Of a stretch of DNA of 38,781 bases, positions 1 to 38,781 are shown piece after piece. A program made the translations under genes and the position numbers. The notes under the pieces were generated by a model. That model did no database searches. It had not been told where the DNA came from and saw only the letters and a list, made by a program, of their open reading frames with translations. The stretch's first letter is position 1, and each line of letters opens with the position of its first letter. Origin of the DNA: a virus; IMG/VR virus record IMGVR_UViG_3300006750_000001, positions 1 to 38,781 of that record; one strand, written 5' to 3'.

Positions 1-123
1 GAAATTGATCCTATGTTGGATGCTGATGGGTTTATCTTAGCTGAAGGGTACGAGCAAGAAGTTGTAACCCATGAAGAAGCTGTTGTAGACTACGTACACT
101 GGCGAGACGTACTCTTTCCGTAC
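1..123. repeat. Left copy of 123-bp terminal direct repeat
   Basis: These bases are identical to 38659-38781. Both copies lie in the same reading frame of the portal gene, and joining the window across them gives one unbroken protein. The simplest reading is an assembly overlap of a circular or circularly permuted genome, not a physical terminal repeat, because natural ends inside portal would split an essential gene. Confidence 0.97.
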
Positions 124-1632
124 GCTCGCACATACGCAGATTTGAGATGGCTGGCCTACCGTTCATATTTGTCTAAAGATGAAGTCACTGAAAGATGGGA
201 CGAAACCGTAGCAGGACAACTGTCCTACAAAGTTAGGACGTTTGGGGACACTAATTCTAAAGTAGACGACAAAGACAACACGTACAAAGACTCTTGGCAA
301 AAGGCTGAGGTTTGGGAAATTTGGGACAAAGATGCCCGTGAAGTAGTGTGGGTCAGCATAGGTCACGACCAAGTTTTGGAGACTTTAGAAGATACTTTGG
401 AACTTGAAAACTTCTTTCCTTCACCACCGGGGATGCTGGCTAATGTGACTACTAGTCTGTATCTACCTAAACCTGACTACATTTTAGCGCAGGACATCTA
501 TAACGAGATTGACAAGTTACAGACACGTATTTCCGTTATTACAGATGCTGTGAAAGTCATTGGTGTGTACGACAAGTCCGCCAAAGGTCTACAGCGTATG
601 TTTAAGGAAGGTGTGGATAACGATTTAATCCCGGTTGAGAATTGGGCGCAGTTTGCTGAAAAAGGAGGTCTGAGTGGAACTATTGATTGGTTTCCTATTA
701 ACGACGTCACATCCGGCCTTGATAAGTTGCGGGATATGCGAGACGAGCAAATCAAGCTCCTACATCAGATCACAGGTATGTCAGACATTTTACGCGGAGC
801 TGAGGGTAGCGCAAATAGAGTATCCGCAACTGAATCGTCCCTCAAAGCACAGTTCGGCTCTGTGCGTATCCAGGCGTTACAGGATGAGTTCTCAATTTTT
901 GCGTCCAGTTTGGCCGCACTCAAGGCTGAGGTCATCTGCAAACACTTCAGCCCAGAAACCATTATTTCACAAGCGAATTTGGAATTCACGGTTGATGCGA
1001 AATTCGCACAACCAGCCGTAGAACTATTGAAGCAACAATACGAACGTAAGTGGCGAGTTATCATACGCCCCGAAACTGTAGCTATGGTGGACCACAACGC
1101 GCTTAAGAATGATAGGTCTGAGTTCATCACTTCACTAGCCACATTCATGCAGTCTGCAGCCCCGCTAGTTCAGTTCGCACCTCAAGCAGCTCCTACGCTG
1201 ATGGAACTCTTAAAGTGGGGACTCAGTGGATTCAAGGGCAGCCAAGAAATTGAAGGCGTTATTGATAAAGCTGTTGAAGATATGCGCAACGCACCTCCAG
1301 GCGGTGATAAGGAAGACGACGGCAAGGAGAAGGCGGCGCAAGCTATTGAACAGCAGAAACAGAAGGCGGTGCTAGCTATTGAACAGCAGAAACATCAGCA
1401 TAAGTTGAAAGAGGAAGCCCAGGATCATCAGTTTGACACTGTAGAGGCTGAGAAAGCTCACCAGTATAAGATGACTGAAATGGCGGCTGACCATGAGGCT
1501 AATGTAATTGAGAAGTCTGTTGAAACTGAAACTAACTTAGAGCAAGAAGTTGGTAAGACGGCATTGGCAGAATATTTAGACGAGGTGAAGGCAGATAATG
1601 CGGCAAAGTTGGATACAGGACCCAAAAACTAA
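1..1632 (+). CDS. Portal protein, C-terminal part (continues from 38209 across the junction)
   Basis: This is the distal 543 codons of the portal. The N-terminal 154 codons before the ATG-containing junction lie at 38209-38670, giving about 693 residues in total, a size comparable to the large P22-type portals of podoviruses. The portal forms the dodecameric ring at one capsid vertex through which DNA is packaged and ejected and to which terminase docks. The last 100 or so residues (about 1300-1632) are highly charged and rich in Gln/Lys/Glu. They include an 11-residue repeat beginning AIEQQK twice, so a long helical barrel or coiled coil is likely. The gene follows large terminase with one base between them, the usual packaging order. 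Identification rests on size, position and overall character more than on a single motif. Confidence 0.85.
   Translation, partial: EIDPMLDADGFILAEGYEQEVVTHEEAVVDYVHWRDVLFPYARTYADLRWLAYRSYLSKDEVTERWDETVAGQLSYKVRTFGDTNSKVDDKDNTYKDSWQKAEVWEIWDKDAREVVWVSIGHDQVLETLEDTLELENFFPSPPGMLANVTTSLYLPKPDYILAQDIYNEIDKLQTRISVITDAVKVIGVYDKSAKGLQRMFKEGVDNDLIPVENWAQFAEKGGLSGTIDWFPINDVTSGLDKLRDMRDEQIKLLHQITGMSDILRGAEGSANRVSATESSLKAQFGSVRIQALQDEFSIFASSLAALKAEVICKHFSPETIISQANLEFTVDAKFAQPAVELLKQQYERKWRVIIRPETVAMVDHNALKNDRSEFITSLATFMQSAAPLVQFAPQAAPTLMELLKWGLSGFKGSQEIEGVIDKAVEDMRNAPPGGDKEDDGKEKAAQAIEQQKQKAVLAIEQQKHQHKLKEEAQDHQFDTVEAEKAHQYKMTEMAADHEANVIEKSVETETNLEQEVGKTALAEYLDEVKADNAAKLDTGPKN
1342..1394 (+). repeat. 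Short in-frame tandem repeat in portal coil
   Basis: A 20-bp identical unit starts at 1342 and again at 1375, a period of 33 bp or 11 codons. It encodes two copies of a Gln/Lys-rich helical segment. The hendecad period fits a coiled coil in the portal tail. Confidence 0.8.
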
Positions 1633-1933
1633 TAAGCTGATTACCCACGAAAAGTACGAAGCCAAGTACGGAAATGGCAGTCGTGAAGCGGGGTACAGCG
1701 TCATACCAGACACTCCTGACTTTGTGTCACCTGTGACACGTGAAGTTATACATGGGCGTGGTCACATGAAGCGCCACATGAAAGAGCACGGTATAACTCA
1801 CACAAGTGACTTTAAGAATCATTGGAAGGATAAAGAAAAAGAACGCGCAACGGGGCTGACTAGCCAATCGGCTAAGAAGCGTAGAACTCAAGATATTGTG
1901 GATGCGGTGAATTATCATGAACGACAAAACTAG
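1598..1933 (+). CDS. Small conserved virion-module protein, unknown function
   Basis: A 111-residue protein overlapping the end of portal by 35 bp and the start of the scaffold gene by 17 bp, so it is translationally coupled to both. The ATG at 1598 is preceded by a purine-rich GAGG/AAGG stretch. It is basic and His-rich in the middle (a GRGHMKRHMKEHG segment) and ends in a Lys/Arg/Gln-rich tail. The His/Lys pattern might bind metal or nucleic acid, but no complete zinc motif is present. Small genes between portal and scaffold are common in podoviruses; I do not recognise a function. Confidence 0.75.
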   Translation: MRQSWIQDPKTNKLITHEKYEAKYGNGSREAGYSVIPDTPDFVSPVTREVIHGRGHMKRHMKEHGITHTSDFKNHWKDKEKERATGLTSQSAKKRRTQDIVDAVNYHERQN

Positions 1934-2963
1934 AAGAGAAGAACTTGAAGAAGCATTTGAAGAATCCGATACGACAGAAGGAGTTACGGAAGATAGCTTC
2001 GATGATGAATTTTCTGCAGATGGAGAAACTACTGACGAAGCGGAAGGGGAAGTAAATGCGAAGCAAGAGCAAACAGAGGAAGCGTCAACAGAAGAGGCGT
2101 CAACAGAAAAAGAGTCCGAAGAAAGTGACGTCGCAACGGAACAAGAAGCTGGGGTTTCTGAAAGACCACCTGTTAGCTGGAAGCCAGCCGCTCGTGAAGC
2201 ATGGAAAGACGTTCCCGCTGCTGCGCGCAGAGAAATAGAACGGCGTGAGGCAGAGATCACTAACGGTCTCCAGGAAGCTTCAGATGGGCGTAAGTTTGAA
2301 CAACAGTTCGCGCGCACTATTGAACCTTTTAGAGGGTTCATAGCGGCTGCCGGGGGCGACCCGTTACGGTCAGTACACGTCTTAATGACTACGGCAGCAG
2401 GACTGCAAGTTGGGGGTCCTGTACAGAAGGCAGAGATAGTAAGGGACATCATACGTGACTACGCTGTTGACATACAGACACTTGATGATGTTCTTTCTAA
2501 CGCTGTGACCCCCCAACGTTCCGCTAGTCCAGCAGCACCTCAGATTCACCCTGATGTTCAGCGGTTTATGGATGAGCAACGTCAAACTCAAGCCAATGCT
2601 GTTCAGGCTACCGAAGCACAGATTAATGACGACATAAGCGTGTTTGCCAGTGCTCCAGAGAATGAGTTCTTTAAAGACGTGCGTCTGGACATGGCTGACA
2701 TAATGGACTTAGCTTCAAACCGTGGGATGCAGTTAACACTCCAAGAAGCTTACGACAAAGCGTGTCAGCTTAATCCTGAGATAAGCAGTATCGTTAACCA
2801 GAGAACTGGCGCGAAAAATGCTCGACGTTCCAACGTTAGACTGAGGGGTAAGAAACGCGCAGCCAAGAGCGTTTCAGGGTCGCCGACAGGTGGTGGGGTC
2901 AAGCGTGCGGAAGATATGTCTCTTAGAGAGTCGCTAGAGGCCGCAGTTGCATCTAACAGTTAA
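1917..2963 (+). CDS. Head scaffolding protein (probable)
   Basis: A 348-residue protein placed directly before the major capsid gene, the standard position for a scaffold. Residues 1-75 are strongly acidic and low-complexity (Glu, Asp, Ser, Thr), with a short EEAST-type repeat near 2076-2112. The middle is predicted helical with charged heptads (about residues 85-130 and 215-270). The last 60 residues are basic (RRSNVRLRGKKRAAK), matching scaffolds whose basic C-terminal helix binds the coat protein. It would direct procapsid assembly and then leave or be degraded. No protease gene was seen nearby, so release without cleavage, as in P22, is plausible. The call is by composition and position. 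Confidence 0.75.
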   Translation: MNDKTRREELEEAFEESDTTEGVTEDSFDDEFSADGETTDEAEGEVNAKQEQTEEASTEEASTEKESEESDVATEQEAGVSERPPVSWKPAAREAWKDVPAAARREIERREAEITNGLQEASDGRKFEQQFARTIEPFRGFIAAAGGDPLRSVHVLMTTAAGLQVGGPVQKAEIVRDIIRDYAVDIQTLDDVLSNAVTPQRSASPAAPQIHPDVQRFMDEQRQTQANAVQATEAQINDDISVFASAPENEFFKDVRLDMADIMDLASNRGMQLTLQEAYDKACQLNPEISSIVNQRTGAKNARRSNVRLRGKKRAAKSVSGSPTGGGVKRAEDMSLRESLEAAVASNS

Positions 2964-2975
2964 ACCTGTTATATT
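2947..2975 (+). promoter_or_regulatory. Candidate sigma70-type promoter for the capsid gene
   Basis: TTGCAT (2947-2952) and TATATT (2970-2975) are separated by 17 bp, at the end of the scaffold gene and about 120 bp before the capsid ATG. The 129-bp gap between scaffold and capsid genes is larger than any other in the head module, which fits an extra promoter for the most abundant virion protein. Not tested. Confidence 0.4.
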
Positions 2976-3092
2976 GAGCACTAGAGCTAGGAACTCTCCA
3001 GTCTCACATAAGACAAGCGTTCCCCAAGTTCAGTAAGAAGCACCGAATGGGTCGGCCAGCAGAAATCTTTTCTTCTTTACTTGGAGACTTTT

Positions 3093-4079
3093 ATGTCTTT
3101 TCCTAACATTAGTGATGTTCTTGCTACAACGATCGAAAATCGTAGTAAGAAAATATCTGATAATGTTATGAACAACAACGCAATTTTGAAAAAGCTTGAA
3201 ACGAAAGGTAAAATGAAAACCTTTTCAGGCGGACACAAGATTTTGCAAGAGCTCTCATTTGCTGAAAACGCCAACGCAGGTTGGTATTCAGGATATGATC
3301 TTTTGCCTGTTGGTGCTTCGGACGTTATCAGCGCGGCTGAGTACGAAATTAAGCAAGCGGCTGTTCCTGTAGTTATTTCTGGGTTGGAACAACTCCAGAA
3401 TGCTGGCAAGGAACAAATGATTGACTTGATGGAGGCTCGGCTCGAAGTTGCCGAAACAACGCTTTCTAACCTTATCGTCGACGGTGTGTATTCTGACGGC
3501 ATGACCCCAACTGTCAAGCAAATTGACGGCCTGGACGCCATGATTTCAACCACACCTGCGGTCGGTCAGTACGGAAACATTGATCCGGCATCTTGGGCTT
3601 TCTGGCGGAACTACTACGATACAGCGACCACGACCACTACCGCTAACATCCAGGGTGTCTGGAATACGGCATGGTCTAATCTTGTACGTGGGCAGGACCG
3701 CCCGGACCTTATTATGGTTGATAACCTGGAATGGGTTAAGTACATTAGCTCCCTTCAATTGATCCAACGATTCTCAAGCGCCGAAACTGGTCAGCTTGGG
3801 TTTTCTACGGTGAAGTTCATGGATTCTGATGTTTGCTTAGATGGTGGGGTTTACTTCCCATCAGCCGTGACAGGCGCAACAGGTGCTTCGTCTAATCAGG
3901 CGTACTTCCTGAACTGTAAACACTTGCACTATCGGCCTCATGCTGCTCGTAACATGGTCCCTCTTTCGCCGAATCGTCGTTATGCGACGAACCAAGACGC
4001 GGAAGTCCAGATCATTGCGTGGGCTGGTAATCTTACTTGCTCTGCACGTAAATTGCAGGGTCGTGTAGACGGTTCATAA
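3093..4079 (+). CDS. Major capsid protein
   Basis: A 328-residue protein. The ATG at 3093 is chosen over an in-frame TTG at 3081 because GGAG lies 5-8 bases upstream of it. The N-terminal part (SDVLATTIENRSKK, then NNAILKKL) and the middle QAAVPVVISGLEQLQNAGKE resemble a family of podovirus and siphovirus major capsid proteins with the HK97 fold. The order scaffold, this gene, small accessory gene, terminator supports the role. Residues 270-328 form a Trp- and Arg-rich C-terminal section. It is preceded by its own candidate promoter and followed, after one small gene, by a strong terminator, an arrangement suited to high expression. Confidence 0.9.
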   Translation: MSFPNISDVLATTIENRSKKISDNVMNNNAILKKLETKGKMKTFSGGHKILQELSFAENANAGWYSGYDLLPVGASDVISAAEYEIKQAAVPVVISGLEQLQNAGKEQMIDLMEARLEVAETTLSNLIVDGVYSDGMTPTVKQIDGLDAMISTTPAVGQYGNIDPASWAFWRNYYDTATTTTTANIQGVWNTAWSNLVRGQDRPDLIMVDNLEWVKYISSLQLIQRFSSAETGQLGFSTVKFMDSDVCLDGGVYFPSAVTGATGASSNQAYFLNCKHLHYRPHAARNMVPLSPNRRYATNQDAEVQIIAWAGNLTCSARKLQGRVDGS

Positions 4080-4090
4080 GGAGGATTGTC

Positions 4091-4387
4091 ATGGGTTCTT
4101 TAGTACAGCTTGGGGTTGACGTTACCAAGATATACGACTATTCTGCGGATACAGGTCCCTACCCGTATTCTGAGGGTGATCGGCATATTGCGGCTGATGG
4201 CACTCATTACATCTACACAAAAGCGCATGGAGCGATTGCTGACGGTACTCGTTGCAACGTGCTTGACACTGGTGTGACGAGCGCTAACGCCTCTGGTGTA
4301 TGGGTGAACAATACTGGGACGGCTATGGCGGTCAGTGACCGCTTTTGGGCGCATCAGTATATCGCTTCTAACATCATAACGTTCTAA
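4091..4387 (+). CDS. Small head protein, possible capsid decoration protein
   Basis: A 98-residue protein starting 11 bp after the capsid stop, with an AAGGAGG ribosome binding site overlapping the end of the capsid gene. It is Gly/Ala/Thr-rich with many short beta-prone segments and no membrane or helical stretch. Position between the capsid gene and a terminator suggests co-expression with capsid, as for decoration proteins. No family motif recognised. Confidence 0.7.
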   Translation: MGSLVQLGVDVTKIYDYSADTGPYPYSEGDRHIAADGTHYIYTKAHGAIADGTRCNVLDTGVTSANASGVWVNNTGTAMAVSDRFWAHQYIASNIITF

Positions 4388-4400
4388 CCTAACTGGAGGG

Positions 4401-4425
4401 GAGGGGCTTCGGCCCCTCTCTTTCT
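4401..4425 (+). terminator. Rho-independent terminator after the capsid unit
   Basis: A GAGGGGC stem, TTCG tetraloop and GCCCCTC stem (4401-4418) are followed by a T-rich run TCTTTCT. It lies 14 bp after the small head gene. The stable UUCG-type loop makes it the clearest terminator of the late region. A TATAAT follows at 4425-4430 but no -35 is visible. Confidence 0.9.
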
Positions 4426-4444
4426 ATAATTACGAGAGTACGAT

Positions 4445-5233
4445 ATGTCAGATGAATCCAGAGCTCTAGGTAACCGAGGATTCAATGAACAGGAGGCTGT
4501 GTTCGCCATCCCGTTTAATGATCCTGGCAGGTACGCTATTATTAACCTAGACTTTTTTGAAAAGACGCCTGAATACTATTTATCTGGCGCGCAGGACATT
4601 GGGGTTTTCGGTGACAACACAACGATTACGAGTGTTACTCAGAATTATCTGGGGAATGCGACACTCCCCGGCACTGCTGAACTTGTGACAGGGGCGGACG
4701 ATGGTGACGCGGTTATTATGGCTCCCCGCGAAGTTCTTGGTCTTGGTGTTCCTTGGACTTTTAGGATAAATCGCAACACTAGCTGGATGGTGTCGTTTAA
4801 GTGTTCAGCTTGGGGATCAAATATGAATGTCCAAGCCGGAGGCAAGGCGTCCCCGCTTACGGTTGATCCTTTGGTTATGACAGCGGGTAACGGAGGTCCA
4901 TGTTTCCAAGCGATAGGCAACGCCAATATGAGACTGTTGTGGGGTCTCCAAGGAGAAATAGATATAGACACAGGCGTTGGTAATCCTGGTACTGGTGAAG
5001 TATGGTCGTGGTTCACAGCGTACTATGACGCAGAAACCAGTATTCTAAGGGTATTCGCAGACCGTGCGCTAATTTATGACCAAGTAGTCGCCCCAGAAAT
5101 AGCAGTTGATGATCGGGCTTGGGTATTAGGTGTTCAATCAACAAGTGCGTCCGCCAAAACATTCCGTGTTCAACATTTTGTCATGGCTGTCTCTAAGTAT
5201 CCTCAGCTGACTGTAGAAGGTGTAGGCTTGTAA
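4445..5233 (+). CDS. Beta-rich virion protein, possibly lectin/LamG-like
   Basis: A 262-residue protein of unknown function. The C-terminal third has alternating hydrophobic strands with a segment (WFTAYYDAETSILRVFADRAL) that resembles the strand-turn-strand of LamG/concanavalin-type jelly rolls, where a small solute-exposed loop reads D-G or D-R-A-L. Residues 60-160 are Gly/Thr/Asn-rich. It lies just after the capsid terminator and is followed by a second protein with a clearer LamG-like C-terminus, so the pair may be capsid fibres or surface adhesins. A weak GAGAG ribosome binding site precedes the ATG. Function is inferred only. Confidence 0.65.
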   Translation: MSDESRALGNRGFNEQEAVFAIPFNDPGRYAIINLDFFEKTPEYYLSGAQDIGVFGDNTTITSVTQNYLGNATLPGTAELVTGADDGDAVIMAPREVLGLGVPWTFRINRNTSWMVSFKCSAWGSNMNVQAGGKASPLTVDPLVMTAGNGGPCFQAIGNANMRLLWGLQGEIDIDTGVGNPGTGEVWSWFTAYYDAETSILRVFADRALIYDQVVAPEIAVDDRAWVLGVQSTSASAKTFRVQHFVMAVSKYPQLTVEGVGL

Positions 5234-5245
5234 TAGGGTCTCAAT

Positions 5246-6298
5246 ATGACCGCTTCGTTAAACGACACTATGATGACCGCGATGGGTAATCTGGGATATA
5301 CCAGTAGCACGTTCAACGGTAGATTGTTTGAATGGGCAGAAGGTATGGGCGGAACCGGGGCTACTTTAAGTGAAGTGGTGCAGTCAGCCTTAGACATAAA
5401 AGGTACTCATGCTAGTCGTACTCTTGACGATGCTTGGAACCAAGTTCTAAGTGGGTTTTACGGCGCGACGCTCAATGGGTTTGACCCGCAGACACTAAAC
5501 AACAGAATAAAGTTGTTCTTTGAGCGTGGCGGACAATTAGTGGCTCCGCTGTCGCCTATCACGCAGTACGATGCTTCGACGTGTGTCGACATGACTTTTG
5601 ATATCGCTGGAACAATTCCTGTAGACATTATTATGCGGGACATTGGTACTTGGGGCGATCTGGTGTGTACAGCAGATGACACGACTAGACCACACTGGGG
5701 GGCTAGTGGGATCACGTCACCGGAAAGCGCGGGTGGTGTCTACAAGGATATTAATTCAATAACTGGTGTCTATATGGACGGCACTGTAAACGTTTTACGT
5801 GATTTGTCGTACACAGCACTTAATTCTAATGAAGTCAGTATATATTTTGTCGCTGACCTGGACGGTATGCCTTACAGTAGTGTGATCTGGGGGGTTTGTG
5901 GCGATCTTCAAGGTATGTGGCAGAACGCTAATGGTTGGCAGTTTCTCACTCCTTCTGCTAATGCTCTTCGGTTCTTTCATTCAGCGGGTGCGGACACACT
6001 TACTCTAAATGCCACTGGCATCGCCGTTGGACCTCACTTGTACGAAGTACACATAGATAGTTCGGGTAACGGTGAGATGTTTGTGGACGGAGTGTCCCAA
6101 GACACAGATACATCTACTGTGTCAGTCAAAAACCCTGACATACTAAGTTTTGGAGCTGGTAACTCAGGGGGAGGGGTTAATGTTCCTACAGGCTATTCCA
6201 GAATGCTTATAGGCGAGCTTTTAATGTACGACACAGCTTCTAGTGCGGGTAATAAGACAACGATTAGAAATTACCTGAACACTAAATGGGGTCTTTAA
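5246..6298 (+). CDS. Virion protein with C-terminal LamG/ConA-like domain
   Basis: A 350-residue protein. Residues 1-110 hold short helical repeats of the type LNDTMMTAMGNLGYTSS, RLFEWAEGMG, LDDAWNQVLSGFYGA, a pattern seen in phage structural proteins. Residues about 180-350 look like a LamG/concanavalin A-like sandwich: a strand LYEVHIDSSGNGEMFVDGVS carries the typical strand-D-G hairpin. The end, IGELLMYD followed by a helix and YLNTKWGL, matches the usual close of such domains in bacterial and phage proteins. These domains bind glycans. Its place between capsid and tail genes suggests a head fibre or collar adhesin rather than the main tail fibre (14327). Confidence 0.7.
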   Translation: MTASLNDTMMTAMGNLGYTSSTFNGRLFEWAEGMGGTGATLSEVVQSALDIKGTHASRTLDDAWNQVLSGFYGATLNGFDPQTLNNRIKLFFERGGQLVAPLSPITQYDASTCVDMTFDIAGTIPVDIIMRDIGTWGDLVCTADDTTRPHWGASGITSPESAGGVYKDINSITGVYMDGTVNVLRDLSYTALNSNEVSIYFVADLDGMPYSSVIWGVCGDLQGMWQNANGWQFLTPSANALRFFHSAGADTLTLNATGIAVGPHLYEVHIDSSGNGEMFVDGVSQDTDTSTVSVKNPDILSFGAGNSGGGVNVPTGYSRMLIGELLMYDTASSAGNKTTIRNYLNTKWGL

Positions 6299-6312
6299 TA
6301 AGGAGAAATAAA

Positions 6313-6912
6313 ATGTTACCAGAAGCGGATATGGGTATGACGAATATGGCGATGGACGGACAAATGCGACCAAGACAAGGTGAGCATTACGTTCGCTTCT
6401 TCCATGATGCTGTACAGGATATGGCTAAAACTGAAGAAGAAGGCCGACCGATTTACGAGGACCGTGAGTTTATTGAAATTAGGGCTCCCGGCAATCAAAC
6501 TTCTGTGTTGATTAAAGAAGTCAACGAATACTATAGGGATATGTTTGCCATGCAATATCATGCGTGGAAGCAGGGTGACGAAGAGCAAATTCACGGCACA
6601 CCTCTTAAAGCGTGGCCGATGATAACTGCTTCTCAGGTTAAAGAATTACAGCACTTGGGTATCCTGTCGGTAGAACAACTGGCAGAAGTAGCTGACTCCA
6701 GCGCAGGGGCGTTCATGGGATTTAACACGCTCAAACGTCGTGCTAAATTGTTCCTGGAAGCTGCGGAAGGCAACGCCCCAATGGAAAAGATGTCTGCCCT
6801 ACTTGAGGAACGTGATAATGAAATTGAAGTCTTAAAGCGTAATATGGAAGAGATGGGCAAACGCATCGATGACCTCATGGCTTCACGCGGGGGTGATCAA
6901 GATGAGGACTAA
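6313..6912 (+). CDS. Conserved virion-module protein with coiled-coil C-terminus
   Basis: A 199-residue protein. The ATG at 6313 has AAGGAGA 6-12 bases upstream, so I prefer it to the in-frame ATG at 6286, which would overlap the previous gene. The N-terminus is Met-rich. Residues about 100-155 (ITASQVKELQHLGILSVEQLAEVAD) look like a helix-hairpin-helix-type unit, and residues 165-199 form a charged coiled coil ending in an acidic tail. It directly precedes the tail adaptor gene and may act in head completion. I do not recognise a characterised homologue. Confidence 0.75.
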   Translation: MLPEADMGMTNMAMDGQMRPRQGEHYVRFFHDAVQDMAKTEEEGRPIYEDREFIEIRAPGNQTSVLIKEVNEYYRDMFAMQYHAWKQGDEEQIHGTPLKAWPMITASQVKELQHLGILSVEQLAEVADSSAGAFMGFNTLKRRAKLFLEAAEGNAPMEKMSALLEERDNEIEVLKRNMEEMGKRIDDLMASRGGDQDED

Positions 6913-6914
6913 GC

Positions 6915-7655
6915 ATGGCTGATTTAGAAAGGTACATTACGGCTCAGAAGGCTATTAGTCGCGCAGCCGTTGAAAGTGGTCTGTCTTCTGTTTCGGACCC
7001 TTTTGGATCTACTGACCCAGCGCATAATCAGTTGATAGAGCTCTTGACCTCTGTAGGTCAAGAGCTCTTGTACCTTAATCAATGGCAGTATATGGTTCGT
7101 GAAGAGACGTTTACGACGGTGGTTCCTGGTGACACAGGCGACTATGACCTGCCTACGGACTTTGGTTACATGATCCCGCAAACTGGTTGGGAGCGCACGA
7201 ATAATGTCCCACTGTACGGACCTCTTAGCGCCCAAGACTGGCAGTACCTGAAGGGTCGTGACTTAGTTGACTCTACGATCTACGCATCATTTAGAGTGTC
7301 AGAGAATCAGCTGAAGCTGTACCCGCAGCCTCCTACAGATGGACTAGAAATAGCTTACGAGTATATGTCACGTAACTGGCTCTTGAAGGCAGGTGGTGGC
7401 TACCGCGATTCAGTACAGGCTAACGACGACACGGTACTGTATCAGCCAATTTTAGTCGTGAAGGCGTTGAAACGTGCCTTCTTAGCAGCGCGAGGATTTG
7501 ACACTACCCGCGCTGATGCTGAGTACGAGAAGGCGCTGGACGCGTACATTGGTAATGATGAAAGCGCTCCAATACTGAATGCTGGCACAAATAGCCGTTC
7601 GTTTCCGTACTTACACTCTCGGTACAATACTCCTGATAAAGGGTTCGGGGCATGA
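6915..7655 (+). CDS. Head-tail adaptor / tail tubular protein A-like
   Basis: A 246-residue protein. Residues 35-90 contain the typical sequence order of podovirus adaptor proteins: a long helix with many Leu, then LNQWQYMVREETFTTV, a Gly-Asp turn, and YDLPTDFGYM. Such proteins (T7 gp11 or P22 gp4 type) bind the portal and begin the short tail. The C-terminal half has two helices (VVKALKRAFLAARGF) and ends with an extended Ser/Tyr-rich arm. It starts two bases after the preceding stop and overlaps the next gene by four bases, so it is coupled to the nozzle gene. Confidence 0.75.
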   Translation: MADLERYITAQKAISRAAVESGLSSVSDPFGSTDPAHNQLIELLTSVGQELLYLNQWQYMVREETFTTVVPGDTGDYDLPTDFGYMIPQTGWERTNNVPLYGPLSAQDWQYLKGRDLVDSTIYASFRVSENQLKLYPQPPTDGLEIAYEYMSRNWLLKAGGGYRDSVQANDDTVLYQPILVVKALKRAFLAARGFDTTRADAEYEKALDAYIGNDESAPILNAGTNSRSFPYLHSRYNTPDKGFGA

Positions 7656-9271
7656 CGAGCAGACCTCAAAGGCAGCGCACTGAAGGGTTTGAGATGCCTG
7701 CTCCTACGAACGGTATCAATGCTGCTGACGGGTTCATGTCTATGGCTCCCAACGATGCCGTGTGGATGAGCAACATTGTTCCTGGAGAATACGGCTGCCG
7801 CGTCCGCAAAGGATACTCAGAGTGGGCTAACCTTGCGATAGGTGGGCTGAACGACATTCGCAGTATAATGCCATTCGTAGATCAAGACGGCATTACGACC
7901 AAGAAGTTTATAGCTACGGATCAGGGTATATACGACGTATCCACTTCTGGCATAGCGCCGACTAAAGTCGTTACGTTCAGTACTACAGGTAGTGACGCCG
8001 GTTGGTGTTCGTACTTACAGATGACTAGCATTGGAGGGACCCACTATTTACTCGTTGCTGATGAAGCTAACGGGTACTTCACGTACGATACATCAGGTGG
8101 GTGGGTGACGAATCCTTCTGTCACTGGACTGCCCGGATCTATGACATCTAACCACATACGATTCATAGCTAGTTTTAAGGATCGCTTATGGTTTGCCTTA
8201 GAAGGTACGTCAGATGTGTACTACTTAGGACTTGCTGCTATCACGGGCGCTGCTGTCAAGTTTGGGGTCGGCGCTAAGACCGCTCATGGTGGCTACACAG
8301 TCGGTATGTGGAACTACACACGCGACGGTGGTGATGGTATAGACGACTTTCTTACCATAATGACGAGGGGAGGGGATTTGCTAGTTTATCAGGGGTATGA
8401 TCCAGCTAGCTCATCAAGCATAGAACTTGTCGGACAATGGTACGTGGGTGATGTTCCAGAAGGTCGCCGTCTTGTCAGTGAATTTGGCGGTGATCTTTTA
8501 CTTTTGACTACGTTTGGTGTGTTCTCACTGTCTAAACTGTTAAGTGGCGGTCTTATATCTGACCCCGATTTTTATCTTACGTACAAAGTCGCACGTTTAG
8601 TGCGGGACGTTATGTCAACGAATAGTGGTTCACGAGGTTGGGAGGTCAAAATCCACAACAGAGAAGCAGTTCTTATTCTGGGTATGCCGCGAGTCAATTC
8701 TAGACCGTATAGACAGTACGTTATGAACTTGAATACCGGAGCGTGGGGTATGTGGAAAGACATCCCTGCTTTGTGCTTCGAAACTCATAATAATGAGATG
8801 TACTTTGGTACGTCGTTGTTAGATGGCGCTGATAACGCGTCGTTATACTACATGACTGGGTCTACTGATGCTGTTACGCTGGCAGGGGCGTCTGCAGGTC
8901 TAGTTGAGTTCACCCTCTTACCTGCGTTCTCACACTTTGGGCTGCCTGGAAAGTGGAAGCGTGTGCATTTCATACGCCCCGTCTTTACGTCCGAGCTGCC
9001 CCCGAGTTATATCGCTATTCCACAGTATGACTTCCATTCAAGTGAGTTGGAGCTTTCTGTTGGACTTCCTGGAACTGTGACTGGGTCTATATGGGACACT
9101 GATCTGTGGGATGCGGCCGAATGGTGGACAGGATATCTACAGCCAATTGAGAGTATTGGTGGCGGAGTTGATATGGGGCGTAATGTGTCGTACGTTTTGA
9201 AAGGTAGTAGCGCCAGTGATACGACTTACATAGGTGCTGATATAATGGCTGATGCTGGTGGTTTGCTTTAG
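7652..9271 (+). CDS. Tail nozzle / packaged-DNA stabilisation protein (P22 gp10-like)
   Basis: A 539-residue, beta-rich protein. The N-terminus (residues 15-60: an APTNGINAADGFM region, NDAVWMSNIVPGEYGCRVRKGYSEW) has the form of podovirus tail hub proteins that name the DNA-stabilising nozzle. The rest shows repeated blades of four short strands with turns such as DRLWFALE, GDLLVYQGYD, NEMYFGTSLLDG, typical of a beta-propeller. It would plug the portal after packaging and act with the adaptor encoded just upstream. It overlaps the adaptor gene by four bases and the GNAT gene by 20. Confidence 0.8.
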   Translation: MTSRPQRQRTEGFEMPAPTNGINAADGFMSMAPNDAVWMSNIVPGEYGCRVRKGYSEWANLAIGGLNDIRSIMPFVDQDGITTKKFIATDQGIYDVSTSGIAPTKVVTFSTTGSDAGWCSYLQMTSIGGTHYLLVADEANGYFTYDTSGGWVTNPSVTGLPGSMTSNHIRFIASFKDRLWFALEGTSDVYYLGLAAITGAAVKFGVGAKTAHGGYTVGMWNYTRDGGDGIDDFLTIMTRGGDLLVYQGYDPASSSSIELVGQWYVGDVPEGRRLVSEFGGDLLLLTTFGVFSLSKLLSGGLISDPDFYLTYKVARLVRDVMSTNSGSRGWEVKIHNREAVLILGMPRVNSRPYRQYVMNLNTGAWGMWKDIPALCFETHNNEMYFGTSLLDGADNASLYYMTGSTDAVTLAGASAGLVEFTLLPAFSHFGLPGKWKRVHFIRPVFTSELPPSYIAIPQYDFHSSELELSVGLPGTVTGSIWDTDLWDAAEWWTGYLQPIESIGGGVDMGRNVSYVLKGSSASDTTYIGADIMADAGGLL

Positions 9272-9680
9272 AACACTGAATATAGAAAAGGACTGGGCGT
9301 GGGTCAAAGAGCGCGCCAGTCCTATTTTGTGTGAAGACACAAAAGGGATTGTAGCTGAAGACTCTTGTGGTATAGTAGGGGCTGTAATTTTTGATCAATG
9401 GTCAGAAACTTCATGTCAAATACACATAGCGATTGATAAAGTGTCATCGTTACGTCATGGGCTACTAGAACATTCTGCTGACTATGTGTTCAATACGTGC
9501 GGTAGGATTATGATGATCGGCTTAACTCCCGCAGATAATGAAAAGTCTGTGAAGTTTAACGAACACATAGGTCTGCGCGAGATAGGGCGTATAACTGATG
9601 GCTACAAGATAGGTGTAGATTTTATTGTCACGCGTATTGATAGAGACACGTGTAGATGGCTTAAAGAAGAGGCTGCGTAA
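9252..9680 (+). CDS. GNAT-family N-acetyltransferase
   Basis: A 142-residue protein with the size and strand order of a GNAT acetyltransferase. GIVGAVIFDQW fits strand beta4, a helix SLRHGLLEHSADYVF follows the acetyl-CoA site, and IGLTPADNEKSVKFNEHIGLREIGR matches the usual beta5-to-alpha4 block (N-x-x-S-x-x-F/N-x-x-x-G-F/L). The classical Q/RxxGxG/A loop is weak, as is common in phage members. It sits between the tail nozzle and an internal virion protein, overlapping one by 20 bp and the other by one base. The substrate is unknown: a virion protein, a host protein, or an amino group on hypermodified DNA are all possible. Confidence 0.75.
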   Translation: MLVVCFRTLNIEKDWAWVKERASPILCEDTKGIVAEDSCGIVGAVIFDQWSETSCQIHIAIDKVSSLRHGLLEHSADYVFNTCGRIMMIGLTPADNEKSVKFNEHIGLREIGRITDGYKIGVDFIVTRIDRDTCRWLKEEAA

Positions 9681-10951
9681 TGGGTAAGAAATCAACTCCC
9701 ACACCCCCAGATTTTGAATCTGCTGCTGAACAAAGTGCCGCGTCTGACTGGCGGTCTACGCGCGAACAAGCGTATGCTAACCGTCCTGAACAGAACACTC
9801 CATGGGGCAGCACATCTTGGGGTGTGACTGAAGGTGATCAGGGTACGTATAACGACGCGACAGGCAGGTATGAGGGGTACACACCTGATGTGTGGACCCA
9901 AGAAACCACGTTAGAACCTCGCCTACAGGGGGCGCTTGACTCCCAAATAGATTTACAGAGGTCTAGGTCTGACTTAGCTCAGGGCATGACGGGGCGTATG
10001 GAAGATGAGTACGCTAACCCTATGGACTGGAGTGGCTTTAGCGAGCGAGGTGGTGTGCCCGAATCTCGCTATACGGATCCTGACAGCTTACAGAAGAACT
10101 TGGATTACAGTGGTCTAGATGAGCTGCAAAAAGGCGACAGGTACAGACAGGATTCTATAGACGCCGCGTATGGACAAGCCACATCCCGCTTAGACCCACG
10201 GTTTGAACAGGAGCAAGGCGCTTTAGAGTCTAAACTGATGGCGCAAGGGCTTCGTCAAGGCGACGCTGCGTACGACACTGCTATGGCGAACTTCGGGCGT
10301 GATAAAAATGACGCCTACACGTCCGCCCAGAACGCCGCTACGATACAGGGCGCTGACGATGCTACTCGTATGTACGGCATGGATTCTCAGCGTAGAGCGC
10401 AGCAAACTGGTGAACTAGGTACTCAGGCTGCGTTTGCAAATCAAGCAGTAGGTGATACAGCTAGACTTAATGCTCAGAACTTCGGGCAGGATATGGGCAG
10501 ATCGAATTATCAAACGCAGCTTAGACAGCAAGAAATTGCTGAGGGGTTACAACAACGTGGAACAACTCTTAACGAGATAAACGCTATTATGTCCGGTCAG
10601 CAAGTTGGAATGCCAAGTATGCCTCAATTTAATCAGGCTGGTAAAGCTGCTGCGACAGACTATAGCGGGGCTGCCAATAGTCAATGGGGCGCTGACATGG
10701 ATGAATTCAATGCTAGGCAAGCACAGGATCAGATGATGATGTCTGGTATCACGGACTTGGGTGGTGCAGCGATGGGCTTCTCTGACCGTCGGTTGAAGCG
10801 TAACATATCTAGATTGTCAGGTCTATGGCATCTGTTCCAGTATATCTGGAGCGACAGGTGGTACATAGGCGTTATGGCTGATGAAGCCCCTGCTCATGCA
10901 GTACACACACATCCATCAGGGTACAAGATGGTTGATTATGGAGCCTTATAA
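9680..10951 (+). CDS. Internal virion protein with C-terminal S74-like chaperone motif
   Basis: A 423-residue protein. Residues 1-360 are hydrophilic, rich in Gln, Asp, Ala and Gly, and largely helical, typical of ejected internal proteins. The start MGKKSTPTPPDFESAAEQSA is like that of several podovirus injection proteins. The end is different: SDRRLKRNISRLSG, then YIWSDRWYIGVMADEAP and GYKMVDYGAL match the peptidase S74 / intramolecular chaperone domain, in which S-D-x-x-L-K begins the domain and the catalytic pair is Ser-Asp-Lys. S74 domains usually trimerise fibres and self-cleave, so finding one here is unusual. Confidence 0.75.
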   Translation: MGKKSTPTPPDFESAAEQSAASDWRSTREQAYANRPEQNTPWGSTSWGVTEGDQGTYNDATGRYEGYTPDVWTQETTLEPRLQGALDSQIDLQRSRSDLAQGMTGRMEDEYANPMDWSGFSERGGVPESRYTDPDSLQKNLDYSGLDELQKGDRYRQDSIDAAYGQATSRLDPRFEQEQGALESKLMAQGLRQGDAAYDTAMANFGRDKNDAYTSAQNAATIQGADDATRMYGMDSQRRAQQTGELGTQAAFANQAVGDTARLNAQNFGQDMGRSNYQTQLRQQEIAEGLQQRGTTLNEINAIMSGQQVGMPSMPQFNQAGKAAATDYSGAANSQWGADMDEFNARQAQDQMMMSGITDLGGAAMGFSDRRLKRNISRLSGLWHLFQYIWSDRWYIGVMADEAPAHAVHTHPSGYKMVDYGAL

Positions 10952-11749
10952 TGAATGGAAATGATGCTAGAGCGTTAGGAAAGTTTACGCAAGAACTGCG
11001 CGGACAAGGGTACAGCCCAGCGGAGATTCAGGAACTTGTTGCAGTGTTCAAGCAGAACTCTGGCCCTAATACTTCGTTCTCAAATACTGTGTTGGACGAA
11101 CCTTCACAGAATTTTCCTGGAAGGCCGATGAGCCCTAACCCTCCCTCTGCTCCTAGGGACGAAGTAGTTGCGACACTACAGCCTGAAGTGCCACTGAACA
11201 CTCCAACAATGCCTGACTACAGCCAGCCTCAGCAGAATGCGCAGAATGCGCAGCTTCAGCAGAATGCGCAGAATTCGATGCTTCAGCAGAATGCGCAGCG
11301 TCAAGGTGGAGGTATGCATGGTCCGTACACAGCGGGAACCTCAGCAATGACAGGTATGTTCGGTAGTGTACCTAGCTCCATGGACCCTGAACTCATGAAG
11401 TCTGTCGTCGGGTTGGGTAGTCTACAAGGCGAGCTAGAAGATAACGCTCACGCCCGTACTAGAGCTGAAGGTTTGAAGGACACAGCATTACCTCAGATGC
11501 AAGCTGCCGGACGTATGCACGTCGCAGCTAACCCTATGTCTTTTTTAGCGACCGGCCTCCGCCGCTACAAAGGTCATAAAGATCTTAAGGAGCTTCAGGA
11601 GCGCCGCGCCGGTATCCGTTCAGAGCAGACTGGCACTAGAGCTTCCTATCTATCTGACACATTAGGTCAGGGTAGTGGGGGTCAGCCACCTCGTTCTGGA
11701 GGTTACAGAGGTCACGAAAAACTCGGCGAAGAGTGGGAGAGACGTAGAA

Positions 11750-11769
<20 letters not shown>
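10951..11769 (+). CDS. Internal virion / ejection protein with Gln-Asn repeats
   Basis: A 272-residue protein whose ATG overlaps the preceding TAA (TAATG). It is low-complexity, rich in Pro, Gln, Asn, Ala and Gly. Residues about 90-120 repeat QNAQ units that correspond to DNA repeats at 11231-11300. Residues 25-80 are Pro-rich and disordered. The C-terminal 80 residues are basic and helical (RRYKGHKDLKELQERRAGI). Position in the row of ejection genes suggests it enters the cell with the DNA, but this is by context. Confidence 0.7.
11231..11300 (+). repeat. Short tandem repeats encoding Gln-Asn-Ala-Gln units
   Basis: Variants of CAGAATGCG recur five times, twice embedded in a longer CTTCAGCAGAATGCGCAG unit. 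They are in frame and would tolerate slippage in multiples of nine bases. Confidence 0.85.
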
Positions 11770-12614
<845 letters not shown>

Positions 12615-12637
<23 letters not shown>

Positions 12638-14330
12638 AGTCACAGATCCAGGGTTACTAGATATACTTAACTCCGGGCTAGAACCTGAACGTATTAATGA
12701 GCGTGTTAGGCTCTACAATGAATACGCTGCTGAGTTAAAGACCCCAGAGTACTCCCCTGTTAGCGACAGCAACATGGAAAACTTCTTTGCCGGTCTTGGA
12801 CAAGGTGGTGTAGACACCGTAAAGAACATCGGCAACATGGCTCAGTTAGACAAGCTAGGCGCAGATTGGTTCAGTGACGAAAGCATCAACAGGGCCAGAG
12901 AACGTGACGAAGCACTTCTAGATACTAAGGCTGGTCTGCTTGGCTCTGTGGCTGGCTCTACGGCTGTCCTAGCGCCTGTTGGTGGGGTAGCTGCGGGTGC
13001 TGCCAAAAGTGCTCTAAGGGGCTCAGGCGGCCTCTCTAAAGCTGTCCAAATGCTGGCTGGTAAGCCGGGGCGCAGGGCGCTCACAGAAGGTGCTGTAGGC
13101 GGAGCTATAATAGCTGGTCCAGAGAACCGTGGTGTCGGTGCGGTGGCTGGAGCTACAGGTTCAGGCTTACTGCGTGGCGGCGGTCAGTTGCTTAAGAAGT
13201 CCTTAACCGGACCTGTTAAGATGAGCGGAGCAGGTCACCGCATGGCGCGGGAAACTGGTGACTTTGTACCTATCGCTTATGGTGCTTCAGAGAAAGGGTT
13301 TTCAGGTGCGGTAAAGAACATATACCGCGACTTGCTGTCTAATATCTGGGGCGTCGGCGGTAATATGCGAGCTCAGCAAATAGGTCTACAGAATAAGTTC
13401 AACAAACGCTTAATGAGTCACGGCATTCCAGAGTGGGCGCGGCCTGACTTTGATTTTGATGTCGCGCCGCAAGCGGCGGCGGAGCAGCTTAATAAATTCT
13501 GGGGCAAAGGCGGAAAAGCGTACGAGTTTATTCGCGATAAAACAGTTAACGCGAGTAAAAATCGTATGGGTAAACTGTTCGGCACCCTAATTAAACAGGG
13601 TGACGATGAAGTGGCTGAGGATTTAGGACGCCTGTACGCTAAGTCCCGCAAGGGTAAAGGATACGTTGATGTAGAGGACTTACTTGAGTACAAACGCTTC
13701 TACTCAAGTAAGTCCAAAGATTTGTTCCTTAATTCTGGGAACGACCCTGATATATTGGCTAAGTCTAACCTGTATCAGCAAGCTGCCCAGAATATTGATG
13801 AGCTTATAGCTAAGACATTCCGGGACTCTAGCGATGACGCGTTCCAAAACATTTGGAAGAAGTATCAGGGCAACATAGACCCGTACAAAGGATACTTGGA
13901 CATCATTGAGACTGTTGGTAGTATGTCTAAGAAGGCAGGCAAATTCATGCCTAGTGACGTAGCTGGTAAGTCAGCGGGTAGAGTGGGAACCAAGAAAGCC
14001 GCAGAGGGCGGAGGTTATCTGCAAAAGTACGCTAACGAAGCAGGTAAGGTTATAGACCGTCCGCCTGAGAAAGCCAACGTGTTCAAGACACTGGCTGCAA
14101 TGGCGACTGCTGGCATCTTAGGTGCGGCAGCGAATCCGCTCATACCTGCGGCTGCGTTCGGCTTGGCTAGAGGTGCGGGTACGAAGGGCGCACAGAAGTT
14201 TTTAACTGGACAATACGGAGGGCAGAGGGCATTGTCCAAAGGACTCCGTAGGTACGCACCGATCACACGCGAAGTGGGTCGCGTAGGTAGACGAGCCGGA
14301 GTCCAAGCCGCTATGAAGGATGCACAATGA
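12615..14330 (+). CDS. Large internal virion / DNA ejection protein
   Basis: A 571-residue protein. Possible starts are GTG 12609, ATG 12615 and ATG 12627. I chose 12615 because AGGGG lies five bases upstream; the choice is uncertain. Residues about 110-190 are Gly/Ala-rich and mildly hydrophobic (LLGSVAGSTAVLAPVGGVAAGAA, GGAIIAGPENRGVGAVAGATG). Residues about 490-525 are similar (a TAGILGAAANPLIPAAAFGLA segment). Such membrane-active segments occur in proteins that form the channel across the cell envelope during ejection. The remaining parts are charged helices. It ends four bases into the tail fibre gene. There is no transglycosylase motif. Confidence 0.75.
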
Positions 14331-15412
14331 GTAGAGACACCAGTGGTAATTATTCACTCCCATTAGCTAACGTTATAACTGGGACAACTATTTCATCTAC
14401 ATGGGCGAACACGACGCTCACTGATTTAAAGACTGAGATGACAGATTCGATGTCACGTAGTGGTAAAGGTGGAATGTTAAGCAGCGCTCAGCTCAAGGCT
14501 GACGACGGCACAGTAAGCCTTCCAGGGATCGTGTTTGGAAATGAAACAGCTTCTGGGCTGTACAGGGCGGGAGCTTCAGATGTGAGGCTCGCTATAAATG
14601 GTGCGCCGAATTTGCGGTTCACCAGCACAAATATTCTGGAAGTTTACCGTTCAGCAGCTTGGTCCGTAGTGCCAGATATATCTTCAGGGTATACGTGGGC
14701 AGCTATTCAGACATTTTCAGCTGCGTGTACGTTCTCTCAGCCTATTGTGGGTTCTGTGACAGGATCTGCGGCTACTGTGACCGGAGCTTCTCAAACAGCT
14801 ATAACGTCACTTGGAGCGTTAACCTATCTACAGGTAGATGACCTACAATTAAACGCGAGTGACATCACTAACCCAACAGGATCAGTCACGATAGACGGTG
14901 TGACCCACGACGCGGGGGCTATGACCAATGTTACTACACTCGCTGCTTCAGGGCTTATAACAGGGTCCAACGTTTTCGATAACGTATACGGAAGTATGTG
15001 CTCGACTACTCCGACTACTCCGGCCACTGGAGCGTGGGCTGATGTCACTTATCTAAATTCTGAACCCGGCGGTGTTCCTGTAGGGATTACACACAGTAAT
15101 ACGAATGGTACGTTCACAGCTCTTACTGCCGGGAAGTACCTTGTGTCTGCGAATGTCGGCTGCGCACACGTTACATCAGCCACAACGTACAGTTGTCAGA
15201 TGCGAATAGCTGTCAACGGGGCTGTCGTTGACGGGTCCAGACAAGGAGTGTACACAATGGATTCTGACTACGCAGGACACTCTATGTCGTGTTCAGTAGT
15301 CGTGGACATATCTGTCAGTGATGTAATTTCTATACAGTTACTGAAAGCTACAGGGTCTAGTTGGACGTTCAATAGTCAAGGAACTGCACTCACAGTGCAT
15401 CGCATCTCATGA
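14327..15412 (+). CDS. Tail fibre protein with C1q/TNF-like C-terminal domain
   Basis: A 361-residue protein. Residues 1-100 have the widespread fibre anchor: MSRDTSGNYSLP, then TTISSTWANTTLTDLKTEMTDS, a Ser-Gly-Lys-Gly-Gly-Met turn and DGTVSLPGIVFGNETASGLYRAG. Residues 100-230 are Thr/Ser/Gly/Ala-rich shaft. Residues about 235-361 alternate strands in the manner of a C1q/TNF-like sandwich (GTFTALTAGKYLVSANVGC, MRIAVNGAVVDGS), which forms trimeric receptor-binding heads in other fibres. The position last in the structural row fits a distal host-recognition protein. No S74 motif is present in this fibre; instead one is found in the gene at 9680. Confidence 0.85.
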   Translation: MSRDTSGNYSLPLANVITGTTISSTWANTTLTDLKTEMTDSMSRSGKGGMLSSAQLKADDGTVSLPGIVFGNETASGLYRAGASDVRLAINGAPNLRFTSTNILEVYRSAAWSVVPDISSGYTWAAIQTFSAACTFSQPIVGSVTGSAATVTGASQTAITSLGALTYLQVDDLQLNASDITNPTGSVTIDGVTHDAGAMTNVTTLAASGLITGSNVFDNVYGSMCSTTPTTPATGAWADVTYLNSEPGGVPVGITHSNTNGTFTALTAGKYLVSANVGCAHVTSATTYSCQMRIAVNGAVVDGSRQGVYTMDSDYAGHSMSCSVVVDISVSDVISIQLLKATGSSWTFNSQGTALTVHRIS

Positions 15413-15657
15413 TACAGTACATTAAGAATTTACTTCTATGGTTAGACGCTGGAGTGGCTTCGTTAATAGGGCGGGACTTCCGTACAACGTTAACGTGGAA
15501 CATGACAGTTCTAGCCAAATTTAGAAACCAATGCGTCGTGTGTAAGTGGTTCTACAGAGCATTCACAAGTCACTGCGAACGCTCTGTCAAGGACTGGGAT
15601 GAAGAAGACGTAGACTATTGGATGGAGCACTACGACGTAGGGTTGTGGAAAATATGA
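15409..15657 (+). CDS. Small phage protein of unknown function
   Basis: An 82-residue protein overlapping the tail fibre stop by four bases (ATGA). The layout, a hydrophobic N-terminal helix LLLWLDAGVASLIG, a short polar TLTWN stretch, then FYRAFTSHCERSV, follows a small family common in tailed phages just after fibre or lysis genes (hydrophobic helix, a Thr-containing loop, later His-Cys and a Ser). No function is established for that family. The C-terminus is acidic with Trp and Tyr. Confidence 0.7.
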   Translation: MIQYIKNLLLWLDAGVASLIGRDFRTTLTWNMTVLAKFRNQCVVCKWFYRAFTSHCERSVKDWDEEDVDYWMEHYDVGLWKI

Positions 15658-15669
15658 CGGAGAACAATA

Positions 15670-15828
15670 ATGGACAAACACCAACAAATCGCACAGTGGT
15701 TACTCGCGCGCCTAGGAGCATTACCTATAACATTCAACGACGGAGGTCACGCCCCCGTCGTTGCTAAGTGGTTAGAGGATATTGCTGATGGGACGCTAGA
15801 AGTTACTGAATCAAGTGTTTCACTGTAG
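15670..15828 (+). CDS. Short hypothetical protein (52 aa)
   Basis: An ATG-to-TAG frame with GGAG eight bases upstream of the ATG, beginning MDKHQQIAQWLLARLGALP. It is predicted mostly helical and mildly acidic at the end. It is the last gene of the + strand late unit and stops four bases before the convergent ribbon-helix-helix gene. A perfect 8-bp inverted repeat lies inside it (15736-15762). The ribosome binding site and tight packing support it as real, but there is no recognisable family. Confidence 0.6.
   Translation: MDKHQQIAQWLLARLGALPITFNDGGHAPVVAKWLEDIADGTLEVTESSVSL
15736..15762. repeat. Hairpin inside the last late gene
   Basis: AACGACGG (15736-15743) and CCGTCGTT (15755-15762) form a perfect 8-bp stem with an 11-base loop whose ends could add further G-C pairs. 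There is no T run on either strand, so it is not a typical intrinsic terminator. It lies where the late and early transcripts converge and could slow or stabilise RNA ends. Confidence 0.65.
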
Positions 15829-15832
15829 TCTT

Positions 15833-16069
15833 CTATTCAATATATAGTGGAGTGGAAAATAGTCTAGGAACAGCTTTTCTCTGTTCTTTGACATGGGATT
15901 CTAACACTCCCCTCATGTACCCGGTTATGGAGATGTGCTTCTTTGAAGCGAGCAGCTCTATATCGTGCATTACAGAGTCTGTAATCCTCACGCCTGTTGC
16001 TATCATAACCCCCTCACCCTTGTACAGCACCGGACGTCCACCTCGCGGTGACTTGCTATACTTGCTCAT
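15833..16069 (-). CDS. Ribbon-helix-helix-like DNA-binding protein
   Basis: A 78-residue basic protein. Residues 25-65 (TGVRITDSVMHDIELLASKKHISITGYMRGVLESHV) have the strand-helix-helix pattern of Arc/MetJ-type ribbon-helix-helix proteins: a short alternating strand, a helix ending in a Lys/His turn, the ISITGYMR turn and a second helix. The first 20 residues are Ser/Arg/Gly-rich. The ATG overlaps the preceding stop by four bases. It is the last gene of the early operon and may regulate it; a palindrome at 16495-16516 upstream of the preceding gene is a candidate operator. Confidence 0.65.
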   Translation of the reverse strand: MSKYSKSPRGGRPVLYKGEGVMIATGVRITDSVMHDIELLASKKHISITGYMRGVLESHVKEQRKAVPRLFSTPLYIE

Positions 16070-16344
16070 TGGTCCACGTAAGCCCCAGACGGACCACCCT
16101 CTTCATACTTAGCCTCAGCCTCGCTGATAACGTACTCAGCCTCAGCGACTTCAATGTACTTGTTTATGGCGTGACGAGCTTTGTACAGGTCTTCAAGCCT
16201 ACCTTTGTCACGCCATCGTTCTACCCATTTAGTGATGATGTACTGGAAATTGTCGTACTTCAAACGGTACGCTCTATCCCAGTGCTCTTCCCCTCCCACC
16301 TTATAGTGGTCCCCGCCTACTTGTGTCTTGTTAGCTTTACTCAT
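16066..16344 (-). CDS. DUF3310 protein (T7 gp1.7-like nucleotide kinase family)
   Basis: A 92-residue protein. The ATG at 16344 is set by a GGGAGAAG ribosome binding site; longer frames upstream are not supported. Residues 9-15 VGGDHYK, then HWD (21-23), FQYIITKWVERWRDKG and EDLYKARHAI (51-60) are the hallmark order of DUF3310. T7 gp1.7 of this broad family has been reported to phosphorylate dTMP and dGMP. Placed beside a thymidylate synthase homologue and an HD nucleotidase, it may phosphorylate a modified pyrimidine monophosphate, but this is inference and the family has no visible P-loop here. Confidence 0.8.
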   Translation of the reverse strand: MSKANKTQVGGDHYKVGGEEHWDRAYRLKYDNFQYIITKWVERWRDKGRLEDLYKARHAINKYIEVAEAEYVISEAEAKYEEGGPSGAYVDQ

Positions 16345-16494
16345 TATCTTCTCCCTGTTGCAGAATAAGTACCGGGTGCGAAGGTTTACGTCCCCCGGTG
16401 GACGGTGTAGGTAGGCTCGGTGATGAGATAACTTCACCTCGCCCCCGTAGACCCAGACCCCCGCTGCTATTAGTCTACGAGTATTAACATTCAA

Positions 16495-16516
16495 TGTGAC
16501 AATATACAGTGTCACA
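16495..16516. promoter_or_regulatory. Operator-like inverted repeat upstream of the DUF3310 and RHH genes
   Basis: TGTGACA (16495-16501) and TGTCACA (16510-16516) are exact inverted copies separated by eight A+T-rich bases. It lies in a 242-bp gap (16345-16586) with no gene on either strand, the largest gap of the modification block. A two-turn dyad of this kind fits a dimeric regulator. The downstream RHH protein (15833) is the natural candidate for autoregulation. No convincing -35/-10 pair was found around it. Confidence 0.5.
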
Positions 16517-16586
16517 ATGGCGCGTACAGTGCATATCTGTAAAACCGGCAACGCCTAACTACCCGTAATTGCTCTGTGGTGCGTCT

Positions 16587-16835
16587 TTAGTCACTAGGCT
16601 GATGTTCAATAGCCGTAGTCGTCATAACCAGAGCTTCCCGCGAGAGTGAATCAGCGATAGCCTTGCTAGACTTAACGATTTCACCACTCACCACTTCTAT
16701 CACGCGGTAGCTGAGCTCTTCACTGAGCCTGAGTTCTGTGGAACCATATGCGCCGTCAATACGTACTCGTGTGACGTACTGGCCTTCGTCGGGTCCGTAC
16801 GTTGAGCGTGTTATGTTGATACTGTTCACAATCAT
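16587..16835 (-). CDS. Hypothetical protein in the modification block
   Basis: An 82-residue protein with an AAGGAGAAAAG ribosome binding site; its ATG shares a base with the stop of the HD gene (TAATG), so the two are co-translated. The first 50 residues alternate in beta fashion (YVTRVRIDGAYGSTELRLSEELSYRVIEVV) and the last 30 are helical. No family recognised. The context suggests a role in nucleotide or base modification, or in regulation, without direct evidence. Confidence 0.7.
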   Translation of the reverse strand: MIVNSINITRSTYGPDEGQYVTRVRIDGAYGSTELRLSEELSYRVIEVVSGEIVKSSKAIADSLSREALVMTTTAIEHQPSD

Positions 16836-17374
16836 TACTTTTCTCCTTTACTACACAATAGCTCATTATACCACTTTGAAATAAAGACGCGTAGGGTATC
16901 CGCACGAACGTGTCGTAACGGGTTTTCATCCATGTAAGCCATCCCGTTTTCCAGCACAGAGCGGATGCCCCGGTTTCCCATTTGCATTTCTTCTAAGCAC
17001 CAGAAAATTAGGTCCAAAGTATCTGCAAATTTAAGCATATGTTGTTCTTCTTCAGTAAGCTCTTTCCAGCACGTCCCGTAGTTTCTATGGAACTCCCGCT
17101 CCAAAGTATCCAAAGCTTCTTTGACTACTTCGTCTAACCGCTTAATCGGGGCTGGCATATCACCAGTATGGACCTCAGGTAGGTCGTGGTTTAGAGCTGC
17201 GGTTATCAGCCGGGTGCGCGGGTTGGGGTCTATGTGCAGGATTATCTGCGCTACGTTGAAGCTATGCTCCGCGATAGACTGCTTACGTATTGTCCTCCAC
17301 GTGTGATATCTCGTCACTTCCCCCGCCATCCGTAGATACTCCAGGTTTTGTACGTCTATTGATCCATTCTTCAC
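16835..17374 (-). CDS. HD-domain 5'-deoxynucleotidase, YfbR-like
   Basis: A 179-residue protein. The metal-binding HD pattern is complete: His37 (IAEHS), His63-Asp64 (ALNHDLPEVHTGDMPAP) and Asp118 (KFADTLDLI). R22-Y23 takes the place of the Arg-Trp pair that YfbR uses for deoxynucleotide monophosphates. YfbR-type enzymes dephosphorylate dNMPs. The GTG start at 17374 is used because it restores the N-terminal helix before R22 and has GGAG eight bases upstream; it overlaps the thymidylate synthase homologue by 92 bases. In phages that replace thymine, a dTMP-removing enzyme lowers normal dTTP, and that is the likely role here. Confidence 0.8.
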   Translation of the reverse strand: MKNGSIDVQNLEYLRMAGEVTRYHTWRTIRKQSIAEHSFNVAQIILHIDPNPRTRLITAALNHDLPEVHTGDMPAPIKRLDEVVKEALDTLEREFHRNYGTCWKELTEEEQHMLKFADTLDLIFWCLEEMQMGNRGIRSVLENGMAYMDENPLRHVRADTLRVFISKWYNELLCSKGEK

Positions 17375-18311
17375 AAGCTAGTCTCCAGTCTGAGTTTTGA
17401 GGCATTCGGTTTAGTAGAGACACGTGCGGTAGTCCTTCCTTACGTGCGTGATATATCCTAGACATAGGGTACGCTATTTTGTCCATCCACCATGTTGTGA
17501 ACTTCATACCTCCTTTGCATAGTAATTCAGCGTCGGCAACCAGCATATGATAAGTTTCGTCATTTGCGAGTAGCGGAACAGGCTTTACATCCGCCATGTA
17601 ATAGTGGTCTAGGGGAACGCCCCTTGTTCTAATGTTATCGTAGTGCGGCACTAGATCAGGGTAGATATGAAGGTTGTTGGACATTACGTAGTACGTTCCA
17701 ATTACGTACGAGGCAGCTGAAGCTACAAGTTCGTGGAGCATTGTCATGTGTACTATGTTCGCGCCCATAGACCCCCATATTAAATCATTGGACCTGTTGC
17801 ACACAGTCATATCCAGCGACCCGTCGGGTTTTGGTCTAAAATAGATGTGAGTGTTGCATGGTCTATCCTTGCTGTCGTGTAGGGGACTGTCATAAGACGC
17901 GTCCCACATAGCCAGAACAGCTTGTCGTGTACTGCGGTCATTACGCAGTTGAGTTATGATCCTTTCTATTTGGTCATGGTTCCAATGTGTGCGCCAGCGG
18001 TATCCATACGCCCCTCTTAAGATCCCGTCTTGGGCGTATGTCTCCATGTTACTGTTGAAGTACGATATCCAGTTAGAGTCTCTACGACCTGCCATCATCC
18101 ACACAAACTCCATAACGTGGAAGAACGGATTCGCGTCGCGTAGTGGATTGAACACTACGCGCTCCGTAGGGAATAGCAGCTTAAAGACCGCTGGTTCTGG
18201 GAGCGTTATCACCCTGCCGTTGCGACTAAGCTCCTCCGTCCCATAGATGTGCAGTTTCCACAGCCCTTCTACTAGAGCGTTGTCTGCGTTTGATGATATG
18301 ACTGTATGCAT
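17283..18311 (-). CDS. Thymidylate synthase homologue (TS or dUMP hydroxymethylase)
   Basis: A 342-residue protein of the TS/pyrimidine hydroxymethylase superfamily. The nucleophile is Cys152 in DRPCNTHIYF, the phosphate-binding arginines lie in NDRSTRQAV (126-129), and CNRSNDLIWGSMGAN (171-184) aligns with the QRSxDxxLGxPFN motif, ending in Asn184. Asn at this place selects a uracil base; dCMP hydroxymethylases carry Asp. The loop before Asn is one residue longer than in classical TS. YYVMSNNLHIY matches the final sugar-binding motif. The ATG at 18311, eight bases after the previous stop, is preferred over an in-frame start at 18425. Neighbours suggest it makes 5-hydroxymethyl-dUMP; ordinary TS activity is the alternative. 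Confidence 0.85.
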   Translation of the reverse strand: MHTVISSNADNALVEGLWKLHIYGTEELSRNGRVITLPEPAVFKLLFPTERVVFNPLRDANPFFHVMEFVWMMAGRRDSNWISYFNSNMETYAQDGILRGAYGYRWRTHWNHDQIERIITQLRNDRSTRQAVLAMWDASYDSPLHDSKDRPCNTHIYFRPKPDGSLDMTVCNRSNDLIWGSMGANIVHMTMLHELVASAASYVIGTYYVMSNNLHIYPDLVPHYDNIRTRGVPLDHYYMADVKPVPLLANDETYHMLVADAELLCKGGMKFTTWWMDKIAYPMSRIYHARKEGLPHVSLLNRMPQNSDWRLACEEWINRRTKPGVSTDGGGSDEISHVEDNT

Positions 18312-18318
18312 AATTCTA

Positions 18319-19164
18319 TTATACCCCAGGATATTTACGTTTACTGTGTCCGGTGCCGAAAAGGACGCGCATATACTTGTCGTACTCACATAGACAGTTC
18401 TGTATGTCTTGGCAGTGTATGACACCTACGTCGTTGAATACACCATCTAAGTGAAGGTGATCTTCTACCTCACATAGTCTAGGCATGAAATGACATTTCG
18501 CAACCTTCTCACCAAAGAACCAGCGCATCCCACGTAGACTTCCGGGGCCGGGAGCTGCCCATGTCCACCAGTCTTCAGCTGTCGCTAAAGGATGGCTGAC
18601 CGTGTTCTTAAAGTCCGCTATAACCTGCGCCGCCATAAAGTCGCTAAACCCATGGAGCTGCTTTAGAGCCGCGTGGGCATCTCTTAAAGTGGTAGGTAGG
18701 TTACCCCACCGTGGGTAGTTATAGACATCTCTACAGGTGTCTACAAGCCATGTAATTTTGTCTATTTTCCTGCCGTGGGTTGTTACCACGTAAGCTCCAC
18801 CCCAGACTTTAATCTTGTTGTCACGCGCTTGACAAAGCAGATACTCCATATGCGACCAGTTCTTCGCAACTACAGAAGACTTAATCATTTCAAGAGTTTT
18901 CGGCCAATTTATCAGCCGAGCGATGCACATTGAAGCTTCGTAGTCTGCCCTACTGTCAAAGTCTTTAGGGGTCCAGTTTTCACGTATCCACTTAGTGACA
19001 CGGTCATCTTCACGACGTACATTACAGAAGAACGTCTGCCGGAACACCCAGTCATCAGTCCAAGGTTTGTCAACCCCATCTGCTCGCTGTTTACGTATGT
19101 CTTCACGTTCTCGTATCCAGTAACAGAATATATCTTTAGGATGCGTCAGTTGTGAGATATTCAT
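18319..19164 (-). CDS. aGPT-PPlase / 5-hmdU DNA kinase helical-domain family protein
   Basis: A 281-residue mostly helical protein. Residues 40-60 hold FRQTFFCNVRREDDRVTKWI, the family signature (F-R..N-x-x-R-x-x-D-R-V). Residues 150-185 (an LKQLHGFSDFMAAQVIADF segment) and GPGSLRG at 206-212 match the later part of the alpha-glutamyl/putrescinyl-thymine pyrophosphorylase and HMUDK helical families, which share a DNA-glycosylase-like HhH fold. In phages phiW-14, SP10, ViI and M6, such proteins take part in activating or substituting 5-hydroxymethyluracil in DNA. It overlaps the kinase gene by 29 bases, so the two products probably act together. Which exact step it performs cannot be told from sequence. 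Confidence 0.75.
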   Translation of the reverse strand: MNISQLTHPKDIFCYWIREREDIRKQRADGVDKPWTDDWVFRQTFFCNVRREDDRVTKWIRENWTPKDFDSRADYEASMCIARLINWPKTLEMIKSSVVAKNWSHMEYLLCQARDNKIKVWGGAYVVTTHGRKIDKITWLVDTCRDVYNYPRWGNLPTTLRDAHAALKQLHGFSDFMAAQVIADFKNTVSHPLATAEDWWTWAAPGPGSLRGMRWFFGEKVAKCHFMPRLCEVEDHLHLDGVFNDVGVIHCQDIQNCLCEYDKYMRVLFGTGHSKRKYPGV

Positions 19165-19738
19165 TTACAAGACTCCTTATGTGATACATTGTAGCTTCGT
19201 ACGGGTCATCATGAGGTATGTCCACCATAGGGTGCTTTCCAAGGTATTGTCTGAGTCGGCACTTGGCAACTCTATCATGATCCTTAATGACATTGCGAGC
19301 GTTAAACTCTTTAGTAACGCCCCGTTCTTTACGGCGAGCTTCTATACGGTGGATGCACACGGATAACGGAGTGTCTAAGAACCCTGTCATAGCTCTGCTT
19401 CCGTACTGTTCCATGGTCTTACCTACGCTGCCGAAGCTGTGTGAGATAAGCAGACCTTCAAAGAACAAGATACCGGGCTTCATCTCTTCCATCATCGTAA
19501 GTTTTATGAGCTCCGGTATCCTATAATAGGGCTGGATAGTGTCACACCCACCGTTCTGGTTCTTGTAAGACCCCAGTATCGTTATAGGGACATCGTATAA
19601 TTCGCCTCTGTATGTGCGTATCTTACCATTGCTGTCCACCATATCTGGCTCAGCCCTAGAAGCTTCCAAAATTTTACGAGCCACCCAAGTCTTACCGCTA
19701 CCGTTCGTACCCCTGAGGTTAAACGCTACAGTTTCCAT
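19136..19738 (-). CDS. P-loop kinase, candidate 5-hydroxymethyluracil DNA kinase
   Basis: A 200-residue protein with a Walker A motif GTNGSGKT at residues 10-17 straight after the first strand, and a hydrophobic strand ending in acid (GILFFEGLLIS, about residues 89-99) as Walker B. Residues 120-150 (CIHRIEARRKERGV) resemble the Arg-rich lid of deoxynucleoside/nucleotide kinases. Genes of this type lie next to or are fused to the helical family in thymidine-hypermodifying phages, where they phosphorylate 5-hmdU within DNA. GGAG is placed eight bases before the ATG, directly after the T run of an intrinsic terminator (19752-19782). A free-nucleotide kinase remains possible. Confidence 0.75.
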   Translation of the reverse strand: METVAFNLRGTNGSGKTWVARKILEASRAEPDMVDSNGKIRTYRGELYDVPITILGSYKNQNGGCDTIQPYYRIPELIKLTMMEEMKPGILFFEGLLISHSFGSVGKTMEQYGSRAMTGFLDTPLSVCIHRIEARRKERGVTKEFNARNVIKDHDRVAKCRLRQYLGKHPMVDIPHDDPYEATMYHIRSLVNEYLTTDAS

Positions 19739-19751
19739 TTCAATTCTCCAA

Positions 19752-19782
19752 GAAAAAGGGAGCCCCCTTTCGGAGGCTCCCT
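19752..19782 (-). terminator. Rho-independent terminator between the replication and modification blocks
   Basis: On the - strand AGGGAGCC, a 10-base loop and GGCTCCCT are followed by TTTTTCTT. It stops transcripts coming from the 120-residue basic protein gene. Only about 13 bases separate it from the kinase ATG, so no new promoter fits; the modification genes would depend on read-through or an internal promoter. Confidence 0.9.
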
Positions 19783-19803
19783 GAGGGGAGGGATTTATTA
19801 TTG

Positions 19804-20166
19804 TTATGCAGCCGACTTAACGTCAGTCTTCTCTTTACCGGACAACTGGACGGGGTATTCTTTCCCATCAGCATGGACCAGCTTAATAAGACCTCGTCGT
19901 GACATAACACGAATTCCGTGACGGCTTCCACCCGCTTTCGCATAGTCAGCGTAGGTCTTGGATTTCTGAGCAATCTCCCAATCAGCCTGAACTTCCCGCT
20001 TAACATTAGGGGTTTCTTTCTGGCACAGGATCTTGGCTTCCGGCGTAATGCCGTAGTCCCATTTCCGTGGTCGCGGTGCTCCCTTGTCTTTAGGTTCCAG
20101 GTTCTTACCTGCTGGTTTTGTGGCTTGTCCGCCATCATGTTTGGCGGATCCCTTTGGTGCTGCCAT
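19804..20166 (-). CDS. Basic protein of the replication block, unknown function
   Basis: A 120-residue, Lys/Ala/Gly-rich basic protein. The ATG at 20166 follows AAGGAGA; a start at 20184 is less likely. Residues 1-40 are disordered and positively charged, and residues 75-105 (YADYAKAGGSRHGIRVMSRRGLIKLV) look like a small folded core. It overlaps the helicase end by 32 bases and is followed by a strong terminator. Charge and place suggest nucleic acid binding, perhaps as a helicase partner; no family recognised. Confidence 0.7.
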   Translation of the reverse strand: MAAPKGSAKHDGGQATKPAGKNLEPKDKGAPRPRKWDYGITPEAKILCQKETPNVKREVQADWEIAQKSKTYADYAKAGGSRHGIRVMSRRGLIKLVHADGKEYPVQLSGKEKTDVKSAA

Positions 20167-21568
20167 GTTCTTTCTCCTTAGCATAGACAGATTTTAATGC
20201 ACTTAGAAGGTTAGATTGAGTTCTATCCTTTCCCCTAAGCACTCCTAGCACTACTTCATCTATAGTATCTTTACAGACTAAATAGTGAATAACTACGTGT
20301 TCGTTAGGATTCCCCTGACGCCATACACGTTTTAATCCTTGGTCGTTTAGTTCTAAGTCCCATGTTGGACCGAAGAACGCTACGTGGTTACTTATTTCTT
20401 GTAGATTTAGACCATGCCCTGCACTTGCAGGATGAGCTAATAGTACAGGCAAATCGCCCATATTAAAAGACTGACAGAGTGAACCACTACGGTCAGCTGA
20501 TACTCCGCCACCTATGTACGGTACTTCATACCCAAGGGCTTCACGTATCCGCGTAATGTCATGTTTCCATTGGTAAAAGACTAGTAGCGGCTTACCACTT
20601 AGCTCCTCAATTAGATCTTTAAGAGCTTCCAGCTTTGCATCGTGAGCCATAACTACATCACCGTCAGGTGTGTACACAGCTCCGTTAGTCAACTGGCGAA
20701 GTTTAGTGCTCGCGGCAGCGGCGTTGACCGCCGTGACCTCCTCACCTTTTATTACAGATATGAACGCTACTTCTAACTCACGGTAGTAACGCTTCGCCAC
20801 TTCAGGCATTTCTACCTTGATTACGTTAATGTGGAGCGTTGGCATATCCAACCAGTCTTTAGCATCCATACGTAACAGCAGATGATGTACTTTATCTAAG
20901 ATAGCTTCGTAGCTGCCAGTTCTAGGGGTCCAGTCATAACCTGAGTAGCTCTGGTCAAAGTATTTATTTCGGAAATGCGAAACGTAACGCCCCAACGCGA
21001 CCCCGCAGTCTAGAATATATATCTGCCCGAAAATGTCCATTATTCCGTTGGGGATTGGACTGCCAGTTAATATATATCTTCTCTGAAACGATGCCAGCCA
21101 TTTCTTTATTAGTTTGAACCGGGCTGTCGATGTTCGTTTGAATTTGGTTGATTCGTCTATCACAAGCATCTCGCAATGCGACAAGAAACGTGTATTCTCT
21201 TTTGTCAACAGCCATTTCAGTCCCTCCGGGTTGATTAAGTACACATCATGGGGTGTGCGCAGTATCTTGTCTTTGTGTTTGCCGTGAAGTAGCCCAAAGT
21301 CTATATTGTTGAAGTCAGACCACTTCTCAGCCTCCTGACGCCAGACGTAATAGCACACACGGAGCGGGGCCACGATCAGCATACTGTTGACAACACCTTT
21401 GTCCTGCAGCACTTTGAACGTAGACAGTATGATACTGGTTTTGCCCATGCCGGGGTCTAGAAATAGTCCAGCCGCGCCCCGCTCTATACAGAACTTAACA
21501 GCTTTGAACTGGTAAGTGTGCGGTGTCCATTTCTTTGCACGGGGTGTGCTTTCAAGAAACTGCGACAT
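20135..21568 (-). CDS. SNF2-type superfamily 2 helicase
   Basis: A 477-residue protein with the full SF2 motif series: a Q-like TPHTYQFKAV (15-24), Walker A DPGMGKTS (38-45), motif Ia LIVAPLRVC, motif II IDES (137-140), motif III TGSPIPNG, motif V around HGLNLQE and motif VI QGLKRVWRQGN. The order and the DEST/TGSP variants place it with SNF2-like phage helicases. It probably translocates on double-stranded DNA during replication or recombination. It overlaps the VRR-NUC gene by 17 bases, and an SNF2-like helicase beside a VRR-NUC nuclease is a frequent phage pairing. Confidence 0.9.
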   Translation of the reverse strand: MSQFLESTPRAKKWTPHTYQFKAVKFCIERGAAGLFLDPGMGKTSIILSTFKVLQDKGVVNSMLIVAPLRVCYYVWRQEAEKWSDFNNIDFGLLHGKHKDKILRTPHDVYLINPEGLKWLLTKENTRFLSHCEMLVIDESTKFKRTSTARFKLIKKWLASFQRRYILTGSPIPNGIMDIFGQIYILDCGVALGRYVSHFRNKYFDQSYSGYDWTPRTGSYEAILDKVHHLLLRMDAKDWLDMPTLHINVIKVEMPEVAKRYYRELEVAFISVIKGEEVTAVNAAAASTKLRQLTNGAVYTPDGDVVMAHDAKLEALKDLIEELSGKPLLVFYQWKHDITRIREALGYEVPYIGGGVSADRSGSLCQSFNMGDLPVLLAHPASAGHGLNLQEISNHVAFFGPTWDLELNDQGLKRVWRQGNPNEHVVIHYLVCKDTIDEVVLGVLRGKDRTQSNLLSALKSVYAKEKEHGSTKGIRQT

Positions 21569-21854
21569 CTAAATACCCCTGTAGGATTTTGATTGCATCA
21601 TGTTTGTTATCACAATTATATATGTGGAACCCTCTCGTTGCAAGTATCCGCTGCGAAGCAACTTGGGAGGCGCGAGGTTTTTTACCTGTAGCCTTGAACT
21701 CTATGAACACTAACTGTCCGTTAGGAAATACGAACACCCGGTCAGGGAAGCCTATCCATCCTGGGATAGTGGGCTTCCAAGCCCAGATATCATACTTCTT
21801 AGCCCAACGAACAACCGACCGCTCAATGGAACGTTCGCTTACCCGTTCTGACAT
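21552..21854 (-). CDS. VRR-NUC domain nuclease
   Basis: A 100-residue protein. The ATG at 21854 follows AAAAGGCGG and makes the product the usual size for stand-alone VRR-NUC proteins. SERSIERSVVRWAKKY forms the first helix. GFPDRVFVFPNGQLVFIEFKATG carries the catalytic Asp, then Glu-x-Lys of the PD-(D/E)XK fold. SQVASQRIL and GFHIYNCDN finish the domain. Members of this family cut Holliday-junction-like or flap structures. It lies between the helicase and the Cas4-like nuclease with overlaps on both sides, so the three probably process replication intermediates together. Confidence 0.9.
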   Translation of the reverse strand: MSERVSERSIERSVVRWAKKYDIWAWKPTIPGWIGFPDRVFVFPNGQLVFIEFKATGKKPRASQVASQRILATRGFHIYNCDNKHDAIKILQGYLDVAVS

Positions 21855-22516
21855 GGTCCGCCTTTTGATTTTGAGTAGCTGCACCAACGACAATGGCTGC
21901 CTGGACTTTCTGCGAATACGTCGTCCGCCAAGACGCGGTCCCATCTCTTCGCCCATATCTCTGTAAGCCTCTCTAAGTCCGCTTCGCGTGTGAAGTTCAT
22001 ACCTTGCTGAAATCCGTGATCTATATACAACATTCGCGTATCTATGACTTCTAGATCAGGGTTGTAGTGGAACCCTGTTAGAGCGTAGAGCTCCTGTTGA
22101 TCTTGGTGCTCCGGGTACTCTTTACCAGATTTATGATCTACAATAAGACCGTAATTGTCCCGCACACCAAAGTAGTCGTACACCGCTCTCATGAATACTG
22201 TAGGGTCAAAGAAATCCACGACCTTCCAATACTTATCAAACGCGGCTCGCATTTCTGTTTCAAAGCTGTCACACTCTTGTGTTAGACCTAGCAACGCCGA
22301 CCCTATCTTCTGCAACGCTGGTGGACACGGCTTGTCTGGGTCGTTAAGGTAATCTTCAGCTAACGTGTGTAGATGTGCTCCTCTAGACGTAGCGTAGTTA
22401 CCACCGTCTGGAAGTTTGTCTATGTGCTTGTGCTTGGCTTGTCTAGGACACTTTTCCCAACCTTTGATGCGGCTGAAACTCAGTTGTGTTATTCGTGGTT
22501 TAGATATAAAGTTCAT
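21839..22516 (-). CDS. Cas4/RecB-like PD-(D/E)XK exonuclease
   Basis: A 225-residue protein. The N-terminus LSFSRIKGWEKCPRQAKHKH (with Cys22) and RGAHLHTLAEDYL are standard for the family. The active site is DHKSGK (Asp...Asp-x-Lys pattern) followed by QQELYAL. Four cysteines (Cys22 and the C-terminal CRWC...GGPC group) could hold an Fe-S cluster as in AddB/Cas4. It would degrade or resect DNA ends in replication and recombination, or degrade host DNA. Its ATG overlaps the polymerase stop by four bases. Confidence 0.85.
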   Translation of the reverse strand: MNFISKPRITQLSFSRIKGWEKCPRQAKHKHIDKLPDGGNYATSRGAHLHTLAEDYLNDPDKPCPPALQKIGSALLGLTQECDSFETEMRAAFDKYWKVVDFFDPTVFMRAVYDYFGVRDNYGLIVDHKSGKEYPEHQDQQELYALTGFHYNPDLEVIDTRMLYIDHGFQQGMNFTREADLERLTEIWAKRWDRVLADDVFAESPGSHCRWCSYSKSKGGPCQNG

Positions 22517-24306
22517 TTGTCGGCCTCCAGCCAGTTGCTTCCAGTGTACCCTGAGGATTTAAGTGTTACGTCGCACTTCACAGCTTCCATACACTCGCGC
22601 ATAATTTTATGTTCAGCCGCTGCGTCAGCTTCGGGTACTGATGCGTTTAGTTCATCGTACACCTGAGCTCTTAGTAGCCCGGTATTCTTAGCTTGATCGT
22701 AGTATATCATAGCTTCTTTAGTGGCGTCTCCGGCGCTGCCTTGGATTAAGTGGTTCAATAGTTTGTAGGCGAAACTCCGGCCGTCAACTGACGTCTCAGC
22801 AAATATTATCCTACCGCCGAGTGTTCGCACTGGTAGACCAGCGTTGCCTCTATTCTTAACATCCAACATCAACTCCCTAACGTCCGGTAACGCGCCAAGA
22901 TAATTGTCCTTAATCATCTTACCTTCGTAGTACGGGACACCTAGTTTCGCGGCTAAGTTCTTGACACCTGAACCATACAGCAAGCTGAATGCTGTGCGCT
23001 TGATGGGCTTACGGTCATACCTGTGAGCCGTCAACTCAAAGATTAAGTCCGCCGCCCACTGGTGAGGATCTAGGTTTGGGTCTTCCAAATACTGACGCAT
23101 GAGACTGCCGTTTTCATAGTGCGCTAGTATTCGCACCTCTTGGCTGTCATAGTCACGTTTAATCCACTTATGCCCAATTTCAGGGAGTAAGTACTCACGC
23201 ATGAACGGCAAGGGGGGAAGCCAGTCAGGTGTGGCAAACTCATATTCGTTAGGTACGTTAGTCAGGTTGGGTTTAGTGGAGCTTACACGTCCAGTGCGAG
23301 TACCGTAGCCATCGTCACCTCTAGTCTGATGCCACGTAGTGTGCAGCCTACCGTCGCCGTTGGTTGCGAAGCCAATCCATGGGCTGTAGAACGTGCTTAG
23401 AGTAGTTCTAAGCGCGCCCCGGTACTTTAGCAGTGCCAACATTTCAGGGTGGTCTACGGCACTCTCAAGGTTTTCCTTTGACGTACTATCCTTGCCCGTT
23501 GGTGTCTTAGGCCACTCACCTGAACATAGCCCAGCGTTCTGTATCGCCGGAACAAGCTGCGCAGGTTTACCAACTTCGATCTCTGTTCCCAGTATTTTGC
23601 AAATAGCATCATCTGCATCGTTGAACGCTTTCTGGTAAATTTCGTAATCCTGTTCCAGCTTTTCAATGTTGACACGCAGACCTTCACGTTCCACCTCCAG
23701 TAAGATAGGCATCAGCTTACGTTCTCGGTTGTACGCGTCCATCATTCCATTCTCTACGATGTACGGCACAAAGAAGTTGAATAACCCATGAGTACGATCT
23801 ACGTCACCAATCGCGTATTCACCAACTAAGTCCCCGGGAGCTTCTGCTATGTGTGCGCCCCAAGGGTTCTTTTTCTTGTTGATGCCCGGTATATTCTGCT
23901 CTATCCATTCCTTGAGCCTGTCACGCTCTTCCGGAGGCCAATCTAGCAGGTCTTCAGCGAGGGGCTTTAAGGATATCTGCCTAGCGTGTGGATTGTACAG
24001 ATAAGCAAGCAACTGAGTGCAGTGCCATCCGTTCCACTTGGGTATAGGTAGATCAAAGTGTACTTCCCCAACATCAAGGTCAAACTTACCGTTGTGGAAT
24101 ATAGGGTCCAAATCCCACAACTTTTCTATGACGTCGTACGCCTCCTGTTTCGTACTGTTGTTTTCACACGGATGTCCCCACCCGTAATACTGACTACCAC
24201 CTTCTGGGAACCGCACCGCGACACCTACTGGTCGCGGTGGGTACTCAGGCCGATTATCTATTGCTTCTGTTTCAAAGTCAACAGTGGGGTGTAGAATATC
24301 CCCCAC
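22513..24306 (-). CDS. DNA polymerase I family (family A) with 3'-5' exonuclease
   Basis: A 597-residue replicative polymerase. The exonuclease residues are in place: Asp10/Glu12 (DFETE), Asn72-x3-Asp76 (FHNGKFD) and Tyr164...Asp168 (EYAIGD). The 5' nuclease domain is absent. Polymerase motif A is RDYDSQEVRIL (Asp385; Glu390 and Arg392 kept), motif B is RKPIKRTAFSLLYGSG with Phe440 at the site corresponding to E. coli Phe762, and motif C is QVYDELN, with Tyr550 where almost all family A enzymes have His. It likely copies the phage genome with 5-hmdUTP or dTTP opposite A. Phe at the 762 site is linked to virulent rather than temperate phages. Confidence 0.95.
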   Translation of the reverse strand: MGDILHPTVDFETEAIDNRPEYPPRPVGVAVRFPEGGSQYYGWGHPCENNSTKQEAYDVIEKLWDLDPIFHNGKFDLDVGEVHFDLPIPKWNGWHCTQLLAYLYNPHARQISLKPLAEDLLDWPPEERDRLKEWIEQNIPGINKKKNPWGAHIAEAPGDLVGEYAIGDVDRTHGLFNFFVPYIVENGMMDAYNRERKLMPILLEVEREGLRVNIEKLEQDYEIYQKAFNDADDAICKILGTEIEVGKPAQLVPAIQNAGLCSGEWPKTPTGKDSTSKENLESAVDHPEMLALLKYRGALRTTLSTFYSPWIGFATNGDGRLHTTWHQTRGDDGYGTRTGRVSSTKPNLTNVPNEYEFATPDWLPPLPFMREYLLPEIGHKWIKRDYDSQEVRILAHYENGSLMRQYLEDPNLDPHQWAADLIFELTAHRYDRKPIKRTAFSLLYGSGVKNLAAKLGVPYYEGKMIKDNYLGALPDVRELMLDVKNRGNAGLPVRTLGGRIIFAETSVDGRSFAYKLLNHLIQGSAGDATKEAMIYYDQAKNTGLLRAQVYDELNASVPEADAAAEHKIMRECMEAVKCDVTLKSSGYTGSNWLEADK

Positions 24307-25097
24307 TAGTCTAACTTCTTAGCACGTTTCTTCTTAGCAGCTTTGGTTTCGGGAGCTTCCTCTTCCTCTTCACCCGCTGGTTCGTAAGGTTTGAGCAATG
24401 TAGGCTCTACAAGCTCTATCTTAGAACTGATAGCGGCTAACCTTTCAGCATCCACGCCACCTACTACTTCAAAGTTTACCTTGAATTGTGTCTTAGGATC
24501 AGGGGTGCAGCTTATACGAGTGACAACAGCGTACGATGGACGCTGGTACAACGCGCTCAGGGTGTCAAGGTACTTCTTCCAGTGCCGTACACTCGTGACA
24601 GGTAGTTTAGCAGTCGCCACTTCAGCAGCTAGTACGCCGTCATCTGTTTCAAGCACGTTACCAGGAATAAGCGCCAAACGTCTACGTTCTTGACACGCCT
24701 TACCACGACTCTTGCCTTTGCGTGATCCCCACTTACGTTGAGGACACCCAGTACAAGAGTCACCTTCAGGCTCTTCGGACAACTCATGCGGCGCAAGGTT
24801 TTCTTCCACACTACCAAGCGCGAAGCAGCAAGGGTTCCTTGGTGCATCAGGATCATACTCACGGTCCCCGTAGTACGTGTTCTCATACGCAGCACTAAGT
24901 ATGATCACATCCAAGTACCCATCAGGCACTGCGTCACCTTGATACGTCAGTATCCCTGACCTAAAGCTCAACGTACCAGCCGTAGGACGTTCAGCCTTGG
25001 ACTGAACTGAGGCTGCTTCAGCTAACTTATCTTCCCACTCCGTTGGCAGTGAGCCCATTTTGTTCATAGGCACGATGCCCTTATTATCTTCTAACAT
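24306..25097 (-). CDS. Cys-cluster replication protein, probable ssDNA-binding protein
   Basis: A 263-residue protein with GGAGAG before the ATG, and sharing one base with the polymerase start region. Residues 88-140 carry PCCFALGS, SCTGCPQRKWGS and GKSRGKACQERRRLA, a zinc-ribbon-like group seen in a common family of phage proteins encoded beside polymerases. Beta strands surround it (ILTYQGDAVPDGYLDVIILSA; an OB-like fold is possible). The C-terminus is acidic (about 235-250) and then very basic. Single-stranded DNA binding is the likely role, but I know no direct proof for the family. Confidence 0.7.
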   Translation of the reverse strand: MLEDNKGIVPMNKMGSLPTEWEDKLAEAASVQSKAERPTAGTLSFRSGILTYQGDAVPDGYLDVIILSAAYENTYYGDREYDPDAPRNPCCFALGSVEENLAPHELSEEPEGDSCTGCPQRKWGSRKGKSRGKACQERRRLALIPGNVLETDDGVLAAEVATAKLPVTSVRHWKKYLDTLSALYQRPSYAVVTRISCTPDPKTQFKVNFEVVGGVDAERLAAISSKIELVEPTLLKPYEPAGEEEEEAPETKAAKKKRAKKLD

Positions 25098-25108
25098 TAC
25101 TCTCTCCT

Positions 25109-25489
25109 TTATGTAAGCGGTTTTCTGACACTGAGGTCATTGTATTCAACTTCTTCCACACCTGGAACTAGTAGGCCATCATCCCAACGTTCCTTCACAG
25201 CCTTCACACCTACGCGCCGTTGGAGTAGTTCAAACTCCCCCGAGTCACGAATGTGTGTGTACAGTGAACCCCAGCTCACTACTATAGGTTCACACTTAGG
25301 GACCAAAGCAATGAAGCAGATTTTACCCTGCACTCCAGTAACATCGCTTTCTTCTAAGTGTACGATTAAGTCACGTCGCATATGTTGTTCTTTTTCTTTT
25401 AACTCAGTGACTTGCCGTGCAAGCTCTAGGCGCTTTTCACGGAGTGCTTTATAGGCGTCAGCCTTCAACGCTAGTTCAGCAATTTCCAC
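25109..25489 (-). CDS. Conserved phage protein next to the polymerase operon start
   Basis: A 126-residue protein with a GTG start behind AAAAGGAGAG. Residues 1-45 form a long charged helix (ALREKRLELARQVTELKEKEQ), followed by a compact alpha/beta part (TGVQGKICFIALVPKCEPIVV, FELLQRRVGVKAVKERWDDG). The arrangement of coiled coil plus small domain is often found beside phage replication genes, but no function is known to me. It is the first gene after the extended -10 promoter at 25533-25543. Confidence 0.7.
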   Translation of the reverse strand: MEIAELALKADAYKALREKRLELARQVTELKEKEQHMRRDLIVHLEESDVTGVQGKICFIALVPKCEPIVVSWGSLYTHIRDSGEFELLQRRVGVKAVKERWDDGLLVPGVEEVEYNDLSVRKPLT

Positions 25490-25532
25490 GTTTACTCTCC
25501 TTTTAAGAACTATCTAACTTGGGTACGTAGTC

Positions 25533-25543
25533 ATTATAACACA
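25533..25543 (-). promoter_or_regulatory. Extended -10 promoter for the replication operon
   Basis: On the - strand TGTGTTATAAT gives a perfect TATAAT with the TG extension (TGTTATAAT). No good -35 is seen, which fits an extended -10 promoter. The predicted start lies about 35 bases before the GTG at 25489. The promoter follows the terminator at 25660-25694 and so separates the small early genes from the polymerase operon. Confidence 0.7.
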
Positions 25544-25659
25544 GGTACGGTGTCCCGTAGCTCCAGCCGTGTGACCAAATCTAAGCCCCTGTAGAGCCTT
25601 TAAACGCTACCCGGTAGGGTAACCACCCTTAACCTTTCGTATGCCTCTAGTGACGCTCT

Positions 25660-25694
25660 AAAAAAGCCCCTGACACTCATAGAGCGCAGGGGCT
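25660..25694 (-). terminator. Rho-independent terminator after the DUF932 gene
   Basis: On the - strand AGCCCCTG (25694-25687) pairs with CAGGGGCT (25672-25665) and runs into TTTTTT. The loop is 14 bases. A second small perfect hairpin, AACGGC-ACAGC-GCCGTT at 25700-25716, lies between the DUF932 stop and this terminator. The gap 25490-25727 holds no gene on either strand. Confidence 0.9.
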
Positions 25695-25727
25695 AAGGTA
25701 ACGGCACAGCGCCGTTTTAAGGGATGA

Positions 25728-26522
25728 TCAGGCAGTCTTCTGCAGGAACTGCTCAGCAGTGTCCCACAGTGCTTGGTTGTAGGTGACATCCTTAGTGACA
25801 CGGTTTATAGCGCGACTAATGGATCGTCTGCCTGTGGCTGTCTGACCTTCTATGCCTCCCTTGAGCAAATTCTCTTGAACACGATTAAACACCTTCCACA
25901 TGGTGTTCCCTTTATCCGCCGGACGCCTCACGTGCAGCAGGTTAGACGCGTCGTAAGGACGAGCGTCGCCGTAGCGTATGGACATGGCTTCCTCAGCGAA
26001 CAGATTTTGTTTGCGGGAGTTCAGCTCTATGACTTGAGCCTTCTCCACCCAGTCCCTGAGCTTGGGTACGTACTCGTACACTTTCTTGGTCCCCTCCAGG
26101 GCTTCAGCGATTGCGTCACCCCTATGGTACACTTTAATAGACTCAAACGAGTCCCCTACAATCATCCCGTTAGCGCAGATGAACCTGTACAGACCAACAA
26201 GCAGAGAGAACGCTGTTGTGCCGTTGTGAGCGCTCAGTAAGACAACCTCCGGTACTGCATCACCTACCGATACGTCATTGAACTTGGTTATAGGACGGAA
26301 GGTTAGCAGATGTCTGGCGTACTTCATATCCTCAGCAGCGTGAGTACGTTTCTGCTGAGCGCGAGATACTCCGTACCCTGCCTTCATAAGAGCTTCAACT
26401 ATATCATACGTGCGTATAAATTCATAGCGACCTGACGTCCTTTCGGGGTCACGCTCTTCGGCAAATACGGCGGGACAATGGTTGCGTATATCTGTGACGG
26501 TCATTGGTGTGATACTTCTCAT
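25728..26522 (-). CDS. DUF932 domain protein
   Basis: A 264-residue protein similar in layout to the phage/plasmid DUF932 family: residues 60-130 hold the fairly conserved VVLLSAHNGTTAFSLLVGLYRFICANGMIVG (family form: SHDGSSAF...GLFRxVCSNG). A further block is FNRVQENLLKGGI. The role of DUF932 is unknown; members are often expressed early by phages and plasmids. It is preceded by GGAGAAC and followed by a terminator, ending the small early gene row. Confidence 0.85.
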   Translation of the reverse strand: MRSITPMTVTDIRNHCPAVFAEERDPERTSGRYEFIRTYDIVEALMKAGYGVSRAQQKRTHAAEDMKYARHLLTFRPITKFNDVSVGDAVPEVVLLSAHNGTTAFSLLVGLYRFICANGMIVGDSFESIKVYHRGDAIAEALEGTKKVYEYVPKLRDWVEKAQVIELNSRKQNLFAEEAMSIRYGDARPYDASNLLHVRRPADKGNTMWKVFNRVQENLLKGGIEGQTATGRRSISRAINRVTKDVTYNQALWDTAEQFLQKTA

Positions 26523-26538
26523 GATATGTTCTCCTAGT

Positions 26539-26775
26539 CTAGTTTAATGATTCACGTTTAATGAGAGACGCCTCATCTATAACCTGCGCTATTTGGTCTA
26601 CAAGAGATGCCTCAGCATCACCACCTAGCTTGGCTATTTCAACGTCTTTGACCATTTCAGCTAATGCTATGATCCGAGAATACACGGCTGCCCTATCTAT
26701 GAGCGTAGCGTGTTCCAGCACCTTTTGCTGATATCGTTTCATAGGGTTCTTTTTCTTGTACATGCAGTTGTTCAT
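26539..26775 (-). CDS. Small early protein, unknown
   Basis: A 78-residue basic-to-neutral helical protein with AAGGAGTAAAG before the ATG, which overlaps the previous stop by four bases. It has no motif except a Lys-rich N-terminus (MYKKKNPMKRYQQK) and a possible coiled coil at residues 25-70. Confidence 0.65.
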   Translation of the reverse strand: MNNCMYKKKNPMKRYQQKVLEHATLIDRAAVYSRIIALAEMVKDVEIAKLGGDAEASLVDQIAQVIDEASLIKRESLN

Positions 26776-26987
26776 AAGTCTTTACTCCTTTGGCTTTCCG
26801 GGACCCCTAAAAACTCATCCCAACATCTGTCAGAACACAGACCAGTCACTAACTGCTCCCGTTCCCAAGGCTCCGAATCGGGGAACTCGTTTTGGATAAG
26901 TAAGTGGGGCGTTTTGCGTGGACCAAGAACTGGCTCATATGTCTTCCGGCAATTGGGACACGTCATTACTGTGGGTTCGGCTAACAT
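26772..26987 (-). CDS. Small zinc-ribbon-like early protein
   Basis: A 71-residue protein with MTCPNCRKTY at the start and LCSDRC near residues 50-55, giving a Cys-x2-Cys...Cys-x3-Cys zinc-binding arrangement. A ribosome binding site AAGGAGAAG precedes the ATG. It overlaps the genes on both sides, so it is co-translated. Small zinc-ribbon proteins in early regions often bind host proteins or nucleic acid; the target is unknown. Confidence 0.7.
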   Translation of the reverse strand: MLAEPTVMTCPNCRKTYEPVLGPRKTPHLLIQNEFPDSEPWEREQLVTGLCSDRCWDEFLGVPESQRSKDL

Positions 26988-27349
26988 TCTACTTCTCCTT
27001 GGGCGACATAATCATGCTCACAAGCCCAGTCCATGTAAGCTTCGTGAGTCTTGCCATCGCCACCGTGGTACTTCATGTAGTCAACAAACTCCATGCACAC
27101 CCGTTCCATGAACTCCCTGTAAGGACGCTTACTACTCTTTATCTCCTCTATTTCCTGTGGTGTGAACCCGAACCGCACGTGGACTACACCGTAGGTTTTA
27201 TCCTTGAGCGTGTCATCGTTGAGCGGGGTGGACACCGTTAGAGCGTGGGACAAAGCTGCCGCCATTTGATTGGCAGGGAAGAATGTCCGTGTTGCGATGT
27301 TCTTGCTTGAGCCGCGAGAACCACATTTACTGCATATATATCCAGGCAT
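26981..27349 (-). CDS. Small early protein with N-terminal Cys-x2-Cys
   Basis: A 122-residue protein starting MPGYICSKCGSRG. The ATG at 27349 is set by AGGAG eight bases upstream. It has only one Cys pair early on; two later cysteines (MDWACEHD and the C-terminal GEVEC) could complete a site. The middle is helical and acidic (FTPQEIEEIKSSKRPYREF). The 16-base leader including the ATG is identical to that of the next gene upstream (27572). Confidence 0.7.
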   Translation of the reverse strand: MPGYICSKCGSRGSSKNIATRTFFPANQMAAALSHALTVSTPLNDDTLKDKTYGVVHVRFGFTPQEIEEIKSSKRPYREFMERVCMEFVDYMKYHGGDGKTHEAYMDWACEHDYVAQGEVEC

Positions 27350-27353
27350 GATA

Positions 27354-27572
27354 TTAACTCCTACGTAGAAAGTGTTGTAGTATAAGGATACGGGAAGGGT
27401 TGCTCTCTGCGTTTGAGTCCCGCTCCCCTTTACCTGCTGTGAAAAACCAAGCATCAAGTTCAATGAACCGATCATGAGCTTCTGTTAACGTACCAAACTC
27501 TTCATCTTCCATGACACCTGCATTGTTGGATGAACTAATAAGGTATACGTGACGTAATTGACCATCTCCCAT
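27354..27572 (-). CDS. Small early protein, unknown
   Basis: A 72-residue protein beginning MGDGQLRHVYLIS. The ATG at 27572 is set by AAAAGGAG. The layout of a strand, a Ser/Asn loop, then an acidic helix (EEFGTLTEAHDRFIEL) and a basic end suggests a small alpha/beta domain. It shares its exact ribosome binding leader with the gene at 27349. Confidence 0.65.
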   Translation of the reverse strand: MGDGQLRHVYLISSSNNAGVMEDEEFGTLTEAHDRFIELDAWFFTAGKGERDSNAESNPSRILILQHFLRRS

Positions 27573-27576
27573 GATA

Positions 27577-27828
27577 TTAACTCCTTTTCTTCTGTAGTAA
27601 CCAATTAATGATGCGAACATCTAATGGGGACCACTCAACACTGAGCTCCCACTGTGTACCGTCAGATGTTATGATGTCCACGGCAGCCTCAGCGTGGCTT
27701 TCGTGGTGTTGTACAAAGTCCCATACATCTACTGTCTGTAGTGGTAGGGACAATGTTGTCTTAGCCCTGAGCATTATCACTTCGTGAAACTGCCGTGTGG
27801 CTTCATTAACATACGCATGGGTATTCAT
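27577..27828 (-). CDS. Small early protein, unknown
   Basis: An 83-residue acidic protein starting MNTHAYVNEATRQF. An AGGTGG box lies eight bases before the ATG, which overlaps the previous stop by four bases. Residues 30-70 contain a His-rich HHESHAE stretch and WELSVEWSPLDV. No family recognised. Confidence 0.65.
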   Translation of the reverse strand: MNTHAYVNEATRQFHEVIMLRAKTTLSLPLQTVDVWDFVQHHESHAEAAVDIITSDGTQWELSVEWSPLDVRIINWLLQKKRS

Positions 27829-28094
27829 AATTCTACCACCTCTATTCTAGCAGCGTAGTCTTGGGATACCTGCATGGGTACAAGCACATCGGACCGTGGG
27901 CGTCGTGGAAATGTCGTATCCTTGGACACACGGATGACGTACAGCGGGAAGGGAAAGTCAAGTGTACCTGTAAAGTACGACTCAATTATTTCCCCTTCAC
28001 AGTACCGATCAGGTACGCCCTCTCGGGGTTCATGATCCCATGCACGTATGATTGTGCCGGGTTGGTGCTGGTTATGAGCTATTGTGTCTGACAT
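27825..28094 (-). CDS. Small early protein, unknown
   Basis: An 89-residue protein starting MSDTIAHNQ with AAGGAG nine bases upstream (the longer frame from 28187 overlaps a better small gene and is not used). It is beta-rich (GTIIRAWDHEP, YCEGEIIESYF, FPLYVIRVSKDT) with two basic arms. It may be a small SH3-like or OB-like domain, but this is only a pattern. Confidence 0.65.
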   Translation of the reverse strand: MSDTIAHNQHQPGTIIRAWDHEPREGVPDRYCEGEIIESYFTGTLDFPFPLYVIRVSKDTTFPRRPRSDVLVPMQVSQDYAARIEVVEL

Positions 28095-28099
28095 GATTA

Positions 28100-28258
28100 C
28101 TACTCCTTGAATGTGCGTGGTAGCACGGTTATGATGACCGAAGGTCCGTAGAGCTTGACAACCCCTACCTTGTGAAAGAATACCCACTCCGTGAGCTGCG
28201 TGTCACCGAAGCGACAGGTCGTAGCGTAGAACAAATAGTGGCTTAGTTTGCGGAACAT
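28100..28258 (-). CDS. Short early gene (52 aa)
   Basis: A 52-codon frame with an excellent AAGGAGG ribosome binding site seven bases upstream of the ATG, and a 16-base overlap with the preceding gene. The product MFRKLSHYLFYATTCRFGD... is basic and mixed hydrophobic with strands VVKLYGPSVIITVLP near the end. It fills the only gap in this otherwise packed early row, which supports it. Confidence 0.65.
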   Translation of the reverse strand: MFRKLSHYLFYATTCRFGDTQLTEWVFFHKVGVVKLYGPSVIITVLPRTFKE

Positions 28259-28434
28259 GACTTGGCCTCCTTCTTGGTGTAGTACGCTGACGCATCTACC
28301 ATGATGCGGGTGGCGAACACTTCCATTTCACAGCTATGAAGATCACACAAAGCATTCGCGCGCTGTATGGCGCGAGCTGGTGAGTCTTCCCAGATACGCT
28401 CCCCTTTAGGACCTTTATTCAAGATAACTAACAT
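28243..28434 (-). CDS. First small early gene, unknown
   Basis: A 63-residue protein starting MLVILNKGPKGER at 28434, where GAGGAG lies nine bases upstream; the longer frame is not supported. It is the first gene after the divergent control region and so the first early - strand protein. It has two cysteines in CDLHSCE, a helix (SPARAIQRANALC) and a Lys-rich end. Confidence 0.7.
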   Translation of the reverse strand: MLVILNKGPKGERIWEDSPARAIQRANALCDLHSCEMEVFATRIMVDASAYYTKKEAKSCSAN

Positions 28435-28472
28435 TACTATATCTCCTCTGTTTATGTAGAACACCTACCCCT

Positions 28473-28502
28473 ATAGTATGCGCCTCTGGCTGTAGATTAC
28501 AA
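28473..28502 (-). promoter_or_regulatory. Candidate early promoter, leftward
   Basis: On the - strand TTGTAA (28502-28497) and TACTAT (28478-28473) are 18 bp apart. An alternative pair is TTGACT (28526-28521) and TGTAAT (28501-28496) with 19 bp. Either would start the early operon 30-60 bases before the first gene. The sequence ACTATAGGGG resembles the core of a T7 promoter, but the genome has no RNA polymerase gene. Confidence 0.4.
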
Positions 28503-28536
28503 GCCCCTGAATGTGCCGGGAGTCAAGCCGTATGGG

Positions 28537-28566
28537 TTGCTTTGGACTAATGTCTTAGCCTATACT
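28537..28566 (+). promoter_or_regulatory. Promoter for the primase-helicase gene
   Basis: TTGCTT (28537-28542), an 18-bp spacer and TATACT (28561-28566) make a plausible sigma70 promoter reading right, about 135 bases before the primase GTG. The -35 is the same TTGCTT seen in the promoter at 31229. A G+C-rich hairpin (28588-28607) follows within about 15 bases of the expected start. Confidence 0.55.
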
Positions 28567-28587
28567 GGTAGGTAGTAATCAAGAAAA

Positions 28588-28607
28588 ACCCCCCTGGAGC
28601 GGGGGGT
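28588..28607 (-). terminator. Strong hairpin between divergent units (terminator or attenuator)
   Basis: ACCCCCC, a six-base loop and GGGGGGT form a very stable stem. On the - strand it is followed by TTTTTCTT, a typical intrinsic terminator, and on the + strand by the weaker TCTTT. It would insulate the early operon from any leftward transcription out of the primase region. On the + strand it may attenuate the promoter at 28537. Confidence 0.8.
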
Positions 28608-28705
28608 CTTTAATCGCGGGATATTAACCACGTCACATGGGAGAATGCAACTATGCTCAATAATACAACAAACGCAATCATACGACAAGATAGGAGAGAC
28701 GAGCC

Positions 28706-30715
28706 GTGGCTATAAGTGTTACGGACTATCGTGTCCCCGGTCCGGTAAAAACTAAAGGTACATTCTCTGCTCTTACCGGAGTAGATGTAAATCAACGAGC
28801 TATAGACTTTATGCACTCTGATCTGGCTAAGTCTGGGTTAGAGGTAGACGATGTAGCTGCGAAGCCGCAGTTTATGACACCTGAAGGAGTTATCTGTGGT
28901 TATTTTATACCTTACTTCACGCTTGAGGGTGATACGCTACTTGACCCAGATCAAGGTCCGCTATTTTATCGTTGTAGACATGAATTACCAGTTGGCTCGG
29001 ACAGACCTAAGTATCTACAACCGAAAAGGGAATCGTTGCCAAATGGACTCCACAATATTCCCTACATATATCCAGAATTATGGAACATAGACCACGATAC
29101 TCTGGTTATTGCTGAGGGTGAAAAGAAAACTGCGTGTGTCACTAAGTACACGGGATATCCTGCGATTGGCATCGGCGGTAAGGATAATTGGCGCGCTCCT
29201 GGCAACCGACTTGCTGATGAGGCGCATCCATGGATAGTTGAAGTCCTACGAACTCAGGGCTACGCTAACGTCTTACTGATACCTGATGGGGACTACCGGC
29301 GGCACGATGTTGCTCTGTCCTGGGGTACACTTGCTAATGTGCTCAGGCGCACATGTGGAGTGGACGTACGGATAATTCAGTTCCCCGACACTAACACCAA
29401 GATAGATGACCTCATCGTAGACTGGCTGAAGACTGAAAGCTCAGCCATTGACATGATGGAAGCAACCATCAGTGAGCACAGCACCACGGACTTCCGTGAG
29501 GCTTCGTCAGCTTTAGTTACTCAGTACGGTCTGGTCACCAAGCAGGTCCGTGACCGCGCTGTAGTGCTTGAGAATGACGTCAATATCGGGACGCTTTTGC
29601 GAGAGCACCCTGCATTCAAACCACTATGGTTCAACCTTGACTGCAATAAAGTCTACTACGAGGAGTCTACACTTGAAGAACACAACACGGATATACTACA
29701 CCACTTCCAGCGAAACTTGGGGATGCCGACTGCTAAGGACAATATTGTCAGACGGGAAGTAGGCAGTGCTGCTCGCAGCCGTTCTAGCTCTCCCTTCCTT
29801 GATGCTATCCCTGAATGGGACGGCACTGAGCGCCTCGCAACCATGTTCCAACACTACTGCGGTTCACCTGACACTGAAATAGTCAACGAGGTTAACTCCA
29901 AGTGGCTTATCGCCGCGCTCCAACGTCTTACTAATCCGGGCTGCATTGTTGATTACATGGTCATAGCAGTCGGCGCTCAGGCCATCGGTAAAAGCAGCTT
30001 CCCTGTCTGCTTGTGGGGAGTGGACAACGTAAAGAATGTCTCGTTCCACGACGACAAAGGCAAGGACCTCAAGCAAAAGATACACTCCGGCCTCTGCGCC
30101 AACTTCGAAGAACTAGCCGGGTTACGTGATAGAGAGATCGACTGGCTCAAGTCCTTTGTTACGGATAAAGTTGACACGTTCAGGCCTCCCTACGGTCGCA
30201 GTCCTAGTGACAACCATCGCCGTTTCGTGTTTTACGGCTCTGTCAACAACGCTCAGTTCTTACGCCAGGACCCGACAGGTCAGCGCAGGTTCGCCGTACT
30301 CCCGTTTCAGCAGGTCAAATTTAAGGCGTTGGAACGGGACCGGGAGCAATTGTGGGCAGAAGCTCGAGCTACCATGTACGATGTACGTGGGTGGTCCAAC
30401 ATAGACACTGCTGCTGAAGACTCCAAGCAATACGTTGAAGATAACGAGTACTACGACACGTTAATGACTACTCTGTTCAGCAGCGGCAAGTTGAAAGACA
30501 TCCCAACTGTGATGCTTGGTGGTCAAAGGTACTATCGGGCTAAAAAGAGGGATGTCTATCTTATTGCCTTTGAAGGTGGGACAGCGAATAGAAGCGAAAA
30601 ACAGCGATTAGAAGCGCACATGCTGGCTGATGGGTGGTCGTATTACAAGAACGTACCGCTAAATCTACGTGTAAATGAAGGCGACGCAAGATACTGGTAC
30701 TATCTAATCGCTTAA
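28706..30715 (+). CDS. Primase-helicase: TOPRIM-like (DUF3854) plus VirE-type ATPase
   Basis: A 669-residue protein with a GTG start behind GGAGAG. Residues 130-200 hold a TOPRIM-like core: LVIAEGEKKT (Glu137, Glu139) and LIPDGDYRRH (Asp-x-Asp). Residues about 375-560 form a virulence-associated E / D5-like ATPase: PEWDGTERL, Walker A GAQAIGKSS (third G replaced by Ala), a Walker B-like ANFEELAGL, and an Arg finger region PTGQRRFAVLP. It would lay down primers and unwind at the origin. It is the only replication gene on the + strand, and its 3' end carries iteron-like repeats, so the origin may lie within and just after it. Confidence 0.9.
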   Translation: MAISVTDYRVPGPVKTKGTFSALTGVDVNQRAIDFMHSDLAKSGLEVDDVAAKPQFMTPEGVICGYFIPYFTLEGDTLLDPDQGPLFYRCRHELPVGSDRPKYLQPKRESLPNGLHNIPYIYPELWNIDHDTLVIAEGEKKTACVTKYTGYPAIGIGGKDNWRAPGNRLADEAHPWIVEVLRTQGYANVLLIPDGDYRRHDVALSWGTLANVLRRTCGVDVRIIQFPDTNTKIDDLIVDWLKTESSAIDMMEATISEHSTTDFREASSALVTQYGLVTKQVRDRAVVLENDVNIGTLLREHPAFKPLWFNLDCNKVYYEESTLEEHNTDILHHFQRNLGMPTAKDNIVRREVGSAARSRSSSPFLDAIPEWDGTERLATMFQHYCGSPDTEIVNEVNSKWLIAALQRLTNPGCIVDYMVIAVGAQAIGKSSFPVCLWGVDNVKNVSFHDDKGKDLKQKIHSGLCANFEELAGLRDREIDWLKSFVTDKVDTFRPPYGRSPSDNHRRFVFYGSVNNAQFLRQDPTGQRRFAVLPFQQVKFKALERDREQLWAEARATMYDVRGWSNIDTAAEDSKQYVEDNEYYDTLMTTLFSSGKLKDIPTVMLGGQRYYRAKKRDVYLIAFEGGTANRSEKQRLEAHMLADGWSYYKNVPLNLRVNEGDARYWYYLIA

Positions 30716-30897
30716 AAAGCGGTTTAAGCGATATGTTTGACACAATTTCGTTTGTTCTTAAATCCCTTGGTGCTTAGGTCTCTGGCTCTTAAAGACAGTA
30801 AAAAGCGAAAAAGCGAATATATTGTTACGTATATGTATAGTTGAGTTGTATTGATCAATATTAAAAAGTGTTTGTTTTTACTATCGCTTTTCGCTTT
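30582..30897. other. Candidate replication origin with AGCGA iterons
   Basis: AGCG(A) occurs at 30582, 30593, 30603 and 30613 (spacing 11, 10, 10) inside the end of the primase gene. It occurs again as a 10-bp inverted repeat at 30707-30732, twice at 30803-30816 and, inverted, twice at 30884-30895. The last two pairs flank a very A+T-rich 65-bp stretch with a TATTGATCAATA palindrome (30849-30860). Iterons beside an A+T-rich region next to the initiator/primase gene is the usual form of a phage origin. Confidence 0.6.
30707..30732. repeat. Perfect 10-bp inverted repeat over the primase stop codon
   Basis: ATCGCTTAAA (30707-30716) and TTTAAGCGAT (30723-30732) are exact inverted copies around a six-base AAGCGG loop. 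The stop codon lies in the left arm. There is no T run after it, so it is more likely part of the iteron array than a terminator. Confidence 0.85.
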
Positions 30898-31044
30898 CTA
30901 CTAATTGTGCTCCGTTCTAGGTCTGGACCCTCCGTTCCCGTATAACCGGCAAAACCGGATCCAGGGAACAAAACATGGAGTAGGAAGTGCTCAGTTCTAC
31001 GATCTTGATCTTACGCATCTAGATTCTAGACCACGCTGTTTCTG

Positions 31045-31058
31045 GGATTCTAGAATCC
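31045..31058. repeat. 14-bp perfect palindrome
   Basis: GGATTCTAGAATCC is its own reverse complement. The half GATTCTAGA also occurs 25 bases earlier (31022-31030), and the related TTCTAGGTC at 30914. It is a candidate binding site for a dimeric regulator in the control region. Confidence 0.8.
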
Positions 31059-31228
31059 GAAGAACGGAGAGTAGAGAGTTACGACTTACGCACTCCGGAC
31101 TCAAGACCGATAGGGCAGAATCTGCAACTATGATTCGAGGTCGGTCTGGATCGGGAATTTCTGGGATGTTGCAAATCTGGGCGCTTTTTGGCAAGCCAGG
31201 GACATTAAGAAATGTTAATGTTTTTTTC

Positions 31229-31257
31229 TTGCTTTCCCCAGGACGGAGTGGTATGAT
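31229..31257 (+). promoter_or_regulatory. Strong sigma70-like promoter for the small basic gene
   Basis: TTGCTT (31229-31234) and TATGAT (31252-31257) are 17 bp apart, and the A/T-rich block just upstream (a run of seven T) could act as an UP-like element. The predicted start lies about 40 bases before the ATG at 31305. An inverted repeat (31202-31221) directly upstream may be an operator. Confidence 0.7.
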
Positions 31258-31304
31258 TTGTAAATGGTGGTATTTCCCACTGGATAAGTAAGTAGGTAAG
31301 TAAA

Positions 31305-31637
31305 ATGTCTAAAGCAAAAGCAAAATCCAAAACTCCCGCCAAGTCGGCTTCTAAGGACACTGGCAAGGTCCAACCGAAGCTCGGTGCAAACATCGGCGCA
31401 GGTGGTAAGTATCCGCTTCCCGACGTTAAAATAGTGCTGGTAAAGCAGCCTCCCAAGGGCATGGGATCCGACCAGCGCAAACACTGGGAGGCGCTGGTAG
31501 CTTGCAAAAAGTCCGCCAAAACTCCCGCCAAGTTCACCGCCGGGTATGTGGCGGAGCACGCGGCATTAGGGAGGCGCACACTGCGCCGGGGCATACGCGC
31601 GGGATGTCTAGTGGGGTGGGGTCCTAACGCCAAGTAA
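31305..31637 (+). CDS. Small Lys/Ala-rich basic protein, probably DNA-binding
   Basis: A 110-residue protein. Residues 1-25 are a histone H1-like run (MSKAKAKSKTPAKSASKD), the middle is short and beta-prone, and residues 75-110 (FTAGYVAEHAALGRRTLRRGIRAGC) look like a helix-turn-helix with many arginines. The TAGGTAAG box and a series of AAGT repeats precede the ATG. It has its own promoter and terminator, so it forms a single-gene unit between the origin region and the late genes. It may be a nucleoid-like protein or late regulator; no known homologue recognised. Confidence 0.7.
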   Translation: MSKAKAKSKTPAKSASKDTGKVQPKLGANIGAGGKYPLPDVKIVLVKQPPKGMGSDQRKHWEALVACKKSAKTPAKFTAGYVAEHAALGRRTLRRGIRAGCLVGWGPNAK

Positions 31638-31655
31638 CGGTCGGCACATCCCGGA

Positions 31656-31683
31656 GCCCCCGCCAACCGGCGGGGGCTTTTTT
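31656..31683 (+). terminator. Rho-independent terminator after the small basic gene
   Basis: GCCCCCGCC, AACC loop and GGCGGGGGC are followed by six T. It is a textbook intrinsic terminator and ends the single-gene unit 31229-31683. The late genes to the right therefore need another promoter. Confidence 0.95.
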
Positions 31684-31684
31684 G

Positions 31685-31783
31685 TGGACAAATCTTATCC
31701 GGTGGATCATGGACAAATTCTATCAGGCCCGGATTTGGTACTAACGCAAAGTCCTGGACAAATTCTATCAGGACCAGATTTGG
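31685..31783. repeat. Direct repeats before the late operon
   Basis: A 29-bp unit starting TGGACAAATTCTATCAGG and ending GATTTGG occurs at 31710-31738 and 31755-31783 with two mismatches. A partial, diverged copy (TGGACAAATCTTATCCGG) lies at 31685. They sit just after a terminator and about 130 bp before the terminase small subunit-like gene. They could be operator, antitermination or packaging (pac) sites. Confidence 0.85.
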
Positions 31784-31825
31784 GCGCATCTCCCGATCCA
31801 GGATCTCACCCCCCGATGAACTCTA

Positions 31826-31849
31826 CCATAGCATTACCAAATGCTATGG
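31826..31849. repeat. Perfect 10-bp hairpin before the late operon
   Basis: CCATAGCATT and AATGCTATGG pair perfectly around an ACCA loop. No T run follows on either strand. It lies between the direct repeats and the likely late promoter and could be a regulator site or an RNA element. Confidence 0.85.
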
Positions 31850-31900
31850 GAAGCCATCCCCATAAAGTCAGAGATGGATGCAATATGAACTACGTTGCTA

Positions 31901-31906
31901 TATACT
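31901..31906 (+). promoter_or_regulatory. Candidate -10 of a late promoter
   Basis: TATACT ends seven bases before the ATG at 31913. No good -35 is visible 17 bp upstream (ATGCAA), so an activator may be needed. If used, transcription would begin at or next to the ATG, giving a leaderless message; the gene has no ribosome binding site. Confidence 0.4.
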
Positions 31907-31912
31907 ACAGTT

Positions 31913-32248
31913 ATGTCAAAAAATCTCCCTGTAATAGAGGTCCTCACATCAGAGGAATACGAAGCGCAGTCGCTAAACACCGAAAACCCGGTGCTGGACA
32001 ACTTGGCAGCGCAAGACAACCCACGACTACCTCGGGAATATAACCGTAGGGTGGTCGCACAGCAGTTCATGGACACATTCCACATCATTGGCGGAGCTCC
32101 TAGAATGGCAGAATGGGCAAATAGTCACCCTACGGAGTACTATCGTCTGTATTCCAAGTTATTTCCGAGTGATGCTAAGGGTGCTATGAGCAGCGGGGAC
32201 GAAAAAGTCATTAAAATGGTCGTACCGATGACGGAGCTAGATAAATGA
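31913..32248 (+). CDS. Terminase small subunit-like protein
   Basis: A 112-residue protein. Residues 45-85 (AQQFMDTFHIIGGAPRMAEWANSHPTEYYRLYSKLFPSD) match a segment common to small terminase-like phage proteins: a helix, IGG, a second helix with Trp-Ala-Asn, and a Tyr-rich end. Small terminase binds the pac site and gives DNA to the large subunit. The large terminase lies 4.6 kb downstream, separated by the lysis genes and a giant gene. No ribosome binding site precedes the ATG; an alternative TTG start at 31895 overlaps the -10. The gene overlaps the lysozyme start by four bases. Confidence 0.65.
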   Translation: MSKNLPVIEVLTSEEYEAQSLNTENPVLDNLAAQDNPRLPREYNRRVVAQQFMDTFHIIGGAPRMAEWANSHPTEYYRLYSKLFPSDAKGAMSSGDEKVIKMVVPMTELDK

Positions 32249-32886
32249 GTCAGCCAAATGAAGAGGGTATCTCCCCCGCATCCCAACTAGCAATGCCGTT
32301 TCTGATGGATTGGGAGTTAGGTGGGGCAGAGGACCGCTTGACAGTAGAGAGACTGGGCGGAGACGATAAGAGTGAGTGGACTGTAGGTGCAGGGCATCTG
32401 GTAGTACCTGATGACAATCTCAAATTAGGTGATATGATCACCAAAGAGAGGCAACGAGACTTGTTCGTGGCGGACGTGAGGAAGGCCGAAGTACAGGCGG
32501 CAAAGGATGCTGGCGAAGCTTGGGACTCCTACAATGATAACGAGAGGGCTGCCGTTATATCGGCCACGTTCAATATCGGTAGCCACGATAAAGGGTGGAA
32601 TGCCACGCGGCATCTCCGCGATGGTAATATCGAAGACTACTTGAATGAGATGTATAATCCCGAGACAAGACGTGGGGTCGTACACAACACTATTGATGGC
32701 GTCAAGTACAGACTCTTGGGTCTGGAACGCCGCCGGTTAGCGGAGCGACTGCTGGCGCAGGGTCAAGACTATCAATCAGCCAGAGAGTACCTACTTGGCG
32801 AACTTGACAAAGTTCAGGTAGATAGCCCTACAAGACGTCAAGCTCTATTAGATGCGATTAAAGAACACGAGGATGCGCTCATATGA
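32245..32886 (+). CDS. Endolysin, GH24 lysozyme family
   Basis: A 213-residue muramidase. Glu24 in DWELGG is the likely acid residue and EWTVGAGH (residues 44-51) gives the conserved Thr and Gly-x-Gly-His. ERQRDLFVADVRKAE and ERAAVISATFNIGS, then GLERRRLAERLL, follow the T4/P22 lysozyme order. The distance from Glu24 to the Thr is longer than in T4 lysozyme. The last 40 residues are an extra charged helix. No signal peptide is seen, so release through the holin encoded next is likely. ATG overlaps the previous stop. Confidence 0.9.
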   Translation: MSQPNEEGISPASQLAMPFLMDWELGGAEDRLTVERLGGDDKSEWTVGAGHLVVPDDNLKLGDMITKERQRDLFVADVRKAEVQAAKDAGEAWDSYNDNERAAVISATFNIGSHDKGWNATRHLRDGNIEDYLNEMYNPETRRGVVHNTIDGVKYRLLGLERRRLAERLLAQGQDYQSAREYLLGELDKVQVDSPTRRQALLDAIKEHEDALI

Positions 32887-33179
32887 TATTTAACATACTC
32901 GGCGGGTTAGCCGGACAGATTATTGGTGTGATTGGCAAAGGCGGAAAGGCGCGGCAGGACATACTCAAAGCAAGAGTAGATTCAATGAAGCGTACATGGG
33001 TAGACGAGATGTTGTTCCTTTACTGGTTCAGTCCGTCGATCGTTGCGTGGTGGGACACTGAGAAGTCTACCGCCATGATTGACGCTATGTCCAGTAACAA
33101 GGAGTTCTTCGCTATTCAGGTAGCGATCACGTGTGCAGTGTTCGGTCTAAACAAGCTGAACGGAAAAGTGAGTAAATAG
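32883..33179 (+). CDS. Holin
   Basis: A 98-residue membrane protein with an amphipathic Gly-rich N-terminus (IFNILGGLAGQIIGVIG), a hydrophobic stretch at about 43-57 (LFLYWFSPSIVAWW) and another at 76-90 (FAIQVAITCAVFGL), then a basic end. It lies directly between the lysozyme and a TM/coiled-coil protein, overlapping the lysozyme stop by four bases, and so fits a holin that times lysis. Confidence 0.75.
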   Translation: MIFNILGGLAGQIIGVIGKGGKARQDILKARVDSMKRTWVDEMLFLYWFSPSIVAWWDTEKSTAMIDAMSSNKEFFAIQVAITCAVFGLNKLNGKVSK

Positions 33180-33181
33180 TG

Positions 33182-33466
33182 ATGCCAACAGATATTTCTA
33201 ACAGGTTCTTGAGTGTGGAGATAATAATCCCGTTTATTATACTCGCTGTAGGGGGACTGATAAGCTACGGCAGTCTGTCCTCTGACGTTGAGCATAAGGC
33301 GGGGAAACTGCAGGTGGAGGTCATCCAAACGCAGTTAGATAACATAGCGTCTGATGTTTCCGAGAATAAGGAGGCAATAGACGACACTAACGACACAGTG
33401 GACCGTAACCACGACATTCTAATACGGCTTGAAACGTTACTCATGAGCGAGGATGAGTCGCGGTGA
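33182..33466 (+). CDS. Membrane-anchored coiled-coil protein, possible i-spanin
   Basis: A 94-residue protein. The ATG at 33182 is preferred to the overlapping GTG at 33179. A short cytoplasmic start is followed by one transmembrane segment (residues about 13-30, VEIIIPFIILAVGGLIS) and a long acidic coiled coil (QVEVIQTQLDNIASDVSENKE). This type II topology and the site after the holin resemble inner-membrane spanins (Rz-like). No lipoprotein partner (Rz1 with a lipobox) was found in or beside it, so the role is not certain. Confidence 0.6.
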   Translation: MPTDISNRFLSVEIIIPFIILAVGGLISYGSLSSDVEHKAGKLQVEVIQTQLDNIASDVSENKEAIDDTNDTVDRNHDILIRLETLLMSEDESR

Positions 33467-36400
33467 GTGATGAGAACACTATAGGACCAATCCCCAGGAA
33501 CAAGACGTTAGGATGGGCTGCGGACATAGTGAAGCAGCTCAGAGAGTACGGCAATCGCGCCGGGTTTGAGAACTACAGTCCTCAGTTCTTTACGAGGGGC
33601 GAGCCCGGTCTCGGGTGGTTATTGGCTGGTGAAGCGCCCGAGGTCTTAGACGACGCGTCGTATGGGTTCCCTCCGTACTCCGGTACAGGCGAGACTTTTG
33701 CCCTAGACCCTGAGGCCGTAGACGTGGCAGCACTGCCTACGTTCGGCGCGCTAGGGGGCGCGAAATTAGCTGGTCAGCTCACAGCTCAGGGGTTGCGTCG
33801 TGCAGGTCTGCGTAGTACAATGAACACTATGCCAAAGCACCCAAAGACATCATCTTCTGACACAAAGGGTGGAGTGACGCGACGTGATGTGATGAAAGGT
33901 GGAGCTGGAGCAGTGACTGCCACTACGATGCCTAAGCTTCTTAGAGTATTAGGTGATGATGTAGGGGTCAGCTTGGCTTCAACCCCACCACCTGACGCTG
34001 TTTCTTCTGCTGTGAAGCACTTTATTTCCGCCGAGGGGTTCATGGGTGAGGCCTTTCCTATCACTACAAGGGACATTGTAGCGAAGGGAGCAAAGGACGT
34101 CGCATTCCCCAATCTACTGAGGTACTACAATACTCTTGATTGGTCTAAACGTCGCACACTAAAAGACCCAGACACGACGCTACCGAATGGTCAGGTCATC
34201 CCCGGTGAAGCCAGAGGAACTAGCGACAAATACTTCTTTGAACAGGGTGGAGACTTCAATAGAGACATGGGCATTCCTTCTGATAAGGAATACCATCGTG
34301 CGTACAAGAAGGCTACAGAGCAGTTTGAAACTGATGGTGTACCGAATAAAAAGTTCAAGTATCCAGAAGAACACGCAAAATTCAACAACGTCGACCATGT
34401 TCTTGCTGATCTTACAGACAAAGAAATAGGTGATTGGATATTGTCAGGGAACCCACCCCAGAAACTTATAGACGAAGATATGGTGAAATATGTTAATTAT
34501 GACGACTTGACTGCCAGAATTGACGCTATAGAAGAAGTGTCTTTTGAGCATATGAACGATGTCTTCGAGTACACAGACGCGCACCCCTTAATTAAGCAAG
34601 AAGTAGCTGGTAGAGAGTATAGGCAAAAATTGAGTTCCCACGACTTTATGCGAAATAGGCTTGACACTGAAGTTTTAGATCCTGATGTTAGGAAGAGTTT
34701 ACTGCAACAACTAGAAAAAAATGACAAAGCAATGCACAAACTGTATTCGGAACATGGTGAGAAACTAAATTGGGAAAGCCCTAGAAGTACGTACAAAGAT
34801 GTGACCAAAACATCTTCACTTAAACCAGCCGCTGGCGGAGCCGCTGTAGGGTCTATAGTTAAAATGGGTTCTACAGATGTACTTAAGAATCCGAAAACAA
34901 AAGAAGAAATGCGCCGGTACATCAGTATACTTCGTGAAGACCACCCTGATGAAGTAGGATTACGAACTGTAAAAGTAGGTGATGACGAGTATTTCTGGCC
35001 CGCTGGCGATATGTGGCATGAGGGGGTTGTAGATAAGCTAGGTCTACAGGATAATTACGAAGGTGGGTTTTTACCTCTATCTAAGGCAGATAGGTTGAGG
35101 GGTTACGGGTGGGATGATTGGATGCCTATGCACGAACTTACCCCACAGGAACAAGCGTGGGTTAGGGATGACTTAGATATGTACGAGCCTGAAACTTTAC
35201 TACCACCTCGAGCTATGGATGATTATCCAGCATTTAAGGCTGAATTAGACGCTAGGTGGAAACGTGGAGAAATATCTTCAGAACAGTATACGGCGCTATT
35301 AAGAGAACTAAAAGAGCAACATGACATCGATGACGTCGGCGGAACGGTTGCTGATAAACTAAGGGATTCTAATGTAGAAGAACTACGTCCACATAAAGAT
35401 CCTGATGAATTTGAAAGCGGGTTAGAGTATTTAACGTACGAAGATCAAGCTGGTCGTCTTAGGTCGTGGACGCCAGACGACGGTCCGTGGGCTGGTGACT
35501 GGAGTTATCTAACCTACGAAGGTGAGACTGATATATTTAACCGTCCAAAATGGAACTATTCTGACGAAGTGGTAGACCACTTTGAACGTAATGTTGTAGA
35601 CGACTTAGTGTTTGGTTTTGAGACGCCGGATGAAGTTTTACGTATTGATTACGGGGCTTTTCCAGACGATGGTGGACAGGGGGCTGTTGAAACTATCATA
35701 AGACTTGGTGATTTACCTGAGAATCAAGTTAGAATGTTGCGTTCACTAGAAAACGACCCATTTTGGCAAAAGATGGTGAAAGAATACGTAGAACTAGAAC
35801 GTTCAGAACGTGGTACGATGAGACCGCGTCTTACAGAGTATCTAAAGAAACAAGCCGCTGGCGGAGCCGCTGGCGGTACGCCGGAAAATATGACGCGGCG
35901 TGACGCACTCAAAGGTCTTGGTCTGGGGACTATGGCGGCAACGGCTCCACTGACGGTAGCGAAGATGCTGCGCAAGGGGGCGGACGACGTTCTGCCTAAA
36001 GTCGCCGTTAATACTGCGGCTAGAGTTGCAGGTCCAGCTCCTGCTGTAATAGATAATGTCATTGAATCTTACGTCACTAATGCGACATCTAATCAGTATA
36101 TGTTGGGGGCTGATTCTGTCGCTAGAATAGTAAAAGGTCTTAAAGGTGAAAAAATACCAGATTTAGAAGATTACTTAGGTAAATTAGATTGGGATAATGC
36201 TGTTCCGGGTAATGAGGAAATTTTCTTCACTGATGGGCAAATGTTTGAAACTGTTGAAGGGCGCGCGAGATTAGGGATACCACCGAAAGCGGATGACACA
36301 TGGACGAGCGGTGGGCGTTGGAAATCATGGGAGAGACACCCTAAAACAGAAGAAATGGACGCAATAATAGATGCTTTATCTGATGAAGAAATGGGTAACT

Positions 36401-36879
36401 GGATTTTGTCTGGTAAGCCACCGAAGAGTGTAGCTGACACTAACGCTATGGAGTACATAGATGGTGAATCGTTTACGGTTAGAATTGACGCCATAGAACC
36501 TGTATCGGTTGAACACATAAACGATATGTCTGAGATGATAAGCAAATCAGACGCGTTCAAAACAGAACTTCGCCGCGAATATATAGGCAAGAATCGCGAT
36601 CCTGAACATTTTTTAGATATGTTAGACCAAGCGTATCAAGTAGGTCCTGATGAAGTGAATAGAGTTTTAGCAGGCAACACTGTCAAAAGTTTAGACGTAG
36701 ACCCTTATGACGAAACTACGCTACGATATATTCGTGCGATGAATGAAGAACAAAGGGGTAGAATATTTTCTCACTATGATGATTTACGTGAAAAGTTAAG
36801 AGGTGTATCTGGAAAAGAAGATGAGTACGAACAAGCGACTGATTTATTCAATTGGATAGCAGGTGAGATGGGGATGTGA
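33463..36879 (+). CDS. Giant duplicated protein, possible polyvalent/ejected protein
   Basis: A 1138-residue protein, the largest of the genome, GTG start, unknown function. It contains two related modules. Each begins with a twin-arginine-like segment (TRRDVMKGGAGAV with Arg140-Arg141; TRRDALKGLGLG with Arg812-Arg813), continues to a KLDW/TLDW element, and later has DKEIGDWILSGNPP / DEEMGNWILSGKPP and ARIDAIEEVSFEHMND / VRIDAIEPVSVEHIND (about residues 310-370 and 965-1025). A distinct 400-residue centre is rich in Trp, Asp and Tyr. The first 100 residues have the disordered-plus-Gly/Ala-rich character of ejected proteins. It lies between lysis genes and terminase, where accessory genes are often placed. 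Delivery with the DNA into the host is the best guess. Confidence 0.8.
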   Translation: MSDENTIGPIPRNKTLGWAADIVKQLREYGNRAGFENYSPQFFTRGEPGLGWLLAGEAPEVLDDASYGFPPYSGTGETFALDPEAVDVAALPTFGALGGAKLAGQLTAQGLRRAGLRSTMNTMPKHPKTSSSDTKGGVTRRDVMKGGAGAVTATTMPKLLRVLGDDVGVSLASTPPPDAVSSAVKHFISAEGFMGEAFPITTRDIVAKGAKDVAFPNLLRYYNTLDWSKRRTLKDPDTTLPNGQVIPGEARGTSDKYFFEQGGDFNRDMGIPSDKEYHRAYKKATEQFETDGVPNKKFKYPEEHAKFNNVDHVLADLTDKEIGDWILSGNPPQKLIDEDMVKYVNYDDLTARIDAIEEVSFEHMNDVFEYTDAHPLIKQEVAGREYRQKLSSHDFMRNRLDTEVLDPDVRKSLLQQLEKNDKAMHKLYSEHGEKLNWESPRSTYKDVTKTSSLKPAAGGAAVGSIVKMGSTDVLKNPKTKEEMRRYISILREDHPDEVGLRTVKVGDDEYFWPAGDMWHEGVVDKLGLQDNYEGGFLPLSKADRLRGYGWDDWMPMHELTPQEQAWVRDDLDMYEPETLLPPRAMDDYPAFKAELDARWKRGEISSEQYTALLRELKEQHDIDDVGGTVADKLRDSNVEELRPHKDPDEFESGLEYLTYEDQAGRLRSWTPDDGPWAGDWSYLTYEGETDIFNRPKWNYSDEVVDHFERNVVDDLVFGFETPDEVLRIDYGAFPDDGGQGAVETIIRLGDLPENQVRMLRSLENDPFWQKMVKEYVELERSERGTMRPRLTEYLKKQAAGGAAGGTPENMTRRDALKGLGLGTMAATAPLTVAKMLRKGADDVLPKVAVNTAARVAGPAPAVIDNVIESYVTNATSNQYMLGADSVARIVKGLKGEKIPDLEDYLGKLDWDNAVPGNEEIFFTDGQMFETVEGRARLGIPPKADDTWTSGGRWKSWERHPKTEEMDAIIDALSDEEMGNWILSGKPPKSVADTNAMEYIDGESFTVRIDAIEPVSVEHINDMSEMISKSDAFKTELRREYIGKNRDPEHFLDMLDQAYQVGPDEVNRVLAGNTVKSLDVDPYDETTLRYIRAMNEEQRGRIFSHYDDLREKLRGVSGKEDEYEQATDLFNWIAGEMGM
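34828..34846 (+). repeat. 19-bp repeat in the giant gene, copy 1
   Basis: GCCGCTGGCGGAGCCGCTG, encoding part of an Ala-Ala-Gly-Gly-Ala-Ala linker, is identical to 35854-35872. Both lie at module borders of the giant protein, the second just before the second twin-arginine-like segment. Confidence 0.9.
35854..35872 (+). repeat. 19-bp repeat in the giant gene, copy 2
   Basis: Exact second copy of the 34828-34846 repeat in the same reading frame. Such identical linker DNA within a diverged duplication suggests recombination at the linkers. Confidence 0.9.
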
Positions 36880-38207
36880 CAAATGAAGTAACTTTTGACT
36901 ATGAGCCGCGACCGCAGTTCATACCGCTACACCAGAGGGACCAAAGATGGGGACTTACCGTAGCCCACCGCCGAGCCGGGAAAACTGTGGCTTGTGTGAA
37001 CGACTTGATTGCTCGTGCTGTTTACTCAAAGAAGAAAAACCCACGATACGCTTATATCGCGCCGTACTACCGACAAGCAAAGGACGTCGCATGGGGTTAT
37101 CTAAAAGAATATGCCGACCCCATAGCGTCAAAAGTACGTGAAGCCGCACTACGTGTCGAAATTGGACTCAATAACTCGTGGATTACGTTGTACGGGGCGG
37201 ATAATCCTGACGCTATGCGTGGTCTTTATTTTGACGGTGTTATTATTGACGAGATTGCTGATTGCCGCCCTAATCTCTGGGCTGAGATCATTTTACCGAC
37301 GTTAGCTGACCGTAAAGGATGGGCGTTCTTCATCGGTACGCCGAAAGGTAAGAATCACTTCTACGATTTCTACCAGCAGTCGCTGCAAGATGATAACTGG
37401 TTTTCAATGATGTTGAAGGCTAGTGAGACAGGTATATTAGACGAAGACGAACTAGCAGCGATGCGGTTGCAGATGACAGAAGACCAGTTCGCTCAAGAGT
37501 TTGAGTGTAGCTTTGAAGCTGCCGTCTTGGGTACGTATTACGCGTCTACATTAAGTAAAATAGAAAGTGACGGGCAGATAACTCGTGTCCCTCACGACCC
37601 TGAGTTCCCGGTACAGGTGTCCAGTGACTTAGGCTATACAGACTCTAGTTCATACTGGTTCTGGCAGGACAAGCCAGATGGTATCGCAATTATAGACTAC
37701 GAAGAAGCACATTCACAGCCGTTGTCGTACTACTTTAATATGCTCAACACGAAGCCCTATAAGTACGACACTATTTGGCTCCCACACGATGCTAGGGCTA
37801 AAAGTCTCCAAACGGGCAGATCAACCGTGGAACAGTTCTTATCTGAGGAGTTTCCTGTACGGGTTGCTCCCAAACTAGGTATTCAGCACGGAATAGACGC
37901 TGCTCGTTTGGTCCTCCCTTATTGTTGGTTTGATAAGGAGTTCACACGTGATGGGTATGAAGCGCTCAGGGCGTATCGTAGAGCGTACGACGAGAAGCGC
38001 AAATCGTTTGGGACTAAACCGATGCATGACTGGGCGTCCCACGGTTCTGACGCATTCCGCATTATGGCTCTAGTATGTAAAGACAGAATTATTAAAGCAC
38101 CAAAGAAATCTGAGGACAAAATATTCCGACCTAAAGGATTCTGTCTTGAAGACTTGTACACTGACCAAAACGCTGGTAAAATAGCGATTAGTCGGATGAG
38201 GATATAG
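36876..38207 (+). CDS. terL: Terminase large subunit
   Basis: A 443-residue packaging motor. The ATPase half has the Walker A-like AHRRAGKT (30-37), Walker B GVIIDEIAD (Asp125, Glu126) and the coupling motif IGTPKG. The nuclease half has SSDLGYTDSS, TIWLPHDAR and WASHGSDAFR, with the acidic residues of the RNase H-like fold. The start is GTG at 36876, overlapping the giant gene by four bases, with GGTGAG upstream. One base separates it from the portal gene. It translocates DNA into the procapsid and cuts it, probably by a headful mechanism given the circular genome map. Confidence 0.95.
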   Translation: MTNEVTFDYEPRPQFIPLHQRDQRWGLTVAHRRAGKTVACVNDLIARAVYSKKKNPRYAYIAPYYRQAKDVAWGYLKEYADPIASKVREAALRVEIGLNNSWITLYGADNPDAMRGLYFDGVIIDEIADCRPNLWAEIILPTLADRKGWAFFIGTPKGKNHFYDFYQQSLQDDNWFSMMLKASETGILDEDELAAMRLQMTEDQFAQEFECSFEAAVLGTYYASTLSKIESDGQITRVPHDPEFPVQVSSDLGYTDSSSYWFWQDKPDGIAIIDYEEAHSQPLSYYFNMLNTKPYKYDTIWLPHDARAKSLQTGRSTVEQFLSEEFPVRVAPKLGIQHGIDAARLVLPYCWFDKEFTRDGYEALRAYRRAYDEKRKSFGTKPMHDWASHGSDAFRIMALVCKDRIIKAPKKSEDKIFRPKGFCLEDLYTDQNAGKIAISRMRI

Positions 38208-38208
38208 C

Positions 38209-38781
38209 ATGGCTCACAGTGGTAGTATTCAGTCTAGCGAAGACTATAAAGACACGCCAAGCGACCAGTACAAGAGATGGTCGCTAGAACTAAGCACATC
38301 ACAGGATAATCTACGAGAATACCATAAGTCGGCCAATAAAGTCGTAAAACGGTTCTTGGATGATCGGGACACTAAAGGAACGGAATTCTTTCGTCTAAAC
38401 TTGTTCCACTCTAGCGTTACGACCCTGCGGTCTATGTTATTTGGCAAGACTCCTAGAATTGATGTGTCACGTAGATACGCCGATGCGAACGACGACGTAG
38501 CTCGTGTTTCTGCTGTGATCTTGCAGCGGCTACTGAACAACGACGTAGAAGAGCAAGGTGACGCGTTTAACTGCGTCCTGCGTCAGTCTTTAGATGACAG
38601 GTTAATCCCTGGACTGGGTTTGGCTAGAGTTCGGTACGAACTTCAGACTGAGACAGAAGAAATTGATCCTATGTTGGATGCTGATGGGTTTATCTTAGCT
38701 GAAGGGTACGAGCAAGAAGTTGTAACCCATGAAGAAGCTGTTGTAGACTACGTACACTGGCGAGACGTACTCTTTCCGTAC
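38209..38781 (+). CDS. Portal protein, N-terminal part (continues at position 1)
   Basis: The ATG at 38209 has GAGGA seven bases upstream and lies one base after the terminase stop. It encodes MAHSGSIQSSEDY and the first 191 codons, the last 41 of which repeat the start of the window. Base 38671 is in the same frame as base 13, so the protein continues without break into 1-1632. The N-terminal part contains helical KANKVVKRFL-type and LRSMLFGKTPRIDVS regions common in podovirus portals. Confidence 0.85.
   Translation, partial: MAHSGSIQSSEDYKDTPSDQYKRWSLELSTSQDNLREYHKSANKVVKRFLDDRDTKGTEFFRLNLFHSSVTTLRSMLFGKTPRIDVSRRYADANDDVARVSAVILQRLLNNDVEEQGDAFNCVLRQSLDDRLIPGLGLARVRYELQTETEEIDPMLDADGFILAEGYEQEVVTHEEAVVDYVHWRDVLFPY
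38659..38781. repeat. Right copy of 123-bp terminal direct repeat
   Basis: Identical to 1-123. It shows that the contig closes on itself; the unique genome is 38,658 bp. Confidence 0.97.

Follow-up and report, generated by a model that had tools for sequence, protein, structure and literature searches.

A compact phage locus predicted to phosphorylate 5-hydroxymethyl-dU in DNA, with a helical protein that looks like a module shared among exchangeable writers

How far can a small phage take the replacement of thymine in its DNA with only a handful of genes: to a decorated base like that of Pseudomonas phage M6, or to an earlier product of the same chemistry? The question is raised by a locus in the 38,781-nucleotide viral record IMGVR_UViG_3300006750_000001, the whole of which is called the window below. 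An end-to-end comparison found its two ends to be identical over exactly 123 bp, and because of this direct terminal repeat we take the genome of this podovirus-like phage to be complete at ~38.66 kb. A sequence-only reading had described a minus-strand row at 16066-19738 of a P-loop kinase, a helical-family protein, a thymidylate synthase (TS) homologue, an HD nucleotidase and a DUF3310 protein, and Pfam and PHROG searches bear out the first four of these. The features of the window considered here are:

1..123 (left copy) and 38659-38781 (right copy), strand. : direct terminal repeat, an exact 123-bp match
16066..16344, - strand: DUF3310-like protein, 92 aa, start MSKANKTQVGGDHY (PHROG 5839; likeness to an annotated DUF3310 protein)
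16587..16835, - strand: 82-aa ORF between the HD and DUF3310-like genes, no Pfam or PHROG family match
16835..17374, - strand: HD-domain 5'-deoxynucleotidase (YfbR-like), 179 aa (PF12917, 78 bits)
17283..18311, - strand: predicted TS-family dUMP 5-hydroxymethylase, 342 aa (PF00303, PHROG 5131)
18319..19164, - strand: helical partner HMUDK_hel (aGPT-PPlase clade 1; HEL below), 281 aa (Pfam PF18723)
19136..19738, - strand: catalytic subunit of a P-loop 5-hmdU DNA kinase (HMUDK), 200 aa, the "writer" of the locus (Pfam PF18748)
19804..20184, - strand: Lys/Pro-rich protein, 126 aa, between the Snf2 helicase and writer genes (gene order, likeness to locus L055)
20135..24306, - strand: syntenic replication module (Pfam; order shared with sister phage G002, which bears a TAGT), comprising the next four
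20135-21568, - strand: Snf2 helicase (Pfam)
21552-21956, - strand: VRR-NUC-like protein (Pfam)
21839-22516, - strand: PD-(D/E)XK nuclease (Pfam)
22513-24306, - strand: family A DNA polymerase (Pfam)

The order kinase, HMUDK_hel, TS homologue, HD is that found in M6, and the same genes recur in similar order in M6, SN1, Pam3, Sonora, Ab18 and dozens of metagenomic phages, which excludes a chance grouping. The 126-aa Lys/Pro-rich protein is 44% identical to its counterpart in a kinase locus (L055), and related phages have similar small genes at this position.

The writer scores 42.6 bits for the Pfam family HMUDK_HMUD1, whose cut-off is 27. The Walker A motif GTNGSGKT ascribed to it is present at residues 10-17, as are the conserved E94-G95, R135 and R136, and its AF2 model (pLDDT 93.8) has an adenylate/thymidylate-kinase-like fold. 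Members of the family phosphorylate 5-hydroxymethyl-dU (5-hmdU) in DNA (PMC7653180, PMC6449724); in SP8 DNA, where a 5hmdU DNA kinase acts on this base, restriction resistance rises (PMC7653180). By analogy with these relatives the 19136..19738 product is predicted to phosphorylate 5-hmdU in DNA. Its gene overlaps by 29 bp the adjacent gene for the helical protein, which matches HMUDK_hel with 127 bits (E 8.8e-37). The profile search that the sequence-only reading had named as a check thus places the 281-aa protein inside HMUDK_hel/aGPT-PPlase clade 1, and both motifs attributed to it, NVRREDDRV and GPGSLRG, are there. The AF2 model of this protein (pLDDT 94.4) superposes on SP10 F8WQ30 and phiW-14 HMUDK_hel C9DG43 with TM-scores of 0.75-0.78 (0.78 for C9DG43). 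Foldseek searches of the PDB returned MjOgg, DUF2419 and MutY as top matches at E-values of at least 0.56, which are not significant, and hhalign against endonuclease III (Nth) gave no significant signal; the predicted fold may nonetheless weakly resemble that of base-flipping DNA glycosylases of the HhH-GPD superfamily. A 795-aa HEL-like protein of Aeromonas phage 31 was considered as a fusion of HEL with a writer and dropped, its N-terminal part having matched no family.

By its Pfam name the helical protein belongs to the 5-hmdU DNA kinase and is not the enzyme attaching the substituent. In M6 that attachment has a dedicated gene, which encodes the amino acid:DNA transferase (ADDT; PF18724, aGPT-PPlase clade 2), and the 281-aa protein was accordingly rejected as a decorating transferase. 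Comparing HEL with ADDT by hhalign gave no signal, whereas a structure comparison in BFVD between the helical protein and an ADDT model was significant (E 8e-4); the models thus point to a likely common fold, though without support at the sequence level. An ADDT was found in 8/8 reference phages scanned whole. In the complete window genome none was recovered by Pfam PF18724, by a 16-row custom profile or by an extended profile enlarged with further matches and run in the most sensitive mode (--max; best E 1.4), although a divergent ADDT can escape such searches, as that of genome G057 was missed by the genome search and found by hmmsearch. Nor were PLP, radical-SAM, flavin or Nmad5 partners detected among the window ORFs scanned. 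Of what had been read from the sequence, two elements in a small podovirus-like phage are supported: a TS-family enzyme that forms 5-hmdU, and a 5-hmdU DNA kinase, with their homologues in M6, phiW-14 and SP10. A decoration of 5-hmdU like that in phiW-14, SP10 and M6 finds no support, ADDT being absent from the complete genome.

A second complete genome with the kinase and without ADDT (G001; 43.8 kb, 127-bp repeat) has the same gene set. Among the records with a kinase and no ADDT, completeness is established for these two only; they share, besides Snf2 and VRR, just the kinase, HEL, TS, HD and DUF3310 genes, with no common unassigned gene beyond this known set. Because ADDT is missing from both, a short pathway is the best prediction, and we judge it somewhat probable that this is a compact thymine-replacement pathway ending at phosphorylated 5-hydroxymethyl-dU, with a shared helical module and an exchangeable writer. 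It is rather unlikely that M6-type hypermodification is instead completed here, the phosphate being no more than a leaving group while a phage enzyme that escaped recognition, or a host amine, finishes an amino-acid- or amine-substituted thymidine. Such a route would agree with the phosphate or pyrophosphate being an intermediate in the M6, ViI and phiW-14 pathways (PMC6449724, PMC5977210) and with the presence of ADDT in 16 of 80 kinase-anchored loci (~22 with the extended profile); the window, however, has no ADDT-like ORF at a useful E-value, and the two complete genomes offer no shared candidate in its place. A weak GNAT at 9252 was set aside as a tailoring acetyltransferase: it lies in the virion gene block and probably stands outside the pathway, since BUCT555 and G002, relatives without the kinase, conserve it as well. 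Against the short pathway it can further be said that the phosphate could be converted by an unrelated transferase or by a nucleophile from the host, and that E. coli RNA polymerase transcribes phosphorylated template DNA poorly (PMC6457204), which would call for an answer if phosphate is the final product.

The short pathway gains its second element, the exchangeable writer, from the company that the helical gene keeps. Across ~90 related loci, in which it accompanies the hydroxymethylase, its partner is a kinase in 31, a glycosyltransferase (GT; a TAGT or a GT-B-like enzyme) in 56, unresolved in four and never both; ADDT is confined to the kinase loci save for one unresolved reference locus (L011). 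When 80 loci were anchored independently on the kinase, HEL was present in 76 and a GT in none. In the tree of helical proteins the window nests in a GT-partnered clade (SH-aLRT 97), there are at least nine changes between kinase and GT, and monophyly of the kinase-partnered proteins is rejected (p-AU 1e-5). A sign test on independent pairs went in the expected direction in 4/4 starred pairs, which are too few for significance. The sister phage G002 is syntenic with the window and has a TAGT where the window has its kinase; a single-protein query of viral contigs with the L014 TAGT returned no match but itself. A partner that is kinase or GT and never both, the nesting in the tree and the TAGT of the syntenic sister suggest, from gene order and phylogeny, that the helical protein is a common module that would handle 5-hmdU for exchangeable writers. 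More specifically, and tentatively, HMUDK_hel may be a partner-independent subunit that presents 5-hmdU to a P-loop kinase, a TAGT or a GT-B-like enzyme, such that kinase-only phages would end at phosphomethyl- or pyrophosphomethyl-dU and their sisters at glycosylated, base-J-like 5-hmdU.

These associations also bear on the proposition that the kinase is a nucleotide kinase converting 5-hmdUMP to 5-hmdUDP, the DNA carrying plain 5-hmdU as in SPO1 or SP8. The kinase-like fold described above and a weak PHROG match to thymidylate kinase are in keeping with it. However, the HMUDK match exceeds its cut-off, the gene is tied to HEL, the glycosyltransferases that replace it are unable to supply a nucleotide kinase step and the SP10 5-hmdU DNA kinase includes a HEL-like part, all of which makes this quite improbable.

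The first step of the short pathway would fall to the TS homologue. Its open frame extends to 18425, with ATG 18311 as the likely start, and it matches PF00303 with 69 bits and PHROG 5131 "thymidylate synthase" with 307 bits. Counted from that ATG, the catalytic Cys152 is as had been claimed, and the equivalent of E. coli Asn177 is residue 185 and not 184. In the numbering of the frame that reaches 18425, an Asp stands three residues before Cys190 and Asn223 occupies the uracil-specificity site. The Asp is present in 92/92 phage TS homologues, where E. coli ThyA has Leu, and the Asn in 91/91 that could be scored; this Asp is a hydroxymethylase signature, and Asp in place of the Asn is the dCMP determinant (PMC6400193). 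The loss of ThyA Trp80 in 92/92 phage homologues was not used as a marker, since T4 dCH retains the corresponding Trp82 (PMC6400193). The window protein also lacks the C-terminal tail of ThyA, all its scores to NCBIfam TS equivalog models are far under cut-off (57.8 bits at best, where the cut-off is 174.55; 57.3 where it is 327), its closest solved structure is a CMP 5-hydroxymethylase, and across well over 100 loci TS homologues of this kind consistently lie beside HEL. From its signature residues and kinship we infer that it yields 5-hmdUMP from dUMP. That it is an ordinary thymidylate synthase in a locus raising dTTP supply, the kinase/HEL pair having another substrate or being a remnant, fits the Pfam and PHROG labels and the conserved catalytic Cys and Asn177 but is highly improbable in view of the Asp signature, missing tail, equivalog scores, nearest structure and constant HEL neighbour.

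The HD protein, whose YfbR-like assignment is confirmed by PF12917, is 31% identical to M6 gp59, which occupies the same position, and its predicted role is to deplete dTMP or nucleotides related to it; the module does not depend on it, as its gene is absent from G002. The DUF3310 assignment is plausible: the PHROG 5839 match (E 4e-12) speaks for it, as does 32% identity to a Rhizobium phage TM26 protein annotated as DUF3310, while Pfam and NCBIfam searches did not recover it.

In the short pathway, the TS homologue would supply 5-hmdUMP, the HD nucleotidase would lower the dTMP pool and the phage's family A polymerase would incorporate 5-hmdUTP. The P-loop and helical proteins would then jointly phosphorylate 5-hmdU in DNA, as expected from M6-type kinases, the helical protein presumably binding DNA and presenting the base and the P-loop protein transferring the phosphate of ATP. 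Because no ADDT is encoded, the (pyro)phosphorylated base would be the end product, and may itself block restriction; pyrophosphoryl-hmU is known to accumulate in the DNA of a phiW-14 mutant (PMC5977210). In related phages, this helical protein and the hydroxymethylase would operate with a glycosyltransferase replacing the kinase. If this is true, a protein family so far named only as a kinase part has a general role, and phage DNA is predicted in which 5-hydroxymethyluracil is glycosylated, as in base J. A terminal phosphate-bearing DNA base is predicted as well; to our knowledge, such a base has otherwise been met with only in vitro or as a pathway intermediate.

Among known systems, the M6 cluster (gp51-gp59) has the kinase (gp54), HMUDK_hel (gp55), TS (gp58) and HD (gp59) in the order of the window, with identities of 37-39% for TS and 30% for HEL; it has in addition ADDT (gp51), a PLP enzyme (gp52), a radical SAM protein (gp53) and Nmad5 (gp56), which accompany the 5-(2-aminoethyl)dU of M6 and none of which was detected in the window. 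The SP10 5-hmdU DNA kinase F8WQ30 is, according to its BFVD entry, one 637-aa chain including the HEL-like part, in contrast to the separate kinase and HEL genes of the window. The pairing of TS with a clade-1 aGPT-PPlase in podoviruses was reported earlier for pelagiphages: in the available parts of PMC9599517, HTVC023P-type phages resemble the window in having TS adjoin aGPT-PPlase1 (= HMUDK_hel) near polA and sometimes a 5'-deoxynucleotidase, but the partner, where named, is a glucosyltransferase, and those parts do not discuss a 5-hmdU kinase, a missing ADDT or an exchange. Finally, the TAGT phages G002/L014, Brevibacterium phage LuckyBarnes and MW202897 have the same type of hydroxymethylase as the window (Asp signature, Asn), with a TAGT in the kinase's stead and a kinase in 0/3 records. 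No HEL was detected in the half of the MW202897 record that was scanned; HEL is present, as in the window, in L014 and LuckyBarnes (230 bits), the latter a cultured phage that combines TS, two TAGTs and HMUDK_hel and has no kinase.

The window ends in a direct terminal repeat of 123 bp and is thus a complete genome of ~38.66 kb. The capsid protein shows 59% identity to that of Stenotrophomonas phage BUCT555 and 55% to that of Myxococcus phage Mx8, and the virus is probably a podovirus like these two. The following stretches of it are considered here:

16066-19738, minus strand: the modification locus, encoding a P-loop kinase, a helical protein (HEL), a thymidylate synthase (TS) homologue, an HD protein and a DUF3310-like protein
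19804-20184, minus strand: a 126-aa Lys/Pro-rich protein; in many related phages, small genes like it separate the Snf2 helicase gene from that of the writer (the kinase or glycosyltransferase paired with HEL)
33463-36879, plus strand: a 1138-aa protein beside endolysin and terminase genes, without a PHROG match and with two weak internal twin-arginine signal-like stretches (Pfam TAT_signal, E 0.016)

Profile searches bore out the genes named in the sequence-only reading of the locus: the 200-aa P-loop kinase is Pfam HMUDK_HMUD1 (42.6 bits against a cut-off of 27), the 281-aa helical-family protein is HMUDK_hel (E 8.8e-37), and the TS homologue and HD nucleotidase match Thymidylat_synt (69 bits) and YfbR-like (78 bits), respectively. 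The DUF3310 assignment is weaker: of the family databases PHROG alone gives a match, and the identity to a protein annotated as DUF3310 is 32%.

The TS homologue is, by inference, a dUMP 5-hydroxymethylase because several features converge on this activity. An Asp lies three residues before the catalytic Cys in 92 of 92 phage homologues, in contrast to the Leu of E. coli ThyA; a structural study of T4 dCMP hydroxymethylase (PMC6400193) describes an acidic residue here, Asp or Glu, as a hydroxymethylation signature. The second part of the signature, a Ser two residues before a conserved Tyr, is not retained in the window protein (GAY). The Asn at E. coli position 177, kept in all 91 scorable phage homologues, points to a uracil substrate, whereas T4 dCMP hydroxymethylase has Asp at the equivalent position. 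Further, the C-terminal tail of ThyA is missing, the closest solved structure is the CMP 5-hydroxymethylase 5b6d (E 5.5e-15), which ranks above all thymidylate synthases, and the protein falls far under the cut-offs of the NCBIfam TS equivalog models.

The 281-aa protein had also been proposed as the decorating enzyme, a claim that is not supported: its homologue in Pseudomonas phage M6, gp55, belongs to PF18723, a family whose name marks it as the 5-hmdU DNA kinase's helical domain. The amino acid:DNA transferase of M6 is instead gp51, of a separate family (ADDT, PF18724; aGPT-PPlase clade 2). A confident AlphaFold model of HEL (pLDDT 94.4) has HhH DNA glycosylases as its top solved-structure matches, which are not significant (E 0.56); among viral models it matches the phiW-14 and SP10 HMUDK_hel proteins (TM 0.75-0.78) and an ADDT protein (E 8e-4). 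On this modelling, a base-presenting role for HEL is a reasonable guess.

ADDT is present in all eight reference phages, scanned whole. It was not found in the window by PF18724, by a profile built from 16 diverse members, or by a profile enlarged with further matches and run at maximum sensitivity (best E 1.4), and no PLP, radical SAM or Nmad5 genes occur among the window ORFs scanned. Thus, the window has the early steps of the M6 pathway, without the amino-acid-attaching part. ADDT was likewise not found when whole kinase records were searched for L007, L055, L073, L077, L079 and L091, or in several records of a second, kinase-anchored set of loci. In that second set, hmmsearch picked up a divergent ADDT (G057, locus L125) to which the genome search was blind, so the absence of ADDT is less firm in these other records than in the window. 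Besides the window, only the record of L007 (G001; 43,795 bp) is shown to be complete by a terminal repeat (127 bp), none being found in three other kinase records tested. The two complete genomes have in common only Snf2, VRR, kinase, HEL, TS, HD and DUF3310 genes, and hence no unknown gene that could be a candidate replacement transferase.

To survey the writers, the nearest 80 viral-contig loci to the helical family were collected and their neighbourhoods scored with custom-built profiles. A TS homologue lies near HEL in all loci of this HEL-anchored set, and the position before HEL is usually taken by a kinase or glycosyltransferase. The resulting 91-locus census, in which copies of the window itself are counted along with reference phages and some near-duplicates, comprises 31 kinase loci, 44 with TAGT (PF20691), 12 with other glycosyltransferase-like genes (c14 and c34, with weak Pfam support for c34 only) and 4 undecided. 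Kinase and glycosyltransferase occur together in none of the 91. In a few glycosyltransferase loci, L039, L040, L051 and L054, the gene is 5-7 kb off rather than adjoining. ADDT is confined to kinase loci and one reference locus of undecided writer (L011), with none in glycosyltransferase loci. The kinase-anchored set (80 loci: HEL 76, TS 68, ADDT 16, glycosyltransferase 0) agrees with this census.

Several loci show variant arrangements. L086 (1114-2231) has a tandem pair of P-loop kinase genes before HEL, which might serve mono- and pyrophosphate steps. Radical SAM/SPASM proteins adjoin TAGT or GT-B-like genes and HEL in L044 (9006-9992), L056 (8270-9232), L085 and L087, where further sugar or base tailoring is possible. 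L008 (MW202897, 19222-21520) combines TAGT, a uracil-type hydroxymethylase and HD; HEL was not detected in the genome half searched, and some phages may therefore use TAGT independently of HEL. ORF233c of Aeromonas phage 31 (L096, 25184-27571, minus strand; 795 aa) resembles HEL in its C-terminal part (PF18723, 17 bits; Foldseek E 0.02), while its N-terminal part matched no family; it is possibly a natural fusion of HEL with another writer.

A helical-protein tree of 76 rows, three of them labelled by hand (L011, L070, L085), suggests repeated writer exchange. The window HEL falls inside an 18-row group (SH-aLRT 97) in which all other rows are glycosyltransferase-partnered, and its closest row is the TAGT-partnered L014 (49-50% identity). 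Monophyly of the kinase-partnered rows is rejected (p-AU 1e-5), and at least nine changes between kinase and glycosyltransferase are needed, a best-tree figure given the weakness of many inner branches and a total of only four starred pairs that are fully independent. The 40.0-kb record of L014 (G002) is related to the window over the whole genome and has the same gene order (identities: terminase 66%, capsid 61%, TS 48%, Snf2 47%, portal 46%, polymerase 43%), but with TAGT at the position of the window's kinase and no kinase found anywhere in the record. The cultured Brevibacterium phage LuckyBarnes (L095, NC_047851) encodes a TS homologue, two TAGTs and HMUDK_hel (230 bits) at 3607-7622, and no kinase was found in its whole genome. 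Its glycosyltransferases are annotated as beta-glucosyl-HMC-alpha-glucosyltransferases, yet its TS homologue has the uracil-type Asn. In the region of the window's modification genes, BUCT555 (L009, 24077-25487) has a PurZ-like adenylosuccinate synthetase and a DUF550 protein together with an HD-like match, a combination suggestive of a 2-aminoadenine (Z-DNA) cassette at the same place.

In the mechanism that seems most likely, the hydroxymethylase would make 5-hmdUMP while the HD protein would reduce competing dTMP; 5-hmdUTP would be incorporated into DNA, and the kinase and HEL would then phosphorylate 5-hmdU within it. A 5hmdU DNA kinase is known that phosphorylates 5hmdU in SP8 DNA, with resistant sites that are TG- and TC-rich, and raises restriction-enzyme resistance (PMC7653180, PMC6449724), and a pyrophosphoryl base accumulates in the DNA of a phiW-14 mutant (PMC5977210). 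A phosphate-bearing base can therefore persist in DNA. The poor in vitro transcription of phosphorylated 5-hmdU templates by E. coli RNA polymerase (PMC6457204) is a difficulty for this mechanism.

Thymidine hypermodification clusters are already known, and one account (PMC9599517) describes pelagiphage podoviruses with TS and aGPT-PPlase1, some with a glucosyltransferase and a 5'-deoxynucleotidase, read as M6-like. The literature searched yielded no earlier account of kinase/glycosyltransferase exclusivity, of writer exchange on a tree or of the kinase-without-ADDT class, parts of which Iyer 2013 and Lee 2018, 2022 might state. Among the closest known systems is that of M6, whose gp54-gp55-gp58-gp59 order matches the kinase, HEL, TS and HD genes of the window: the first part of the pathway is common to both, whereas the amino-acid attachment part was found in M6 only.
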